The notes below the pieces were generated by a model. That model did no database searches, was not told the origin of the DNA, and was given only the letters and a program-made list of their open reading frames with translations. Shown here one piece after another: positions 1 to 64,000 of a stretch of DNA of 64,000 nucleotides (positions within the stretch are counted from its first letter, which is position 1; every line of letters begins with the position of its first letter). Made by a program: the position numbers and the translations under genes. The DNA is from an uncultured Burkholderiales bacterium (GTDB lineage: Bacteria; Pseudomonadota; Gammaproteobacteria; Burkholderiales; Burkholderiaceae_C). The stretch spans positions 1 through 64,000 of the forward strand of contig CAMFGY010000004.1 of NCBI GenBank assembly GCA_945952065.1, read 5' to 3'.

Positions 1-97
<97 letters not shown>

Positions 98-130
98 TCA
101 GATCAGAAGAAAAACACTCAGAGAAATAGG

Positions 131-205
<75 letters not shown>

Positions 206-289
206 ATCGACACAGATTTGCGGACTGCACGACTCAGAAAATCCGAATCAACAAATCTGTATCGACGACTTTTATTACAGAACATCAAC

Positions 290-363
290 TGGAGCGGGAG
301 ACGGGAATCGAACCCGCGTGATCAGCTTGGAAGGCTGGAGTTCTACCATTGAACTACTCCCGC
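290..363 (-). tRNA. tRNA-Gly (anticodon UCC)
   Basis: The reverse complement has acceptor GCGGGAG paired with CTCCCGC, anticodon stem CAGC/GCTG around loop CTTCCAA (anticodon TCC), T-loop TTCGATT and an encoded CCA at 290-292. It is the middle member of the tRNA-Tyr/Gly/Thr/tuf unit. Confidence 0.97.
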
Positions 364-447
364 GCAGGAGTCTTACTCTTCTCACCACTTTTGATGATCG
401 AGTCGCCGGATTTTCCAGCGACTCGAATCAAGCGATGCGTTTTGCCT

Positions 448-533
448 TGGTGGAGGAGGCTGGATTCGAACCAGCGTACTCGTAAGAGGGCAGATTTACA
501 GTCTGCTGCCATTAACCACTCGGCCACCCCTCC
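448..533 (-). tRNA. tRNA-Tyr (anticodon GUA), class II with long variable arm
   Basis: The reverse complement starts GGAGGGGTGGCCGAG, has anticodon stem CAGA/TCTG around loop CTGTAAA (anticodon GTA), a long variable arm typical of tRNA-Tyr, T-loop TTCGAAT and an encoded CCA at 448-450. It is the first gene of the tRNA-tuf transcription unit. Confidence 0.97.
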
Positions 534-547
534 GAGGCAAGCCCGCA

Positions 548-576
548 ACTATAGCACAGCATTTTTTGGATCCCAA
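548..576 (-). promoter_or_regulatory. Sigma-70 promoter of the tRNA-Tyr-Gly-Thr-tuf unit
   Basis: On the minus strand TTGGGA (571-576) is followed after exactly 17 bases by TATAGT (548-553), then by a GC-rich discriminator GCGGGC just before the mature 5' end of tRNA-Tyr. A near-consensus -10 with a GC-rich discriminator is typical of growth-rate- and ppGpp-controlled stable RNA promoters. Seen by eye; no transcript data. Confidence 0.6.
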
Positions 577-1093
577 GAACTTTTTTGAAATTCTTGAAAA
601 AAGCTCGCCCAAGCCCCTTCAAGACCAGCACCCACTTGACTCACGCGCGCCCCAACAAAGCAGCAGACCACCTCCAAACAAATGAAGAAGCTGCCGCACG
701 ACGCAACAAAGCGCAAAGCAGCCGAGACCCGGAAGCAAGATGTAACTTTTCGAGCCCGCCTGAGCACATCCCAAGCCCATTGACACGGTCCCCCTAGGCA
801 ATTCGCCTCTAGCCGGGCGCGAGACCCCCGGAAAAACCCGTAACCAAGCTGAAACATTTCGTCAAGAGGAGGGCGAAAGTCATGGTGGCGGCGCAGCGAC
901 AACAAGGGAAAACACGCAAATAAAAGTGGTAGCAAAGTGGCACTAGTGGATCGTATAGTGGCATGGCATTGGTTGCATTGATACGTCATTGGCGGCACCC
1001 AGCACCTACCGATTGGTCCATCACTTGGTAGGGTTTAGGTTCCACGTGCTAACAGGCCGAGTCTGTAAATCTTGGCCAAATCGAGGAAAACAA
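577..1093. other. Non-coding region upstream of the TonB-dependent receptor
   Basis: About 520 bases without a convincing gene. An imperfect inverted repeat (AAGAA/TTCTT) lies near 576-596. The part nearest the receptor, from about 930, holds several TAGTGG- and TTGGT-type short repeats and a CACTAGTG palindrome at 941-948, possibly regulator sites. No clear -35/-10 pair was assigned. A long 5' leader for the receptor gene is likely. Confidence 0.4.
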
Positions 1094-3745
1094 ATGAAGG
1101 TCAAACAGAGCCCTATCGCAGCTGCCGTCGCATTGACGGTGCTGAGCGTCTCGCTGGCAGCACAAGCCCAGCAGGCTGACTCCAAGCAAGACACTGCTCA
1201 ACTTGAGCAAGTGGTCGTGACTGGTATTCGTGCGTCGCTGCAATCGGCAGTGAACATCAAGAAGAACGCCAACGCTGTCGTGGACGCCGTGTCGGCGGAA
1301 GACGTGGGCAAGCTGCCTGATGCAGACGTGGGTCAAGCATTGGGTCGCATCCCTGGCGTGTCGGTGGGCCGCGACTTCGGCGTCGGCGCTTCCGTGTCGA
1401 TCCGTGGCACTGACCCACAGATGACCTACACCACCTTGAATGGCCAGACCATGGCTTCCACTGGCTGGTATGACCAGAAGGCCATCGACCGTTCCTTCAA
1501 CTATTCGCTGCTGCCCTCCGAGTTGATCGGCGGCATGGAGGTATACAAGACCTCTCAAGCCGACATCACCGAAGGCGGCATTGGCGGCACCGTGATCGTC
1601 AAGACACGCAAGCCTCTCGATTTGGCTCCCAACACCGCCTTTGTCAGCGTCAAGCTGGGCAAGGGCACCGTCAGCACCGACCTGAACAAGGAAGGTTCGG
1701 CTTTGTACAGCTGGCGCGATTCACAGAAGAAGTTTGGTGTGCTGATTGCCGGCGCCATTGAAAAGGGTGACTACATCCGTCGTGGCATCGAAGCCGACGG
1801 CCGTTGGTCTGGCGACGTGGTGCCTGGCACTTTCTTCCAAGAAAAGCAGCGTTCCGCCGTGAACGTGACTCTGCAAGCCAAGCCGACCGCAGCGATCGAC
1901 TTGGGCTTGAACTACACCCGTCTGGAGTACAAGGCACCGGCTGGCAACACCACGCACTACGCCTTCACTCTGGAAGATCCGGGCAAGAAGTACGCGCCTA
2001 CAGGCGCTTGCACCCTGCCCAACCCCATCAAGGGCCTGCTGTGCTTGAAGACCAAGCTGGATGCCTCCAACGAGTCCAGCACCTTCATGCAAACCTGGGC
2101 GCGTGACGCCACCATGAGCTCCGACAGCCTGGTGCTGAACGGCAGCTACAAGGGCGACAGCTTCAAGGTGGAAGCCGTTGCCGGCACCACCAAGGCCGAT
2201 GGCGGCACTTCGTTGACCAGCAACTACAGCTATGTGGGCTGGGGCAATGCACCGCTGATGCCCAAGTGGCAAGGCACGACGGACGCCACCGGCAAGCAAA
2301 TCGTCATGACTCCGAGCAAGGACATGAGCGTGCCGCTGAGCAGCCTGCCGACTGACTCTGGTCCTGAGACCTGGGCAACTGCCCGTGGCCCGAACAAGGA
2401 CAAAGAGAACTTTGCCCAAGTGGATGCCACCATCGACTTGGATTGGGGCCTGCTGACCTCGTTCAAGACCGGTGCCCGTGCCACGACTCACACCTTCACC
2501 AAGACCGAGTACCGCCCGACCTTCATCGACAAGCCTTTGAGTGCACCGACTTCGAGCCTGTTCAACGGCACGATGGCTGTCGGCACTCCGGGCTGGAGCG
2601 TGCCTAAGCCCAACTTGTCCGCCATGTTCAATTTGGCTCGCGCCAATGTGAAGGACTGGGTTGAATCGCGTGGCGGCTACGGCGAACTGGAAGAAAAGAA
2701 CACCGCCCTGTACGGCATGTTCGAATTCGAGAAGGACAAGCTGCACGGTAACTTCGGCCTGCGCTACATCCACACCGACGCCAAGGCTTCGTCTTACTTC
2801 TATGACGGCAAGACTGACCTGACCGCCGTGGTGGAAGCCAACCGTGGCTGGAGCACCACCAAGAAGAACACCGACGCGTCGTACAACGACTGGCTGCCCA
2901 GCTTGAACCTGGTCTATGACCTGAGCAAGGAAATGAAGCTGCGCGCTGCTGCTTCCAAGGCCATCACCCGCCCGAACTACGACAATATGTTCATCGGCGG
3001 CTCCACCGCTGGCTGGAACGACACCCTGCCGGGTAACGAAACCGTCACCTTCGGCAATGTGGGCCTCAAGCCCATGGCTTCGAAGCAGTTCGACTTGGGC
3101 CTGGAGTACTACTACGGCCGCGGCAACCTGGTGGCAGTGACCTACTTCCACAAGACGATCGACAACTTCATCACCACCGACACTCTGGTCAACCAGCAGA
3201 TCGGTTTGATCAGCCCAGACACCGGCAAGGACAACTGGACGATCAACACCTACAAGAATGCTGGCGGCGGCAAGATCAACGGTATTGAAGCCCAGATCAA
3301 CCACGGCTTTGGCAATGGCTTCGGTACATCGGTGAACTACACCTACACCGACGCATCTGCCCCAGGCAAGAGCTACCAGGACGAGTTGAACCTGTTCACC
3401 CTGTCCTCTAAGCACAACGCCAACTTGGTCGGCTACTGGGAAAACGAGACCTACTCCGCTCGTCTGGCCTACAACTGGCGCTCGAAGTACATGGTTCGTG
3501 AAACCGGTTACTACAGCAACCGCATGCACGACGCCTTCGGCTCGCTGGACCTGAGCCTGGGCTGGAACGTCACCGACAAGCTGCGCTTGAGCTTTGACGC
3601 CACCAACCTGCTGAAGAAGGACGACATCCAGTACGGTGCAGCCGGTGCCAACACCACCCTGCGCTCCTCTCTGAAGGAAGGCTATCCCGCCTGGTCCTTC
3701 ATGGGTGAGACCACCTACCGCCTTGGCCTGAGCGCCAAGTTCTGA
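1094..3745 (+). CDS. TonB-dependent outer-membrane receptor, carbohydrate-type
   Basis: An 883-residue outer-membrane active transporter. The chosen ATG at 1094 gives a Sec signal peptide (about residues 1-25, cleavage near AQA) and follows a GAGGAAAACAA ribosome site; the frame is open upstream to 989 but lacks a signal there. After the signal come a TonB-box-like LEQVVVTG, a plug domain (DVGKLPDADVGQALGRIPGV, then SIRGTDP) and a 22-strand-type barrel ending in the terminal Phe (LSAKF) needed for BAM insertion. The plug sequence is that of the large Caulobacter/Xanthomonas-type receptor family that takes up glycans. A terminator follows directly, so it is probably monocistronic. Nearness to the halogenase/DUF6445 pair and the GlcNAc operon suggests chitooligosaccharide uptake. 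Substrate is inference. Confidence 0.93.
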   Translation: MKVKQSPIAAAVALTVLSVSLAAQAQQADSKQDTAQLEQVVVTGIRASLQSAVNIKKNANAVVDAVSAEDVGKLPDADVGQALGRIPGVSVGRDFGVGASVSIRGTDPQMTYTTLNGQTMASTGWYDQKAIDRSFNYSLLPSELIGGMEVYKTSQADITEGGIGGTVIVKTRKPLDLAPNTAFVSVKLGKGTVSTDLNKEGSALYSWRDSQKKFGVLIAGAIEKGDYIRRGIEADGRWSGDVVPGTFFQEKQRSAVNVTLQAKPTAAIDLGLNYTRLEYKAPAGNTTHYAFTLEDPGKKYAPTGACTLPNPIKGLLCLKTKLDASNESSTFMQTWARDATMSSDSLVLNGSYKGDSFKVEAVAGTTKADGGTSLTSNYSYVGWGNAPLMPKWQGTTDATGKQIVMTPSKDMSVPLSSLPTDSGPETWATARGPNKDKENFAQVDATIDLDWGLLTSFKTGARATTHTFTKTEYRPTFIDKPLSAPTSSLFNGTMAVGTPGWSVPKPNLSAMFNLARANVKDWVESRGGYGELEEKNTALYGMFEFEKDKLHGNFGLRYIHTDAKASSYFYDGKTDLTAVVEANRGWSTTKKNTDASYNDWLPSLNLVYDLSKEMKLRAAASKAITRPNYDNMFIGGSTAGWNDTLPGNETVTFGNVGLKPMASKQFDLGLEYYYGRGNLVAVTYFHKTIDNFITTDTLVNQQIGLISPDTGKDNWTINTYKNAGGGKINGIEAQINHGFGNGFGTSVNYTYTDASAPGKSYQDELNLFTLSSKHNANLVGYWENETYSARLAYNWRSKYMVRETGYYSNRMHDAFGSLDLSLGWNVTDKLRLSFDATNLLKKDDIQYGAAGANTTLRSSLKEGYPAWSFMGETTYRLGLSAKF

Positions 3746-3766
3746 TCAGGCTTAGCCTGACCCAGT

Positions 3767-3796
3767 AAAAAGCCCGGCAGTAGCCGGGCTTTTTTT
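3767..3796 (+). terminator. Rho-independent terminator of the TonB receptor gene
   Basis: Stem AGCCCGGC (3771-3778) and GCCGGGCT (3783-3790) with a 4-base AGTA loop, flanked by AAAA and a 7-base T run. It lies between convergent genes and could work in both directions. Confidence 0.92.
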
Positions 3797-3812
3797 ATGG
3801 GCGGAATCGAAG

Positions 3813-4520
3813 TCAATAGTCAAAAAATGTATTGACGGTCAAACGACCCCGCCGCGGGTCGGCGCTAATTCCAATCCCAGGATTGATGCAGGCACTGTGG
3901 AGCAAACTCCCCGGGTAGACGACCAGGCGATTGAAGCGCGCCGGCATCATGCCCAAAAAAGTGAAATGCTCATCTGAATCATCAAAATATCTGGCCTTGG
4001 GCGGGCTTTGCTCCAGCTCCCGATAGTAAGCATCGGAATACATTTGCAAGTTCTCAGGCGTAATTCTCTGAATGCCTGTTGCAATATGTCGGTAAAAACC
4101 CGTTCCCCCATGTTCCGGGCCACACAAATACAAGAGAACGGCCATATGGTGGGGTGAACTCGAATCAAAGTGCGGCGTTCGCTGCAAAACGCCTAGATCA
4201 TCGGGCGCCACAGTCGTCAACGAAAACTCGCAGGCGCTTTTATTGGGCGACAAGGATTCCGGGACCTGAAAATTCACTTTGATCAAAGGGTCGAGCAACT
4301 CGACCAAGGCCCGCGAATAGTCAGTCGGTGCGGTCGCGCGCACACCGGGATAGCCTTTTTTTTGATCAAAGCCTGGGCAGGGCGAAAACTTCTGCTGGCA
4401 AGCAGCTTCAAGCAGCAACTCGGGCTGCGTTAAAAAGTCATCAATAAAAACAACTTGATGATCTCCAACCCGCACCGACTGAATCTCCGGCGGCATGCGA
4501 ATGGAAAAAGAAGCGCTCAT
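3813..4520 (-). CDS. DUF6445 family protein, putative iron/2-oxoglutarate-type oxygenase fold
   Basis: A 235-residue soluble protein of the family often found beside flavin-dependent halogenases and TonB receptors in glycan-uptake loci. Visible features: HFD at residues 117-119, GGTGFYRH at 138-145, a second histidine in GSLLHSA (H208), and an arginine-rich RRGRLTVNTFF at the C-terminus. This HxD...H...R order with a GGT/F strand is the metal- and co-substrate-binding layout of prolyl-4-hydroxylase-like oxygenases, so an Fe(II) enzyme is plausible but unproven. It lies 41 bases after the halogenase on the same strand and is probably its operon partner. The ATG at 4520 follows an AGG-type ribosome site. 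Function unknown; family call fairly sure, chemistry inference. Confidence 0.8.
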   Translation of the reverse strand: MSASFSIRMPPEIQSVRVGDHQVVFIDDFLTQPELLLEAACQQKFSPCPGFDQKKGYPGVRATAPTDYSRALVELLDPLIKVNFQVPESLSPNKSACEFSLTTVAPDDLGVLQRTPHFDSSSPHHMAVLLYLCGPEHGGTGFYRHIATGIQRITPENLQMYSDAYYRELEQSPPKARYFDDSDEHFTFLGMMPARFNRLVVYPGSLLHSACINPGIGISADPRRGRLTVNTFFDY

Positions 4521-4561
4521 GGATCACATACCTTTTCATCAACAAAACAAAACTCGATACA

Positions 4562-6094
4562 TCAGACTTGCTGCATCTGCAAGTAGGCCGCATTGAACCC
4601 ATCAAGCCATTCGCGATGACCGATCAATTCCCCTGCCAATCTCTGCTCGTGTATTCGTATTTTCTGCAACTCTGACTTGAATACCTGCACCTCATTCATC
4701 GTCATCGCGCGCGGGGCTGTTTCATACTTCATGCCATAAAGCACGAACAAGAAATTCTCGACATCAAAAAGATCAAAACGACTGAAGAAATCAGACTTCT
4801 TAGGCGCATTGAAACGCCACATCTCCAAACGCTCCGCCAAAACCTCGGACAATTGCGGCCGTTCGGTATTCAGACGCCAAAACTCAGAGTCACGCCGATC
4901 CGAAATGCAGTAGTGCAGTTGGACAAAATCCATCACCCGTTCCCAGGTGTAACTGACCACCTTGTTGCAATAAGCTGCCGCGGCTGCCATACCCGCCTTT
5001 TCGCGCGAGAAATTGCGGGCAAACAATTCCGCCGCAAGATCAGTCACAAAAATGGAGGTTGCCTCCAAGGGTTCCACAAAGCCTTGTGCCAAGCCAAGCG
5101 CGACCACGTTTTTGCACCAAAACTTCTCCCGATAACCAATCTTCATTGGGATTTTTCGAGGGCTGAGACTGTCGGCTGGCACGCCAACATGGGCCGCTAA
5201 GCCCTGTAGCGCTTGATTTTCTGTCAAGTGAGCGCTGGCATACACAAATCCGACGCCACGCCGATGGGTCAAAGGGATGTCCCAAAGCCATCCCGCTGAG
5301 TGGGCCTTGGCCACGGTATAGGGAGGGATTTCAAGCCTTGTATCGGTCGGGATCTGAACGGCCAATGCTGAATCGGTCAGTATTTGATGCGACTTATCGA
5401 CGAAAGGCACCTGCAACAAACGCCCCAAGAGCAGAGAGTGGAAACCACTGCAATCCACATAGAAATCAAAATGCAACTTCTCTCCGGACTGGGTCAGCAG
5501 GCACTCAATATCCCCCTGCTCGTTTCTTTGCGCGTCAACCAAAGTTGCTTGCAAATGCTGAACCCCTAGCTTTTCCCGCGCATTTTTAGCCAACAACTGG
5601 CCAAACTTGACAGCGTTGAAATGGTAGGCGTAGTTCACCGGGCCTTCATAGGCCGCTGAAGAAATCCATTTCGGGGATCTCATCGCATCGGCCAAACTCG
5701 GCACTTCAGACACTGCAGAAAAATCAGTGCTTGCGGCCTGCTGCAGATATAGCGCCGTGGTATCGATTCCGCCTGGGTAGGGACTGGCGAATGGATGGTA
5801 ATAAGCGTTGTCAACTCGCTGGGCCGCCGGCGCCATCCAATCAATGAACTTGATACCTACTTTGAACGTGGTATCGCAGGTTGCCAATAGCTCGGCTTCT
5901 GAAATGCCGAATTTTTGCAGCGATTTTCGAATATGGGGAACCGTACCTTCACCAACGCCAATGATGCCGATTTCAGGTGACTCAATGACGGTGATGCTCA
6001 AATCTTGCTCGGCACGTAATTCGACAGCCAGATGGTTGGCAGCCAACCATCCCGCCGTGCCGCCACCGATGATGGCTATTTTTTTAACTCTCAT
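4562..6094 (-). CDS. Flavin-dependent tryptophan halogenase family protein
   Basis: A 510-residue FAD-binding protein. It has the N-terminal dinucleotide motif GGGTAGW (residues 10-16), GVGEGT, the equivalent of the PrnA active-site lysine in GIKFIDW (K82), the halogenase signature WLWDIP (269-274), and the EPLEATSI segment carrying the partner glutamate, so the known catalytic residues look intact. Members oxidise chloride or bromide with FADH2 supplied by a separate reductase, which is not in the window. The start was set at ATG 6094 (MRVKKIAIIGGG), because the upstream 19 residues precede the nucleotide-binding strand without family precedent. The gene is first in a pair with the DUF6445 gene and convergent with the TonB receptor. 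In such loci the true substrate is unknown and may be a glycan-linked or peptide molecule. Confidence 0.92.
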   Translation of the reverse strand: MRVKKIAIIGGGTAGWLAANHLAVELRAEQDLSITVIESPEIGIIGVGEGTVPHIRKSLQKFGISEAELLATCDTTFKVGIKFIDWMAPAAQRVDNAYYHPFASPYPGGIDTTALYLQQAASTDFSAVSEVPSLADAMRSPKWISSAAYEGPVNYAYHFNAVKFGQLLAKNAREKLGVQHLQATLVDAQRNEQGDIECLLTQSGEKLHFDFYVDCSGFHSLLLGRLLQVPFVDKSHQILTDSALAVQIPTDTRLEIPPYTVAKAHSAGWLWDIPLTHRRGVGFVYASAHLTENQALQGLAAHVGVPADSLSPRKIPMKIGYREKFWCKNVVALGLAQGFVEPLEATSIFVTDLAAELFARNFSREKAGMAAAAAYCNKVVSYTWERVMDFVQLHYCISDRRDSEFWRLNTERPQLSEVLAERLEMWRFNAPKKSDFFSRFDLFDVENFLFVLYGMKYETAPRAMTMNEVQVFKSELQKIRIHEQRLAGELIGHREWLDGFNAAYLQMQQV

Positions 6095-6331
6095 AGGTTT
6101 TTTCCGACTCAATTGAACGACGCCAGAGTGTCTTCGCACAGATCTGTTCAAAACACCTGTATCAGTGGGTCACTCGGGTATTTCAAGTTCAAGGCTATTC
6201 ATGACTCCAGCCCCCCCTGAAGAGGGTGTAACTGATCAAAATACCTCACTTGAATTTATGATGGGTCCGATTTGGCACACGCCAATTTTCCGGCGAATTC
6301 CTGTTCAACTCTACTACGTCCAGGGCTCAAC

Positions 6332-7591
6332 ATGAAGTATGGAGTATTGGTCATTGCGCCAATCTTGGCCTTTTTTTTGGCCTCGTGTTCCAGCGTAAAA
6401 AATAGCGGTCCCGCTTCGGCAGAGGCAGCTGCGCTCGAAAACGATTTGGACAGTTGCAGGCGCTCCAGCCTGGCTGAGATTCCACCCAAGATGGTGGTTC
6501 TTAGGCCAGCCTTGTCGATGCCCGACCAATTGAAATGCACGTCCGGGTCTATGGCCGGTTCGACCTATTGCGTCACTCTTCCTGGCGTCAAATATCCAGC
6601 CATCGAAGAAGACCTCAATTTGGAAGCCCGAGCCCAGGTGTTCAGTGCCTGTTTGATGGTCAAGCGATATGCGGAACCGGACATGCGAACCGCGGCGGTA
6701 CGCAAACTGGGTGAGCGCCCCTCCAGCGATACTGGGCGCCCCTTGGCCGCACTGGACTCCAGCAGTTTTGAGATAGAGACGCGCGAGGCCTCGGCATCCC
6801 GGCTCAATGGCACGGGGGGCCAGCGCACGCCCGCGTGGCTCGGCGTGAAAGATTGCGACGTCTGCCCTCGCATGGTCACCGTGCCTTCAGGCAGCTTCAA
6901 GATGGGCAGCACCATGTCGAGCGCTGAGCAGCCGGTGCATACCGTCCATGTGCGCAGTTTCATGCTCGGCAAGTATGAAGTGACCCAAGCGGAGTGGACC
7001 GCCATCATGGGCAGCAACCCCAGCGCCAACAAGACCTGCGGGCGCACATGCCCTGTCGACCGGGTCAGCTGGAGCAGCGCCCAAGAGTTCATCCAGCGAC
7101 TCAACAAGCGCACCGGCCTGAACTATCGCCTGCCCAGCGAGGCGGAATGGGAGTACGCCGCAAGAGGCGGCAACAGCAAGCCCTTACCCTTGGAGGAAGA
7201 GGCACTCACGCTGAAGAACTTTGCTTGGTACAACAGCAACAGTGGCGGAGAAGTGCACGCTGTCGGGCTGAAGATTCCCAACGCATTCGGTCTACACGAT
7301 ATGCAAGGCAATGTCTGGGAATGGGTGGAAGACGTGATGCACGACAACTACCAAGGGGCCAGCGCCCAAGGGCTTGCGCGCCAAACCGGCAACGCGCAAG
7401 AAAAGCGCGTTCTGCGCGGCGGCTCGTATTTCGACAACCCCAAGTTTTTGCGCACCAGCCACCGCAATTCAGACACACCGGACGCTGCGTATGTGTTCTT
7501 CGGTTTGCGGATTGCGCGCGACTTGGATCCGGTCACCGTCAAGGCCGGCCCTGCGCTTGAAGCGACCGAGGCCGCTCGCTCGCAGCAATGA
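6332..7591 (+). CDS. Lipoprotein with SUMF1/formylglycine-generating-enzyme-like domain
   Basis: A 419-residue exported protein. The ATG at 6332 gives a lipoprotein signal (MKYGVLVIAPILAFFLASC, lipobox LASC). Residues about 170-400 form a SUMF1 fold: VPSGSFKMGS, KYEVTQAEWTAIMG, PVDRVSWSSAQEFIQRLN, YRLPSEAEWEYAARGG, GLHDMQGNVWEWVED, RVLRGGSYFD and FGLRIARD. The paired active-site cysteines of true aerobic FGE near the C-terminus are not seen, so sulfatase activation is unlikely. The nearest known roles are structural or redox variants of this fold. A pair of cysteines (KTCGRTCPVD) could form a disulfide. It is divergent from the halogenase and convergent with nagX, so it is probably transcribed alone. 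Function unknown. Confidence 0.82.
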   Translation: MKYGVLVIAPILAFFLASCSSVKNSGPASAEAAALENDLDSCRRSSLAEIPPKMVVLRPALSMPDQLKCTSGSMAGSTYCVTLPGVKYPAIEEDLNLEARAQVFSACLMVKRYAEPDMRTAAVRKLGERPSSDTGRPLAALDSSSFEIETREASASRLNGTGGQRTPAWLGVKDCDVCPRMVTVPSGSFKMGSTMSSAEQPVHTVHVRSFMLGKYEVTQAEWTAIMGSNPSANKTCGRTCPVDRVSWSSAQEFIQRLNKRTGLNYRLPSEAEWEYAARGGNSKPLPLEEEALTLKNFAWYNSNSGGEVHAVGLKIPNAFGLHDMQGNVWEWVEDVMHDNYQGASAQGLARQTGNAQEKRVLRGGSYFDNPKFLRTSHRNSDTPDAAYVFFGLRIARDLDPVTVKAGPALEATEAARSQQ

Positions 7592-7658
7592 GCGCTCTTT
7601 AGTTCCAGCGCGAGCGCGTGGCCGTCCCCCGCTCGCGACTGAAGCCCCGCCCCAGACA

Positions 7659-8726
7659 TCAGATCTTGATGTAGATCTTGCGCCGATCCATTTGGTCCAC
7701 GATCACAGCCCACACCGCTACAAAAGCCAGCGCAAAAGCCAAGGATTGAGCGAATGGCCCGGCCAAAGGCGTGATCCACCCAAAACCGTGGGCATACAGC
7801 GGTTTCATCACGCCAAAGCCCTCCAAGAACACGGTGCACATCCAGGCGCCGGCGTAAGCGGCTATCGCATTGACACCAAAGCTGCGCCCGAGGGCTGGCA
7901 CGCCACTCTTGTCGATCAACTGATGGGCCGCCGCCAGGGTCAATGTACCCAGACCGCCAGTCCACAAGACAAAAGAGGCCGTCCACAACTGTTTGTTCAA
8001 GGGCAGGAACTCAGCCCACAGCAAACCGGCACCCGCGCTGAGCAGCCCCAGCATCCAGAGGTTCTGCGACTGAGCGCGCCGCAAAAAGTGCCCGGCTTGC
8101 AAGCCCAGCACACTGGTGGCCAAAGCTCCCAGGGTGCTGAGCAGGCCCTCGGGGTCATGGCCCAGGCCGCTGGCGGCATTCCACTCGAGGGCAAAGCGCC
8201 CGAACAAGGCCGCGTCCAACCGAGAGGCGAGATTGCCCGCCTTGTCCAAGCTGCCGCCCCAACTCAGCAGCGCCGCATAGCCAGCCAGCAAGACAGCCAA
8301 AAGCAGCAACTGCGTTCTTTGCTTCAGATAGATGGCCACCAAGCCCGTGAACGCAAAGCAAATGCCGATGCGCTGCAAGACGCCTGGAATGCGGAACTCC
8401 GGCTTGTTCATCAGCCACCAGGCCAGCGCATGCAAGATCAAGCCCAGGGCGATGATGCGAAAAGAACGCACCAGCACGGTTTTGGCCATCGGCGCCTGCG
8501 GCGCATGGGCATCGATGCGCGCGCCAAATGCCAGCGCGATCGACACCCCAACGATGAACAAGAAAAAAGGAAAAATCAGGTCTGTGGGCGTGCAGCCGTT
8601 CCAAGCCGCGTGCTCCAGCGGCGCGTACACATGGCCCCAATCACCGGGGTTGTTGACCAGCAGCATGGCCGCCACACTCAGGCCGCGCAGCGCGTCCACT
8701 GAGGCATAACGTTGATTGGCACTCAT
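7659..8726 (-). CDS. nagX: NagX-type inner-membrane acyltransferase (DUF5009/HGSNAT-like)
   Basis: A 355-residue multi-spanning membrane protein beginning MSANQRYASVDALRGLSVAAM, with NPGDWGHVYAPLEHAAWNGCTPTDLIFPFFLFIVG. This is the signature of the NagX/heparan-alpha-glucosaminide N-acetyltransferase family. About ten hydrophobic segments follow. NagX genes are recurrent members of proteobacterial GlcNAc operons and are thought to act on GlcNAc or chitooligosaccharides at the inner membrane, by transport or acetyl transfer; the exact role is not settled. It is the last gene of the operon, 23 bases after the GH16 gene. Confidence 0.9.
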   Translation of the reverse strand: MSANQRYASVDALRGLSVAAMLLVNNPGDWGHVYAPLEHAAWNGCTPTDLIFPFFLFIVGVSIALAFGARIDAHAPQAPMAKTVLVRSFRIIALGLILHALAWWLMNKPEFRIPGVLQRIGICFAFTGLVAIYLKQRTQLLLLAVLLAGYAALLSWGGSLDKAGNLASRLDAALFGRFALEWNAASGLGHDPEGLLSTLGALATSVLGLQAGHFLRRAQSQNLWMLGLLSAGAGLLWAEFLPLNKQLWTASFVLWTGGLGTLTLAAAHQLIDKSGVPALGRSFGVNAIAAYAGAWMCTVFLEGFGVMKPLYAHGFGWITPLAGPFAQSLAFALAFVAVWAVIVDQMDRRKIYIKI

Positions 8727-8749
8727 CTCAAAGAATCTCTAACTCGCAT

Positions 8750-9715
8750 TCAAAAATCACACAGGCTGCTCAAGGGCGGTTCAGCGGCCGGCACCGTGTC
8801 CACATGCGCAATGCCCTGAGCCCGCAAACGCTTCACCTCGGCCTGAACTTGCGCGGGGCTGAGCACCTGATTGCGGGCATGAAAGACCCAGTCCACATCC
8901 TGTTCATAACGCCTGGTTTGCTCGGTTTTGGGCAGGAGCCCACCGGGCGAGAACCAGAGATTGAAGTTGATGGACATGGGCGAGACCGGATAGCTGCGCC
9001 CCCCATGGGTGGCGATGTGGCGGCCATCCAGATACAGCTTCACCTGACCTTGCGCCACCTGCATCATCAGTTCATGCCAGCCATTCAAGCTGCCCATCTC
9101 TTCATGGGATTGGTTGTGCGCTTGCCAGGGTTCGAGCTGCACGGTTTGCCAGGCAATGCCATACAAGCGCGTCTTCTCGCTGCCCCAGCCGCCATTGGGC
9201 AGGTACTCCCAATCCATCTCAGAGAAATTGGGGTCGAAGTCATGCTTGAGTGGCGTGACGGCGTAAAAGGTTTGAATCACCGGATCGCCGTCCACGCCTG
9301 ACACGGGGGCATCGGTGAAGCGAATGCGCGCGGCATACGTGCCCTCCAGATACTTGCGCGCATGACAAAGCTGCGCTTGGCGGGTGCCTTCGCCGCTGCC
9401 ATCGGTGCTGGCACTCAGTCGCAGCACCCGGTTGCCCTTCAAGCTGGGGTCATCGTGCAAGCTGAACTGCTCTGCGCTCCAAACCGCGCCCGGCACGCCG
9501 GGATGACCGGCCTTGCTGCGCGGCGTCCAACCTTGACTCGACAGCGCCGCGAAGTCCGCATAGCTGAAATCATCAAAAAAGAGCTGCACAGGCCTTGCGC
9601 CCGCCGCTTTGGGCGCCGCGGCAGAGGCCGCCAAAGCCCCGCCAGAAAAGCAAAAAAAGGCGGCCATTGCGGCCGCCTTGCTGAAGGTCTTGTTCAGTTT
9701 GAACATAGCATCCAA
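8750..9715 (-). CDS. Secreted glycoside hydrolase family 16-like protein
   Basis: A 321-residue exported protein with a signal peptide (MFKLNKTFSKAAAMAAFFCFSGGALA; ATG 9706 is a likely alternative start). The core is a jelly-roll of the GH16/concanavalin type: FFDDFSYADF, the catalytic-looking FSEMDWEYLPNG (ExDxE, the GH16 nucleophile and acid/base pattern), LYLDGRHIATHGG and MSINFNLWF. GH16 enzymes usually cut beta-1,3/1,4-glucans or galactans, yet this gene sits inside a GlcNAc operon, 16 bases after the MFS gene and before nagX. Its substrate may be a GlcNAc-containing glycan; that is inference. Family call good, specificity unknown. Confidence 0.82.
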   Translation of the reverse strand: MDAMFKLNKTFSKAAAMAAFFCFSGGALAASAAAPKAAGARPVQLFFDDFSYADFAALSSQGWTPRSKAGHPGVPGAVWSAEQFSLHDDPSLKGNRVLRLSASTDGSGEGTRQAQLCHARKYLEGTYAARIRFTDAPVSGVDGDPVIQTFYAVTPLKHDFDPNFSEMDWEYLPNGGWGSEKTRLYGIAWQTVQLEPWQAHNQSHEEMGSLNGWHELMMQVAQGQVKLYLDGRHIATHGGRSYPVSPMSINFNLWFSPGGLLPKTEQTRRYEQDVDWVFHARNQVLSPAQVQAEVKRLRAQGIAHVDTVPAAEPPLSSLCDF

Positions 9716-9731
9716 AGGCCCGATGAGGCCA

Positions 9732-11057
9732 TCAAGAAGTCGCTGTTGCTGCGGCCGAATTGGCCTCGCCCTCAGGGGCGGCCTTCGGTTTAGGGAATTT
9801 CACGAAGAACATCAAGACCAGCGCGGGCACGCCACAAGCGATGGTCCAGAGGAAGAAGTGCTGGTAGCCCATGGCCACCTGGATGTCGCCGCTGATGGTC
9901 TTGGAGAAGATGAAGCCAAGTTGCATCACCCCCGAACCCAAGGCGTAGTGCGCGGTCTGGAACTTGCCCGGCGCAACCGCCTGCATGATGTACAAAATCA
10001 TGCCCACGAAGCCAAAGCCATAACCGAACATCTCCACTGCCACCGCAGCGCTGATGTGGAACATGTCTTGCGGCATGCTCACGCTCAGGTAGTAGAAGGT
10101 CACATTCGGCACGCCCATCATCAAGATCAAGATCGGCATGGCGCGGCGCAGGCTCATCCAAGAGGTGAAATAGCCGCCCAGAATGCTGCCCACCAAGAAG
10201 GCCGCCGTGCCCACGGTGCCATAGACGCCACCGACTTGTTCCGTCGTCAGGCCCAAGCCGCCTTTTTCACGGGCTTCAATCAAGAACAAAGGGCCGATGG
10301 TCTGCACCTGACCTTCGGCAAAGCGGAACAAGACGATGAACAAAATCGCCAGCCAGATGCCGGGCTTTTGCAAGAAGTCGCCAATCACCTCGCGCAAGGT
10401 CTTGGCCACGCCGGCCACGCTGATGTCGGCGTGTTCGGTGTTGAGCGCGCCCGGCAATGCCCATGCGTTGTAACTGGCCAGCAGGGCCAGCAAGACCGCC
10501 AGCAAAACAAAGATCAAGGACCAGGCATTGAAGACGCCGAACTGCTTCTCCAAATGGCCGGCCAAGACCAGCAGCCCCCCCAGCGTCAAGAACTTGGAGG
10601 CATTGAAGAAAGCGCCCTGCCAACCGGCGTAAGCCGCTTGCTGCTTGGCGTCCAGCGAGGCCATGTACAGGCCATCGCAAGCGATGTCATGGGTGGCCGA
10701 GGCATAGGCCAGCACGAACAAAACCCCAATTGAAGCGGCGAACCACATCGGCAACTGCAGCGCCAAGGCCAAGAGGCCCAGGCCGGCCGCGCCGGTGAAT
10801 TGCATGGCCACAACGATCAGCTTTTTGCTGCGCGCCAGCTCCAGGAAGGGGCTCCACAAGGGCTTGATCGCCCAGGCCAAACCGAGCAGGCCGGTCCAGC
10901 GCGCGATCTGATCGTTCTCCACGCCCATGTTCTTGAACATCAGGCCGGCAATCAGCATGACGACAAAGAACTGCATGCCTTGCACAAAGTACAGGCTGGG
11001 CACCCAGTGGATCGGGTTACGCGCGGGCGCGCTCGGGGCGGGTTGCTGGCGGCTCAT
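9732..11057 (-). CDS. MFS permease, probable GlcNAc/chitobiose or muropeptide-type importer
   Basis: A 441-residue inner-membrane transporter with about 12 hydrophobic segments, starting MSRQQPAPSAPARNPIHWVPSLYFVQGMQFFVVMLIAGLMF. The start at 11057 is set by the GAGGAG ribosome site eight bases upstream; the 42 extra in-frame residues are not needed. The YFVQGMQF...MFKNMG N-terminus and the DIACDGLYMASL segment match the AmpG/PAT-like group of MFS proteins used as sugar importers in GlcNAc loci of TonB-receptor-rich bacteria. It lies between the GH3 and GH16 genes in the nag operon. In the inferred pathway it moves the sugar from periplasm to cytoplasm for the kinase. Substrate is inference from context. 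Confidence 0.87.
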   Translation of the reverse strand: MSRQQPAPSAPARNPIHWVPSLYFVQGMQFFVVMLIAGLMFKNMGVENDQIARWTGLLGLAWAIKPLWSPFLELARSKKLIVVAMQFTGAAGLGLLALALQLPMWFAASIGVLFVLAYASATHDIACDGLYMASLDAKQQAAYAGWQGAFFNASKFLTLGGLLVLAGHLEKQFGVFNAWSLIFVLLAVLLALLASYNAWALPGALNTEHADISVAGVAKTLREVIGDFLQKPGIWLAILFIVLFRFAEGQVQTIGPLFLIEAREKGGLGLTTEQVGGVYGTVGTAAFLVGSILGGYFTSWMSLRRAMPILILMMGVPNVTFYYLSVSMPQDMFHISAAVAVEMFGYGFGFVGMILYIMQAVAPGKFQTAHYALGSGVMQLGFIFSKTISGDIQVAMGYQHFFLWTIACGVPALVLMFFVKFPKPKAAPEGEANSAAATATS

Positions 11058-11094
11058 CACCGATCTCCTCTGGTTCTTTGAATCACTGCTGCGC

Positions 11095-12573
11095 TCAAGC
11101 GCCCAGTTGCACCGGGCTTTGCGCCGTGGCTTGTGTTTCCCCCTGCAACCAGGCCTGCAAACCTGCCAAAGCGCCATCGGCATAGCCCCAAGTCACCACG
11201 GTGGGACCGGGCACATCCAGCGCCTGGAAGGGGTTCCACAAGACCAGATGCAAGTCGGGCCGCCACTGCTTGGCGTTCTCGGCATAACGCATGCGATGGG
11301 TGGAGGCCACGATATTGAGGCGGCCATCGCTCGGCACCGAGGCCCAGTCCAGGGCCAAGATGTCATCGACAAACACCACTTCCGCATTCGGGAAGCCCGC
11401 AAACAAGGCAACGATTTGCTGACCCGAAGGCCCGGCTTCCGAGACACCATCGGTCGGCACCTCGGGCTGCACATAAACGCGCAGGGCCGCGTCCTTGGCG
11501 GGCGCTTGGGCGCCGCGCAAAGCGGTCAGGCCGCTGGCCCAGGCCTGACGCATCAACTGGTCATCAGCCTGACGCGGCGCGCCGCTGTACTCATCATGGC
11601 GCACTGGATAGGCAGCCGCCAGCTTGTCCAAGCGCTCACAGGCCACGCGGCCCTGCTCGGCTGTCAGCTCACCGCTGGCAAAGGCGTCTTTCAGGGCTTG
11701 GATGGACTTGCCCTGCTCTTCCAGGTCGCCCTGGGCCAAGATCATGTCGGCACCGGCTTGGATCGCCATCACCGCCGCACGGGCATAGCCGTAGCGCTCG
11801 AAGATGGCCTTCATCATCAAGGCGTCGGTGATCACCACACCGTCATAGCCCCATTCATTGCGCAAGATGTCGCGCAAGATTTTGGTGGACAAGGTGGCGG
11901 GATGCTCGGGGTCGATCTGCGGGTAGACGATGTGGGCCGTCATCACGGCAGGCGCTTCATCTCGCAAGGCCTTGAAGGGGCGCAGTTCCAGCGCGTCCAG
12001 CTCGGCGCGGCTCTTGTCCACCGTGGGCAAGGCCAGGTGCGAGTCCACATGAGTGTCGCCATGGCCGGGGAAGTGTTTGACGCAGCAGGCCACGCCTTCC
12101 TTGAGCGAGCCACGCATCCAGGCACCGGCCAAACGCGTCACATCATCGGCGTCTTCCGAGAAGCTGCGCTCAGCAATCACCGGATTGGCCGGGTTGTTGT
12201 TGATGTCCAGGACCGGCGCAAAGTTCCAGTTGATGCCGATGCTGGCCAGGCCGCGGGCCACCGCAGCGCCCACGTTTTCCGCCTGCTGTTCATCGTCGGC
12301 TGCGCCCAGGGCCATGGCCGATGGCGCTTGCGGTAAGAAGGTGGCACGCACCACCGAGCCGCCTTCTTGATCGAGGCCAATCAAGGCGTTCGGGCCCATC
12401 ACTTCGCGCAGATCGCGGGTCAGTTGGCGGACTTCGGCTTCGGTGCCGAGGTTTTTGCGGAACAGGCACACAGCGCGCACCTGGTTCTCACGCAGGAAGG
12501 CGGCCGTCGCGGCGTCCAGAGACTTGCCCTGGATATCGACCATGACGAGCTGGCCGGGATGAAAAGCAGTCAT
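11095..12573 (-). CDS. Beta-N-acetylhexosaminidase, glycoside hydrolase family 3
   Basis: A 492-residue soluble enzyme without a signal peptide. It has the NagZ hallmarks: IGLDQEGGSVVR, the bacterial hexosaminidase signature KHFPGHGDTHVDSH (residues 166-179, carrying the His/Asp catalytic dyad), and the nucleophile Asp in GVVITDALMMKAI (D250). Canonical short NagZ has about 340 residues; the extra 150 form a C-terminal domain as in two-domain GH3 hexosaminidases. It likely releases GlcNAc from chitooligosaccharides in the cytoplasm after MFS import, and may also act on muropeptides. It is 11 bases downstream of the deaminase gene and part of the same transcript. Confidence 0.93.
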   Translation of the reverse strand: MTAFHPGQLVMVDIQGKSLDAATAAFLRENQVRAVCLFRKNLGTEAEVRQLTRDLREVMGPNALIGLDQEGGSVVRATFLPQAPSAMALGAADDEQQAENVGAAVARGLASIGINWNFAPVLDINNNPANPVIAERSFSEDADDVTRLAGAWMRGSLKEGVACCVKHFPGHGDTHVDSHLALPTVDKSRAELDALELRPFKALRDEAPAVMTAHIVYPQIDPEHPATLSTKILRDILRNEWGYDGVVITDALMMKAIFERYGYARAAVMAIQAGADMILAQGDLEEQGKSIQALKDAFASGELTAEQGRVACERLDKLAAAYPVRHDEYSGAPRQADDQLMRQAWASGLTALRGAQAPAKDAALRVYVQPEVPTDGVSEAGPSGQQIVALFAGFPNAEVVFVDDILALDWASVPSDGRLNIVASTHRMRYAENAKQWRPDLHLVLWNPFQALDVPGPTVVTWGYADGALAGLQAWLQGETQATAQSPVQLGA

Positions 12574-12584
12574 GACAGTCGGGC

Positions 12585-13628
12585 TCAGTTGGTCTTGGTG
12601 ACTTTGGCCAGATGCGGCGGCTGATCGGGGTTGCGGCCACGGGCACGGGCCAGGGCTTCCACCATGGGGTAGAAACTCTGCACCACGGCGATCGGGTCGA
12701 GGTCCTCGTTGCCGGTGCAGCTCAAGGGCAGCTCGGCGCCCGGTGTGCCTTCCGGCGCGGCCAGCAGCACGCGGGCGCCACGGCCCCGCATCTCTTCGGC
12801 CAGCGCCAGCAAGCCCGCCTGCGCGGGGCCGCGCGGCGCGAACACCAGCATGGGGTAGCCTTCTTCCACCAAGGCCATGGGGCCGTGCTTGACTTCAGCG
12901 CCCGAGAAGGCCTCGGCTTGAATGCCGCAGGTTTCCTTGAACTTCAAGGCCGCTTCCATGGCGATGGGCAGGCCCGTGCCACGGCCGATGACGAAGAGCT
13001 TGTCGGCGTTCTTCAGCACGTCAACGGCCACATCCCAGCGCTGCGCTGCGGCTTGCTCCAGCGCTTGCGGCAGCTGCTGCAGCGCGGCTTGCAAGTCTTC
13101 ATCACCACTCCAAGCGGCCACCACGCGGGCGCCGGCCACCAGCTGAGCGATATAGCTCTTGGTGGCGGCCACGCTCAACTCGGGGCCGGAACGCAGCGGG
13201 AACACAAATTGGGCGGCATCGGCCAGCGGCGAGCTGTCGGCGTTCACAAACGCCACGGTGCGGGCACCGCCTTCGCGGAAGAACTTGGTGGGCGCCACCA
13301 GGTCCGGGCTTTGGCCGGACTGCGAGAAGGCCAGCGAAACCAGGCCATCGCAGACGATCTTGCTTTGGTACAGGGTCACCAGCGACATCGGCAGCGACGT
13401 CACCAGACGGCCCATGCGGGCCATCATCAGATAGGCCATGTAGTGGGCGGCGTGGTCGGAGCTGCCGCGCGCCACGGTCAGCAGGCTGGTGGGCGGGTTG
13501 TCGCGCAGGGCCTGGCCCAGCTCGGCATAGGCGTTTTGGTCATGGGCCAGTTGGCGGGCCACGGCGGCCGGCGCCAACAGCGCCTCTTCTTGCATCTTCG
13601 ATGCGTACTGCTTCTCAAGCGAGGTCAA
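12585..13628 (-). CDS. nagB-II: Glucosamine-6-phosphate deaminase, SIS-domain type (NagB-II)
   Basis: A protein of about 347 residues with two SIS domains, like the isomerase half of GlmS: TVARGSSDHAAHYMAYLM, SFSQSGQSPD-type phosphosugar loop (AFSQSGQSPDLV), GPELSVAATKSY, VIGRGTGLPIAMEAALKFKET and AEVKHGPMALV. It converts GlcN-6-P to fructose-6-P and ammonia, the last step of GlcNAc breakdown, and replaces the unrelated NagB-I. Start choice: a TTG at 13628 lies six bases after AAGGAG and overlaps the nagA end by 14 bases. An internal ATG at 13595 aligns better with family N-termini but has no good ribosome site. The overlap implies translational coupling with nagA. Confidence 0.92.
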   Translation of the reverse strand: MTSLEKQYASKMQEEALLAPAAVARQLAHDQNAYAELGQALRDNPPTSLLTVARGSSDHAAHYMAYLMMARMGRLVTSLPMSLVTLYQSKIVCDGLVSLAFSQSGQSPDLVAPTKFFREGGARTVAFVNADSSPLADAAQFVFPLRSGPELSVAATKSYIAQLVAGARVVAAWSGDEDLQAALQQLPQALEQAAAQRWDVAVDVLKNADKLFVIGRGTGLPIAMEAALKFKETCGIQAEAFSGAEVKHGPMALVEEGYPMLVFAPRGPAQAGLLALAEEMRGRGARVLLAAPEGTPGAELPLSCTGNEDLDPIAVVQSFYPMVEALARARGRNPDQPPHLAKVTKTN

Positions 13629-14745
13629 TTTCTTCTCCTTCAACGACCACGCGTTGCAACTGCAGGGCGCGATCCATTACCACCAAATCCGCCCAAGCTC
13701 CGACGACCAGTTGGCCGCGATCACTCAAACCCATGTATTCCGCCGCATAGCTGGACACCCGCCTCGACGCGTCTTCAATTTCCAAGCCCATGCCGACCAA
13801 ATTGCGCAATGCCTGGTCCATGGTCAGCGTGCTGCCGGCCAAGGTGCCGTCCGGCAGGCGTACACCGCCCATGCACTTGGTGACCGTGTGGCTGCCCAGC
13901 TTGTAATCGCCATCGGGCATGCCCGCAGCGGCCGTGGAGTCGGTGACGCAGAACATGCAAGGGATGGAACGCAGCGCCACGCGAATCGCGCCCGGGTGCA
14001 CATGCAAGAGATCGGGGATGACCTCGGCATAGCGAGCATGCGCCAACGCTGCGCCGACCATGCCGGGCTCGCGATGGTGCAGGCCGGTCATCGCATTGAA
14101 CAAATGGGTGAAGCCGCCCGCGCCTTGCTGCAGCGCGGCCACGCCGTCTTCATAGGTGCCGGCCGTGTGGCCGATCTGCACCTGGAAGCCTTCGGCGCGC
14201 AGCTGGGCAATCAGCTCCAGCGTGCCGGGCAACTCCGGCGCCAGGGTGATCAAACGGATGGGTGCAATCGCATGCAGTGCATGGATTTCTTCCAGGCTGG
14301 CCGGCTTGGCAAAGTCGGGCTGCGCGCCCAGCTTGGCCGGGCTGATGTAGGGGCCTTCCAGGTGCACACCCAAGACCCGCGCGCCGTTCTTGGCGCGCTC
14401 GCGGCAGACCGGCGCCAGCGCAGCAATGGCGTTGCGGATATCGTCCAGCGGCGCCGTCATGGTGGTGGCCAGCAGCGAGGTGGTGCCGTGGCGCACATGC
14501 AGCTTGGACATCTGCAGAGCGGCCTCGCCGCCCTCCATGGTGTCGTGGCCGCCGCCGCCGTGCACATGCACATCGATGAAACCAGGCAGCACGATGGGCA
14601 TCGCCACCGCGTCATGCCGAACCTGGCTTTCGCTGACCGGCTCACCCTCGATGCGGGTGATGCGGCCGTTTTCTTGTTCGATGAAACCGCGGATGAACCC
14701 CTGCGGCGTCAGAACATAGCCATCGATGTGCTGAAAAGAATCCAT
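13615..14745 (-). CDS. nagA: N-acetylglucosamine-6-phosphate deacetylase
   Basis: A 376-residue amidohydrolase that removes acetate from GlcNAc-6-P. Visible metal and active-site elements: HVH at residues 60-62 (DVHVHGGGGHDT), HLEGPYISP with the metal-binding Glu130, GHTAGTYED, THLFNAMTGLHHREPG, and the catalytic Asp in VTDSTAAAGMPDG. Length is normal for the family. It sits between the GntR regulator (18 bases) and the deaminase gene (overlap), the expected order of consecutive pathway steps. Confidence 0.96.
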   Translation of the reverse strand: MDSFQHIDGYVLTPQGFIRGFIEQENGRITRIEGEPVSESQVRHDAVAMPIVLPGFIDVHVHGGGGHDTMEGGEAALQMSKLHVRHGTTSLLATTMTAPLDDIRNAIAALAPVCRERAKNGARVLGVHLEGPYISPAKLGAQPDFAKPASLEEIHALHAIAPIRLITLAPELPGTLELIAQLRAEGFQVQIGHTAGTYEDGVAALQQGAGGFTHLFNAMTGLHHREPGMVGAALAHARYAEVIPDLLHVHPGAIRVALRSIPCMFCVTDSTAAAGMPDGDYKLGSHTVTKCMGGVRLPDGTLAGSTLTMDQALRNLVGMGLEIEDASRRVSSYAAEYMGLSDRGQLVVGAWADLVVMDRALQLQRVVVEGEEIDLA

Positions 14746-14763
14746 GCCCCGTCTAAGCCTCGC

Positions 14764-15495
14764 CTATGCCTCGCGTCGCATCTCGGCGACAAAATCGTAG
14801 TAATCGCTGCGGCAATAGGAATGGGTCAGCTCCACGGCATGACCGGACTCCAAATACCCCACCCGTGTGATGAACAAAACCGCCTGCCCCACCGGCACTT
14901 CCAGCAGGCCTGCCAGCTTGCTGTCCGCATTGATGGCGCGGATGTGCTGCAAAGCCCGCACCGGCGCCACGCCCAGCGTGGCCAGATGCTCGTACAGCGA
15001 GGCCTGCACGGCCTGGGGGTCGGGCAAAACCGCTTCCGGCATCACCGTCACTTCGTAATTCATCACCACCGAATCAGCCAGACGCAGGCGCTCCAAGCGC
15101 GCCACGCGCTCACCCGTGCCCAGGCCCAGGCTCAGCTGCTCGTCAGGCGCAGCAGGCGTGAAGCCGCGCGTCAGCCAGCGAGAGCTGGGCTTGAAGCCGC
15201 GCTGATGCAACTCTTCCGAAAAGCTGGTCAGGCGCGACAGCGGCTGCTCCAACTTGGGCGCGATGTAGTTGCCGGAACCGCGCTTGCGGATGATCAGCCC
15301 CTGCTCCACCAGGCGGTCAATCGCCTTGCGCGCGGTCACCCGCGAGAGTTCCAGGGTTTCAGACAAGACCCGCTCTGAAGGCAGCGCCTCGTCCGCGTGG
15401 TATTCGCCTTGACGGATGGCTTGCGCTAATTTGTGCGCCAGCTGCATGTATAGCGGCGAAGCGGCATCCGGATCGGCTTTGAATTGAAAGGCCAT
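14764..15495 (-). CDS. GntR/HutC-family transcriptional regulator of the GlcNAc operon (NagR-like)
   Basis: A 243-residue repressor-type protein. Residues about 12-80 form a GntR winged helix (YMQLAHKLAQAIRQGEYHADEALPSERVLSE, LSRVTARKAIDRLVEQGLIIRKRGSGNYI). Residues about 95-238 form a UTRA ligand domain (ERLRLADSVVMNYEVTVMP). This architecture is that of DasR/NagR/YvoA, which sense GlcN-6-P or GlcNAc-6-P. It is the second gene of the operon, 5 bases after the kinase gene, so it would control its own synthesis. A TGGT-type operator overlaps the only good promoter at 16438-16471. Confidence 0.92.
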   Translation of the reverse strand: MAFQFKADPDAASPLYMQLAHKLAQAIRQGEYHADEALPSERVLSETLELSRVTARKAIDRLVEQGLIIRKRGSGNYIAPKLEQPLSRLTSFSEELHQRGFKPSSRWLTRGFTPAAPDEQLSLGLGTGERVARLERLRLADSVVMNYEVTVMPEAVLPDPQAVQASLYEHLATLGVAPVRALQHIRAINADSKLAGLLEVPVGQAVLFITRVGYLESGHAVELTHSYCRSDYYDFVAEMRREA

Positions 15496-15500
15496 GATGG

Positions 15501-16439
15501 TCAGATTTCCCTACGTTGAAGTGCAATGCGGACGAGGTGCAAAGCGCCCTCGGCCGAGTCGCCTTGGGGCGACACGCAACGGGCACGAATAGTGCCTGAG
15601 AAATCAGCGGCCAAACGCTGGGCAATGCTGCCGCACAAGGCCAATGGCAATTCAGCGCTGGGGTCCAGCGCCAGCGCCAGACATTCCAGCTCGGCAACGG
15701 CCTCGGCCACAAAGCCAGCCGCCACGGGATCTTGCGGCGCCGCGTCAAAGACCAGGCGCGCCAAGCTGGCATAACCGTGTTGGCCCGCGGCAGCACACCA
15801 GGCCAGGATTTGCGTGCGGTCATGGCCCGCCACATCCCACACGGCGCGCGCCAGCGGGCTTACCTCGGCGCGGCCGTCCAGCGCTTTTTGCGCGTGACGC
15901 ATGGCGCGCAGGCCCAGCCAAGCGCCGCTGCCTTCATCACCACAAATCCAACCCCAGCCACTGGAATAGGCCCGAGAACCATCGCGACGCAAGCCTTCGC
16001 CCACCGAGCCAGTACCGGCCGCCACCACCAGACCCGGCTGGCCGCCATGGGCGCCCAGCAAGGTGGTGAAGCCGTCGTTGTCCAGCGCCAGCAAGGCATA
16101 GCCCGGCTGCAGCGCCAAGAAGGCCTCGACCTGCTCGACCACGCCCGCGCCCGACAGGCCCAGGCCAATCGCACAATCCGCTGGATTCAAAGCTGGCAAG
16201 CCCGCCTGCGCTGCGGCGGCTTGCGCGGCCTGCTGGATATGGCGCCAGGCCTGCTCTGCACCCTGACCCAAGGCCGACGGCCCAGCCTCACCATGCCCCA
16301 GCAAGGCCCCATGGGCATCGGCCAGACGCACTCGTGTGCCTGTGCCGCCGCCATCCACCCCCAAGAGGTATTGAACAGCGCCAGAGGCTTGACCGAGGAT
16401 GCGGGTGGAGGAGAAGTCGATTTGGGGCCACATATTCAT
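15501..16439 (-). CDS. nagK: N-acetylglucosamine kinase, BadF/BadG/BcrA ATPase family
   Basis: A 312-residue ASKHA-fold kinase: phosphate-1 loop YLLGVDGGGTGTRVRL (about residues 24-39), IGLGLSGAGV, LALDNDGFTTLLGAHGG, VAAGTGSVGEG, and WGWICGDEGSGAWLGL. The family phosphorylates GlcNAc or glucosamine with ATP in the cytosol. This is needed here because import is by an MFS carrier, not a PTS. First gene of the operon. Two ATGs compete: 16439 and 16433. The promoter -10 ends only three bases before the first, so the second, or a leaderless message, is more likely. No ribosome site is visible at either. Confidence 0.9.
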   Translation of the reverse strand: MNMWPQIDFSSTRILGQASGAVQYLLGVDGGGTGTRVRLADAHGALLGHGEAGPSALGQGAEQAWRHIQQAAQAAAAQAGLPALNPADCAIGLGLSGAGVVEQVEAFLALQPGYALLALDNDGFTTLLGAHGGQPGLVVAAGTGSVGEGLRRDGSRAYSSGWGWICGDEGSGAWLGLRAMRHAQKALDGRAEVSPLARAVWDVAGHDRTQILAWCAAAGQHGYASLARLVFDAAPQDPVAAGFVAEAVAELECLALALDPSAELPLALCGSIAQRLAADFSGTIRARCVSPQGDSAEGALHLVRIALQRREI

Positions 16440-16471
16440 ACCAGTCTAATACCAAAGATAAGGCCAGTCAA
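16438..16471 (-). promoter_or_regulatory. Promoter and probable GntR operator of the GlcNAc operon
   Basis: On the minus strand TTGACT (16466-16471), a 17-base spacer and TAGACT (16443-16448) form a good sigma-70 promoter. The -10 is embedded in TGGTATTAGACTGGTAT (16438-16454). This is close to the TGGTCTAGACCA operator of DasR/NagR regulators, though it reads as two direct TGGTAT copies more than as a clean palindrome. A regulator bound there would block RNA polymerase. Promoter and match are seen; the identity of the regulator is inferred from the adjacent gntR gene. Confidence 0.55.
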
Positions 16472-16481
16472 CGCAACTGGC
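16463..16481. promoter_or_regulatory. Inverted repeat over the -35 box of the GlcNAc operon
   Basis: GCCAGT (16463-16468) and ACTGGC (16476-16481) are perfect arms around a 7-base spacer and cover the -35 element. ACTGG is shared with the downstream site, so this could be a second operator half-site pair for the GntR regulator. Confidence 0.4.
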
Positions 16482-16567
16482 ATTGGTGTTTACCTTGGGT
16501 TCCCCAGGGTCGCGCCCCTAGTTTTCAGTGATGAAAGGGGCTCAAACTCAGGGTCTTACATACCAGT

Positions 16568-16684
16568 TCAGCACCAAGTTACCGCTATCCTTGCGGCTAT
16601 CCTTGGCGCTTTTTTGCTGCCGCTGCGCTTGCCCTTGAGTGCCCCCTTTCCCTCCGCCATTTCCTCCGCCATTTCCTCCGCCAT
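16568..16684 (-). CDS. Possible 38-residue small protein upstream of the GlcNAc operon
   Basis: A minus-strand ORF starts within a 12-base tandem repeat that recreates GGAGGAA-ATG-GCG, so each repeat copy carries both a strong ribosome site and a start codon. The product would begin MAEEMAEEMAEGKG and end in a lysine/arginine-rich tail (KGKRSGSKKAPRIAARIAVTWC). It could be a chance product of the repeat. No promoter was recognised and no homolog is known to me. Confidence 0.2.
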   Translation of the reverse strand: MAEEMAEEMAEGKGALKGKRSGSKKAPRIAARIAVTWC

Positions 16685-16698
16685 TTCCACCGCCCTTG
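16651..16698. repeat. 12-bp tandem repeat, three perfect copies and one degenerate copy
   Basis: CCTCCGCCATTT occurs at 16651-16662, 16663-16674 and 16675-16686, followed by the degenerate CCACCGCCCTTG. It lies in the divergent gap between the GlcNAc operon and the TPR gene, eight bases before the GTG start of the latter. Slippage could change copy number. Confidence 0.9.
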
Positions 16699-16705
16699 CC
16701 TCGCC

Positions 16706-18199
16706 GTGATCGAAGCCTCTATTTCTGGCGCTTGTGACGCCTCCGCCACGCTCAAGCGTCTGGCCCATGTGGCCAAGCGCCACCCTGAAAGCGCCCTGCT
16801 GCGTCTGGCCCATCTGGAGCGGCAGTCTCGCGCCGCCGGGCATATGGCCCTGGCCGCCGATGCGCTGTGCGCGCGCTTTTATCTGCTCGAGCACCGTGGG
16901 CGCGCGCTTGAGTTGCAAGCGGCCCTGACTCAGGCCGAGCGCGAGCTGAAGGCAGAGCAAGCGCCGCTGCAGGTGGCCCGCTTGTGCGAAGCCCTGGGCC
17001 GACTGGCGTATCAGCAAGGTGAGTACAGCGAAGCGACCGAGCAATGGCAACGTGCCGCCGACTTGGCTGCGCAGCTGAACGAGACCCGGGTGGGCGCCGC
17101 CGCCCGCATCGGGCTGGGTCAGATTCACTACGCCTTCGGCGAATGGGAACGCGGGCGCGAGGTGCACCGCGAAGCCGCCGATCTGCTGGGCGCGGCCGAT
17201 GACAGCTACCTCGCCGCCAAACTCGCCTTGAACATTGGCGTGGGCCATTTTGAAACCCATGAGCTGGACGACGCCGAGCGCCACTTCAGCCACGGCTTGG
17301 CCGCGGCGCGGCGCGGCCAGCACCGCGAGTACGAGGCCGAGGCGCACTGGCAACTGGCGCGCGCCGCCCTGGCCCGTGGCAGACTGGACTGGGCCACCAC
17401 CGACTGCCGCATGGCGCTGAGCATTGCCAACAAGCTGGGTCACAGCTGGTTGGAAGCCGCCGCCAGCCGCAGCTGGACAGACATTGCCCTGGCGCGCGGC
17501 GACCAGCTCGGCGCCATCCGCAGCACCGAGCACGCTCTGCTCTTGGCCGAGCGCATTCATTCACGCCCGCAGCAAAGTCAGGCCCATCTGCAACTCGCCA
17601 AGCTCAAAGAAGCGCGCGGCCAAAAGGAAGCTGCCTTGCGGCACTTGTGGCAACACCAGGCGCTGCAGGCCGAGATTGATCGCTTGAGCAGTGCCGCGCA
17701 TCGCGCAAACCCAGCGGCCAGCGACAAGCGTGCGGATCAGTTGCTGCTGGCCCTGTCCAATCAGCGCTGGCGTCTGCAGGAGCCTGCCGATGGCACGCGT
17801 GCGCTCCAACAGCTGTGCGCGGCCAGTGTGCGCATCTTGCCGCTGTCCCATGCCTTGTTCTGGTGGACACAGCCCGGCGCCGATGACGCCAGCTTCCCGG
17901 TGCTGAACGCGGCAGCCTTGCGGCCCTATCTCGATTGGCTGGCAGACCAGGCCTTGCCGCATGCGCAGACCCTCCGGGCCCCACCCCATCCGCACGCCGC
18001 CCTGCTACAAGCGCCTGGTCATCTACCCGGCGCCAGCAACAATGCAGTGCGCCTGGAGTTGCCGCTGATCGTGGGCAAGCAGCCCCGGGCCTTGCTCTGG
18101 ATGGTGCCCAGCCAAGAAGGGCATGAATGGAGCAGTCGCGAACTGCTTCAAGCCAGCCATCTGGCCCGCCTGTTCGAGGCCCTGCTCAGCCGGCTCTGA
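16706..18199 (+). CDS. TPR-repeat protein with C-terminal GAF-like region, function unknown
   Basis: A 497-residue cytoplasmic protein beginning with GTG at 16706; no ribosome site is clear, and ATGs further in are alternatives. Residues about 10-330 are alpha-helical repeats of TPR type, for example RLCEALGRLAYQQGEYSEATEQWQRAADLA, then similar blocks at about 40-residue spacing. Residues about 365-497 (RALQQLCAASVRILPLSHALFWW ... RLELPLIVGKQPRALLWMV) look like a degenerate GAF domain. The layout resembles TPR sensor proteins that normally end in a GGDEF or kinase domain, but no output domain is present. It is divergent from the GlcNAc operon and convergent with ung. No specific function can be assigned. 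Confidence 0.75.
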   Translation: MIEASISGACDASATLKRLAHVAKRHPESALLRLAHLERQSRAAGHMALAADALCARFYLLEHRGRALELQAALTQAERELKAEQAPLQVARLCEALGRLAYQQGEYSEATEQWQRAADLAAQLNETRVGAAARIGLGQIHYAFGEWERGREVHREAADLLGAADDSYLAAKLALNIGVGHFETHELDDAERHFSHGLAAARRGQHREYEAEAHWQLARAALARGRLDWATTDCRMALSIANKLGHSWLEAAASRSWTDIALARGDQLGAIRSTEHALLLAERIHSRPQQSQAHLQLAKLKEARGQKEAALRHLWQHQALQAEIDRLSSAAHRANPAASDKRADQLLLALSNQRWRLQEPADGTRALQQLCAASVRILPLSHALFWWTQPGADDASFPVLNAAALRPYLDWLADQALPHAQTLRAPPHPHAALLQAPGHLPGASNNAVRLELPLIVGKQPRALLWMVPSQEGHEWSSRELLQASHLARLFEALLSRL

Positions 18200-18207
18200 A
18201 GCCCAAG

Positions 18208-18223
18208 GGGCCTTACAAGGCCC
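18208..18223. terminator. Hairpin between the convergent TPR and ung genes
   Basis: GGGCCT (18208-18213) and AGGCCC (18218-18223) with loop TACA. The hairpin overlaps the ung stop codon. There is no T run, so termination would be weak or need Rho. Confidence 0.35.
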
Positions 18224-18905
18224 AGTCCAGCGCGCGCCCTCGCTGCGCCAACCAGGCCGCCGCCTGCGAGAAATGCCCGCAGCCGATGAAGGGCGCGGGC
18301 GGGCGCAGGGCCGACAGCGGCGACGGATGATTGGCCTGCAAGATCAGGTGCTGCGGGCCGGCACTGGCAATCAGGCTCGCCTTGGCCTGCGCAAAGGCGC
18401 CCCACAAGAGAAAGACTTTGGGCGCCGGGTCCAGCGCGGCGGCCTGCACCAGCGCGTCGCTCAGCGCCTCCCAGCCGCGCTTGGCATGGCTGGCCGGTGC
18501 ACCGTCCTCCACCGTCAAACAGCTGTTGAGCAACAAGACCCCGCGCTCGGCCCAGGGGGTCAAGCTGGGCGACATGGGCGGCTGCTGGCCCAGATCACGC
18601 TGCAGCTCTTTGAAGAGATTGCGCAGGCTGGGCGGCGGCGCCACGCCCTCAGGCACCGAGAAGGCCAGCCCCTCGGCTTGGCCCGGGCCGTGGTATGGGT
18701 CTTGCCCCAAGATCAGAACCTTGGTCTGCGCCAGCGGGGTGAGCCGCAGCGCGCGCAGCGGCTCGGGCGGATAGATGCGCGCGCCCGCCGCCGCCCGCTC
18801 GGCCAAAAAGGCTTGCAGCGCTTGGCCGGCCGGGCTGGCCAGCCAGGCCTCAACCAGTGGCCGCCAGCCGCCATCGAGCTGGGCCAAACTCGCCGCCAGC
18901 TCCAT
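18213..18905 (-). CDS. ung: Uracil-DNA glycosylase, family 1
   Basis: A 230-residue base-excision repair enzyme that removes uracil from DNA. It carries the catalytic water-activating loop ILGQDPYHGPGQAEGLAFSVP, LLNSCLTVE, and the minor-groove intercalation loop HPSPLSALR. The start was set to ATG 18905 (MELAASLAQLDGGW), one base after the trpC stop; the longer frame would run through trpC. It is the last gene of the trp transcript, so its expression probably follows that operon. Confidence 0.96.
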   Translation of the reverse strand: MELAASLAQLDGGWRPLVEAWLASPAGQALQAFLAERAAAGARIYPPEPLRALRLTPLAQTKVLILGQDPYHGPGQAEGLAFSVPEGVAPPPSLRNLFKELQRDLGQQPPMSPSLTPWAERGVLLLNSCLTVEDGAPASHAKRGWEALSDALVQAAALDPAPKVFLLWGAFAQAKASLIASAGPQHLILQANHPSPLSALRPPAPFIGCGHFSQAAAWLAQRGRALDWAL

Positions 18906-18906
18906 C

Positions 18907-19695
18907 TCAGGCAAACAAAGCCGCCAAAGCCACACCGGGGTCGGGCGCGCGCATGAAGGCCTCGCCCACCAAGAAGGCGTTGACCTGGGCCGCGCGCATG
19001 GTTTGCACATCGGCCGCGCTCAAGATACCGGACTCGGTCACCAGGAGACGATCGCTGGGCACCTCGTTCAACAAACCCAGGGTGGTGTCCAGCGTGACCT
19101 CAAAGCTGCGCAGATTGCGGTTGTTGATGCCCACCAGCGGGGTCTTCAAACGCAGGGCGCGCTGCAGCTCCGCGCCGTCATGCACCTCCACCAAGACGCC
19201 CATCTTCAGGCTCAGCGCCACGGCCTCCAAATCGGCCATCTGCGCATCATCCAAGCAGGCGGCGATCAGCAAGATGCAGTCCGCACCCATGGCCCGCGCC
19301 TCAAAGACCTGGTACTCATCGACCATGAAGTCCTTGCGCAGCACCGGCAAGTCACACGCAGCGCGCGCCTGCTGCAAATACGCCACTTGCCCCTGGAAGA
19401 ACTGCTCGTCGGTCAGCACGCTCAAGCAGGCCGCACCATGCTTGGCATAGCTCTCGGCAATGGCGGCGGGCTGAAAGTTCTCGCGCAGCACACCCTTGCT
19501 GGGCGAGGCTTTCTTGATCTCGGCAATCACGGCGCTTTGGCCAGCGGCGATCTTGGCACGCAGGGCCGCCTCGAAGCCGCGCTGGTCATGGCGCCCTTCC
19601 GCCTCATCACGCAGGCTGGCGAGTGATCGATGCTGCCGCGCCCGCGCCAGCTCCTCTTGTTTGACCGCAACAATGCGGCGCAAGATGTCAGACAT
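18907..19695 (-). CDS. trpC: Indole-3-glycerol-phosphate synthase
   Basis: A 262-residue TIM-barrel enzyme of tryptophan synthesis, a stand-alone TrpC not fused to TrpF. Motifs: [30 protein letters not shown] (catalytic Lys), [47 protein letters not shown] and VTESGI. The ATG at 19695 matches the family N-terminus; ten further in-frame residues upstream are dispensable. It lies between the small membrane protein gene and ung. Confidence 0.97.
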
Positions 19696-19721
19696 GAACG
19701 AATCCTTTATTCCCCATCGGT

Positions 19722-20240
19722 TCACAGGCTCAAGCCGGCCCGTTCCACCTTCAAACGACGCGCCAACACATCCGCCAGCTGGCTGGTGAGTTGATGCTCA
19801 CTGCGACCCGCATTGGCGCGGGTTTGAAACACACGCAAGGGTCGGCCACCGTCTTCATGGCGGAACTCCAGCGCCAACGAGCGGCGCTTGGCCCCGGCCA
19901 CGCACAGCAGCTTCCAGCCCGCGCCCTTCAAGACCGCCGGCGCACCGGCTTGGCCCACCGGCTCCAGCCGCGCCTCGGCCAGCCCAATACGCCAGCCAAT
20001 GCCGGGCCGCAGCATCAGCGCGTACATCAACATCCCAGCCACCACCAGCCCCAAGGCCAGCCACCCCAGTTCACGCGTCCAGGGCATGTGCTCAATGCGG
20101 ACCGTGGCCAGCCCCAAGGCCGTACCCACCAAGCCGACAAGCAGAGCCGCTGGATGCGGCTCCAGATGCGGCAGCATCAGGCTTTCCGAGCGCTCGGCCT
20201 CGCTCAGCAGTTGGCGTAGCAAGGCCTCGTTCGATCTCAT
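19722..20240 (-). CDS. Small membrane protein of unknown function inside the trp operon
   Basis: A 172-residue protein with a charged N-terminus ([19 protein letters not shown]), two hydrophobic segments at about 30-47 and 57-75, and a soluble C-terminal part (about 80-172). The start overlaps the trpD stop as ATGA, so it is translationally coupled to trpD. No family recognised and no catalytic motif seen. The coupling suggests a real gene rather than a chance ORF. Confidence 0.75.
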
Positions 20241-21280
20241 GCGGCGGCGCCCAGGGCCTGTGTGGTGCGCACGAACTGATCCAGCTTGGCGCGCGCCGCG
20301 CCGCTGGCGATCGCCTCGCGGGCCAAGCCAATGCCCTCGGCAATGGAGCCGGCGCGATTGGCGGCGTAGAGCGTGGCGCCCGCGTTCAAGATGACGATGT
20401 CGCGCGCCGGCCCTTCTTCATTGGCCAGCGCCCCCAGCAGCATGACCCGCGACTCCTCCGGCCCGCTGACCCGCAAGCTGCGGTTCGAGACCATGGACAG
20501 GCCAAAGTCCTCGGGGTGGATTTCATACTCGCGCACCTCGCCGTTCTTCAACTCGCCCACCAAGGTGGCGGCGCCCAGCGAGATTTCGTCCATGCCGTCT
20601 TTGCCATAGACCACCAGCGCATGCTCAGCGCCCAAGCGCTGCATCACCCGCACTTGAATGCCGACCAGATCGGGGTGGAACACGCCCATCAAGATATTGG
20701 GGGCGCCGGCCGGGTTGGTCAGCGGGCCCAGGATGTTGAAGATGGTGCGCACGCCCATCTCGCGGCGCACCGGCGCGATGTTCTTCATCGCCGGATGGTG
20801 GTTGGGCGCGAACATAAAGCCGATGCCGGTCTGCGCCACCGACTCGGCCACCTGGGCCGGGCTCAGCATGATGTTGGCACCCAAGGCTTCCAGCACATCG
20901 GCACTGCCGGTCTTGCTGGAGACGCTGCGGTTGCCATGCTTGGCCACTTGCGCGCCGGCCGCAGCGGCCACAAACATCGAGCAGGTGGAGATATTGAAGG
21001 TGTGGGCACCATCGCCGCCCGTGCCCACCACATCGACCAAGTTCGGGTTGACGGGCTGGGGCAGCGGCACTTTGTTGGAGAGCTCGCGCATCACTTGCGC
21101 GGCGGCGGTGATCTCGCCGATGGTTTCTTTCTTGACGCGCAGGCCGGCCAGCAAGGCGGCCGACATGACGGGCGACATCTCGCCGGCCATGATGCGGCGC
21201 ATCAGCGTCAGCATCTCATCGTGGAAGATTTCGCGGTGTTCGATGACGCGGGTCAGGGCTTCGGTATCGGTGATCGGCAT
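20237..21280 (-). CDS. trpD: Anthranilate phosphoribosyltransferase
   Basis: A 347-residue enzyme that joins anthranilate and PRPP. It has the PRPP-binding [16 protein letters not shown] and the anthranilate-site [21 protein letters not shown], plus PLTNPAGAP. The start at ATG 21280 follows GAGAGGAAAT, giving [15 protein letters not shown]. The gene begins 13 bases after ltaE, unusual because TrpD normally follows TrpG directly in this group. Confidence 0.97.
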
Positions 21281-21293
21281 CGTCAATTTCCTC

Positions 21294-22328
21294 TCAAGCG
21301 AAGTATTCGCGCACGGCGGCCACGGCACGGTCAATGCCGGCCGCGTCCACATCCAAATGGGTGACAAAACGCAGCTGATAAATCCCGGTGGCCAGCACGC
21401 CGCGCGACTTCAGATGCGGCAGCAAACCGGCGGCACGCTCGGCCGCCTGCGGCTTGAGGCTCACAAACACGATATTGCTTTGCGGCGCTTCCACCGCCAG
21501 CGCCTCAATGCTTTGCAGGCCGGTGGCCAGGCGCTGGGCCAAGGCATGGTCTTCGGCCAGCCGTGCCACTTGGTGGTCCAGCGCATAGTGCGCCGCCGCC
21601 GCCAAGACGCCGGCTTGGCGCATGCCGCCGCCCACCATCTTGCGCCAGCGCCGCGCTTGCTGGATCAAGGCGCGCGAACCGCACAGCACCGAGCCCACCG
21701 GCGCGCCCAGGCCCTTGGAAAAGCAGACCGAGACGCTGTCGAAATGCTGGGTGATGGCGCGCGCGGCGGCATAGGGGTCGCCTCCGGCTGGTGCGCCCGC
21801 CACCGCCGCATTGAACAGCCGCGCGCCGTCCAGATGTCGACCCAGGCCATGCTTGAGGGCCAAGGCCGAGGCCTGGGCCAGATAGTCCAAAGGCAAGACC
21901 TGACCCCGGATGGTGTTTTCCAGCGTCAGCAAACGAGTGCGGGCAAAGTGGAAGTCATCGGGCTTGATATGGGCTTCGATGTCTTTCAAGCTCAGCGAAC
22001 CATCGGGCTGATGGTTCAGCGGCTGCGGCTGGATCGAGCCCAGCACTGCCGCGCCCCCGCCCTCCCAGCGGTAGGTGTGGGCGAACTGGCCGACGATGTA
22101 CTCATCACCACGCTGGCAATGGCTCATCAAGGCGCACAGATTGCTCTGCGTGCCGGTCGGGAAGAACAGCGCCGCTTCAAAGCCGAGTCGCTCGGCCACG
22201 GCCTCTTGCAAGGCGTTGACGCTGGGGTCGTCACCAAACACATCGTCGCCCAGCGGCGCTGCGGCCATGGCTTCGCGCATGCCCGGCGTGGGCTGGGTGA
22301 CGGTGTCGCTGCGAAGGTCGACTGTCAT
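21294..22328 (-). CDS. ltaE: Low-specificity L-threonine aldolase
   Basis: A 344-residue PLP enzyme of the beta-eliminating lyase fold that splits threonine or allo-threonine to glycine and acetaldehyde. Visible features: [31 protein letters not shown], the cofactor-facing [13 protein letters not shown], and the PLP lysine in [14 protein letters not shown]. Length normal. It is inserted between trpG and trpD on the same strand. Glycine production may link to serine and one-carbon supply for tryptophan synthesis, but that is inference. Confidence 0.93.
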
Positions 22329-22359
22329 TGGTGCCCCTCGCTCGTCGGGTACGCCGAGC

Positions 22360-22399
22360 GATCCCCCGAGGGGATCGTGCTTGCTTGGGGCGGCCCGGC
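22360..22399. repeat. Burkholderiales-type GC-rich intergenic repeat, copy 1
   Basis: A perfect hairpin GATCCCC-CGA-GGGGATC (22360-22376) is followed by TTGGGGCGGCCCGGC (22385-22399). That 15-mer is the exact reverse complement of a block at 23026-23040, and CCCCTCGGGGG is also shared. The two copies are inverted and lie on either side of trpG. Such elements are common between genes in Comamonadaceae-type genomes. Confidence 0.7.
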
Positions 22400-22428
22400 G
22401 CGGCGCCCGTCCCGCTTCGATGCCGGCC

Positions 22429-23013
22429 TCATAGCGCCAACTGCAAGAAGTTCTTCAGCATGGCATGACCATGCTCGCTGAGGATGGACTCGGGATGGAA
22501 TTGCACCCCTTCCATCGGCGTGGCGCTGCCGGCCAAGCCACGGTGGCGCACGCCCATGATCTCGCCGTCGTCGCTGCGCGAGGTGATCTCAAACTCGGGC
22601 GGCAGCGTGGCCTCATCGATCACCAGCGAGTGGTAGCGGATCACGCTGAACTCTTTGGGCAGGCCTTTGTAAACGCCTTTTTGATCGGTGCTGAGCACAC
22701 AGGCCTTGCCATGCATCTGATGCTTGGCACGCACGATCTTGGCGCCAAAAGCCGCGCCCATGCTTTGGTGGCCCAGGCAGACACCAAGAATGGGCAGCTT
22801 GCCGGCAAAGTGCTGGATGGCCGGCACGCAGATGCCGGCCTCAGCCGGCGAGCAAGGGCCAGGCGAAAAGACCAGATGGTCGGGCTTGAGCGCGGCGATC
22901 TCTTCGACCGTGATCTCGTCATTGCGCACGACCTTGACCTCGGCGCCCAGTTCACCGAAGTACTGCACCAGATTGAAGGTGAAGCTGTCGTAGTTATCAA
23001 TCATCAACAACAT
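22429..23013 (-). CDS. trpG: Anthranilate synthase component II, glutamine amidotransferase (TrpG/PabA)
   Basis: A 194-residue class I glutaminase that feeds ammonia to TrpE. Features: [30 protein letters not shown], nucleophile Cys in [10 protein letters not shown], and the His/Glu pair in [14 protein letters not shown]. The ATG at 23013 follows GGAGG. It may also serve p-aminobenzoate synthesis as PabA. It is flanked on both sides by inverted copies of a GC-rich repeat. Confidence 0.97.
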
Positions 23014-23025
23014 GTCATGCCTCCT

Positions 23026-23066
23026 GCCGGGCCGCCCCAAAGGAGGCATGCGCCCCCTCGGGGGGC
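23026..23066. repeat. Burkholderiales-type GC-rich intergenic repeat, copy 2
   Basis: GCCGGGCCGCCCCAA (23026-23040) is followed by the hairpin GCCCCC-TCG-GGGGGC (23052-23066). It is inverted relative to copy 1 at 22360-22399. It lies in the 81-base gap between trpE and trpG and overlaps the region upstream of the trpG ribosome site. Confidence 0.7.
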
Positions 23067-23094
23067 AGTGAATGAATATGAACGTGGGGGCGCA

Positions 23095-24594
23095 TCAGAA
23101 TCCTTCCTCAACCAATTCAGCCGCGCGAATCAGCGCGCGCGCCTTTGCCTCGGTTTCTTGCCATTCCAACTCGGGCACCGAATCGGCCACCACGCCGGCC
23201 GCCGCCTGCACATACAAGGTCTCGTCCATGACGATGCCGGTGCGGATGGCAATTGCCAGATCCATATCGCCGGCAAAGCTCAGACAACCCACTGCGCCGC
23301 CATAAATGCCGCGCTTGACGGGTTCCAGCTCGTCAATGATTTCCATCGCCCGCACCTTGGGCGCGCCGGTCAGCGTGCCGGCCGGGAAGGTGGCTTTGAG
23401 CACATCGAGATTGCTGCAACCCTGCAGCAGCGTGCCTTCGACGTTAGAGACGATGTGCATCACATGCGAGTAGCGCTCCACCACAAAAGCATCGGTCACC
23501 TTGACCGAACCGATCTGGGCGATGCGGCCGATGTCATTGCGTGCCAGGTCGATCAGCATCAGGTGTTCGGCCAGTTCCTTGGGGTCGGCCTTCAGCTCTT
23601 TTTCCAGCGCCAGGTCTTTTTCGACGGTGCCGCCACGGGGACGCGTGCCCGCCAAAGGCCGGATGGTGACCTTCTCGCCCTCGGCCGTGGTCTCTTGGCG
23701 CACCAGGATTTCGGGCGAGGCGCCGACGATCTGGAACTCGCCCATATCGTAGAAATACATGTACGGGCTGGGGTTCAACGAACGCAGCGCGCGGTACAGG
23801 CTCAGCGGCGACTCGGTGTAGCGCTTGCGCAGGCGCTGGCCCACTTGCACCTGCATCATGTCGCCCGCGGCGATGTAGTCCTTGGCTTTTTGCACGGCGG
23901 CCAGATAGTCGGCCTTGGCAAATTCCCGCTCCACCGGATGGGCCAAGCCGCGCTTCACCGAGGGCGCTGAGACGCTGTAGTTCAGCTTGTCGCGCAACTC
24001 GGTCAGGCGCTTTTTGGCCCTGTGAAAAGCCTCGGGCTGGGCGGGGTCGGCGTAGACGATCAAATACAGCCGGCCCGAGAGGTTGTCGATCACCGCCAGC
24101 TCTTCGCATTGCAAGAGCATCACATCGGGGGTGCCGATGCCGCCGCTTTTCTCGGTACGCGCCAGCTTGGGCTCGATATAGCGCACCGCGTCATAGCCGA
24201 AGTAGCCGGCCAGCCCGCCACAAAAGCGCGGCATGCCGGGGCGCAGCGCGACCTTGAAGCGGCGCTGGTACTGCTCAATGAAGTCCAGCGGATTGCCCTC
24301 ATGGGTCTCGACCACCTGCCCGTCGGTGATGATTTCGGTGCGCTGGCCGCTGCTTTTCAGCACGGTGCGTGCCGGCAGGCCGATGTAGGAGTAGCGCCCG
24401 AAGCGCTCCCCGCCCACCACCGATTCCAGCAAAAAGCTGTTGCGGCCCGATTTGCCGCCATAAGCGCCCGCGCCGGCGCACAGCTTCAGGTACAGCGACA
24501 AAGGGGTCTCAAGGTCCGCAAAGGCCTCGCTGATCAGCGGGATGCGGTTGTAGCCCGAAGCGGCCAGGCTTTTGAATTCAAGTTCGGTCATCAT
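23095..24594 (-). CDS. trpE: Anthranilate synthase component I
   Basis: A 499-residue chorismate-utilising enzyme that makes anthranilate with TrpG. It has the N-terminal tryptophan-feedback part (PLISEAFADLETPLSLYLKL, LLESVVGGERFGRYSYIG) and the C-terminal catalytic core: IAAGDMMQVQVGQRL, GASPEILVR, RPLAGTRPRG, HLMLIDLARNDIGR, FPAGTLTGAPKVRAMEII and RGIYGGAVG. The start at ATG 24594 (MMTELEFKSLAASGYNRIPL) matches betaproteobacterial TrpE; a longer frame would run through the leader hairpins. First structural gene of the operon. Confidence 0.97.
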   Translation of the reverse strand: MMTELEFKSLAASGYNRIPLISEAFADLETPLSLYLKLCAGAGAYGGKSGRNSFLLESVVGGERFGRYSYIGLPARTVLKSSGQRTEIITDGQVVETHEGNPLDFIEQYQRRFKVALRPGMPRFCGGLAGYFGYDAVRYIEPKLARTEKSGGIGTPDVMLLQCEELAVIDNLSGRLYLIVYADPAQPEAFHRAKKRLTELRDKLNYSVSAPSVKRGLAHPVEREFAKADYLAAVQKAKDYIAAGDMMQVQVGQRLRKRYTESPLSLYRALRSLNPSPYMYFYDMGEFQIVGASPEILVRQETTAEGEKVTIRPLAGTRPRGGTVEKDLALEKELKADPKELAEHLMLIDLARNDIGRIAQIGSVKVTDAFVVERYSHVMHIVSNVEGTLLQGCSNLDVLKATFPAGTLTGAPKVRAMEIIDELEPVKRGIYGGAVGCLSFAGDMDLAIAIRTGIVMDETLYVQAAAGVVADSVPELEWQETEAKARALIRAAELVEEGF

Positions 24595-24613
24595 CACAGT
24601 GCTTTCCAACCCT

Positions 24614-24720
24614 GCGGCCCGACAGACACGCTGCTCAAGAAGCAGCAAGGGGCCGCGCAAACAAACCATCAGGGCGCTTGACTGAGGTGCAGGATCTCCA
24701 GGCGGCCCGGTCGGGCCTGG
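24614..24720 (-). promoter_or_regulatory. Alternative hairpins in the trpE leader, attenuation-like
   Basis: Plus-strand blocks: GCGGCCC at 24614-24620, GGGCCGC at 24650-24656, GCGGCCC at 24702-24708, and GGGCC at 24713-24717. The block at 24650-24656 can pair with either copy of GCGGCCC, while 24704-24708 can instead pair with 24713-24717. The pairings are mutually exclusive (1:2, 2:3, 3:4), as in amino-acid attenuators. The last hairpin ends 19 bases before the trpE start. No T run follows, so control might be at translation or through Rho. Confidence 0.45.
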
Positions 24721-24823
24721 CGCTGATTTTGCGCACAAGCCTGCGCCAAGTCAGGCACAGGAAGAGATCAGCAGGATTCACGCCGCACCCAGAGCAGATG
24801 CGAGCAAGCAGCAAGCGCCTTCT

Positions 24824-24907
24824 TCAGAAGACGAAGTTGGGCTGGCGACGCCAGGGCCAGGCTCCCCGGTCGTGTGACCCCTTGATGTGCTTGCGCGTGA
24901 TGAACAT
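24824..24907 (-). CDS. Putative trp leader peptide, 27 residues with Trp-Pro-Trp
   Basis: A short minus-strand ORF upstream of trpE starts ATG at 24907 and ends TGA at 24824. It reads MFITRKHIKG... and ends GAWPWRRQPNFVF, with two TGG codons within three positions near the end. Two Trp in 27 residues, followed by mutually exclusive hairpins before trpE, is the layout of a transcription-attenuation leader. An AGGAGG lies 19 bases before the ATG, too far to be its ribosome site. Too short to judge by coding statistics. Confidence 0.5.
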   Translation of the reverse strand: MFITRKHIKGSHDRGAWPWRRQPNFVF

Positions 24908-25024
24908 GATGAAATCAGTGTATCAGCCTCCTGTGACATTCGGCGCAGACAGCCCGCCCCGCTTCAAGCCATACTCGCGCCAAGCTTGCTGCCCCAGCCC
25001 AATCAACACCGAGGGACTTTCTCC

Positions 25025-25651
25025 ATGCGCGGATTCATTCTTGCTGCCTTGCTGACCCTGGCTGCGCACCCGGCCTGTCTGGCGCAAGCGCCCGCCGCGG
25101 CCAGCCCCAGCGCCGCCCTCGATGTGGCGGGCGTCAAGTACGAGCCCACGCTGCAAGTCGGCGGCCAAACCCTGCAGCTCAACGGCGCAGGCATTCGCTA
25201 CAAAGCCGTTTTCAAGGTCTACACCGCCGGCCTCTACCTGGGCAGCAAGGCCAGCAGCACCGAGGCGGTGCTGGCCGCGCCCGGCCCCAAACGCCTGCAC
25301 ATCGTGATGCTGCGCGAGGTGGACGGCAATGAGCTGGGCCGACTCTTCACCAAGGGCATGGAGCAAAACGCTTCACGCGAGGAATTTGGCAAAGCCGTCA
25401 ATGGCGTGCTGCGCGTGGCCGAAATCTTCGCCAGCCGTAAAAGCCTGACAAGCGGCGAACACTTCTCCATCGACTACCTGCCCGGCACCGGTTCGGTGGT
25501 GCTTTTGAACGGCAAGCCTCAGGGCGCGCCGATCAAAGAACCCGAGTTCTTCTCCGCCTTGCTGCGCATCTGGCTGGGCAAGTCACCCGCCGACGATCAA
25601 CTCAAAGAAGCCCTGCTGGGCATCGTGCGGGAGCGCCCCGGCCGCAGCTGA
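25025..25651 (+). CDS. Exported chalcone-isomerase-like domain protein
   Basis: A 208-residue periplasmic protein. ATG 25025 gives a signal peptide (MRGFILAALLTLAAHPACLAQA). The mature part carries the chalcone-isomerase-like fold signature: DVAGVKYEPTLQVGGQTLQLNGAGIRYKAVFKVYTAGLYLG, then RLHIVMLREVDGNELGRLFTKGMEQN and LPGTGSVVLLNGKPQG. This family is widespread in proteobacteria, is not a flavonoid enzyme, and probably binds fatty-acid-like ligands. The gene is divergent from the trp operon and convergent with gph, so it is transcribed alone. Confidence 0.88.
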   Translation: MRGFILAALLTLAAHPACLAQAPAAASPSAALDVAGVKYEPTLQVGGQTLQLNGAGIRYKAVFKVYTAGLYLGSKASSTEAVLAAPGPKRLHIVMLREVDGNELGRLFTKGMEQNASREEFGKAVNGVLRVAEIFASRKSLTSGEHFSIDYLPGTGSVVLLNGKPQGAPIKEPEFFSALLRIWLGKSPADDQLKEALLGIVRERPGRS

Positions 25652-25659
25652 TCGCGCCC

Positions 25660-26337
25660 TCAATTCAGCGGTATTTGATTCAGCGGGATCTGATCAAGCC
25701 GATCCACATAGTGATCGGCCGGCACACTGCGGATCGGCTCGCCGTGGTTGTAGCCATAGCTGACCAGCACCACCGTGCAGCCCGCCGCATGCGCAGCCTG
25801 GGCATCATTGCTGGAGTCCCCAATCATCCAGGTCTGCCGTGGGTCCACGCCCAGGGCCTCGCAAGTCTTCAGCAAGGGTAAGGGATCGGGCTTTTTTCGC
25901 TCGAAGTCATCGCCCCCAAAAACCTGATCAAAAAACGCGTCCAGCGCCTTGACCCGCAAGAGCTCACGCGCGAAAGCCGCCGGCTTGTTGGTCAGGCAGG
26001 CCATGGGCAGGCCCAGGGCCCGCAAGCGCTGCAAACCTTCGCGCACCCCGGGGTAGACCTCGGCGTGCTGGCCGTTCAAGGCTTGGTACTGCGCTTGATA
26101 CAAACCCCAGGCCTGCTCATAGAGTTCCGGCGCGCCGCCCACATGAGCCAAGCAGCTGCGGATCAAATGCTCGCTGCCCCGGCCCACCGTCTTTTCGACG
26201 AAGGCTCGGTCCACCAAGGGCAGCCCCAGCTCGGCCAAGACCCGCTGCAGCACCGCCACAAAGTCGCCCAAGGTGTCGACCAGGGTGCCATCCAGATCGA
26301 GGATGAAGGCTTGGGGGCGGCGCAGTTGCAAGGTCAT
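25660..26337 (-). CDS. gph: Phosphoglycolate phosphatase-like HAD hydrolase
   Basis: A 225-residue HAD-superfamily phosphatase. Motif I LDLDGTLVDTLGDF (nucleophile Asp), motif II CLTNKP, motif III Lys in FERKKPDPLPLL and motif IV MIGDSSNDAQAAHAAG are all present, with a helical cap between. It removes 2-phosphoglycolate formed during DNA repair or by oxygenase activity. In many betaproteobacteria gph lies just upstream of trpE; here a chalcone-isomerase-like gene separates them. The C-terminus is a short duplication, DQIPLNQIPLN. Start at ATG 26337. Confidence 0.93.
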   Translation of the reverse strand: MTLQLRRPQAFILDLDGTLVDTLGDFVAVLQRVLAELGLPLVDRAFVEKTVGRGSEHLIRSCLAHVGGAPELYEQAWGLYQAQYQALNGQHAEVYPGVREGLQRLRALGLPMACLTNKPAAFARELLRVKALDAFFDQVFGGDDFERKKPDPLPLLKTCEALGVDPRQTWMIGDSSNDAQAAHAAGCTVVLVSYGYNHGEPIRSVPADHYVDRLDQIPLNQIPLN

Positions 26338-26497
26338 GGCGGTCACAGAGTCCTGGTCGGCTTGAAAAATTGGGGGCAATGAAAGGAAGGCCCGCATCCT
26401 AGCCTTGCTGCGGCATCAGCTCCCGCCCAAGCCGAACGGTAAGGGCGACATGCGATGCCCGCGGGCTTTGGGCTTTGGCTTCCCCTATGGCGCTCAC

Positions 26498-26520
26498 AAC
26501 GCCGAACGTTTACGCTTCGG
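26498..26520. promoter_or_regulatory. Inverted repeat upstream of the propeller kinase gene
   Basis: CGCCGAA (26498-26504) and TTCGGCG (26514-26520) are perfect arms around a 9-base spacer, about 40 bases before the annotated TTG start. It could be an operator or the end hairpin of the gph region. The surrounding 26338-26560 holds no gene. Confidence 0.4.
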
Positions 26521-26560
26521 CGCAACGCTTTGATGCCTGACGCCACCACGGCCCCTTGAA

Positions 26561-29500
26561 TTGACCTCCCTGCTCTCGCTCTTGCTGTGCACCGATGGGG
26601 CGCGCCGGCTGACCCGTCTGATGCTGGGCGCGCTCTTGGCCCTGGCGGTGCCGATTTGGGCGCAGGCGCAAGCCGAGCAGTCGCTCTTGTTCAGCCATGT
26701 CGGCCGAGCGCAAGGCCTGAAAGACGGCAGCGTGGTGACCATGCACCAAGACGCCTCGGGCCTGATGTGGTTGGGCACGACCGGCGGCTTGGCCCGCTGG
26801 GACGGCCGCCAACTGCGGCACTTCACACACGACCCGGTCAAGGCCGACAGCCTTTCCGCCCCCACGGTGCACAGCTTGTTCGAGGAGCGTGGCATCTTGT
26901 GGGTCGGCACCGAACGTGGCCTGGACCGCCTGGACCTGGGCAATTTGCGCATCGAGCGCCAAACCCTGCCCGCTGATTTACCGCAAACCCGTCGCCGTGT
27001 ACTGGGCATGGCACCGCGCGATGCCCACAGCTTTTGGGTCGCCTCGGCCGCTCGTTTGCTGATCTTTGACTGGCGCGAGCGTCGTTTCACCGCGATAGAA
27101 ACCGACGGTGCCGGGCCGGTGCGCGGCCTGCTCAGCGACGGCCATGGCGGCGTGTGGTACTCACACGGCACCCAGGTCCAGCATGTGGACGCCAGTGGAC
27201 GCAAAGGCGCATCGCTGGATCTGGCCGCCGGCCTCGATGCGCCGGGCCAGTTGGACCGCCTCAGCCGCAACCTGATGTTCGATGCCCAGCAACGCCTCTG
27301 GGTGCTGTTGTACAAGGGCGTGGCCGTGTTGGAAATTCAAGCCGGGGCTGACCCTGCCCACCCGGCGGCCCTGCGCGAAGTGCTGCTGCCCGAATTGGCG
27401 CGCTTGCGCAGTGCCACCGCCTACAGCTTGCTGCGTGACAGTGACGGTGATATGTGGGTGGCCTGCGCTTATGACCAAGGGCTGTGGCGCTGGCAAGCCA
27501 GCACGGGTCGTTTGCAACAGTTTTTGAGCGATGCAGCCAAGCCCCAGAGCTTGGCCATCAACTCTTTGGCCAGCCTTTTGCAAGACCGCAGCGGTGTGTT
27601 GTGGGTGGGGACCTGGGGGGCCGGCGCCAGCCTGACCGATCTGCAATCACGGGGCTTCAGTGCCTACCAGCGACGCAGCAATGACCCGAACAGCCTGCCC
27701 CCCACGTCCGGCTCCGCCGTGCTTCGCGATGGCGCCGAGCATGTGTGGGTGGGCAGTCTTTCCCAGGCCTTGAGCCGGCTGCATCTGCCCAGCGGCCAGG
27801 TGCAGCGCTTCAGCGCCGAGCAAGTGGGCGACGCAGTCATCAAGGCCTTGGCACACGATGGGCAGGGGCGGCTGTGGGTCGGCGGCGACACCGGTCTGAC
27901 CCTGTTTGACCCGAAAACACGGCGCTTCAAACGCATCGACCTGAGCTGGGACGCAGCACGTGGCGCATCCATCGCCACCCTCTTGCGGGACACGCAAGGC
28001 CGGCTTTGGGCGGGCTCTGCGGCCGGCTTGTACCGCTTCGATGCGCAGGGCGGGCGGCGGGTTTTTCATGCCGCAGACCCGAGCAGCGGTTTGATCCATG
28101 AAACCTTTGACACCTTGCTGCAAGATGCGCAGGGTCGCATCTGGGCCGGCACCAAAGAAGGCTTGCACCTCTGGGATGCACAGCAAGACCGCTTTCAGCC
28201 CATCCCCGCCGTGAGCGCCCAGGGGCAGCCCGAGTCGCCCCTGGACGTGTTGCATTTGCTACAAGCTCGCGACGGCCGTATCTGGGCGGCCACGGGTCGC
28301 GGTCTCTACGAATTGAGACCCAAGCCCGCCCAGGAGAAAGGCGCAGCCTTCGAACTGCAGGCGCGGGCGCAGGCCCTGGGCCTGCCACGCAGCCCGATGA
28401 CACTGGCCGTCGAAGATGAACGCGGGCAGCTGTGGTTGGGCAGCCAAGTGGGCTTGATTCAGCTGAGCTGGACCGGGCCCGAGCGGGGGGCCCGGGTGCG
28501 CTTGTTTCCATCCGGCGCCCGGCACATCAGCACCGGCTTTGCTTACGGCGCCGTCGATCGGGCCGAGGACGGCAGCCTTTTGTTGGGCGGCAATGGGCTG
28601 TTGCGGGTGCGCCCAGACTTGCTGCGCCAAAACACGCACGCGCCTCGCGTGGTGCTGTCTGGGCTGCGGCTGTTCAATCGCCCCTTGGAGCAAGCGCCGC
28701 CGTCGTCCGAGCTTGGGCCCGAACCTGCGCCAGAGACACCGCCCCACCCCAGCAGTGCCACAAGGGCGCAAACGCCGCCTGCGCGCGATCCGGCTCATCT
28801 TGCCGATCTGGCCGATCTGGGGGTGCACGCGCCCTTGCAGCAAGCGCGCAAGATTCGACTCAGCCCGCGCGAGAGCATGGTCAGCTTCGAGTTCTCGGCC
28901 CTGCATTTCGACCGCCACGAACTCAATCGCTATGCCTGGCAACTGCAGGGTTTCGACCCCGACTGGGTGCAGGGCCAGGCCGGCGAGAACCTGGCCACCT
29001 ATACCAATCTGGACCCCGGCCTCTACCGCTTGCGCGTCAAGGCCGCCAACCCCGATGGCGCGTGGGGCGACAAAGCCGAGGAGATGCTGGACCTGGAGGT
29101 GCAGGTCTTGCCCCCCTGGTGGCGCACCTGGTGGGCTCGGGCAGGGGCCGTGGGCTTGGCCTTGCTGGCCCTGGCCGCGGGCTATCGCTGGCGCACGGCT
29201 CAGCTGCGCCAAATCCGGCAAAAACTCGAAGCCATGGTGGCCAAACGGACCGAAGACCTCTTGCACAAACAAGGCGAGTTGCAAAGCCAGATCGAAAAGA
29301 CCGAGCGAGCCAGAAACGATATTGCCGAGCTCAGCGCCATGGGGCGCGATTTGGGCAGCAGCCTGGACATGGGCACCGTCGTTGCTCAGCTGCACCAGCA
29401 TCTGCAGCACTTGATCAAGGCCGAGGTCTTCGGCGTTGGCTTGGTGGACTGGAACACTCGCACGGTCAACTTTGACCATGTGTTTGCCGCTGGCAAACCG

Positions 29501-30637
29501 GTGGGCGCTTACCAGCGCAGCCTGGATGCGCCCGAACAGCCTGCGGCGCAATGCGTGCTTTCGGGACGCGAATTATTGATCACCCAGTTCAGCCATGACA
29601 CGCGCTGGGTGGACAGCCAGTTGCGCGAGCGCCAAGGCCTGCGGCTGGTGATCCCCGAACACCCACAAGATATGCGCAGCGGCATCTACGTCCCCCTGCT
29701 GATCAAGGGCAAAGTCATCGGCGTGATCTCCGCCGTGAGCACACAAGAAAACGCCTACAGCGCCCATGATCTCGACCTGCTGCGCACCTTGGGCGCCTAT
29801 GCCGCCGTGGCCTTGGAAAACGCCCGTGCCTATGTGAGCCTGGAGGCCTCCCAACGCAAGCTGGTGGAGCAAGAAAAGCTGGCGGCTTTGGGCTCTTTGG
29901 TGGCCGGGGTGGCGCATGAACTCAACACCCCGATCGGCAATAGCGTGTTGATCGCCAGCACCTTGCGGGACAGCAGCCGGGAGTTCGCGCAAAGACTGGA
30001 GGGCGGCCAGATCCGGCGCTCCGAGCTCAATGTTTTTTGCGAAGCCACGCAGACCTCGGGGGACTTGCTGGTGCGCAGCCTGGCGCAAGCGGCAGGGCTG
30101 GTGCAAAGCTTCAAGCAGGTGGCCGCGGACCAAACCTCAGAGCAGCGGCGCAGCTTTGAGCTGCATGGTTTTTGCAAAGAGGTGGCGCTGACCCTGGGCG
30201 CTCGCATCCGCCAAGACGAGCACCGCCTGAATCTGGACGTACCGGACGGCTTGCTGATGGACAGCTACCCCGGCCCGCTGGGCCAGGTCATCAGCAACCT
30301 GATCCTCAATGCCATCTTGCATGGGTTCGAAGGGCGCAAACACGGTCAGATGAATTTGTCAGTCAGGGCGGTGGACGGCGAACACATCGAACTGCTCTTC
30401 AGCGACGACGGCAAAGGCATTGCCGCCCACCATTTGAGCCATGTGTTTGAGCCCTTCTTCACCACAAGACTGGGCCAAGGCGGTAGCGGCCTGGGCCTGC
30501 ACATTTGCTACAACATCGTGCAAGCGGTGCTGGGCGGCAGCCTCAGCGTCAGCAGCGAGCCGGGCCGGGGCGCGCAGTTCAAGCTCATCCTGCCGCGCGT
30601 TGCGCCGCAGCAGCGCAATGCCAGCGAGGCGGCTTGA
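26561..30637 (+). CDS. Sensor histidine kinase with periplasmic two-component-regulator propeller
   Basis: A 1358-residue membrane kinase. An N-terminal hydrophobic signal (LMLGALLALAVPIWAQAQA) leads into Reg_prop repeats forming two beta-propellers (GLMWLGTTGGLARWDG, GILWVGTERGLDRLD, GVLWVGTWGAGASLTD, GRIWAGTKEGLHLWD), then a Y_Y_Y domain (MVSFEFSALHFDRHELNRYAWQLQGFDPDW). A transmembrane helix lies near residues 865-880. A coiled coil, a GAF domain (about 925-1095), an H-box LVAGVAHELNTPIGNS and a HATPase domain (NLILNAILHGFEG, DDGKGIAAHH, GSGLGLHICYNI) follow. No receiver domain is fused and no response regulator is adjacent. Reg_prop sensors often detect oligosaccharides. The start is uncertain: TTG 26561 or ATG 26621, neither with a ribosome site. 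Confidence 0.9.
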   Translation: MTSLLSLLLCTDGARRLTRLMLGALLALAVPIWAQAQAEQSLLFSHVGRAQGLKDGSVVTMHQDASGLMWLGTTGGLARWDGRQLRHFTHDPVKADSLSAPTVHSLFEERGILWVGTERGLDRLDLGNLRIERQTLPADLPQTRRRVLGMAPRDAHSFWVASAARLLIFDWRERRFTAIETDGAGPVRGLLSDGHGGVWYSHGTQVQHVDASGRKGASLDLAAGLDAPGQLDRLSRNLMFDAQQRLWVLLYKGVAVLEIQAGADPAHPAALREVLLPELARLRSATAYSLLRDSDGDMWVACAYDQGLWRWQASTGRLQQFLSDAAKPQSLAINSLASLLQDRSGVLWVGTWGAGASLTDLQSRGFSAYQRRSNDPNSLPPTSGSAVLRDGAEHVWVGSLSQALSRLHLPSGQVQRFSAEQVGDAVIKALAHDGQGRLWVGGDTGLTLFDPKTRRFKRIDLSWDAARGASIATLLRDTQGRLWAGSAAGLYRFDAQGGRRVFHAADPSSGLIHETFDTLLQDAQGRIWAGTKEGLHLWDAQQDRFQPIPAVSAQGQPESPLDVLHLLQARDGRIWAATGRGLYELRPKPAQEKGAAFELQARAQALGLPRSPMTLAVEDERGQLWLGSQVGLIQLSWTGPERGARVRLFPSGARHISTGFAYGAVDRAEDGSLLLGGNGLLRVRPDLLRQNTHAPRVVLSGLRLFNRPLEQAPPSSELGPEPAPETPPHPSSATRAQTPPARDPAHLADLADLGVHAPLQQARKIRLSPRESMVSFEFSALHFDRHELNRYAWQLQGFDPDWVQGQAGENLATYTNLDPGLYRLRVKAANPDGAWGDKAEEMLDLEVQVLPPWWRTWWARAGAVGLALLALAAGYRWRTAQLRQIRQKLEAMVAKRTEDLLHKQGELQSQIEKTERARNDIAELSAMGRDLGSSLDMGTVVAQLHQHLQHLIKAEVFGVGLVDWNTRTVNFDHVFAAGKPVGAYQRSLDAPEQPAAQCVLSGRELLITQFSHDTRWVDSQLRERQGLRLVIPEHPQDMRSGIYVPLLIKGKVIGVISAVSTQENAYSAHDLDLLRTLGAYAAVALENARAYVSLEASQRKLVEQEKLAALGSLVAGVAHELNTPIGNSVLIASTLRDSSREFAQRLEGGQIRRSELNVFCEATQTSGDLLVRSLAQAAGLVQSFKQVAADQTSEQRRSFELHGFCKEVALTLGARIRQDEHRLNLDVPDGLLMDSYPGPLGQVISNLILNAILHGFEGRKHGQMNLSVRAVDGEHIELLFSDDGKGIAAHHLSHVFEPFFTTRLGQGGSGLGLHICYNIVQAVLGGSLSVSSEPGRGAQFKLILPRVAPQQRNASEAA

Positions 30638-30710
30638 GCCCCCGGCGCTGCGCCACATGCCCGTCGCAAAGCCCAGGCCTTACAGTGCCAGCTTCACTGG
30701 AGTCTTGCTC

Positions 30711-31001
30711 ATGTTTTTGATCATCTTGCGCTACAAAAAAGAACTCGCCGAAGTGGATCGCTGGGTGCCAGAGCACCGGGCGTTTCTGGAGCGACACTAT
30801 GCCGCGGGGCACTTGCTCTTGTCGGGTCGTCAAGAGCCACGCACCGGCGGCGTCATCTTGGCGCAGACGAGCAGCCGCGCCCAAGTGCAGGCCCTCATTG
30901 AGCAAGACCCATTTTTCCGCGAACAGCTGGCGGACTATGAAGTGATCGAATGGCTGCCCTCGATGGCGGCGCCAGCGCTGACTTCGCTCTTGGCCCCCTG
31001 A
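30711..31001 (+). CDS. YciI-like (YCII domain) protein
   Basis: A 96-residue alpha/beta protein starting MFLIILRYKKELAEVDRW, followed by VPEHRAFLERHYAAGHLLLSGRQEPRTGGVILAQ. This is the YCII-domain pattern, with the conserved His in the H-R-x-F region and a ferredoxin-like fold. Related proteins are dimeric and sometimes catalytic, but the role here is unknown. It starts 73 bases after the histidine kinase stop and may be co-transcribed with it. Confidence 0.85.
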   Translation: MFLIILRYKKELAEVDRWVPEHRAFLERHYAAGHLLLSGRQEPRTGGVILAQTSSRAQVQALIEQDPFFREQLADYEVIEWLPSMAAPALTSLLAP

Positions 31002-31168
31002 GCCGACGCCCCCCTCAAGCCAGGGATTCCAACCTTGGCATCACCGGCTCTACAGACTTTCACGCAACAGAAGCACTGGCCTGATCGGGTACGCTCGCCC
31101 ACCTAGATTCATAGACGCGCACCGACCCACCCTGGGCGAGTGCCGCATCGAGACAGCCCATTTCGTCC

Positions 31169-33907
31169 ATGACCTTGCTTGCCGCTCCGCAACTCAGCCG
31201 CCATCTGGTTGACAACCCCAATCTCACCGCCTGGCTGGAAGAGTGCGCCGAGGTGTCCTTGGTCCTGGCCATTGCGCCGGCAGGTTTTGGCAAGACCACC
31301 GCCCTCTTGAGCCTGCATGAGCGCCTGCGCGACAAGGGCTTTGCCACCGCCTGGATTCAGCTCAGCGCGGATGACAACCACGTCGAGCGCCTGTGTGCGC
31401 TGCTCGACACCGCGTTGGCCGTGGACGTCAATGCGCCCACCAGCCAGCCCTTGCCCAATTTGATGGACGCGCGCTACACCGGCTCGCGCCTGGGCCAGGA
31501 TGTGCTGGATGCGGTGGCCGCCTTGCAGCAGCCCACCGCCATTTTTCTGGACGACTTTGACCACCTGCGCGAGGCCCGCGCGGTGGATCTGATGCAGCGG
31601 CTGATCGAACGTCTGCCGCCGCAGTGCAAGCTCTTCATCAGTGCGCGCAGCGCACCGCTGCTGCGGCTTTACAAGCTCAAAGCGCAGGGACGCTTGCTGC
31701 AAATCGGCATGGCCGAGCTGAGCTTCGATCTGGAGCAGGCCGAGCTGTTTTTGAACCAACGCCACCAGTTGCAGCTTGACGCCGCCAGCGTGCGCCGCCT
31801 GCTGCACGCCACCGAAGGCTGGCCGGCAGGCTTGCAACTGGCCGCCCTGGCCTTGAAGGCCCGCGGCGACAAGCGGGGTTTTATTGAAAACTTCTGCGAG
31901 CAGACCGCCGACATTGGCCGCTACCTCTATGAAGAGGTGTTCTGGGACCAAGCCGAAGAGATCAAAACCTTTTTGCTGCAGACCAGCTTCATCCAGCAAC
32001 TCGGGCCGGGCATCTGCAATGCGGTGTGCCAAATCAGCAATGCGGCCACGCTTTTGCGGCAGCTGGAGCAGCAAGGCCTGTTTGTGCTGCGCATGGGCGC
32101 GGCCGGCACCGAGTTCCGCTACCACCCGCTGTTTGCCGAGTTCTTGCTGCGCAAGCTGGGCGAAGACCACCCCCACTGGTTGCCCGAGCTGCATCAACGC
32201 GCTGCCGATTGGTTCTTGCAAGCCGGCGACCCCGGCGCTGCGGTGGACCATGCGCTGGCCGCCGGCAACCATGAGCAAGCCTGCGCCATCTTGGTGGGCC
32301 ATGTCTGGCAAGCGCTGGCGCGCGGCCACATCAGCACCTGCCGCCACTGGCTGGCGCAGATTCCGCCAGCGGTGCAAGCGCGCCACCCGGAGTTGCTGGT
32401 GGCGCTGAGTTGGGCGCACATCTTCCGTTACGAATATGCCAAGGCCAGCGAACTGGCCGAGCAACTCAAGCATGAGCCCGCGGTGCAAGCCATGGCCGAG
32501 TACCGGCTGCTCAGCCCCTTGTCCCTGGTCCTGATGGACAGACTCAGCGAGTGCGAAGCGGCGCTGCAGCACCAGGAGCTGACCGCTGTCGGCGGCTTGA
32601 GTGAAGCCACCTTCCGCTCGATCAGCGCCTATGTGGATCTGTGCTCCCACCGCTTTGACGCCGCGCTGGAGAACGCCGACCGCTCGCTGCAATTGTTCAA
32701 GCGCATGGGCAGCGTCTACGGCACCACCTTCAGCCACGGCATCAGCACCTACGCCTTGCTGGCCCAGGGCCGCGCTTTGCAGGTGATTGCCCGGCTGGAG
32801 CCGGCCCTGGCCGAGCTGAGCCGGGTCAGCGGCCGCCACAGCGCCAGCAGCGCCTATGTGGGCGTCTATCTGGCCGGAGCCCTCTATGAGGTGGGCGAGT
32901 TCGAGCGCGCCGCCAGCCTGGCGCGCGAGTACCTGGACTTGTCGGCCGAGCTGGTGTTTTTGGATGCCATCGTCATCGCGCACCGAATTTTGTCGCGCAC
33001 CCTGTGTCGGGCCGGGCAGTACGCCGAGGCCGCCGCGCTGATCCATGCAGGCACCGAGTTGGGCCGTTCGCTGGGGCTGACGCGCATCGTGGCCCCCATG
33101 CGGCTGGAGCAGCAGTACCAAGTGGTGCACCAGTTCGACCACGGTCACCCACTGGCCCCGGAGCGCCTGAGCCTGCTGCCAGCCGCCTGGGACTTTGCCG
33201 CTGACCGCATGACGCCGATCAACGACGTGGAGGACCAAGCCCTGGCAGGCCTGCGCCTGGGCCTGCGCGATGGCCGGGCCGAAGAGGTGCTGGCCGCCTG
33301 CCAGAGCAAACGGGCCAAGGCGCAAAAGCTGGGCCGCCGTCGCCGCCAGCTCAAGCTGGGCTTGTTGCAGGCCCAGGCCCTGGCCTGTTTGCAGCGCGAG
33401 CCCGAGGCCTTGCAGCTTTTGGCGGACCTGGTTTTGGCCGAGGGTGAGCTGGCCTTGCGCGCCACCTATCTGGAAGAGGGCCCGCAACTGCTGGCCTTGC
33501 TGATGCGGCTGCGCGAACAAGGCCACAGCAGCCCGGCTCAGACGGCGCGGCTGAGGGCCTTGCTGAATCTGGTGCTGGCCATGGAGACCCTGCCCGCTGC
33601 GGCCTTGAGCGGCACCACGCCTGATGCCCAGGCGCAGACCCAGTCGCCCTCGCCCGCCACAGAAGGGGCCGCCAGCGCCCCCGAGACCGCCACCACGCCC
33701 CCGGCGATGGACTGCGGCCTGTCGCCGCGTGAGCTGCAGATCTTGCAATGCCTGTCGGCCGGCATGCCCAACAAGCTGATCGCCAACAGCCTGCACATCT
33801 CCGAGCCCACGGTGAAGTTCCATTTGCGCAACATCAACCACAAGCTGGACGCCCGCAACCGCACCCATGCGGTCTTCATCGCCCGCGAGCGCGGCTGGGT
33901 CAGCTGA
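31169..33907 (+). CDS. MalT-like LuxR-family ATP-dependent transcriptional regulator (LAL type)
   Basis: A 912-residue STAND ATPase regulator. Walker A is LAIAPAGFGKTTAL (about residues 33-46), Walker B-like is AIFLDDFDHL, and RLPPQCKLFISAR is the sensor region. Then comes a long helical/TPR-like sensor arm (about 340-780), a low-complexity Ala/Pro/Thr linker (about 805-845), and a C-terminal LuxR HTH (LSPRELQILQCLSAGMPNKLIANSLHISEPTVKFHLRNINHKL). Such proteins activate transcription when bound to ATP and an inducer, as MalT does with maltotriose. It lies upstream of a lipoprotein and an AraC gene that share a promoter design, which it could control. Ligand unknown. Confidence 0.92.
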   Translation: MTLLAAPQLSRHLVDNPNLTAWLEECAEVSLVLAIAPAGFGKTTALLSLHERLRDKGFATAWIQLSADDNHVERLCALLDTALAVDVNAPTSQPLPNLMDARYTGSRLGQDVLDAVAALQQPTAIFLDDFDHLREARAVDLMQRLIERLPPQCKLFISARSAPLLRLYKLKAQGRLLQIGMAELSFDLEQAELFLNQRHQLQLDAASVRRLLHATEGWPAGLQLAALALKARGDKRGFIENFCEQTADIGRYLYEEVFWDQAEEIKTFLLQTSFIQQLGPGICNAVCQISNAATLLRQLEQQGLFVLRMGAAGTEFRYHPLFAEFLLRKLGEDHPHWLPELHQRAADWFLQAGDPGAAVDHALAAGNHEQACAILVGHVWQALARGHISTCRHWLAQIPPAVQARHPELLVALSWAHIFRYEYAKASELAEQLKHEPAVQAMAEYRLLSPLSLVLMDRLSECEAALQHQELTAVGGLSEATFRSISAYVDLCSHRFDAALENADRSLQLFKRMGSVYGTTFSHGISTYALLAQGRALQVIARLEPALAELSRVSGRHSASSAYVGVYLAGALYEVGEFERAASLAREYLDLSAELVFLDAIVIAHRILSRTLCRAGQYAEAAALIHAGTELGRSLGLTRIVAPMRLEQQYQVVHQFDHGHPLAPERLSLLPAAWDFAADRMTPINDVEDQALAGLRLGLRDGRAEEVLAACQSKRAKAQKLGRRRRQLKLGLLQAQALACLQREPEALQLLADLVLAEGELALRATYLEEGPQLLALLMRLREQGHSSPAQTARLRALLNLVLAMETLPAAALSGTTPDAQAQTQSPSPATEGAASAPETATTPPAMDCGLSPRELQILQCLSAGMPNKLIANSLHISEPTVKFHLRNINHKLDARNRTHAVFIARERGWVS

Positions 33908-33929
33908 GGACTGCAAGCGCGGCGACGAC

Positions 33930-33973
33930 CTATCCCATTGAACGGCGACAAGCGCAGCGCCTGCGCCTAGAGT
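33930..33973 (+). promoter_or_regulatory. Promoter A with TATCC box, upstream of the lipoprotein gene
   Basis: GCGACA (33945-33950), a 17-base spacer and TAGAGT (33968-33973) form a -35/-10 pair. CTATCCC lies at 33930-33936, just upstream of the -35. The same hexamers with the same spacing occur at 34851-34879, also below TATCC boxes. An activator bound next to a weak -35 is likely. Candidates are the adjacent MalT-like or AraC regulators. Confidence 0.5.
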
Positions 33974-34002
33974 CAGGGCCCTGCCGAACTGAGACCGGGC
34001 CG

Positions 34003-34752
34003 ATGCATCCGAAACGACGTCATTTTTTGATCACCGGCCTGCTGCCGCTGCTGCCCCGCGTGCCGCAAGCGCCGCTGCTCTTGGGCTTGGCGGGCTGCGC
34101 CAGCCAGAGCCCCAATGCCAGCGATGAGCTCAGCGCCGCCAACCCAGCGGCCGCGCGCAAACCCCGCATCTACACCGAGCAAGTCGCCAGCCTGCTGATC
34201 TCGCAAGACCGCAAGCAACTGGTGGTGCTGGGCGATCAATACCACTATGTGTTCGAGGCCCCTGCCGACTTGCTGCGGCTTTTGGAATCCACGCTCAAGC
34301 CACGCCTGAGCGCCGCCATCGGCCCCTTTCATGTGGCGCTGGACGGCAGCACGCAGGGCGGCTATCAGGTCTTTTTGCCGCCCGACTTGAGTGAAGACGA
34401 AGCCGAGTTGGCCCAGAGCCTGGGCTTTGCCAAGTCGGCATCCGAGACCCCGGGCTGGTTCTTGACTCGGCCCCTGCAGGGCAAGCGCTATGTGGTGGGC
34501 AACACCTTCCGCGCCGCGCGCAGCCCTCACCTCTTGAACCGCGCCTACACCGTCACCGTCGAGGCCCTGGAGGCCCCGGGCCAAAAGACGGTGGAGCAGT
34601 TGGCCACGCCCGTGGCGATCGCCTCCGACGGGGTGCTGCTGATCTACTACGCGGCCCTCGCGCCGCTGCTGATCCCGCTGATCTTTCTGTCCAAAGAAAA
34701 GCGTCCCGGTGCCGCGCAGGCAGCGTCCGCCCCCTCGCCCGCCTTGCCCTAG
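34003..34752 (+). CDS. Conserved lipoprotein-like exported protein of unknown function
   Basis: A 249-residue protein. MHPKRRHFLITGLLPLLP has a twin-arginine-like RRHFLI followed by a hydrophobic stretch ending in LGLAGC, a lipobox, so Tat or Sec export and lipidation are both possible. The mature part (RIYTEQVASLLISQDRKQLVVLGDQYHYVFEAPADLL...) is predicted alpha/beta. A hydrophobic segment near the C-terminus (VLLIYYAALAPLLIPLIFL) may anchor it a second time. No family name can be given with confidence. It has its own promoter, matched to that of the AraC gene that follows 177 bases later. Confidence 0.75.
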   Translation: MHPKRRHFLITGLLPLLPRVPQAPLLLGLAGCASQSPNASDELSAANPAAARKPRIYTEQVASLLISQDRKQLVVLGDQYHYVFEAPADLLRLLESTLKPRLSAAIGPFHVALDGSTQGGYQVFLPPDLSEDEAELAQSLGFAKSASETPGWFLTRPLQGKRYVVGNTFRAARSPHLLNRAYTVTVEALEAPGQKTVEQLATPVAIASDGVLLIYYAALAPLLIPLIFLSKEKRPGAAQAASAPSPALP

Positions 34753-34774
34753 CCTTGGCGGCGCGAACCCTCCG

Positions 34775-34879
34775 GGTATCCCCGCACGACCTATCCTTTT
34801 GGCTAGTTAGCACTATCCCTTGGGACAGGGGATACCTAGACGGACGGACGGCGACAGGCCCGCAAGCGGCTTCTAGAGT
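34775..34879 (+). promoter_or_regulatory. Promoter B with four TATCC boxes, upstream of the AraC gene
   Basis: GCGACA (34851-34856), 17 bases, TAGAGT (34874-34879) repeat promoter A exactly in hexamers and spacing. Upstream are TATCC at about 34777, 34792 and 34814, and an inverted copy GGATA at about 34830. GGTATCCCC (34775-34783) and GGGGATACC (34828-34836) are perfect inverted arms 44 bases apart, which would suit looping or cooperative regulator binding. Confidence 0.5.
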
Positions 34880-34929
34880 GCGGGCTCCGTCCCCTGTCTG
34901 AGCCTTGCTCGGCCCGTACACGCAGCACC

Positions 34930-36006
34930 ATGTCCAGCGCCAGCCCTCTCGCCACCAGTACCGCCGCAAGCCCTGCCCCGAGCAGCACGCACCGCAACGA
35001 CACCCCCAAATCCAAGGCTCGTGCGGCGACCAGCTTGGTGTCGAGCTGGCACAACGCCATGGCCCAGGCCATGGCCACGCGCGGCCTGTGCTTGCAAAGC
35101 CTGCTGGAGCAACTGGGCCTGGACGAGAGCGAGCCCGACCCCCGCGTGCTGTCAGACGCCTACAGCAGCGCCTGGGAGTTGGCCGCCGCCCGCACCGGCG
35201 ACGCCGCCATCGGCCTGAGCGTGCCGGCCCATCCGCTGGTGGCCTTGGGCCTGCTGGCGCACTTGGTGCTGTCGGCGCGAGACCTGGGCGACGCGCTGCA
35301 CTACATCTTGCGCTTCTCGGCCCTGCTCTCGCCCGCGGTTTGCATGGAACTGCAACACCAGGGCGAGCAATGCCTGCTGCGGGTAGAAATTCTCAAAGGC
35401 CTGCAAGCGCCGCCGATGCAGCGCTATGACTTCATCGCCAATGTGCTGCTGCAGTCATTGAACTGGGCCACCAATGTGAGGGTGCGTCCGCTGCATGTGG
35501 ACTACCCCTTTGCCGCGCCTGCCAATATGGACCCCTGGCTCAAGGCCTTCGGCTGCGAGCTGCGTTTTGGCGCCGACAGCTTCTGCATCGCCTTCGCGAG
35601 CGCCGATCTGGCCACCCCCATCCCCACCGCCAACGCCAGCGTGGCCACCTTGTGCGAGCGCAGCGCGCAGCAAGCCATGGTGCAACGCGGCGGCAGCATC
35701 CAGGTGCGGGTACGGCAACTGCTGACCCAAGAGCTGCCCAAGGGCGACCCCAAGCGCGAGGCCATTGCCGCCATGCTGAATATGAGCGAGCGCACCTTGC
35801 AGCGCCGCTTGCTGGAAGAAAGCACCAGCTTCAACAAACTGCTGGATGAAACGCGCCGCGAGCTGGCCGCCAGCTATTTGAAGCGCGGCAGCATCTCGCC
35901 CACCGAGATGAGCTTTGCGCTGGGCTTTGCCGACCCGAGCAATTTCTACCGCGCCTGCAAACGCTGGTTCGGTCACTCACCCAGCCGCCTGCGCAGCCTG
36001 GCCTGA
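34930..36006 (+). CDS. AraC-family transcriptional regulator with arabinose-binding-type N-terminal domain
   Basis: A 358-residue regulator. A low-complexity start (about 1-35) leads to a PF12625-type ligand domain (about 40-245: GLCLQSLLEQLGLDESEPDPRVLSDAYSSAWELAAARTGDAAIGLSV). The C-terminal AraC double HTH (about 255-358) has MLNMSERTLQRRLLEESTSFNKLLDETRRELAASYL and MSFALGFADPSNFYRACKRWFGHSP. This architecture is shared with OruR-like regulators of catabolic or virulence genes. It lies directly upstream of the Fil-like cluster and is separated from it by a terminator-like hairpin. It may control that cluster or the lipoprotein. Inducer unknown. Confidence 0.92.
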   Translation: MSSASPLATSTAASPAPSSTHRNDTPKSKARAATSLVSSWHNAMAQAMATRGLCLQSLLEQLGLDESEPDPRVLSDAYSSAWELAAARTGDAAIGLSVPAHPLVALGLLAHLVLSARDLGDALHYILRFSALLSPAVCMELQHQGEQCLLRVEILKGLQAPPMQRYDFIANVLLQSLNWATNVRVRPLHVDYPFAAPANMDPWLKAFGCELRFGADSFCIAFASADLATPIPTANASVATLCERSAQQAMVQRGGSIQVRVRQLLTQELPKGDPKREAIAAMLNMSERTLQRRLLEESTSFNKLLDETRRELAASYLKRGSISPTEMSFALGFADPSNFYRACKRWFGHSPSRLRSLA

Positions 36007-36029
36007 ACCCACTGTCTGCACGCGCTAGC

Positions 36030-36059
36030 AGCTGCCGCCGTGGCAGCTAACTTATTTTT
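36030..36059 (+). terminator. Terminator after the AraC gene
   Basis: AGCTGCC (36030-36036) and GGCAGCT (36042-36048) with a 5-base loop are followed by AACTTATTTTT. It isolates the AraC transcript from the exported-protein cluster. Confidence 0.75.
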
Positions 36060-36364
36060 CACACTGACCCAAAAGACACAGCATGGATTGATCTCGTTCG
36101 CATGAAAGAAGCTTCCTCGGGGTTCTCACTCCCCGTCGAACGGAGGGCACGCAAGGCCAAGAGCTTGGCTCCCAAAGTCACTTGTTTTTGCCAACTAATC
36201 CGCATCATTCGTTCACGCCGCTGACAACTCGGCGCCGCAAAGGAACCCACAAGTTCCCGCGCTGCAAAGAGCAAAACCCGTGACCAGAGACCACGGCCCA
36301 GCGTGCGCAAGTGAGCGCTTCAAACTTCATCTAACGATTCATCAATAAACCTGGAGATACCCCA
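36060..36364. other. Non-coding upstream region of the exported-protein cluster
   Basis: About 300 bases with no convincing gene. It contains a CGGGG...CCCCG dyad near 36117-36134. No TATCC boxes like those upstream of the AraC gene were seen and no -35/-10 pair could be fixed. A ribosome site GGAGAT lies eight bases before the ATG at 36365. The length suggests a long 5' leader for the first subunit gene. Confidence 0.45.
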
Positions 36365-36973
36365 ATGAAAGCATTCAAGTTGTCCGCCGTCGCCGCCCTG
36401 CTGGCTGCTGCTTCCCTGTCGGCTTCGGCCATGACCGCCATCGACGACAGCGCCCTGTCGCAAGTCAGCGGCCAGGACGGTGTGTCCATCGCTGGTGACC
36501 TGAACATCAACATCGGCTCCTTCAAGTACACCGACACCGACGCACAAGGCGGCTCGGTCTCGTTCAACAACATCGGTGTGAAGGGCATGTTCGTGATGAC
36601 CATCGACATCATGAAGGGTGTCGCTGCTGCTGACATCGCCGACTCCGCCAAGCTGCTGACCGCAGCCAACACCAGCGGCAACATCGTCAACACCATCGGT
36701 AAGTCCATGCAAGCGCACCTGGGCGAAACCGGCGCCATCGCCCCCACCTCGGCCACCGCAGGCGAGTTGGTGAAGCTGGTCACTGGCGGCATCTACGCCG
36801 GCGGCGATGTGGTTCAGTTCGCCTTCCCCAACGCCGGCCTGGACGCCAAGCTGGCGCCTAGCGTCTCGGTCGCTGGCATCACCATGGGCAATAGCAACGG
36901 CGCTTCCTTCGGTGCTGTTGAGATCAACAACATCAATCTGCAAGGCTCGAAGTTCTGGGTCTGGGCTCACTGA
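36365..36973 (+). CDS. Exported DUF6160/FilA-like subunit 1 (probable major subunit)
   Basis: A 202-residue exported protein. The signal peptide [22 protein letters not shown] is followed almost at once by the family motif [17 protein letters not shown] (residues 26-42). The rest is beta-rich, with alternating N/G/V stretches and no charged helices, and ends [11 protein letters not shown]. The next gene shares the motif, the middle block [21 protein letters not shown] and the C-terminus, so they are paralogs. It has a strong ribosome site and its own strong terminator, suggesting higher expression than the downstream genes. By analogy to FilA and to amyloid subunits it may be a surface fibre or outer-membrane-associated protein. 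Family call moderate, function inference. Confidence 0.8.
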
Positions 36974-37010
36974 TCGGCCCGATCTGATCTGAACGCTGCG
37001 TGAGCAGCCC

Positions 37011-37043
37011 TCGGCCCGGCGCCTTCTGCCGGGCCGATTTTTT
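37011..37043 (+). terminator. Strong terminator inside the cluster, after subunit 1
   Basis: TCGGCCCGGC (37011-37020) and GCCGGGCCGA (37028-37037) pair over 10 bp around a 7-base loop and are followed by six T. It lies between subunit genes 1 and 2. Read-through would give lower expression of the later genes. Confidence 0.92.
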
Positions 37044-37084
37044 CTCAGACCCTCTGTTCCCCTCTGGTTTTCCCACCCCTCGCC

Positions 37085-37633
37085 ATGAACCGGCTGCATT
37101 TGCTGCTCATCGCCCTGTTCTTCGTCTTGCCCGCCTTGCTCCTGCAGGCCGGCGCGGCGCGAGCCATGAGTGCGATGGACGACGCCGATCTGGCTGAGGT
37201 GCACGGGCAAGACGGCGTCACCTTGGCCGCCGACCTGGACATCAAAGTGGGCGCTTTTGTCTACAGCACCAAAAGCGCCAGCAACCCAGAAGGCGGCTCC
37301 ATCGCCTTCAACAACATCAGCTTGCGCGGCCTGTTTGTGATGACGGTGGACATCTTGAACGCCTCTGCCTTCAGCAGCGCCCTGGGCAATGCCATGGCGG
37401 CCTACGGGGCCGATGGCGCCGCGGGCATCAGCCGCTTGCTGGCCTCGGGCGCTTATGACGGGCGCAGCGATGTGATTCAGTTCGCCGTGCCGAACGCCGG
37501 CCTGGACCACCGACTCAGCCCCAGCCTGAGCATTGGCGCCATCACCCTGGGCAATAGCAGTGCCTCCATGGGCAGCCTGGCCATCAGCAATATCGACCTG
37601 CAAGGTTCCAAGATTTGGATGTGGGCGCACTGA
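37085..37633 (+). CDS. Exported DUF6160/FilA-like subunit 2
   Basis: A 182-residue paralog of the preceding protein. Signal MNRLHLLLIALFFVLPALLLQAGAARA, then MDDADLAEVHGQDGVTLAADLDI (motif Gly-Gln at residues 41-42), GGSIAFNNISLRGLFVMTVDIL, and the C-terminal block VIQFAVPNAGLD ... LQGSKIWMWAH, closely matching subunit 1. The stop codon overlaps the next start (TGATG), so translation is coupled. Location is predicted to be periplasmic, outer-membrane or surface. Confidence 0.8.
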   Translation: MNRLHLLLIALFFVLPALLLQAGAARAMSAMDDADLAEVHGQDGVTLAADLDIKVGAFVYSTKSASNPEGGSIAFNNISLRGLFVMTVDILNASAFSSALGNAMAAYGADGAAGISRLLASGAYDGRSDVIQFAVPNAGLDHRLSPSLSIGAITLGNSSASMGSLAISNIDLQGSKIWMWAH

Positions 37634-38481
37634 TGATGAAACAGCTGAAAGCCGCAGTGATGCAGGCCCTGGGCTTGTGCGCCTTGCTGCTCGCCCCGGC
37701 GGCGCAAGCGCAATTGCGCGTGCTGCCCGATGCTGAACTGGCTGGCGTCTGGGGCCAGGCCATGGTGTCCATCAGCAACAGCAGCTTGAATGGCTTGGAC
37801 TTCTCGCGCTTCACGCTCAATGCCGATCTGTCCTTGAGCGCCAATTTCTCCAAGCTGCGCCTGGGCGAAACCACGCACGCGCCGCGCAATGGCAGCGGCG
37901 CAGACATCGACCTGAACCTCTTGCAATTTGGCCGCAGTGATCTGGGCAGCGCACACCGCACCGTGGCCTTGAGCAAGCCGTTTTTTGAATTGGTCTACCG
38001 CAATGTCGGCGACGCCAACAGCCGCGAAATCATCGGCATGCGCCTGGGCTTTGAAGGCGTCAGCGGTGCCTTGGGACTGAGCGCCAACACCATCAGCGGC
38101 TCGCTCGCCATCAGCGATGGCGCGGGCCAAACGCTGGACTCCCGCAACGACCCCTTGGGCGGCAAACGCTGGGACGGCACGACTTGCGGCGCCAGCGCTT
38201 GCCCCTTTTCCTTGGCGCAGATCGGCGCGCTGCGCGCGGGCGACAGCAGCGGCCCGAGCCGGGACTTTTTCCTCTCGGTCTTGAAGCAATCAGTGCAGTT
38301 CCCGGCGGCGGTGGCCGGCATGCCGGCGCCGGATCTGGCCCAAGCCGGCCTGTGGCTGAACTGGCGCGACAAGCTCAGCGCCACCCAGCTCGGCGGCGTG
38401 GTACCGCCGAATCTGCCACCGAATCTGGCAAGCACGCTGCCGGCCCTGCCCGCCGGCCTGCTCAAACCGGGTGGAGGCTGA
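37633..38481 (+). CDS. Exported GQ-motif protein 3 of the cluster
   Basis: A 282-residue exported protein. The start ATG 37633 overlaps the previous stop. Signal MMKQLKAAVMQALGLCALLLAPAAQAQ leads to LRVLPDAELAGVWGQAMVSI, the same DxELxxVxGQ motif (Gly-Gln at residues 41-42) but without the following DG. The mature part is beta-rich (ISNSSLNGLDFSRFTLNADLSLSANFSKLRLG). It has one Cys pair (TTCGASACPF) and a Pro-rich C-terminus (VVPPNLPPNLASTLPALPAGLL). No known domain beyond the shared N-terminus. Possibly a minor subunit. Confidence 0.72.
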   Translation: MMKQLKAAVMQALGLCALLLAPAAQAQLRVLPDAELAGVWGQAMVSISNSSLNGLDFSRFTLNADLSLSANFSKLRLGETTHAPRNGSGADIDLNLLQFGRSDLGSAHRTVALSKPFFELVYRNVGDANSREIIGMRLGFEGVSGALGLSANTISGSLAISDGAGQTLDSRNDPLGGKRWDGTTCGASACPFSLAQIGALRAGDSSGPSRDFFLSVLKQSVQFPAAVAGMPAPDLAQAGLWLNWRDKLSATQLGGVVPPNLPPNLASTLPALPAGLLKPGGG

Positions 38482-38483
38482 GC

Positions 38484-39449
38484 ATGGGCCAGCCACGGTT
38501 CCAAGCGCATGCAGCGCGGTCGACAAAAAACAGCAAGGGCGCTCGCGCCCTTTTGGTGTTTTTGGCCTGGCTGGTGGCGGCATCGAGTGGGCTGCAAGCT
38601 GCCTGGGGCCTGACCCCCATTTCTGACGAAGAACTGGCCCATGTGCAAGGGCGCGACGGCTTTGCCTTCAATCTGCGCGGCTTTGCGCTGCAAGGGCCGC
38701 TGAGCCTGCGCCTGGGCAGCGCCGAGGGTTCGGGCCTGAGCCTGTCCAACTTCGCGCTCTCGCGCAGCGATGACCTGGCTGCGACCTTCTCCGACCCCTA
38801 TGTGCTGAGCCTGCAAAAAGGCCCGGCCGGCATGCCCGACCGCATCAGCCTGAGCGAGCCGCTGAATGCCTTGAGCCGCCTGAGCTGGCAGTTTGCGGCC
38901 GACTTGAGTTTGATCGACAAGAGCCCCAGCGCAGCCACGGACACGTTCAAGGCCGGCGCCTTGCTGATCCAAGACCTGCGCAGCTTCGGCGGCACACTCA
39001 GCCTCGCGCCCAATGCCGACCCGGCCGAACAAGGCATTGCCTTCGGCCTGGGCCTGCGTCTGGATGTGGGGGCCCTGTTGCTGCGCCCGCGTGGACGCGC
39101 TGACACGACCCTGTTCGACAGCCCCGCCGCGCCCGAGCAGTTCAGCCTGCGCGGCCTGCATCTGGCCGCCGCCACACCCGAGGGCAGCTTGAGCAATCAG
39201 CCCTGGCGCTTGGCCGATCTGGACCGCCAGCGCCTCTTGCTCAACACCGTCACCGCGCCCGAGGGTGGCAGCTTTTTGCATCTGAACCTGGCCTGGCCCA
39301 GCGCCGGCACAAGCGCTGCCGCAGGCAGCTTGCTGATCGACAACATCAGCTTCAAAAGCGATCTGGGCCCCAGCCTGGACCTGGGCAGCAGCCGCATCGG
39401 CAGCATGCAAATCCAGTACCTGGATGTGCGCGTGAAGACGGGGCCCTGA
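38484..39449 (+). CDS. Exported GQ/GR-motif protein 4 of the cluster
   Basis: A 321-residue exported protein; ATG 38484 sits three bases after the previous stop and follows GGAGG. A long basic n-region precedes the signal core ALLVFLAWLVAASSGLQAAWG. Then comes TPISDEELAHVQGRDGFAFNL, the cluster motif with Arg instead of Gln (G56, R57). The mature domain is beta-rich with repeated hydrophobic/Ser-Leu-Gly segments (LSLRLGSAEGSGLSLSNFALS). It ends in GSMQIQYLDVRVKTGP. No recognised domain. Presumed minor component. Confidence 0.72.
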   Translation: MGQPRFQAHAARSTKNSKGARALLVFLAWLVAASSGLQAAWGLTPISDEELAHVQGRDGFAFNLRGFALQGPLSLRLGSAEGSGLSLSNFALSRSDDLAATFSDPYVLSLQKGPAGMPDRISLSEPLNALSRLSWQFAADLSLIDKSPSAATDTFKAGALLIQDLRSFGGTLSLAPNADPAEQGIAFGLGLRLDVGALLLRPRGRADTTLFDSPAAPEQFSLRGLHLAAATPEGSLSNQPWRLADLDRQRLLLNTVTAPEGGSFLHLNLAWPSAGTSAAAGSLLIDNISFKSDLGPSLDLGSSRIGSMQIQYLDVRVKTGP

Positions 39450-39454
39450 ACGCC

Positions 39455-39952
39455 ATGAGAACTTGCCTGCGCGCCTTCTTCATGTCCATCTGCATACCCC
39501 TCAGCGTGAGCCTCGGGTTGATGCTCTCGAGCGGCACCGCCCTGGCCGGCCCCAGCCTGAAAGCGCCGCTGTCGGACGAAGAGTTGGGCGGCATCAGCGG
39601 CCAGGCCGGCATTGTGTTGAACGCACATCTGGAACTGAGCACCGGCCTGGGCGCCGAGAACCGCATCAGCCTGGGCTTCAAGGTCGGCGCCAACACCAGC
39701 TATTTGTTGCTGGACAAGCTCAGCGGCACCCTGGATCTGCTGGGCTTGAGCTTGCGCGCCGTGGCTGGGCCGGCCGAGGTGGGCGATGTGATCGAGCTGA
39801 CATTGCCGAGCTTTCTCGGCTTCAAGGACTTTGGCGTCAAGGCCATCGGCGTGCAGGCCGACCCGCTGGCGCCACTCAGCAACAGCCTCGGTCAGATTCA
39901 GCTCAATGGCTCGCTGCAGATGCAGGGTCAGGTCTTGCTTTGGTCCAGGTGA
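39455..39952 (+). CDS. Exported GQ-motif protein 5 of the cluster
   Basis: A 165-residue exported protein six bases after gene 4. Signal MRTCLRAFFMSICIPLSVSLGLMLSSGTALA, then PLSDEELGGISGQAGIVLNAHLEL. The segment LSDEELGGISGQ (residues 39-50) matches the consensus LSxxELxxIxGG of double-glycine leaders at every defined position except the last. The remaining 115 residues are beta-rich. The gene is the last of the five and directly precedes the C39 peptidase gene. Function inferred from context only. Confidence 0.75.
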   Translation: MRTCLRAFFMSICIPLSVSLGLMLSSGTALAGPSLKAPLSDEELGGISGQAGIVLNAHLELSTGLGAENRISLGFKVGANTSYLLLDKLSGTLDLLGLSLRAVAGPAEVGDVIELTLPSFLGFKDFGVKAIGVQADPLAPLSNSLGQIQLNGSLQMQGQVLLWSR

Positions 39953-40014
39953 TGGTTTGAGTTATCGCGAGCAGCAGTCAAGAAGAAAGCAGTCGGCAGT
40001 ATGGAGACCTGGAC

Positions 40015-40779
40015 ATGTGGATGATTTTTCTCGGCGCCTTGGCGGCCTGGATCGGCGGCGCCACGGTGGAGACGCAATACCCCATCCAGGACATGCCCGA
40101 GCAGCAGTTCGAGCTGCCCATGGCCCAGGTCGGCGGCGGGGTGTCGCCCTGGTCGGTGCGCATCGAGCCGCTCTCCGAGATCAAGTTCCGCAACATCGTG
40201 CGCCAGGCCTATGACTACAGCTGCGGCTCGGCCGCGCTGGTAACAGTCATCAACAACTATCTGGGCATCAAGGTCAATGAGCAGCAGGCCATGGAAGGCA
40301 TGCTGGCCTTTGGCGAGCGCGACAAGATCATTGCCCGACGCGGCTTCTCGCTGTTGGACATGAAGCGCTACGTGGTCAGCCTGGGCGCCGACGGCGCGGG
40401 TTTTCGCGCCAGCATGAAAGACCTGGCCGAGCTGACGCAGCCGGCCATCGTGCCCATCGACTACGCCGGCTTCAAACACTTTGTGGTGTTTCGCGGCATC
40501 CGCAATGGCCGCGTCTTTCTGGCCGACCCGGCCATCGGCCACATCGTTTTTGCGGTCCATGAGTTTGAAGAACTCTGGGACCGCAACACTCTGTTCCTGC
40601 TGACGCCCGGCAAGGGACAGCCCGCCCCCCTTTCCCTGCTGGCCCTGGGCGACGAAGAATTGGGCGTCATTGATGACGACCTGGTGCGCCGCCAAGCCAG
40701 TCTCCTCCCCCTGGACACCACCGAAGCCTTGCGCAACGCGGTCCAAGCCAAGTTTGGCATTTTCAATCTCCGCCGCTGA
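40015..40779 (+). CDS. C39-family cysteine peptidase (FilB/FapD-like)
   Basis: A 254-residue protein with an N-terminal hydrophobic segment (MWMIFLGALAAWIGGATVETQ, signal or anchor) and a C39 peptidase domain without ABC-transporter parts. The catalytic set is visible: oxyanion Gln in VRQAYDYSCGSAAL (Q64), nucleophile C70, His in GFKHFVVFRG (H155), Asp in FLADPAIGH (D171). Stand-alone exported C39 peptidases are known in the Fap amyloid operon (FapD) and the Fil operon. It follows five exported proteins whose N-termini carry a double-glycine-like motif, the type of site C39 peptidases cut. Its own C-terminal part has ALGDEELGVID (residues 210-220), resembling that motif. Start ATG 40015; its stop overlaps the next start (TGATG). 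Confidence 0.88.
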   Translation: MWMIFLGALAAWIGGATVETQYPIQDMPEQQFELPMAQVGGGVSPWSVRIEPLSEIKFRNIVRQAYDYSCGSAALVTVINNYLGIKVNEQQAMEGMLAFGERDKIIARRGFSLLDMKRYVVSLGADGAGFRASMKDLAELTQPAIVPIDYAGFKHFVVFRGIRNGRVFLADPAIGHIVFAVHEFEELWDRNTLFLLTPGKGQPAPLSLLALGDEELGVIDDDLVRRQASLLPLDTTEALRNAVQAKFGIFNLRR

Positions 40780-41816
40780 TGATCATGAACGCTCTCTCTC
40801 CCCGTTTTTCCTCTCGCTCCACCGCCGCACTGGCCTTGTTTCTGAGCCTTGCCGCAGGCCAAGCCCAGGCCCAAACCAGCAACAGCCCCGACTCCAGCAA
40901 GCAAGCCGCTCGCGATGCACTCGCCAAGCAAGAAGGCGATGTGGACCAGACCGCCCTGCTGAAAGCCGCGCTGACCGCACAAGACAAGCAGTACTCACTG
41001 ATCCGCAAAGGCAAGACCTCGCTGACCTATGACTTCAGCTACGCCTATGTGGGCGCCCAGCAGATCGACGCCAAGTTCGACGACAGCCGCCTGACGCTGT
41101 TCAGCATCCAAAACACCCGCGCCCACACCGTCACCAACACCGTCTCGGCCGACTACGGCGTTTTGGACAACCTCACCGCCAATGTCTCACTGCCCTTGGT
41201 CAGCAAGTTTTCCGAGTCCGACAAATTCTCCGGCAATGTGCACGGTTTTGGTGACATCGGCCTGGGCCTGCGCTGGCAGCCCATGGCCATGAGCCGCGAT
41301 CTGCCCTCGCTGACCACCTCGGCCAGCCTGCGCGTGCCCAGCGGCCGCAGCCCCTTCAAGGTGGTGGCCGGCCAGGGCCTGAGCACCGGCGCCGGCTACA
41401 CCGCCTTGAGTCTGGGCGCCAACACCTCCAAGGTGATGGACCCGGTGGCGCTGTTCGGCTCGGTCTCGCTGACCTTGGGGGTGCCGGTCCGGCATTTGAG
41501 CCAACAGCTGAATGGCGCCACGCTGACCGGCGTGGACCCCGGCAGCAGCATTGGTTTCGGCATGGGCTTTGCCTACGCGCTGTCGTACAAGGTCTCGACC
41601 ACCGTGTCCTTCCAGGAAACGATCTCGGCCAAGACCAAGCTGCATCTGGCCGACGGCAGCACCAGCATGACCGCCCCGCAGACCTCAGGCCAGCTGAGCT
41701 TTGGTCTGGGTGTGCGCGCCTCGCCGCAAACCACGGTGAATGTCTCGGTGGGCGTGGGCCTGGGCCCGGATTCGCCGGCCTTCACCCTGGGCTTCAATCT
41801 GCCCCTGAACTTCTGA
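40779..41816 (+). CDS. Outer-membrane beta-barrel protein (FilC/FapF-like, transporter family)
   Basis: A 345-residue exported protein. Signal MNALSPRFSSRSTAALALFLSLAAGQAQAQ (start ATG 40779 or 40785). Then a helical, possibly coiled stretch (SSKQAARDALAKQEGDVDQTALLKAALTAQDKQYSLIRKG) precedes alternating strands (SLTYDFSYAYVGAQQIDAKF, FGDIGLGLRWQPM, GAGYTALSLGAN) ending FTLGFNLPLNF with terminal Phe. A helical N-terminus before a barrel of about 270 residues is the FapF plan, where the barrel exports amyloid subunits and the helix gates it. Sequence style also fits the PF13557-like phenol-degradation outer-membrane family. Export role is inference. Confidence 0.8.
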   Translation: MIMNALSPRFSSRSTAALALFLSLAAGQAQAQTSNSPDSSKQAARDALAKQEGDVDQTALLKAALTAQDKQYSLIRKGKTSLTYDFSYAYVGAQQIDAKFDDSRLTLFSIQNTRAHTVTNTVSADYGVLDNLTANVSLPLVSKFSESDKFSGNVHGFGDIGLGLRWQPMAMSRDLPSLTTSASLRVPSGRSPFKVVAGQGLSTGAGYTALSLGANTSKVMDPVALFGSVSLTLGVPVRHLSQQLNGATLTGVDPGSSIGFGMGFAYALSYKVSTTVSFQETISAKTKLHLADGSTSMTAPQTSGQLSFGLGVRASPQTTVNVSVGVGLGPDSPAFTLGFNLPLNF

Positions 41817-41826
41817 GGCCTGGCTC

Positions 41827-43458
41827 ATGCGCAGTATTGCAAGGGGCCGCCGCTGGCCCGCAGGCGGTGGGCTGGCCTTGGCCGGCGCCGCCTTGCTGGC
41901 GGCGGCACCAAACGCCCAAGCCGCACTGACCGACAACCTGGGCGCCAGCGTGGTGGCCATGTCCATGGGCAATGCGGTGGTGGCCGACCCGCCGGGACTG
42001 GACGCCATCCACTTCAACCCCGCCGGGCTGGCCCGACTGAAGGCGAACCGCCGCCAGGACGCGGTGTTTGGCGCCTCCATCAAACCCTATGCGAGCTTCT
42101 CGCAACCGGCCGACTTTGACATCGGCGGCTGGAAGGAAGACCCGCTGAACGGCACGCACACCGGCGACAAGGTCAATGCTTCACTGTTCTTGCCGCTCTA
42201 CGGGCCGATCAAGCGGCCCTTGCCCTCGGCCCTGGGCGCGGGCCTGGGGCTGGCCTTTCACTCGCCCGGCTCCAAATGGACCTTTGCCACCGCGTCCTAT
42301 GTGCCCATGGCCGTGGGCATTGACCGCACCGAAGACCCGAACGACCCGGCCCGCTTTGACGGCAAAAAAATCGTCATCCAGCGCCTGGTCTATCTCTCGC
42401 CCACGGCGGCCTATCAGTACAGCGACACGCTGCGCTTCGGCATCGGCGTGCCGATTGCCCACCAGGGCTTTGCCCTCAACACCGATATGCGCATGCCCAA
42501 CCAGCTGCTGGGCATCATCGGCAAGCTGCAAGACGCTTGGTGCGGCGAGCAGGGCAACCCGCTGGACACCCTGGCGTTCGGCCTGTGCGGCGGCGGCAAA
42601 GAGGGGCGGCTGCGGCCCTTCAACAAAGCCGGCAATATGGACTTTGAGCTGACCGCACCGATGGACCCCACGCTCAATCTGGGCGTGCTGTGGGAACCCA
42701 AGGACTGGTTTGCGCTCGGCGCCAGCTACCAGTTCGGCAGCAAAACAGCCATGACCGGGCGCTTCAGCTTCCAGGCCGACCCCATGCTGCGCAAGTTTGT
42801 CGACGGCATGTATGCCAGCTTGCAAGGGCCGATTGTGGCCGCCACCTTCGGCATGCCCACCTCCATCCCGGCGGTGCAAAGCGGCAACGTGACCCTGGTG
42901 CTGCCCTTCCCCGAACATGCGCAGGTGGGCATCAAGCTGAAGCCGCTGTCCTTCCTGCAGTTCAATGTGGACGCCAACTGGACCAACTGGAAGCGCTGGG
43001 ACAAGATGACCTTCCAGTTTGACCAACAGGTCTCGCTGCTGCAGATGGCGCGGCTGTTTGGCCAAGCCGATGCCAGCAAGCTGGTGATTCCGCGCGGCTA
43101 CCAAAGCCCACTGCACTTTGGCTACGGCATGGACTTGAGCATTGGCCAAAGCCTGCATCTGCGCGCAGGCTATGAGCCGCGCAAGAGTTCGGTGCCGCGC
43201 TCGGCCATGGACCTGATCGCGCCCATGCCCGACCTCACCGTCAAAAGCATAGGCATCGGCTACACCACCAAAAGCGGCACCCGCTTCGATGCCACCGCCA
43301 GCTATGCGCATGGCAAGTTCGACCTGCCCGCCAACACCAGCTGCAATCTGAACTGCAACAACTTCTTCAACGTCATCTACAACCCCTATGCGGGTTTGGA
43401 CATCAATGGCGGTATCCGGATTCGCTACGCGGGCATTTCCATGTCGCATGAGTTCTGA
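41827..43458 (+). CDS. OmpP1/FadL-family outer-membrane protein
   Basis: A 543-residue barrel. A basic n-region and signal (GGGLALAGAALLAAAPNAQA) lead to LTDNLGASVVAMSMGNAVVADPPGLDAIHFNPAGLARL, the NPAG signature of OmpP1/FadL proteins. Strand-rich segments run to a terminal Phe (AGISMSHEF). FadL proteins carry hydrophobic molecules across the outer membrane. In the Fil operon a FadL-type barrel also accompanies the C39 peptidase, so this one probably belongs to the system. It lies ten bases after the previous gene. Two Cys pairs (WCGEQGN...GLCGGG and SCNLNCNN) may form loop disulfides. Confidence 0.88.
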   Translation: MRSIARGRRWPAGGGLALAGAALLAAAPNAQAALTDNLGASVVAMSMGNAVVADPPGLDAIHFNPAGLARLKANRRQDAVFGASIKPYASFSQPADFDIGGWKEDPLNGTHTGDKVNASLFLPLYGPIKRPLPSALGAGLGLAFHSPGSKWTFATASYVPMAVGIDRTEDPNDPARFDGKKIVIQRLVYLSPTAAYQYSDTLRFGIGVPIAHQGFALNTDMRMPNQLLGIIGKLQDAWCGEQGNPLDTLAFGLCGGGKEGRLRPFNKAGNMDFELTAPMDPTLNLGVLWEPKDWFALGASYQFGSKTAMTGRFSFQADPMLRKFVDGMYASLQGPIVAATFGMPTSIPAVQSGNVTLVLPFPEHAQVGIKLKPLSFLQFNVDANWTNWKRWDKMTFQFDQQVSLLQMARLFGQADASKLVIPRGYQSPLHFGYGMDLSIGQSLHLRAGYEPRKSSVPRSAMDLIAPMPDLTVKSIGIGYTTKSGTRFDATASYAHGKFDLPANTSCNLNCNNFFNVIYNPYAGLDINGGIRIRYAGISMSHEF

Positions 43459-43507
43459 CACTTTCTCCTTGCCTTCTTTCTCTCCCCATTGCTAACGCCC
43501 CATTCCC

Positions 43508-44083
43508 ATGAAGTCTTCCGTTTCTTTGATGACCCTGTGCGGCGCCCTGCTGCTGAGCGCCCCGCTGAGCTCGCAAGCCCAAAACACACCCGCCGCCAAG
43601 CCCACTGCCAGCGCGGACTCACGCCAAGCCCTGGTCGACAAACTATTGAGCCTGTGGCGGGTGGAAGATGTGGCGGTGGTGATGGTGCAACGCCCGGCGG
43701 CCAGCGCCATGGAACAGGCCCGCATTGCGCTGCAAGGCCGGGTCAGCCAGGAAAAGCGTGACCGCACACTCAAAGACATCAGCAGCGATGTGCAGACCTA
43801 TGTGGACGAGGCCACCCCAATTGCCCGCGACAGCGCCCAGCGCCTGGTGCGCCCGACGCTCAGCCCGCTCTTGCTGGCGCAGTTCAGCGATGAGGAGCTG
43901 CGGCAAATCATTGCCCTGCTGGAGTCGCCAGTGAAAAAGAAGTTCGAGAAACTGGTGCCCGACTTGGAACGTGCCTTGGGCGAAAAAGTGGCCGAGGACA
44001 GCGGCGCCGCCATCAACCCCAAGCTGCAAACCATGACCCAGGCCGTGGGCCTGAAGCTGCGTGCCGCCTCGATTGCGCCCTGA
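43508..44083 (+). CDS. Exported DUF2059-like helical protein
   Basis: A 191-residue periplasmic protein. Signal MKSSVSLMTLCGALLLSAPLSSQA, then an all-helical domain: ALVDKLLSLWRVEDVAVVMVQRP ... LLLAQFSDEELRQIIALLESPVKKKFEKLVPDLE. The phrase FSDEELRQIIALLESPVGKK is characteristic of DUF2059. Its SDEEL is part of that helix and not the export motif of the upstream genes. It is the last gene of the cluster, 49 bases after the FadL gene. It may be a periplasmic chaperone-like accessory, but this is inference. Confidence 0.82.
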   Translation: MKSSVSLMTLCGALLLSAPLSSQAQNTPAAKPTASADSRQALVDKLLSLWRVEDVAVVMVQRPAASAMEQARIALQGRVSQEKRDRTLKDISSDVQTYVDEATPIARDSAQRLVRPTLSPLLLAQFSDEELRQIIALLESPVKKKFEKLVPDLERALGEKVAEDSGAAINPKLQTMTQAVGLKLRAASIAP

Positions 44084-44122
44084 TCACAGGGCGCGCGCGC
44101 TGAGCACCGGAGCCAGGGCCGC

Positions 44123-44971
44123 TCAAGAGCCGGGCGGCAGCTGGTATTTTTTCAAGAGCTGGGCGTAGGCCCGGCTTTGTTTGTAACGCCCCAAGGCTTC
44201 CGCAAAGCGCTGTGCCAGCGCGGCGTTGCCCCGCGCGATGGAGAAGGCGATGTAGTTGCGTGAGCTCAAAATGGGCGGCTGCAAGGCGGTGATGCCGGCG
44301 AACTCTGGCCGGTTTTGATACAGGGCGTTGAAGTCAATCCAGCTCACCGCTGCCACGCTGGCATGGCCGGCCAACAAGCGCCGCACCAAATCCTCCATGG
44401 AACTGGTTTCAATGCGCTTGGCCCGGTCGATTTCGGGCTGCCCGAACTGATAGCCACGCACCGTCAACAAACTGTGCTGCACCAAAAACGCAGGCACGTC
44501 GCCGGTGAACTCCATGCGGGCCGCCGCCTCTTTGCGCGCGATGAAGCGAATTTCGGCGGTGGACAATTGATTGCCCTCTAGAAATACAGCCCAGGCTTCG
44601 CGCTCGGGTGTGCGAGAGATGTAGGTCACGGCATCCGCCTGCCCGGTCTCCACCATCAGCAAGGCGCGCTTCCACGGCAAGCTGCGCCAATTCACCTGCA
44701 GGGCCAGGCTTTTCGCCACGGCCTCCACCATCTCCACATGCAGGCCCGTCAACTCGCCCTGCTGCCGCATCTCAAACGGGGGGTAGTCCTCGTCGCCGCG
44801 CACCAACTCCAACACGGCTGGCTGCGCCAGCGCTTGCATCTGCCCCCCAAAGCCCAGGATCAAGACCAAGCCCATCCACCCCATGCCCCACCGCATGCCC
44901 CACCGCATGCCCAGCCCTTGCAAGGGCCGCAAAAGGCTGCGCAGCAAACTCAGCGGCTCGGACCAGCTCAT
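44123..44971 (-). CDS. Periplasmic substrate-binding protein, SBP family 3 type
   Basis: A 282-residue exported protein of the bacterial extracellular solute-binding family 3 fold: LVRGDEDYPPFEMRQQGELTGLHVEMVEAVAKSL, WKRALLMVETGQADAVTYISRTPER, and YIAFSIARGN near the end. No ABC permease or ATPase genes are adjacent, so it may be an orphan sensor-type binding protein. The n-region before the signal core contains a GMRWGMRWGMGW repeat encoded by a 12-bp tandem repeat. The start at 44971 gives a 6-base spacing to GGGAG; ATG 44977 would overlap the ribosome site. Convergent with the DUF2059 gene. Confidence 0.85.
   Translation of the reverse strand: MSWSEPLSLLRSLLRPLQGLGMRWGMRWGMGWMGLVLILGFGGQMQALAQPAVLELVRGDEDYPPFEMRQQGELTGLHVEMVEAVAKSLALQVNWRSLPWKRALLMVETGQADAVTYISRTPEREAWAVFLEGNQLSTAEIRFIARKEAAARMEFTGDVPAFLVQHSLLTVRGYQFGQPEIDRAKRIETSSMEDLVRRLLAGHASVAAVSWIDFNALYQNRPEFAGITALQPPILSSRNYIAFSIARGNAALAQRFAEALGRYKQSRAYAQLLKKYQLPPGS
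44882..44912. repeat. 12-bp tandem repeat inside the binding-protein signal region
   Basis: CATGCCCCACCG occurs at 44882-44893 and 44894-44905, followed by a partial CATGCCC. It encodes the GMRW repeats on the minus strand and offers several in-frame ATG codons, so copy changes would shift the signal-peptide length by four residues. Confidence 0.85.
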
Positions 44972-45102
44972 GTGCATCTCCCAAGGTGCCGCCCCGCCAG
45001 GACCCGGACGGGGCTGGGCCCAAGTCTAGCCCGGGTGGGGTCGGCAGGTGAATCTGCTCATGCTAGCTCTTCCAGGCCCCAGCTCGCGCCGTTCATCTCC
45101 AT

Positions 45103-45879
45103 TCAGCCTTTGCCAAAAACCTTAGGCAAAGCACTCTCAATTGAGCCTTCGATCAACTCATTGATCACCTCGATCTTGCGCTGCGCACTGATCGAGTCCC
45201 ACACGTGGCTGCCCTTGCCCTCGCGGTCGGAGGCAGAGAAGGGCTTTGACCCTTCAATATTGCGGCCAGCGAGCGCTTCACCGGTCTTCAGGTCAATCAA
45301 GGTCAAGCGCAGATAGGTGTAAGCCGACATCAAGCCAATGGCCGAGTTGCCAGTCGTGGTGTTGATGATTTTTTGATAGGGGTCCACGTAATAGCCCAAG
45401 CCCTCCAGCCGCCCTTCACCCACTTCCCCGTTCAACAGTTTGAGCTTGGCGTCGGTGGTCCGGCGCGTCACCAGCAACAGATGCGTGATGCCGTCTTTGG
45501 CGAACACATCCATGAACATTTGAGGCAGCTTGAGCTTGCCTTCGGGCATCAGCTGGTCAATCGGTTTGACCAAAGCAGGGTCAGGGTTGGCGTACAAAGA
45601 GATGCCGCTTTGAGGCTGCAGCTGTTTGAGGCCATCTTGCACGGCCTGGAATGCCGCTCCATCAAACTGCCGCCCCGCCACCGGCACCGCTTGCTTGGCA
45701 TTGCGCTGGATATTGCTCCCTGTACTGGGTTCAAACACCACGACATTGAGCTGGTCGCCCAACAATGAGATCACGGCGTAATGCGGCAACTGCTCTGCTG
45801 CATAAGCCGCGCCCCCCCACCCTGACAAGCCGCAGGCCAATAGGGATGCCAAACAATTGCGACGGCCTTTCTGAGTCAT
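45103..45879 (-). CDS. Exported protein of unknown family, paralog of the 49503-50315 gene
   Basis: A 258-residue exported protein. ATG 45879 follows GGAGAAGGAA and gives a signal MTQKGRRNCLASLLACGLSGWGGAAYA. Mature blocks: YAVISLLGDQLNVVVFEPSTGSNI, HLLLVTRRTTDAKLKLLNGEVGEGRLEGLGYYVD, AYTYLRLTLIDLKTGEAL, and a C-terminal helix (AQRKIEVINELIEGSIESALPKV). The same blocks in the same order appear in the protein at 49503-50315. Neither matches a family I recognise. Probably periplasmic or outer-membrane-associated. Divergent from the gene at 46248. Confidence 0.78.
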   Translation of the reverse strand: MTQKGRRNCLASLLACGLSGWGGAAYAAEQLPHYAVISLLGDQLNVVVFEPSTGSNIQRNAKQAVPVAGRQFDGAAFQAVQDGLKQLQPQSGISLYANPDPALVKPIDQLMPEGKLKLPQMFMDVFAKDGITHLLLVTRRTTDAKLKLLNGEVGEGRLEGLGYYVDPYQKIINTTTGNSAIGLMSAYTYLRLTLIDLKTGEALAGRNIEGSKPFSASDREGKGSHVWDSISAQRKIEVINELIEGSIESALPKVFGKG

Positions 45880-46247
45880 TTTCCTTCTCCCTTGACGTAA
45901 TAGACGTTCACCAAAAATTTCCAAAACACCGGCGGCGCAAAGCACGACCAGCCCCAAGCTCAGGTCCTTGCAGACCGTTGTTCTGATGGCTTGAGGCTTG
46001 ATCGATGGATGGTTCATGCGCTCCATCATTCACCTGAATGCACGTGACGAATGAGCCGGCAGCGATCGGCCCATCACCTTCACGGCACAGCCCCACGCTG
46101 CGCGATTTTGTGTGTCAATGCAGCCAAGGTCGAGCCGGGTTTGCCACCACACGAAAGGGTTATTGACAAACAATCAAAGCTGCAAACGCGTTGCGTGGAT
46201 TCTCCGTAACGCTATGCTTGCGCACACCCCTCCACTTTGTGCCCACG
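45880..46247. other. Divergent intergenic region
   Basis: About 370 bases between the exported paralog (minus) and the small exported protein (plus). A TTGACA is present at 46163-46168, but no matching -10 lies 16-18 bases downstream. Nothing else is recognised. Confidence 0.4.
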
Positions 46248-46829
46248 ATGCCCATGTCTCGCTCCAAGCTCATGCCGATGCACAAGCCCCTGGCCGTCAA
46301 AAGCATCGCCGGCCTGTTTTTGTGCATCACGCAGTCGCTGATGCTCGCCCAGGCTCAGCCCAGCGACAGCCCCAGCGCCCGCTTGCAAAACTGCCGTGCG
46401 CTGCCAGAGTCGCAGGCGCGCCTGGCCTGCTATGACGCTTTAGCGGACCAAATTTCGCAGCAAGCCAAGCCAACAACAGGCCAAGTTGCCACCTCATCCA
46501 GCAGTTCAGCGGCAGTCGCCACGGCAGCTGCCGCGGCCACGACCTCTGCAACGGCAAGCACCGCAGGCGTCGACACCTTCGGGCTGACCCAAAAGTCCAA
46601 AAACGAACCCGAGTTGATTCGCAGCCAAATCCAAGGCTTGTTCCAAGGTTGGGGGCCCAACAGAATCATCGATCTCGCCAACGGCCAAGCCTGGCAAGTC
46701 ATCGATGGCAGCAGCGCCGTGCTCTACCTCAAGAGCCCCAGGGTCGAAATCCGAAAAGCAGCCATGGGTACGTTTATGTTGGAACTCGAAGGCAGTAACG
46801 AAACCGCCCGTGTGAAGCGCGTCCGCTAA
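46248..46829 (+). CDS. Small exported protein with CYD motif, function unknown
   Basis: About 193 residues. A signal-like stretch (KSIAGLFLCITQSLMLAQA) leads to LQNCRALPESQARLACYDALADQI, the Cys-x-...-RLACYD motif found at the N-terminus of many proteobacterial periplasmic proteins. A low-complexity Ser/Ala/Thr linker follows. The C-terminal domain GLFQGWGPNRIIDLANGQAWQVIDGSSAVLYLKSPRVEIRKAAMGTFMLELEGSNETARVKRVR is a short beta-rich module common in proteobacteria but uncharacterised. Start uncertain: ATG 46248, 46254 or later, none with a clear ribosome site. Confidence 0.75.
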   Translation: MPMSRSKLMPMHKPLAVKSIAGLFLCITQSLMLAQAQPSDSPSARLQNCRALPESQARLACYDALADQISQQAKPTTGQVATSSSSSAAVATAAAAATTSATASTAGVDTFGLTQKSKNEPELIRSQIQGLFQGWGPNRIIDLANGQAWQVIDGSSAVLYLKSPRVEIRKAAMGTFMLELEGSNETARVKRVR

Positions 46830-47317
46830 TGCTGGGTCGGGGCTAGGTCTGGACTCCGCACCCTTGTACCTTCTCCGGTGAAACCAGCAAGGTTTTCACC
46901 GACCTCGTCGCAACTGGGGTCAAAGTTTCACAGGGCTCGCCGCGGGCCCCCTCATTCGCTCGAAGTAAGTCGCCAAGGTGGCGCTAAGGTAAACATCTGC
47001 TGCGCTTGGGCTTGAATTCTTGACGCCGCGCAACAGCCCGTGAATTTGCCGGCTTCTGCCTTGTTTTTTTTCCGCCAAGCCCTGCGGCGGCGGTGCTAAA
47101 TTGAAAAGCGGCTCAACTCTTGATCCGTCTTTTTGGCCTTTCACGCTTCAAAACAACGGCCCTATAGCTTCGCAGCATGCGCACGGTCTGCCCGCTTGCG
47201 GATGCGGCCTGGGCGCCAGCATGTCCTTGCGTCAAACCCGTTGCCGAATCGGCGGCAGGGTCGGCAGCCCGGTTCTCTTTTGCCTTCCACTCACCTTGAT
47301 CTAGCAAAGGTATACCC
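46830..47317. other. Intergenic region with a hairpin at 46876-46901
   Basis: About 490 bases without a credible gene. An imperfect hairpin CGGTGAAA...TTTTCACCG at 46876-46901 may end the upstream transcript. AAAGG lies before the ATG at 47318. The rest shows no recognisable element. Short ORFs here lack ribosome sites and homology. Confidence 0.45.
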
Positions 47318-49411
47318 ATGAACCTGAACGTCCATGCTCAGTCAATTTTGCTGAGCACCCTGATCGCATCTTGTGCCGCACTCGTGACTGCTTGCGGTGG
47401 TGGTGGCAGCAGTGAAGTTCCGGCTCCGGCTCCCGCCCCTGCGCCCGCGCCAGCCCCCACCACGGTCAGCGGCACAGCGGCCACAGGGGCGGCCATCCAG
47501 GGACAGGTGGTGGCCATTGATGTGAACGGCAAGATGTCGCCCCCGGCCTCCACCAATGCCTCCACGGGCTCTTACACCGTCGATGTGGCCGGCCTGACGG
47601 CGCCCTACATCCTCACCATCACCGGCAGTTCCGGCGGCCGACAGGTGTCGCTGGCTTCGGTGGCCACCGCTCCGGGCCAGACGGTCAATCTGACACCGCT
47701 GACCGATCTGATCGTCTCATCGGCAGCCGGAGTGCCCGCGGGCGCCGCCTTGGTGGAGTCCTGCACGCCCTCTGGCGGCGCGGTGGCCGCCGCTTGTCTG
47801 AGCGCGCTGAAAGCCGCCACTTCCGGCAGCAAGTTGAAAGACGCCGCCCAGCAAGTGGCAGCCATGGTGGCGCCCCTGAACCCTGGCGGCACGGATCCGC
47901 TCAACGGCAGCTTCAAGGCCGACGGCACCGGGCTCGATGCCGCGCTCGATCGCCTGCTGGTGCGTTCTGACGCCACCGGCCAAGCCACCATCACCCTGGT
48001 CGCCACACAAGCCGTGATTGGCCAAGTGGCGGCCGGCGGCGCCTTGACCGTAACGCCCCCGACCAGCGGACAAGTGCAGTCCGCCGACGCAGTGGCCAAG
48101 GTGTTGCCCGAAATTCGCGCATGCATGGCTTCGCTGTCGGCGCTGTATCCCAGCACGGGCTTCCAAGCACCCAAGCCCGAGCAGATTTCGCCCTTTATTG
48201 ACGAAAACTTCTCAGCCTGGAATTTGAAAAAGGCTGAAATCGTGAAGTTCTTTTCCAGCGGCTCGGCCCCGGCCACAGCCGGCTTCAGCCTCAAGCCCCT
48301 GAGTTTGGCCAAGTACAACCTGGAGCCGCTGAACGACAGCGAAATCGCCGTACTCACCGACCCGAACGTCAGCAACAAGGTCAAGACCATCTTGAGCGCT
48401 CGGGCCCAGGGCGGCGCGCCGGTTCAGTTGGATGGCAGCGGCAACCCAGTGGCCGCTTGGGTCCGACTGGAAATCACCGATGCCGACAACCAGCTCTTCA
48501 CCAAGGGCGCCGCCTACGCAGGCTGCCCAGGCGGATGGCGCTGGGCCGGCCACAAGCATCTGGACATGCACATGGCCGCACGCGTGACCCGCGATGAAAG
48601 CAATGGCGAACTCGAGCGCACACGCGCCTTCCACATTGAGCGCCAAGAGATTGCCGACGCGGTGGCCGCCGGTATGCCCGATGTCGACACGGTGGACGTG
48701 CGCGGCCCCGGCATCGTGGGCTACAGCGGCAAGGCCGATGCGCCCGTGGGCGAGAGCAACAAGCTCACCCTGGTTCGTTCGCCCAACAGCTTTGTCAGCT
48801 GGCTGGTTGTGGGCGGCGCTGGCGCGGAGTTCTATAAAGAGTCCGAGGCCCTGCTCAGCTGCAAGGACTTGGCGCAGCGCGCACCCAACACGCCAGCCGG
48901 CGTGCCTTGCATCGACGAAAGCCAGGTCGTGCCCAGCAGCACCTACATCTGGGCGCTCAAGCAAGTGGGCACGGGCAAGGTCGTCAAGGCCTTCCCGCAT
49001 GAGGTTGGTGCAGTCCCCTTGTCCAAAGCCTTTGTTCAGGCCAATGCCGACCAACTGTTTGCCAAGATCTCGTCAATCACGCCGGCCTCGATCACGGCCA
49101 TCAATGCAGCCATTTCAGCGGCAAGCAGCCAATCGCTGGAAGATGTGTTCAGCCTGAGCTACACCCTCGGGTCGGCCTACGGCGCGACCGTGGACCATTG
49201 CGGCCTGAATCTGCGCGATGCCAAGAGCAGTGTGCTGCTGAATGCAGAGGTCAATGCGGTGGGTCAGGCCACCAAGTGCAGCTTCACGAGCAGCAAGCTC
49301 AATTCGGGTTCCCTGGCCAAGCCCAGCGCGGCGGTTGGCATGGGTGACGCCCGTGTCGTCACCCAGGTGCTGGGCAATCAAATGGTGACCCGACGCAACC
49401 TGCCGCAGTGA
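47318..49411 (+). CDS. Large lipoprotein of unknown function
   Basis: A 697-residue lipoprotein. Signal MNLNVHAQSILLSTLIASCAALVTAC ends in the lipobox LVTAC, followed by GGGGSSE and a Pro-Ala linker (PAPAPAPAPAPAP), typical of surface-tethered lipoproteins. Residues about 50-130 resemble a carboxypeptidase-regulatory-like beta domain (SGTAATGAAIQGQVVAIDVNGK...GSYTVDVAGL). The middle is a long Ala/Ser-rich helical part. The C-terminal half contains several Cys (CTPSGGAVAAAC, YAGCPGGW, LLSCKDLAQR...VPCIDE) that could form disulfides. No catalytic motif seen. It is convergent with the exported paralog at 49503. Confidence 0.8.
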   Translation: MNLNVHAQSILLSTLIASCAALVTACGGGGSSEVPAPAPAPAPAPAPTTVSGTAATGAAIQGQVVAIDVNGKMSPPASTNASTGSYTVDVAGLTAPYILTITGSSGGRQVSLASVATAPGQTVNLTPLTDLIVSSAAGVPAGAALVESCTPSGGAVAAACLSALKAATSGSKLKDAAQQVAAMVAPLNPGGTDPLNGSFKADGTGLDAALDRLLVRSDATGQATITLVATQAVIGQVAAGGALTVTPPTSGQVQSADAVAKVLPEIRACMASLSALYPSTGFQAPKPEQISPFIDENFSAWNLKKAEIVKFFSSGSAPATAGFSLKPLSLAKYNLEPLNDSEIAVLTDPNVSNKVKTILSARAQGGAPVQLDGSGNPVAAWVRLEITDADNQLFTKGAAYAGCPGGWRWAGHKHLDMHMAARVTRDESNGELERTRAFHIERQEIADAVAAGMPDVDTVDVRGPGIVGYSGKADAPVGESNKLTLVRSPNSFVSWLVVGGAGAEFYKESEALLSCKDLAQRAPNTPAGVPCIDESQVVPSSTYIWALKQVGTGKVVKAFPHEVGAVPLSKAFVQANADQLFAKISSITPASITAINAAISAASSQSLEDVFSLSYTLGSAYGATVDHCGLNLRDAKSSVLLNAEVNAVGQATKCSFTSSKLNSGSLAKPSAAVGMGDARVVTQVLGNQMVTRRNLPQ

Positions 49412-49425
49412 AGCGATGAGTTGAA

Positions 49426-49489
49426 CGCCCAGACCGGCTGAGCCGGCTGGGCGGTTGATGCGCGCCTTGGGCCGCTGAGGCCCAAGGCG
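49426..49489. terminator. Two adjacent strong hairpins between convergent genes
   Basis: The first, at about 49426-49453, pairs GCCCAG-CCGGC with GCCGG-CTGGGC. The second pairs CGCCTTGGGCC (49463-49473) with GGCCCAAGGCG (49479-49489), 11 perfect bp. There is no T run on either side. They probably act as bidirectional, possibly Rho-assisted terminators or transcript-protecting ends. Confidence 0.6.
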
Positions 49490-49502
49490 GCCAGGGCATC
49501 AA

Positions 49503-50315
49503 TCAGCCTTCGGCGCGCGCCAAAAGAGCGGGCAGCAAGGCTTTGACTTCCTTCTTGAGCATGTCCCGCAAGAACTCCACCTTTTCGACATTGCTCATGA
49601 CCTCCCAAGGGTCCGCGGCCGCCTCCTTGCGGTGGCTGATTCTCGCTTCGCTCTCCATCACGATCAGTTCCCGCTCCAGCTTGCCGCTGTTCAAGTCAAT
49701 CAGCGCTACTTTGAAGTAGGTAAAGGGTGCCAAGAACCCGTAGTACTTGTCGCTGTTGATGCCGTCGGTCACGGGGGTCTCCCGATCAATGAACAGCCCC
49801 AAGCCCTCGAGCACGCCAGTGCCCTGTCTTTCTCGTTGAGTCTTGATTCTGGACTCGCCACGATGCGGCCGAATCAGAATCAAATGGGTGGCTTGCAATT
49901 GTTGGAGCACCGGCGTCAGCACCGCGGGGCTGACAAATCGTTCGCCTTCCAGCAATTGAGTGGGGTCACCCAAAACACTGGCGGAGGCCAGTTTCAGCGC
50001 TTGGAAGCTCGACTTGGGCTCCAAGTCCTTGAACTCAGCGGCGAGCGTGGCCAGCACCGCCTGGTCAAAAACACCACCTTTCAACTCAAACGATTCGCGC
50101 AAGTTGGCGTCTAGATGCGTGCCGGTCTTTGCCTGCCGAGACACCATTTGCACTTTGTCGCCCAACAAAGAGATGGCGAGATACTTGCGTGCTGGCACGT
50201 CCGCAGCAGCCCAGGCGGACTCTCCAGCCAGTACCGCCAAGCCCGTACTGACCAAGCCCAGACATAACTTGCGTCGCAGCGCCGCTGACCGGCTCCATCG
50301 CTTGCAGTGTTTCAT
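49503..50315 (-). CDS. Exported protein of unknown family, paralog of the 45103-45879 gene
   Basis: A 270-residue exported protein with signal MKHCKRWSRSAALRRKLCLGLVSTGLAVLAGESAWA. Shared blocks with the paralog: YLAISLLGDKVQMVSRQAKTGTH, THLILIRPHRGESRIKTQRERQGTGVLEGLGLFIDRE, FTYFKVALIDLNSGKLERE, and a C-terminal helix (VEKVEFLRDMLKKEVKALLPALL). The pair frames two other exported-protein genes, so the 45-50 kb block may be one functional group. Family unrecognised. Divergent from psuK. Confidence 0.78.
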   Translation of the reverse strand: MKHCKRWSRSAALRRKLCLGLVSTGLAVLAGESAWAAADVPARKYLAISLLGDKVQMVSRQAKTGTHLDANLRESFELKGGVFDQAVLATLAAEFKDLEPKSSFQALKLASASVLGDPTQLLEGERFVSPAVLTPVLQQLQATHLILIRPHRGESRIKTQRERQGTGVLEGLGLFIDRETPVTDGINSDKYYGFLAPFTYFKVALIDLNSGKLERELIVMESEARISHRKEAAADPWEVMSNVEKVEFLRDMLKKEVKALLPALLARAEG

Positions 50316-50416
50316 TTTTACTCCCCCTCGTAAGCGTTATCGATGCTGACCTTTTTCAGCACAGTCTAACCAAGCATTCCCACGCCACCGCAAAGACAAG
50401 ACAAGGCACGACTCTA

Positions 50417-50450
50417 AAGACAATTGTTTGACCAAAGAAACAAGTGTCTT
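50417..50450. promoter_or_regulatory. Near-perfect inverted repeat upstream of psuK, probable operator
   Basis: AAGACAATTGTTT (50417-50429) and AAACAAGTGTCTT (50438-50450) are inverted with 12 of 13 positions paired, around an 8-base spacer, and end 11 bases before the psuK ATG. The PsuK protein has an N-terminal HTH, so autoregulation through this site is a natural reading. The ribosome site must lie in or next to the downstream arm. Confidence 0.65.
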
Positions 50451-50461
50451 ATGATCAGGCC

Positions 50462-51556
50462 ATGGACTCCAAAAAAGATCAGCTGCTCGCCCTGATCGCG
50501 CACAACCCTTTCATCAGCCAGCAAGACTTGGCGGAGCGCTTGGGGGTGTCGCGGTCGGCGGTGGCGGGCTATGTGGCGGCGCTCACCAAGGAGCGGCGCA
50601 TCCTTGGGCGGGCCTATGTGCTGCCGGGGGCGGCGCGCAAGCTGGTGTGCATTGGCGGCAGCAATGTGGACCGCAAGCTGCGCAGCGTGGCGCCCTTGCA
50701 AATGGGCAACTCCAACCCGGCGCGCTTGAGTGAAAGCCCCGGCGGCGTGGCCCGCAATGTGGCAGAGAACCTGGCTCGGCTGGGTCTGCAAGTGCAGCTT
50801 TTGACCGCCCTGGGTGAGGACGCCGCCGGGCACTATTTACGCGACCAGGCGGCAAAAACCGGCGTGGACTGCAGCGCCAGCTTGATCAGCCCCGATGCGC
50901 CCACGGGCAGCTACACGGCGGTGCTCAGCCCCGAAGGCGAGCTGGTGCTGGGGCTGGCGCAGATGGATTTGTGCGAGCGGCTCAGCCCCGACTTTTTGCG
51001 CCAATGCGCCGCCCAAAGAGCCGAGGCCGGGCTGACGCTGATGGATTTGAATCTGCCGGCCGAGAGCCTGGCGTTCTTGATGAAGGAGGCAGCCCAAGCG
51101 AGTGCTGCGCCGCTGGTGGCGGTGGCGGTGTCTGGGCCCAAGATGGCGCGGCTGCCGCAGTCGCTGCAGGGTTTGAGCCTCATGATTCTGAACCGCGATG
51201 AACTCGCCGCCGCCACCGGCCTCGCGCTGGCCGACGACGACAGCGCCGCGCTGCAGCGGGCCCACGAGGCCTTGGCAGCGCGCGGCCTGCAGCGCTTGAT
51301 CGTGACCCAGGGCGCGGGGCGGCTTTACTTCGGCGAGGCCGGCCAGGCCTTGAAGTCATTGAAGCCGCCAGCCACGTCGGTGGTGGAGGTCAGCGGCGCT
51401 GGCGATGCTTTCGCCGCCGGTGTGTGCGCCGCCTTGCTGCAAGCCCCCGAGGACTTGAGCGGCGCCTGCAAGCTGGGCCTGCGCTTGGCCCGCCTCACTT
51501 TACGCAGCGAACACAGCGTTTCGCCCGAACTCAGCCCTGCTTTGCTTTTGCCATGA
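50462..51556 (+). CDS. psuK: Pseudouridine kinase, PfkB family with N-terminal HTH domain
   Basis: A 364-residue protein. Residues about 5-55 form a winged HTH ([41 protein letters not shown]). The rest is a ribokinase-fold PfkB kinase: [53 protein letters not shown], and the catalytic [14 protein letters not shown]. PsuK phosphorylates pseudouridine to its 5'-phosphate for PsuG. The HTH-kinase fusion resembles E. coli YeiI and suggests a repressor that senses its substrate. ATG 50462 was preferred to GTG 50444 because it starts the HTH domain cleanly. The stop overlaps the psuG start (ATGA). Confidence 0.92.
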
Positions 51557-52494
51557 ACCCAACTTCCTTCTCCCCCTCAGACGCCCAAACTTTTCTGGCC
51601 TTATCAGCGGAGGTGGCGGCGGCCCGCGCGGCCGGCCAGCCCATCGTGGCGCTGGAAAGCACCATCATTTCGCATGGCATGCCCTACCCGCAGAATGTGC
51701 AAACCGCGCGCGAGGTCGAGGCCTTGATTCGCGCCCAAGGTGCCGTGCCGGCAACGATTGCGGTGCTGGGCGGCAAGATCCGCATCGGCTTGTCCGACGC
51801 CGAGTTGGAGCTGCTGGGCCAATCGCCCGAGGCCATGAAGGTCAGCCGCCGCGACCTGCCCTATGTGTTGGCCAGCGGCAAGATCGGCGCCACCACCGTG
51901 GCGGCCACCATGATTTGCGCCGAGCTGGCCGGCATCCCGGTGTTTGTGACCGGCGGCATCGGCGGCGTGCACCGCGGGGCCGAGACCTCCTTCGACATTT
52001 CAGCGGACTTGCAAGAGCTGGCGCAGACCTCGGTGGCCGTGGTGTGCGCCGGGGCCAAGTCCATCTTGGACCTGGGCCTGACGCTGGAATACCTTGAAAC
52101 CCACGGCGTGCCGGTGCTCAGCATCGGCCAAGACAACTTCGCCGCCTTCTACACGCCAGACAGCGGCTTCAAAGCCGACTTCCGCCTCGACAGCGCCGCC
52201 GAGCAAGCAGCATTCTTGCGCTGCAAATGGGCGCTGGGCCTGAAGGGCGGCGTGGTCATCAGCAACCCGGTGCCGGCGGATCAAGCCATGCCGCGCGAGG
52301 AAATCGAGGCCATCACCGCCCAGGCTTTGCAGGAGGCCGAGGCGCAAGGCATCCAGGGCAAGGCCGTCACCCCGTTCTTGCTGGCCCGCATCAAGGCGCT
52401 GACCGAGGGGCGCAGCCTGGCCACCAATATCGCTCTGGTGAAGCACAACGCCCTGGCCGGCGCACGGCTGGCCTGCGCCTTGCAAGCCCCCTGA
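51553..52494 (+). CDS. psuG: Pseudouridine-5'-phosphate glycosidase
   Basis: A 313-residue enzyme that splits pseudouridine 5'-phosphate into ribose 5-phosphate and uracil, a C-C glycoside cleavage. Motifs: [42 protein letters not shown] (with the Lys that forms the Schiff base with the sugar), [42 protein letters not shown] and [13 protein letters not shown]. Length is normal. ATGA coupling with psuK gives a two-gene operon with no dedicated transporter visible. Confidence 0.96.
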
Positions 52495-52542
52495 CAGCCG
52501 GCGAGCCCCTCGGCCCCCCCTGAAAAACCGACGCTGAAGCTC

Positions 52543-52562
52543 GCGGGCGCCGCTGCGCCCGC
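52543..52562 (+). terminator. GC-rich hairpin after psuG
   Basis: GCGGGCG (52543-52549) and CGCCCGC (52556-52562) with a 6-base loop. No T run, so a weak or Rho-assisted terminator. The AT-richer stretch at 52600-52710 that follows probably holds the chemosensory operon promoter, though no clear boxes were fixed. Confidence 0.4.
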
Positions 52563-52720
52563 CTGGCCGGCCTCCACTGCGCGCTTAGAAATGTGCAGAA
52601 CTGCACTGTTTCAGGACCTCCTGCGCCCACAAATCGGCAAAATTGATATTCAATGCGCAAAAGCGAAAAGAAATTGTCACAAATATCATTTTGATCTCTT
52701 GTGAATTCGGAGCGTCTCGA

Positions 52721-53059
52721 ATGAACAGCCCCCTGCCCTTGCCGCCCGAGCTGACGATTTACACCGTGGCTGAATTGCGGCTGGCCCTGTTGAAAGCTCT
52801 GACAGGCCCGCAAGCCGAGTCTGGCTCGGCGGACTTGGGTGCCCCTCAAGCGGACAAAGCGTTCATGCTCGACGCCGCGCCCGTCGTGCAAGTGGACACC
52901 GCCGGCCTGCAGTTGCTGCAGGCCTTGGCCCGGCACTGCAAGACCTTGGCCTTGCCGCTGAAGATTCACAAACCCAGCGCCGCCCTGTGTGCCGCAACGC
53001 TTGCGATGGGCATGACGGATTTGCATGCCATGCTGCATGCGCAGGAGCACACCGCATGA
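52721..53059 (+). CDS. STAS-domain protein at the head of the chemosensory operon
   Basis: A 112-residue soluble protein with a STAS fold: LPPELTIYTVAELRLALLKAL, then DKAFMLDAAPVVQVDTAGLQLLQALARHCKTLALPLKIHKPSAALCAATLAMGM. The VQVDTAGLQLL segment is the loop that carries the phosphorylatable Ser/Thr in anti-anti-sigma factors; here the residue next to Asp is Thr. STAS proteins precede CheA in several alternative chemosensory clusters, where they may replace or join response-regulator output. The stop overlaps the cheA start (ATGA). Confidence 0.88.
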   Translation: MNSPLPLPPELTIYTVAELRLALLKALTGPQAESGSADLGAPQADKAFMLDAAPVVQVDTAGLQLLQALARHCKTLALPLKIHKPSAALCAATLAMGMTDLHAMLHAQEHTA

Positions 53060-55170
53060 GCCCCGCCGACCAAGACGCCAGCTTCATCGCCTCGGCCTTG
53101 CCTGCATTCTTCAGCGAGGCCCATGAGCAGCTGCAGGCCCTGGAGCAACTGCTGCTGGAGTTGGAGGACGACAGCAGCAATCGCCAATTGTTGGACGCCT
53201 TGTTCCGCTGCGCCCACACCATCAAAGGGTCTGCAGGTCTGTTTGGACTGGAGGCAGTGGTGGCCTTCACCCACCATGTGGAGACCGAGCTGGACCTGCT
53301 GCGCGAAGGCCGCATGCGCCTGAGTGCGGCCATGTCCACCTTGCTGCTGCGCTGCAAGGATGAAATCCTGGATCTACTGGCCAAGGCCCAAAACTCGCAA
53401 GACGACAAGGTCGCCGATGCGCAGCGCCGCAGCGCCTTGATCCAAGAGCTGCAAGCCCTGGGCGGGCAAACCCCGGTGGCTGTGGACCTCGCCATCAACA
53501 GCACCGCCGAGGGCACCGCGCCCCAGCTCGCAGAGACCACTGGCCTTTGGCATCTGAACTTGCGCTATGGGCCCGATGCATTTCGCAGCGGGCTGGACCC
53601 CATGGCCCTGTTGAATTACCTGCGCGGCATGGGCGAAATTCAAGCCCTGCGCTGCGGCAGCGCACGCCTGCCCAGCTTGCTCACCCTGGACCCGGAGAGC
53701 TGCTACCTGGACTTCGAGTTCGACTTCGAAACCAGCGCTGACCGCGCCAGCATCGAGTCTGCCTTCAGCTTTGTGCAAGACGATTGCGACATTGAACTGT
53801 GGGCGCAGGCCGACGCTGCGCCAAGCCCGGCGGCCGGAGCCGAGCCAACAACAAGTCCTAGCCCGACCGCCAAGCCCACCGAGAGCGCTCCACCGGCCAC
53901 ACGCGTCGGCAGCGCGAATGCCCCCGCTGAAGAGCAGCGCTTCATCCGGGTGCAGGCCGACCGGCTGGATGCCGTGATCAATCTGCTGGGCGAATTGGTG
54001 ATTGCCAGCGCCGGCGCGAATCTGCTGGCGCGCCAGACCCGACAGGGCGCCTTGGTCGAGGCCAATGCACAGATCAGCAAACTGGTGGAAGAAATCCGCA
54101 ACGGCACTTTGCAACTGCGCATGGTGCCCATTGGAGAAACCTTCTCGCGCTTTCGTCGTGTGGTGCGTGACACCGCCGCCGAGCTGGGCAAAGAGGTGCA
54201 GCTGGACATCATCGGCGGCGAGACCGAGCTGGACAAATCCGTGGTAGAGCGCATCGCTGACCCACTGATGCACTTGGTCCGCAATGGCTTGGATCATGGC
54301 CTGGAAACCCCGGCCGAACGCCGCGCCGCCGGCAAGCCCGAACAAGGTCGGCTGACCCTGTCGGCGTGCCATGAGGCGGGCAGCATCCTGATTCGCATCG
54401 ACGACGACGGGCGCGGCATTCATCGCCAGAAAGTCTTGCAACGCGCTTGGGAGCGCGGCCTGCTCGAGCCCGAATTGGTTCCCCCCGATGAAGAAATTCT
54501 GCAACTGATCTTCGCCCCGGGGTTCTCGACCGCCGAGAAGGTCACCAACCTGTCAGGCCGAGGCGTCGGCATGGATGTGGTGCGCAGCAATATCGAGGCC
54601 TTGCGCGGCAATGTACAGATCACCAGCACCGAGGGCCAAGGCAGCCGCATCGAAATCAGGTTGCCCCTGACTCTGGCCATCATCGACGGCTTTTTGGTCA
54701 GCGTGGGTTACTCGAAATTTGTCTTCCCGCTGGAGGCCGTGGTCGAAGTGATCGAAGACCGTCCCTCGCTCAATGCGCTGGACAGTCGGGGCCGCGGCGT
54801 GGTGGAGCTGCGGGGCCAGGTCTTGCCTGTGGTGGGACTGCGCAAGCTCTACGCCTTGGACTCCCCTGCACCCGAGCGCGCCAGCATCGTGGTGCTGCAG
54901 TCCGCCGGACGGCGCTACGGGGTGCAAGTCGACGCGCTCTTGGGCCAGCACCAAACCGTGATCAAGCCCTTGGGCCGCATGTTCCGCAGTCTGCGCGGCA
55001 TGTCGGGGTCTTCCATCTTGGGAAACGGCGAGGTGGCCTTGATCTTTGACGTTCATTCACTGTCGCAACTGGCCGCGGCCCCGCCGCCGAGCAGCAGCGG
55101 GACATTCATGCTTTCACCGACTTTCGCTTCATCGCAACACATCGCTCAGCAGGAAGGAAGATGCTCATGA
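53056..55170 (+). CDS. cheA: Chemotaxis histidine kinase CheA
   Basis: A 704-residue kinase. The N-terminal HPt domain has the phosphorylated His54 in [17 protein letters not shown] middle region ([32 protein letters not shown]) resembles the ferredoxin-like regulatory module of non-enteric CheAs, followed by a Pro/Ala/Thr linker. The dimerisation helix pair ([25 protein letters not shown]) precedes the HATPase core ([71 protein letters not shown]). A C-terminal CheW-like domain completes it. All kinase motifs are intact. Translation is coupled to both neighbours by ATGA overlaps. Confidence 0.96.
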
Positions 55171-57446
55171 ACACGCCCAACTACTCCTGGCTTCAACAAG
55201 TGGTTGCGGGCCAGGCTCTGAGCCAAGCCCATGCACAAATTCTTGCCGCCGAGCAAGCGACCTCGGCCGCCAACCACCAGGCCCGCGCGACCGAGCAAAG
55301 TCTGGCTGAGTTGCGCACGCAATTCGACGCCCTGCAAACCAAGCTCGCTTCCTATGAGCAAATGCAGGCGCAGCTCGCAGCGCTCAGCGCAGTGCAAGCC
55401 CAGCTCGACGCCATCAACCGCTCGCAGGCCGTGATTGAATTCAAGCCCGACGGCACGGTGCTGAACGCCAATGACAACTTCCTCAAGACCTTGGGGTACA
55501 GCCTGGAAGAAATTCGGGGCAAACACCACAGTCAATTCGTCGAACCCAGCACGGTACAGACCCTGGAGTACCGGCAGTTTTGGGACAAGCTCGGCCGCGG
55601 CGAGTTCGACGCGGGGCAGTACAAGCGCATAGGCAAAGATGGCCGAGAGGTGTGGATCGAGGCCAGCTACAACCCTGTCTATGACGAGCAAGGACGCACG
55701 GTCAAAGTCGTCAAATTGGCGACCGACATCACCATCGCCAAGCTTCGCAACGCCGACTTTGAGGGGCAGCTCAATGCCGTGAGCAAGTCCCAGGCCGTGA
55801 TCGAGTTCAAGCTGGACGGCACCATTCTGGGCGCCAACGAGAACTTCCTGCACACCTTGGGCTACAGCCTTGATGAAATCAAAGGCCGCCACCACAGCTT
55901 GTTTGCTGAGCCCGGCTACGCGCAGACGCACGAATACCGCCAGTTCTGGGACAAGCTGGGGCGCGGCGAATTCGACGCCGGCCAATACAAGCGCATTGCC
56001 AAAGGCGGGCGCGAGGTCTGGATTCAGGCCAGCTACAACCCCATCTTCGACATGAACGGCAAGCCTTTCAAGGTCGTGAAATACGCCACGGACGTCACGG
56101 CCGAAGTGATGGCCAACCAGATGCTGCGTGATGCGGTTGAGCAAGCACAAACCATCACCGCAGCGGCACGTCAGGGCGATCTCAGTCAGCGCATTCCGCT
56201 GGCTGGAAAATCCGGCCCAATCGAACAACTGTGTGCCGGTGTCAACAGCTTGATGGACACCACGGCCATGATCATTGACGATGTGGGGCGTGTGTTCGGC
56301 GCGCTAGCCGCTGGCGACTTGAGCCAGCGAGTTACGCGTGACTACAACGGCACCTTCGAGCAGGTCAAAGTTGACGCCAACGCCACCAGCGAAAAGTTAG
56401 CCGTCATCATCGAAGATGTGGGCCGAGTCTTCGCCAGCCTGGCCAATGGCGACTTGACACAGCGCATTGAACGCCAGGCAGAGGGCAAGTTTGAGCAAGT
56501 CAAGCAAGATGCCAACAGCAGCTGCGAGAAACTGGGCCTCATCATCACCGAGGTGCGCGCCGCAGCCGATGCGCTGATGGGCGCTTCCAGCCAAGTCAGC
56601 GAAACCGCACAGAGTCTGTCCCAAGCAGCCAGCGAACAAGCCGCCTCGGTGGAGGAGACCACGGCGTCGGTTGAACAGATGTCGGCCTCAATCGCGCAAA
56701 ACAGTGACAACGCCAAGGTCACCGACGGCATGGCCATCAAGGCCAGTCAAGAAGCCGGCGAGGGCGGCAGCGCCGTCACGCGCACCGTCGCCGCGATGAA
56801 GCAAATTGCAGCCAAGATCGGCATCATTGATGACATTGCCTACCAAACCAACTTGCTGGCCTTGAACGCCGCCATTGAAGCAGCACGGGCCGGGGAGCAT
56901 GGCAAGGGATTCGCCGTGGTTGCCGCAGAAGTACGAAAGTTGGCAGAGCGCAGCCAAGAAGCGGCCAAAGAGATCGGCGATCTGGCAGGCAACAGTGTGA
57001 GCACCGCGGAAAGGGCGGGCAAGCTGCTCGATGAAATCGTCCCGAGCATTCAAAAGACCAGTGATTTGGTGCAAGAGATCGCTTCTGCATCTCTCGAACA
57101 GAGCCAATCGGTCAACCAAATTGGCGGCGCCATGACCCAACTCAGCAAAGCCACCCAGCAAAACGCCGCAGCTTCTGAGGAACTGGCCGCCACCTCAGAG
57201 GAACTCTCCAACCAGGCCGGACAGTTGCAACAGTCGGTGGCCTTTTTCAAAGTCCATGGGGACGGGACCGGCCTGAGCCATCACAACACTTCAAACAGCG
57301 CGATGGAGCACCCCATGTCGCGGTTTGTCGAGCGCCGAGCACCCAACTCGCCGATGCGGGGCTACAACAGCAACGGTCATGCCAGATCGGCAGGTATGCA
57401 TCAGACCTCAGCCACCGGCACCCACGGCAATTTCCGCCCCTATTGA
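55167..57446 (+). CDS. Cytoplasmic methyl-accepting chemotaxis protein with two PAS domains
   Basis: A 759-residue receptor without transmembrane segments. An N-terminal coiled coil (about 1-70) is followed by two near-identical PAS domains (about 78-190 and 200-315), both containing [19 protein letters not shown], a recent internal duplication. Poly-HAMP-like repeats follow ([65 protein letters not shown]). The MCP signalling domain has the hairpin tip [42 protein letters not shown]. No CheR-docking pentapeptide at the C-terminus. PAS domains suggest flavin or haem sensing of redox state. ATG 55167 overlaps the cheA stop; ATG 55161 is too close to the AGGAAGGA site. Confidence 0.95.
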
Positions 57447-57499
57447 AACGGCCCAGCGCCCAGTCCAAATCTTCTCTCATCCTCGACAGGAGTCAGCGC

Positions 57500-58060
57500 A
57501 TGAATGCACCAGACAAGGCCGAGAGCACCCAAACCCAATACCTGACCTTTGGCTTGGGCGATGAGGTGTTCGCCATGGGCATCCGCACCGTGCGCGAGAT
57601 CATTCAAGTCGGCCCGATGACCACGGTGCCTTTGATGCCCAGCTTCATGCGCGGCGTCATCAACCTTCGCGGCGCCGTGGTGCCGGTGATAGATCTGCAA
57701 GCCCGCTTTGGCCGCCCTGCCGCTGGGCTGAGCAAAAAGAGCTGCATCATCATCTTTGACGCTCAGCGCTCTGGCGAAAGGCAAGAATTAGGCTTGCTGG
57801 TGGATGCCGTCAGCGAGGTGATTGAGATCGCCAGCCATGACATTGAAGCGCCGCCCGATTTCGGCACTGCCGTCAGGCGCGACTTCATTCGTGGCATGGG
57901 GCGCGCTGCGCAAGGCTTTGTGATCGTCTTGGACCCGGACCGTGCATTCGATGTGGAAGAAATGGCCGATCTGTGCGAGATGAGCCAGCAAAGTGAGCCC
58001 AACGCAGGCGTGAGCCCATCACTGGCCCGCAGCCGCAGCGCACTGGCCATGGCCGACTAG
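57500..58060 (+). CDS. cheW: Chemotaxis coupling protein CheW
   Basis: A 186-residue adaptor linking receptor and CheA. Features: QYLTFGLGDEVFAMGIRTVREIIQVGPMTTVPLMPSFMRGVINLRGAVVPVIDLQARFG, then LGLLVDAVSEVIEI. A C-terminal tail after residue 160 is longer than usual and Ser-rich. The start was set to ATG 57500 by AGGAG nine bases upstream; the frame is open to 57443. It lies 53 bases after the receptor gene. Confidence 0.95.
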   Translation: MNAPDKAESTQTQYLTFGLGDEVFAMGIRTVREIIQVGPMTTVPLMPSFMRGVINLRGAVVPVIDLQARFGRPAAGLSKKSCIIIFDAQRSGERQELGLLVDAVSEVIEIASHDIEAPPDFGTAVRRDFIRGMGRAAQGFVIVLDPDRAFDVEEMADLCEMSQQSEPNAGVSPSLARSRSALAMAD

Positions 58061-58075
58061 CCTGTTGAGCACACG

Positions 58076-58888
58076 ATGACCGTCCTCAAAGAAAGCACAT
58101 TTCGGCGCTTCCAAAGCCTGATGCACGAGACCGTGGGCTTGGATTTCCCCCACAGCAAAAGGCCCTTGATCAACGCACGACTGTCTCCACGTTTGGCGCA
58201 GCTGGGCATGCCCAGCTTCGAGGCGTACTACGAGCTGATCAGTGGCCCCAACGACGGCGGCGAGTTCCAAATGACCGTGGATTTGCTGACCACCAACGAA
58301 ACCTATTTTTTCCGCGAACCCGCCCACTATGAACTGCTGGCCAAAGAGCTGAGCCGAGAGCGACCACGCGCCGTGTCGGTTTGGAGCGCAGCCTCCTCTT
58401 TCGGCGATGAAGCCTACAGCACGGCCATGCTGCTGGCCGATTTGAAAGCGCAAGGACAAATCGGCGAAGACTGGCAGATTCTGGCCACCGACATCAGCGA
58501 CCGCGTGCTGCGCAGCGCCATGCAAGCGGTCTACCCCGAGGAACGGCTGCGCCAGGTCAGTGCTGAGCGTCGTCGACGTTATTGCCTGCGCGGCTTTGGT
58601 CCCTCCGAAGGACTGGCGCAAATCCATCCCAAGCTGCGCGAGCGGGTGCGTTTTGGCTGGCTCAATCTGAGCAAGCCCATGGAAGACCTGGGCCCCTTTG
58701 ACGTGATTTTTCTTCGCAATGTATTGATCTACTTTGATGCCGGGACCAAGAGTCAGGTCGTGGACCGCGTGCTCAGCCAGCTGCGCCCGGGTGGCCTTTT
58801 CTTCATAGGCACGGCCGAAGGGCGCCCCGTTTGCAACACGCCCTTGCAGGCCATTTCCCACGGGGCATTTCGCAAACTTGCGTCCTGA
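58076..58888 (+). CDS. cheR: Chemotaxis protein methyltransferase CheR
   Basis: A 270-residue SAM-dependent methyltransferase for receptor glutamates. Family landmarks: N-terminal helical domain (LMHETVGLDFPHSKRPLINARLSPRL), LLTTNETYFFREPAHY, LATDISDRVLRSA, and the late FDVIFLRNVLIYFDAGTKSQVVDRV. The SAM loop reads SVWSAASSFGDEAYSTAM (about 101-118) where most CheR have SAACSTGEEPYS: the Cys, Thr, Glu and Pro positions are changed, so SAM affinity may differ. No CheB or CheD follows. Confidence 0.93.
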   Translation: MTVLKESTFRRFQSLMHETVGLDFPHSKRPLINARLSPRLAQLGMPSFEAYYELISGPNDGGEFQMTVDLLTTNETYFFREPAHYELLAKELSRERPRAVSVWSAASSFGDEAYSTAMLLADLKAQGQIGEDWQILATDISDRVLRSAMQAVYPEERLRQVSAERRRRYCLRGFGPSEGLAQIHPKLRERVRFGWLNLSKPMEDLGPFDVIFLRNVLIYFDAGTKSQVVDRVLSQLRPGGLFFIGTAEGRPVCNTPLQAISHGAFRKLAS

Positions 58889-58912
58889 TGGGGCCCACTC
58901 CGGCCCGGGCCC

Positions 58913-59455
58913 TCACACCCGCTCCAGCCGACGCGGCGGTCCTTCGGGCAGCAAGACCTGCATCTGATCGCCGGGGGCCACCGGGCCGCCTTCGCGCACC
59001 ACGGCCATCACGCCGGCTTTGCGCACCAGTTGGCCTTGTTCGTCGCGCCCCAACACGGCCGCCAAAAGCCCGGGCATGAAGTTCTCGATTTGCGCGCAAG
59101 GGTTGCGCAGCCCGGTCAGCTCGACCTCGGCCCCGGAGGGAAAACGCAGCCGCGTGCCCACCGGCAGGGCCAGCAGATCGATACCACGGGTCAGGATGTT
59201 TTCCCCCAGTTGCCCGGGCAAGACCTTGAGGCCCTGGGCGGCGAGCTCATCGAGCAACTCGCCTTGGATCAAATGAACCTGGCGCAAATTGGGCTGGGTG
59301 GGGTCTTGCGCCACCCGCGAACGATGTTGGACGGTAACGCCGCAATGCGCGTCACCCTCCACGCCCAAACCGGCCAGCAGTTGAATCACAGAGGCCGCGC
59401 ATTTGCTGAAGCGATGACTGGCGTCTTTGAAGACGGCTTGGACTTGAGGGTTCAT
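58913..59455 (-). CDS. MOSC-domain protein
   Basis: A 180-residue protein. Start ATG 59455 (MNPQVQAVFKDASHRFSK) fits the family; the longer upstream frame is not needed. Blocks: GLGVEGDAHCGVTVQHRSRV, NLRQVHLIQGELLDEL, LGENILTRGIDLLALPVGTRLRF, and the conserved Cys in LTGLRNPCAQIENF, the sulfur-carrying Cys of MOSC proteins. Stand-alone MOSC proteins of this kind (YiiM-like) may reduce N-hydroxylated or use molybdenum cofactor. Convergent with cheR and divergent from the RND operon. Confidence 0.88.
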   Translation of the reverse strand: MNPQVQAVFKDASHRFSKCAASVIQLLAGLGVEGDAHCGVTVQHRSRVAQDPTQPNLRQVHLIQGELLDELAAQGLKVLPGQLGENILTRGIDLLALPVGTRLRFPSGAEVELTGLRNPCAQIENFMPGLLAAVLGRDEQGQLVRKAGVMAVVREGGPVAPGDQMQVLLPEGPPRRLERV

Positions 59456-59607
59456 GAAGGCCTTGGCGAAAGAGGAACATTCGAAAACAGAGAAAGCAAA
59501 GAAGAGTTTCGCATCAGCGCCAAGCCGTTTTTGCGCCTGGAAGAGGCCTGAGCATCCATTAAGCTCTCGCCCTGCCTCATTGCCCCCCCACTGAAGAAAG
59601 CGAAGCC

Positions 59608-60900
59608 ATGTCCCGCAAGCCTGTCCTGGCCTTGATTGCTGTCCTTGTTCTTGCGGCCACTGGCGCTTGGGTTTGGCACCAAAAGCAGTCGAAAGCAAAC
59701 CCAGCCTCACCTGCTTCACAAACTTCACAAGGGGCGGGCGGCGCGGGAGCCGCCGCCTCGGCGCCTAAAGGCGGGCCGCAAAGCGTGGCGGTGCTGGCGG
59801 CCGTCAAACAAGAGGTGCCGGTGATCTTGGAAGCCACCGGCACCGTGACCGCGCTCAAGCAAGTGGATCTGCGGGCACAAACCACCAATACCGTCAAAGA
59901 AGTGCTGGTCAAAGACGGCCAGTCGCTGCGCAAGGGCGACTTGTTGTTCCGCTTCGACGACCGGGCCGATCGGGCCAATGTGGACAAGGCCCGTGCGCAA
60001 CTCGCACGCGACCGCGCGACCCTGGCCGACTTGCAGCGCCAGTACCAACGCGCGCTGGACTTGAAGGCGCAGAACTTTGTCGCCCAAAGTGCGGTGGACG
60101 CCAGCCTGAGCAATCTGGAAGCGCAGCGCGCCCTGGTACAGGCGGACGAGGCGGCGCTGCAAGCGGCCCAGGTGGCGCTCAACTACAACGAGATCCGCGC
60201 CCCGCTGAGCGGCCGAGCCGGTTTGATCAATGTGGTGCCGGGCAGTTTGGTGCAGGCCAACAGCACGGCCCTGCCCCTGCTCAGCATTGCCCAGCTCGAC
60301 CCGATTGCAGTGAGCTTCACGCTGCCGGAAACCCAGCTCGCCGCGCTGCTGCAAGCCACGCGCCAGGACAAGGCCGAAGGCCTCAGCGCCCAAGTCCTGC
60401 TGCCCAGCGAACGCGGCAACAAAGCCGCAGCCACTGCCGAGAATCCGCCCACGGGCCGAGTCAGCTTTGTCGACAACCTGGTGGACAGCAGCACCGGCAC
60501 GATCAAGGTGCGCGCCGAGTTTGACAATGCTCAGCAAAAACTCTGGCCGGGCCAGTATGTGCGGGTGCGGCTACAGCTGCGCACGCTCAAAGACGCCACG
60601 GTGATCCCGCAAGCCGCCATCATCCAGCGCGGCAGTGAGCGCTCGGTCTATATCGTGGACGCCGAAAAGACCGCGCAACAAAAGCCGGTGCAGATTCGCT
60701 ATGCCTTTGGCGATATGGCGGTGGTGGAGGGCATTGCGCCCGGCGACAAAGTGGTGCTGGACGGCAAGCAAAACCTGCGCCCCGGCACCCCGGTCAAGGA
60801 GCAGGCGGCTGCGCTGAACCCGGCGGCCAAAAAGCCGGCCGCTGCTGCTTCTGCCGCTTCGGCGGCCTCGTCTTCTGCATCTGCGGCCTCCGGAGTTTGA
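59608..60900 (+). CDS. RND efflux periplasmic adaptor subunit
   Basis: A 430-residue membrane fusion protein. An N-terminal anchor/signal (KPVLALIAVLVLAATGAWVWH) is followed by a linker, a biotinyl-lipoyl half (VILEATGTVTALKQVDLRAQTTNTVKEVLVKDGQSLRKGDLLFRFDDR), an alpha-hairpin (about 125-175), the second lipoyl half (LNYNEIRAPLSGRAGLINVVPGSLV), beta-barrel and membrane-proximal domains (VYIVDAEKTAQQKPVQIRYAFGD). The C-terminus is Ala/Ser-rich. It links the inner-membrane pump to an outer-membrane channel in MdtA-like systems. The stop lies two bases before the pump start, so it is one operon. Confidence 0.94.
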   Translation: MSRKPVLALIAVLVLAATGAWVWHQKQSKANPASPASQTSQGAGGAGAAASAPKGGPQSVAVLAAVKQEVPVILEATGTVTALKQVDLRAQTTNTVKEVLVKDGQSLRKGDLLFRFDDRADRANVDKARAQLARDRATLADLQRQYQRALDLKAQNFVAQSAVDASLSNLEAQRALVQADEAALQAAQVALNYNEIRAPLSGRAGLINVVPGSLVQANSTALPLLSIAQLDPIAVSFTLPETQLAALLQATRQDKAEGLSAQVLLPSERGNKAAATAENPPTGRVSFVDNLVDSSTGTIKVRAEFDNAQQKLWPGQYVRVRLQLRTLKDATVIPQAAIIQRGSERSVYIVDAEKTAQQKPVQIRYAFGDMAVVEGIAPGDKVVLDGKQNLRPGTPVKEQAAALNPAAKKPAAAASAASAASSSASAASGV

Positions 60901-60902
60901 GC

Positions 60903-63900
60903 ATGTCATTGACGGAGATGTTCATCCGGCGGCCGGTGATGACCGTGCTGCTCAATATCGCTTTGGTGATCGCGGGCTTGGCGGCCTGGAGCAAGATCCC
61001 GGTGGCGGCCCTGCCCTCTTACAACACGCCGGTGATCAATGTGCAGGCCTCGCTGCCGGGCGCTTCGCCCGAGACCATGGCCTCCTCGGTGGCGCTGCCG
61101 CTGGAAAAGCAGTTCTCCACCATTGCCGGCCTGGCCACCATTTCCTCCACCAGCATTTTGGGCAGCACTTCGCTGACGTTGGAGTTCGAGTCCTCGCGCA
61201 ATATCGATGCGGCGGCGGTAGATGTGCAAGCCGCGCTGTTCCGCGCGCTGCGCGCCCTGCCCTCCGAGATGACCTCGCCGCCCAGCTACCGCAAGGTCAA
61301 CCCGGCCGATGCCCCGGTGCTGCTGGTGGCCCTGACCTCGCCCTCCATCAATCTCTCCGAGCTGAACGACTTTGCCGAGAACCTGCTGACCCCCAGCCTG
61401 TCCACCATCGAAGGCGTGGCCCAGGTGTCCATCTATGGGCAAAAGCGCTTTGCGGTGCGCATCAAGGTCAACAACGACCTGCTCAGCCAACGCAATATCA
61501 CGCTGGAAGAGCTGCAAGCGGCGATCCGCGGCGCCAATGCCAACACGCCGGTGGGCGTGCTCGATGGCAAGCGCCAAACGCTCACCATCCAAGCCAACAA
61601 ACAGCTTCGCAATGCCAAAGAGTTTGGCGCCATCGTGGTGGCGGCGCGCAATGGCACGCCCATCCTGCTGCGCGATGTGGCCGAGGTGCAAGACAGCTTT
61701 GAGACCACCAAGTCCTTCTCCAATTTCAACGGCGAGCGCTCCATCGTGCTCGCGGTGCAGCGCCAGCCCGACGCCAACACCGTCAAGGTGGTGGATGCCG
61801 TCAAGGCCATGCTGCCGCGCTTTGAGGGCCAGCTGCCAGCCTCGGTGCAGATGAGCACGCTGAACGACCGCTCTTTGTCGGTGCGCGAATCGCTGCACGA
61901 TGTGTACTTCACGCTCGCACTGACGGTGGCCCTGGTGGTGCTGGTGATCTTTTTGTTCCTGCGCCGGGCGGTGGCTACGCTGATCCCGACCCTGTCTTTG
62001 CCGATCTCGCTGATCGGCGCGCTGACCCTGCTTTTTGCGCTGGGCTACAGCCTGGACAACATCTCGCTGCTGGGCATCACGCTGGCCGTGGGCTTGGTGG
62101 TGGACGACGCCATCGTGATGCTGGAGAACGTCCACCGCCACATCGAAGACGGCATGGCCCCCTTTGCAGCCGCCGTGCGCGGCGCTCGCGAAATGGCCTT
62201 CACCATCATGTCGATCTCCATCTCTTTGGTGGCGGTGCTGATCCCGATCTTCTTCATGCCCGGCGTGATCGGCCTGCTCTTCCATGAATTCGCGGTCATC
62301 GTGGGCCTGTCCATCCTGGTCTCGGCCCTGGTCTCGCTGAGTTTGGTGCCCATGCTGTGCAGCCGTTTCTTGAAGGCCCATGGCGACCATGAAGAATCGG
62401 CCTTGGGCCGCAACTTTGAGCGCGCCTTCAACGCTCTGCTGGGCGCTTACACCCGCAGCCTGGATCTGGCGCTGCGCCATCGCCGCTGGGTGATGGGCGT
62501 GGCCGTGGCCAGCTTTGCGGCGACTGCATGGCTTTACATCGTCATCCCCAAGGGCTTTTTCCCGGAAGAAGACATCGGCCAGATCCAGGCCAGCACCGAG
62601 GCGGCCGAGGACATCTCGTTCAGCGCCATGACGGTGTTGCAAGAGCGGGTGGCCGAGCTGGTCAAGAACGACCCGGCCGTGGCCAGCGTGTCCGCCGCGG
62701 TGGGCGGCGGCGGGGGCGGCGGCAATGCCGGCAACACCGGACGGCTGTTCATCAACCTCAAGCCGCGCGCGGAGCGCCCGCCGATGAAAGAGGTGCTGGA
62801 AGGCCTGCGCAAAAAGCTGCGCACGGTGCCTGGCATCCAGGTCTATCTGCGTCCGGTGCAGAACCTGCAATTGGGCGGCCGCCAAAGCAAGAGCCGTTAT
62901 CAGTACACGCTGCAATCGGTGGCGGCGGGCGAGCTGAACGTTTGGGTGGCCAAGCTGCAAGAAAAGCTGCGCGCCGACCCGCTGTTCCGCGACGTGACGA
63001 GTGACTCGCAGCTGCGGGGCCTGCAAGCCAATTTGATCATCGACCGCGAACGCGCCGCCACCCTGGGCGTGCAAATGCAAGACCTGCGCAGCGCGCTCTA
63101 CAACGCCTTTGGCGAACGCCAAGTCTCCAGCATCTATGCCGAGAGCAACACCTACCAAGTCATCATGGAAGCCAGCGACTTGGAGCGTGAGAACGAAGAC
63201 GGCCTCAGCAAGATCCACCTGCGCGGCAAGAACGGTGCCTTGGTGCCTTTGACCGCTTTCGCCACGGTGCAACGCGGCCTGGGCCCAACCGCCGTCAACC
63301 ACCAAGGCCAGCTGCAAGCCATCACCATTGCCTTCAATCTGGCCCCCGACGTCCCCTTGGGCGAAGCCACCGCGCAGCTGGACCGTTATGTCAAAGAGAT
63401 CCAGCTCCCGGCCAGCATCATCACCAGCTATGGCGGTGACGCCGCCGTCTTCCAGGATTCCCAGGGCGGGCAGTTGCTGCTGATCGGCTTGGCGGTGGCG
63501 GTGATTTATGTGCTGCTAGGCGTGCTGTATGAGAGCTATATCCACCCCATCACCATCTTGGCCGGCCTGCCTTCCGCCGCCGTGGGCGCTTTGCTCACCT
63601 TGCAGCTCTTTGGCATGGACCTGACCCTGATCGCCACGATTGGCATCTTGATGCTGATCGGCATCGTCAAAAAGAACGCCATCATGATGATCGACTTCGC
63701 CTTGGACGCCCAGCGCCATGGCGGCATGAGCCCGGCCGAGGCCATTCGCGAGGCCTGCATCCTGCGCTTCAGGCCCATCATGATGACCACGCTGGCCGCG
63801 CTGATGGGGGCCATGCCCATTGCGCTGGGCCTGGGCGCCGGCGCCGAACTGCGCCAACCGCTGGGCCTGGCGGTGGTCGGGGGGCTGCTGCTGTCGCAAG

Positions 63901-63995
63901 CGGTCACGCTCTACATCACGCCGGTGATTTATTTGGCCCTGGATCGGTTCAGTGGCAAGGGGCCGGATCTGCGGCCGGTGCCGCTGACGGCTTGA
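60903..63995 (+). CDS. RND multidrug efflux pump, MdtB/MdtC-like
   Basis: A 1030-residue inner-membrane proton-driven exporter starting [18 protein letters not shown] after GGAG. It shows the RND plan: TM1, a large periplasmic loop ([38 protein letters not shown]), TM2-6 with the proton-relay [23 protein letters not shown] (the two adjacent Asp), a second periplasmic loop with a Gly-rich insert ([12 protein letters not shown]) and TM8-12 ([21 protein letters not shown]). Efflux of drugs or bile-acid-like compounds is likely; the outer-membrane channel gene is not in the window and may lie just downstream. Confidence 0.95.
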   Translation: [1030 protein letters not shown]

Positions 63996-64000
63996 GTCAG

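Follow-up and report, generated by a model that had tools for sequence, protein, structure and literature searches.

The known systems closest to the locus studied here, besides the filament 9XFV treated below, are the Fil system of Acinetobacter (FilA-FilF in NCBIfam), the Fap amyloid system of Pseudomonas (FapA-F), and the PCAT/AMS transporters (ComA, LahT, and PCAT1), all of which use a C39 peptidase. The rule for C39 leaders, as given in excerpts of PMC10885120, is a hydrophobic residue at -4, -7, and -12, and excerpted literature describes the known C39 enzymes as cutting after GG, GA, or GS. For FapD, the essential protease of the Fap pathway, excerpts of PMC5557850 state that the target was unclear and that Fap proteins lack a canonical C39 sequence, and describe FapE as the sole Fap protein with complete N-terminal processing.

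The window, a 64,000-nucleotide stretch of a Roseateles-like genome, carries nine intact ORFs on the plus strand at 36365-44083 (Table 1), confirming the nine-gene same-strand cluster described in an earlier sequence-only reading. Most spacings are as tight as that reading had them, but g1 and g2 are 111 bp apart, g5 and the C39 gene 62 bp, and the FadL-type and DUF2059-like genes 49 bp. Longer frames opening with TTG were set aside for g3 and g4, and ATG 37633 and ATG 38484, respectively, were preferred. A hairpin graded as strong and terminator-like (37011-37037) lies between g1 and g2, so g1 would be the most abundant product; a hairpin with a T-run at most 130 nt downstream was found for 7/47 g1-type genes.

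Table 1. Genes, leaders, and other features of the locus, in window coordinates.
Feature	Position	Strand	Basis
LuxR regulator of MalT type, probably regulating the locus	31169..33907	+	NCBIfam MalT 1.2e-82, under cut-off
AraC-family regulator, probably regulating the locus	34930..36006	+	NCBIfam QhpR 4.9e-56, under cut-off
g1, FilA-like protein with DUF6160, probably the major pilus subunit	36365..36973	+	Pfam DUF6160 2.8e-23
Leader of g1, predicted cut before D38 (after VSGQ)	36440..36475	+	read from sequence
Terminator-like hairpin between g1 and g2, 11 pairs, T6	37011..37037	+	
g2, second FilA-like subunit	37085..37633	+	Pfam DUF6160 4.2e-17
Leader of g2, MDDADLAEVHGQ	37175..37210	+	read from sequence; D43 aligned with 9XFV residue 1
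g3, exported protein with leader, minor-subunit candidate	37633..38481	+	DUF6160 6.4e-5, under cut-off
Leader of g3, LPDAELAGVWGQ	37723..37758	+	read from sequence
g4, exported all-beta protein with leader, minor-subunit candidate	38484..39449	+	DUF6160 0.0085, under cut-off
Leader of g4, ISDEELAHVQGR	38619..38654	+	read from sequence
g5, exported protein with leader, minor-subunit candidate	39455..39952	+	DUF6160 0.0065, under cut-off
Leader of g5, LSDEELGGISGQ	39569..39604	+	read from sequence
FilB-like C39 peptidase, N-terminal hydrophobic segment	40015..40779	+	Pfam C39 9.2e-18
FilC-like FapF-family outer-membrane barrel	40779..41816	+	NCBIfam FilC 2.6e-82
FilD-like FadL-type barrel	41827..43458	+	Pfam Toluene_X 3.3e-38; FilD 1.4e-124
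DUF2059-like exported protein, candidate periplasmic helper	43508..44083	+	DUF2059 20 bits, cut-off 23.6

The window was compared with 138 loci; L053 was dropped, with no C39 gene called, and the set comprised 92 Fil-type loci (window counted) and 46 others. L068, L071, L110, and L132 were kept in the second group; each has a Fil-type C39 gene, with FilC or FilD missing from the calls. The named loci, taken as the 80 best entries of a longer list, are for that reason biased toward close relatives. The 48 FapD-type matches contributed 32 stretches; most others were already included, and G621, G438:C18, and G582 were left out. Gene and signal-peptide calls come from custom scripts, and 20 loci were re-called using the codon usage of the window. 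The 92-locus counts are not de-duplicated, and the same contig occurs twice in at least two cases (L038/L062 and L047/L123). Among the matches listed, filB, filC, and filD are adjacent in 91/92 Fil-type loci, relatives of the MalT-LuxR and AraC-family regulators lie at most 11 genes from filB in 34/92 and 33/92, respectively, and 28/92 have no DUF6160-like gene near filB. In a sample of 398 genomes (own genome counted), FilC occurs in nine, DUF6160 in ten, and both in nine; G405 has DUF6160 without FilC, and DUF6160 genes are often distant from filB.

Profile searches, proposed as a check in the sequence-only reading, matched DUF6160 in g1 and g2 as well as the C39 and FilC/FapF families, and the predicted C39 peptidase, helix-plus-barrel protein, and FadL-type barrel were recognized by the FilB, FilC, and Toluene_X/FilD profiles. 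The C39 protein matches FilB (1e-73, 248 bits, cut-off 475) and FapD (6.9e-37, under the equivalog cut-off), and the barrel matches FilC (277 bits, cut-off 630) and FapF (2.1e-17, likewise under the equivalog cut-off). A profile of 12 barrel sequences also hits the FapF crystal structure 5O65 at 1.7e-34, and by these matches the suggested relation to both Fil and Fap is real. The FadL-type barrel reaches 416 bits against FilD, under the cut-off of 970. The FilB-like protein has Q64, C70, H155, and D171, which in the C39 family serve as the oxyanion Gln and the catalytic Cys, His, and Asp; these four are invariant in 136/136 C39 proteins of the loci (window counted, among the matches listed). 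The ninth protein, predicted to be exported, has a relative in 37/92 Fil-type loci among the matches listed; its proposed likeness to DUF2059 stays below the cut-off (Table 1).

The five proteins encoded upstream (g1-g5) appear Sec-exported. The proposal that they are paralogous or motif-sharing substrates holds for the leader, which all five carry, and for g1 and g2, which are full-length paralogues (42% identity over 188 aa), but g3-g5 show no clear paralogy: apart from g1-g2, the best pairwise match is g4-g5 at E 0.006. Best-BLAST counterparts of g3 and g5 occur in 38 and 32 loci, respectively (window counted, among the matches listed). An expansion to this number, previously thought unusual, turned out to be normal for close relatives, with at least four DUF6160-like genes near filB in 37/92 Fil-type loci among the matches listed. 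Structure prediction covered g1 (pLDDT 66) and g4 (pLDDT 86), and the expected beta-rich nature was borne out in g4, modeled as a helix at 48-53 spanning the leader followed by 18 strands; Foldseek returned no match for the g4 model at E<=0.001.

What is new in this locus is that all five exported proteins have a double-glycine-type C39 leader directly behind the signal peptide. The leader pattern in the window is [LIM] at -12, L at -7, [VI] at -4, G at -2, and [QR] at -1; it fits the C39 substrate rule (hydrophobic -12, -7, and -4; G-2) in all five proteins, and no curated leader family matched it. The residue at -1 (P1) is Q, Q, Q, R, and Q in g1-g5, respectively, and not G, A, or S; in this the window leaders are unlike described C39 sites, an observation that runs against our best explanation.

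We counted the leader across relatives in de-duplicated proteins with a predicted signal peptide. Hydrophobic residues at -12/-7/-4 (with F added to the published residue set), G at -2, and any of GASQRK at -1 occur in 153/174 Fil relatives, a set gathered with models covering the leader region, versus 53/511 controls (among the matches listed). The strict form, with G/A/S at -1, is found in 21/174 Fil relatives, 14/40 +1 Fap neighbors, and 37/511 controls among the matches listed. P1 is Q or R in 141/163 Fil leaders found, and in all of the 11/174 Fil proteins with neither leader pattern, A replaces G at -2 (both among the matches listed). In the controls, the leader appeared in 5/511 other exported proteins and, among the matches listed, in 0/36 DUF2059-like proteins and 4/95 other near neighbors in Fil-type loci; the "tight" leader pattern was fixed after data inspection. 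Neighbors in Fap-like loci were picked by position, and among the matches listed the leader is present in 31/40 genes at +1 (the FapE position) and in 17/24 short genes at -1, one of these 17 coming from L132, a locus with a Fil-type C39 gene. Neither pattern was found in 4/40 of the +1 genes (L050, L186, L188, and L202), and in the 46 other loci any exported gene near the C39 gene that lies at +2 or +3, or on the opposite strand, was placed in no group. Compared position by position, Fil leaders carry mostly S/T/R against R in the Fap +1 leaders (35/36) at -3, mostly Q/R against G/R/K at -1, and mostly D against mostly F/Y at +1.

Both g1 and g2 match the whole deposited chain of PDB entry 9XFV ("Pilus-like-alpha", "bacteria pilus (like)"), a solved filament of 25 chains released in 2026, on which we found no publication in the literature searched. 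Chain A aligns to g1 residues 38-202 at E 6.1e-44 with 51% identity (Foldseek alignment), and the match to g2 has E 5.4e-36 and 44% identity (BLAST). This relationship to a pilus-like filament favors the surface fibre, one of the products considered in the sequence-only reading. Residue 1 of 9XFV is g1 D38, exactly +1 of the leader and directly after VSGQ, and the chain extends to the native C terminus; 9XFV, g1, and g2 have this start position and a C-terminal WAH end in common, and 9XFV differs in having been deposited from an environmental sample. BLAST matched the chain to 70 proteins of the loci (counting the window's two and near-copies), 67 of them aligned from residue 1, and the two residues preceding the 9XFV start are GQ in 55 relatives, GR in 11, and AQ in one; the nearest relative is from an uncultured Roseateles (L061, 86%), all among the matches listed. 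The deposited sequence may have been cut back to its ordered part, in which case the start could be an order boundary.

We think it probable that the nine genes encode a Fil/Fap-kind machinery for pilus-type secretion and assembly, in which FilB cuts, FilC exports, g1 polymerizes, and g2-g5 are lesser subunits. Sec would bring the five leader-bearing subunits into the periplasm, where FilB, which has an N-terminal hydrophobic segment of its own, would bind the leader helix through the hydrophobic residues at -12, -7, and -4 and G-2, and would cut after G-[QR], much as the C39 domains of bacteriocin transporters do, on the cytosolic side, with double-glycine leaders. With its N terminus freed in this way, the subunit would become fit for polymerization and for export through FilC, the FapF-family barrel. 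The major subunit of a 9XFV-like filament would be g1, with g2 its close paralogue, g3-g5 minor, tip, or anchor subunits, and FilD and the DUF2059-like protein accessory; g3-g5 may also not be filament subunits at all. Speaking for this reading are the homologies, the leader and its coincidence with the 9XFV start, the invariant catalytic residues, the adjacency of filB, filC, and filD, and the shared occurrence of FilC and DUF6160. Speaking against it, besides P1, are the Fil and +1 proteins with neither leader pattern, the late fixing of the "tight" pattern, the leader-covering models behind the Fil set, the possible order boundary in 9XFV, the Fil-type loci with no DUF6160-like gene near filB, genome G405, and the missing match to a curated leader family.

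The leader might instead serve FilB or FilC as a tag for docking or targeting and be left uncut by FilB, the 9XFV start then reflecting order or another protease. We regard this as unlikely: P1 is Q/R and not G/A/S, and some C39-like domains work without cutting, according to excerpts of PMC5557850 and PMC5135000, but the catalytic residues are invariant across the loci, the active-site Cys of FapD is required for secretion in the excerpted text of PMC5557850, and 9XFV starts exactly at +1.

Rather unlikely, too, is that the main job of the locus is the handling of hydrophobic compounds (alkanes, fatty acids, and wax esters) by a coat of lipid-binding beta proteins and two hydrophobe-conducting barrels, in place of a pilus. 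FilD is FadL-type, g4 has weak lipid-binding-fold matches, locus L037 adjoins a wax ester synthase and a fatty acyl-CoA reductase, and relatives among the matches listed include Marinobacter, Acinetobacter, Thalassolituus, and Oleiphilaceae, several of which are oil degraders. FapF barrels also resemble COG4313 uptake channels in excerpts of PMC6173800. A strict amyloid, with subunits stacking as cross-beta fibrils after export like FapC and the C39/barrel pair as Fap machinery, agrees with the homology of FilB and FilC to FapD and FapF and with the leader in FapE-position proteins, but is improbable, as neither FapB/FapC nor any other Fap subunit family is among the Pfam/NCBIfam matches of g1-g5 at E<=1, g4 is predicted to be compact and all-beta, and the g1 relative 9XFV was deposited as pilus-like.

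Beyond the pilus-type system that we prefer for this locus, we lean toward a general envelope route, in which Sec and a second double-glycine-type leader, leader removal by a stand-alone periplasmic C39 peptidase, and export through a FapF-family barrel would serve both true pili (Fil and 9XFV) and, via FapE-type proteins, Fap amyloids; subunits would possibly be encoded far off, like the scattered PEP-CTERM proteins of exosortase. The subunit-shared leader suggests targets for a little-understood periplasmic protease family, and its presence in both FilA-type and FapE-position proteins makes the question of the FapD target testable with short peptides. The leader motif can be used to find further subunits, and the locus offers a probable biosynthetic operon for 9XFV, a filament solved from an environmental sample.

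Its profile matches place the window cluster outside the curated Acinetobacter Fil system, and its parts list is not that of a Fap amyloid. The Acinetobacter parts list invoked earlier is present as FilB, FilC, and FilD homologues in the A-B-C-D order, and Acinetobacter FilA has the leader and DUF6160 region in common with the window subunits, but FilA itself stays under its cut-off of 220 (NCBIfam; g1 35 bits, g2 30 bits), and every window score is below the curated Fil cut-offs. FilE and FilF were not among the NCBIfam matches of the nine genes, nor found at E<=0.1 in seven neighboring genes, including a lipoprotein gene at 47318-49411; a DUF2059-like protein stands in their place, and five leader-bearing subunits replace the one in Acinetobacter. 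With Pseudomonas Fap the cluster shares a homologous C39 peptidase and FapF barrel, and FapE-position proteins bear the same kind of leader. The PCAT/AMS transporters have the C39 family and the leader register (-12, -7, -4, and G-2) in common with the window, which differs by having a Sec signal peptide ahead of the leader, a stand-alone peptidase whose own N terminus is hydrophobic, and Q/R as P1. LahT, as described in excerpted literature, offers the nearest parallel to the five subunits: one protease and several precursors that combine one leader with diverse bodies.

All five exported proteins encoded upstream of the C39 peptidase gene (g1 to g5, of which g1 and g2 are DUF6160 paralogues) carry a double-glycine-type leader directly after the signal peptide; one of the five reads LSDEELGGISGQ. 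E at position -8 and S at -11, which are features of bacteriocin leaders, are also common in the leaders studied here. Counted back from the end of the motif, positions -12, -7, and -4 of the window leaders are hydrophobic and -2 is Gly; a leader protease review lists the same three positions, -12, -7, and -4, for ComA and LahT and gives cuts after GG, GA, or GS (PMC10885120). The single outstanding structural relative of g1 is chain A of PDB filament 9XFV (51% identity in the Foldseek alignment), titled 'Pilus-like-alpha, a bacteria pilus-like structure obtained from a Karst cave'. This chain is matched by sequence by g1 (E 6.1e-44) and g2 (5.4e-36), and its closest protein within the fetched loci, from an uncultured Roseateles (L061), is 86% identical. 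D38 of g1, the residue directly after the leader motif, aligns with the first residue of the chain. Among the 70 locus proteins that BLAST matched to it, which include the window's g1 and g2 plus some near-copies, 67 align from residue 1, and the two preceding residues are GQ in 55, GR in 11, and AQ in one. G1 is very likely a filament subunit, and the leader is likely removed at G-[QR]. Q or R at P1 (position -1) would mean either a different S1 site or a cut made by other means.

The g1 model (modest confidence) has a short helix (residues 28-32) and two long strands; the g4 model (good confidence) is all-beta and has a matching short helix at residues 48-53 that covers its leader. No solved structures related by sequence were found for g4 or for g5 (best E 0.057).

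The window C39 protein matches the curated profiles of FilB (1e-73) and FapD (7e-37), the barrel those of FilC (3e-82) and FapF (2e-17), and the FadL-type barrel that of FilD (1e-124). These scores all fall under the curated cut-offs; an Acinetobacter locus (L131) passes the cut-offs. A profile built from 12 relatives of FilC hits the crystal structure of FapF (1.7e-34). A FilB profile hits leader-cutting C39 domains of known structure, namely 4RY2 (5e-9) and 6MPZ (4e-8), which we take to be PCAT1 and LahT, and ComA (0.004). Gln64, Cys70, His155, and Asp171 are invariant in all 136 distinct C39 proteins across the loci; a hydrophobic stretch at the N terminus is present in 138 of 140. FilB is probably the enzyme that removes the leader at G-[QR], and it seems probable that FilC exports the freed product.

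We fetched 138 loci and added the window; a C39 gene was recognised in 138 of this set, of which 92 are Fil-type (FilB, FilC, and FilD present) and 46 are others, in which genes were chosen by position only. The named-genome loci are the best 80 of a longer list and lean to close relatives. A tight leader pattern, fixed post hoc with the data already seen, occurs in 31/40 exported proteins that directly follow the C39 gene (FapE position) and 17/24 short exported proteins before it, and in 5/511 exported controls at least four genes away (11.7 expected from shuffles). With a looser pattern, which follows the published positions and also accepts Q, R, and K at -1, the counts are 28/40, 9/24, and 53/511 (61 expected), and with only G, A, or S at -1 they are 14/40, 6/24, and 37/511; Fisher tests were applied to the tight and looser patterns. 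By the tight pattern, the leader is present in 1/17 long proteins that immediately precede the C39 gene (FapC position) and in 4/57 proteins two or three genes before it. The DUF6160-like proteins of Fil-type loci have the tight form in 154 of 174 cases, a weaker test because the models used to collect this group themselves cover the leader; internal controls there gave 0/36 for DUF2059-like proteins and 4/95 for other near neighbours. In L172, a locus with a C39 gene scoring above the FapD cut-off, FapE reads LKDAEMAELRGR followed by YVMPGR. A second kind of Fap-like locus (L185, L198, L200, and similar) has a leader-bearing short protein on both sides of the C39 gene and a divergent FapF-type barrel.

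The accessible portion of the study by Rouse and colleagues (PMC5557850) places FapD in the periplasm, reports its Cys as needed for FapC secretion, calls its target unclear, with canonical C39 sequences absent from Fap proteins, and suggests FapE or FapF as that target. There, FapE alone undergoes complete N-terminal processing (FapA to FapD do not), and GG and GA motifs in FapE are pointed out rather than the leader motif described here. The leader distribution, present at the FapE position and almost never at the FapC position, fits these findings. A partial search, mostly outside subscription journals, found no published description of such a leader. Of two further papers, one terms FilA a pilus subunit (PMC11784438) and the other describes FilF as a lipoprotein that needs type II secretion for its release (PMC12802150).

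Gene calls bear out the nine intact genes on a single strand, with the limits proposed in the sequence-only reading. The host genome lies near Roseateles; among the matches listed for named genomes, the relatives nearest to FilB come from an uncultured Roseateles (77%) and from R. koreensis (75%). The R. koreensis order (L062) is LuxR, AraC, six DUF6160-like genes, filB, filC, filD, and a DUF2059-like gene, and relatives of the MalT-type LuxR and AraC genes lie within 11 genes of filB in 34/92 and 33/92 Fil-type loci. A terminator-like hairpin 3' of g1 (11 pairs plus T6, z -4.1), kept in few relatives, would raise g1 output above that of the other cluster genes.

Features of the window and of fetched loci (L-numbers)
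Sequence	Coordinates	Strand	Feature
Window	31169-33907		MalT-type LuxR gene, upstream of cluster, recurs in relatives
Window	34930-36006		AraC gene, upstream of cluster, recurs in relatives
Window	36365-44083	+	Nine-gene cluster
Window	45103-46029	-	Exported protein, downstream of cluster
Window	47318-49411		Lipoprotein-like gene, 697 aa, CGGGGSS after signal
Window	49503-50315	-	Exported protein, downstream of cluster
L037	12472-17643		Fil locus adjoining wax ester synthase/DGAT and fatty acyl-CoA reductase-like gene
L037	15586-16002	-	Small protein with leader-like stretch MSDDELSEVHAAG
L064	10599-11048	-	Small protein with leader-like stretch LDDQDLKQVHGAG
L041	7050-8063		MalM-like region in gene after FilD (Pfam 2e-11)
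L044	11655-12806		MalM-like region in gene after FilD (NCBIfam 7e-6, under cut-off)

The two exported downstream proteins are distantly related paralogues (25% over 246 aa, E 1e-27), the first with no NCBIfam match at E<=0.1; the lipoprotein-like gene has none at E<=0.1 in Pfam or NCBIfam. The L037 and L064 small proteins are encoded on the opposite strand, past a lipoprotein-like gene (a DUF4382 protein in L037). Several other genera that carry Fil are oil degraders. Several loci of the L041 and L044 kind are flanked by MalT-type regulators, which, together with the MalM-like regions, makes a curious parallel to the maltose operon.

The system is rare: of 150 genomes drawn from the window's family, five carry it, own genome included. 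Across a set of 398 genomes sampled from the phylum, nine have FilC (E up to 1e-40) and ten have DUF6160, with the own genome in both; the two occur together in nine (chance 1.6e-17 by genomes and 1.7e-9 by genera, relatedness otherwise ignored), and the exception is G405, a 90% complete genome. DUF6160 genes are often distant from filB, as are all seven matches in one genome (G464) and the only one in another (G430); if FilB serves these distant proteins, it acts in trans. Within 11 genes of filB, the 92 Fil-type loci have no DUF6160-like gene in 28 cases, one in 26, three in one, four in eight, five in 13, six in 15, and eight in one. By this tally, five subunits, previously taken for an unusual expansion, are normal in Roseateles, Duganella, Massilia, and their kin, and are many only relative to the one-gene form of the Pseudomonas loci and the Acinetobacter locus.
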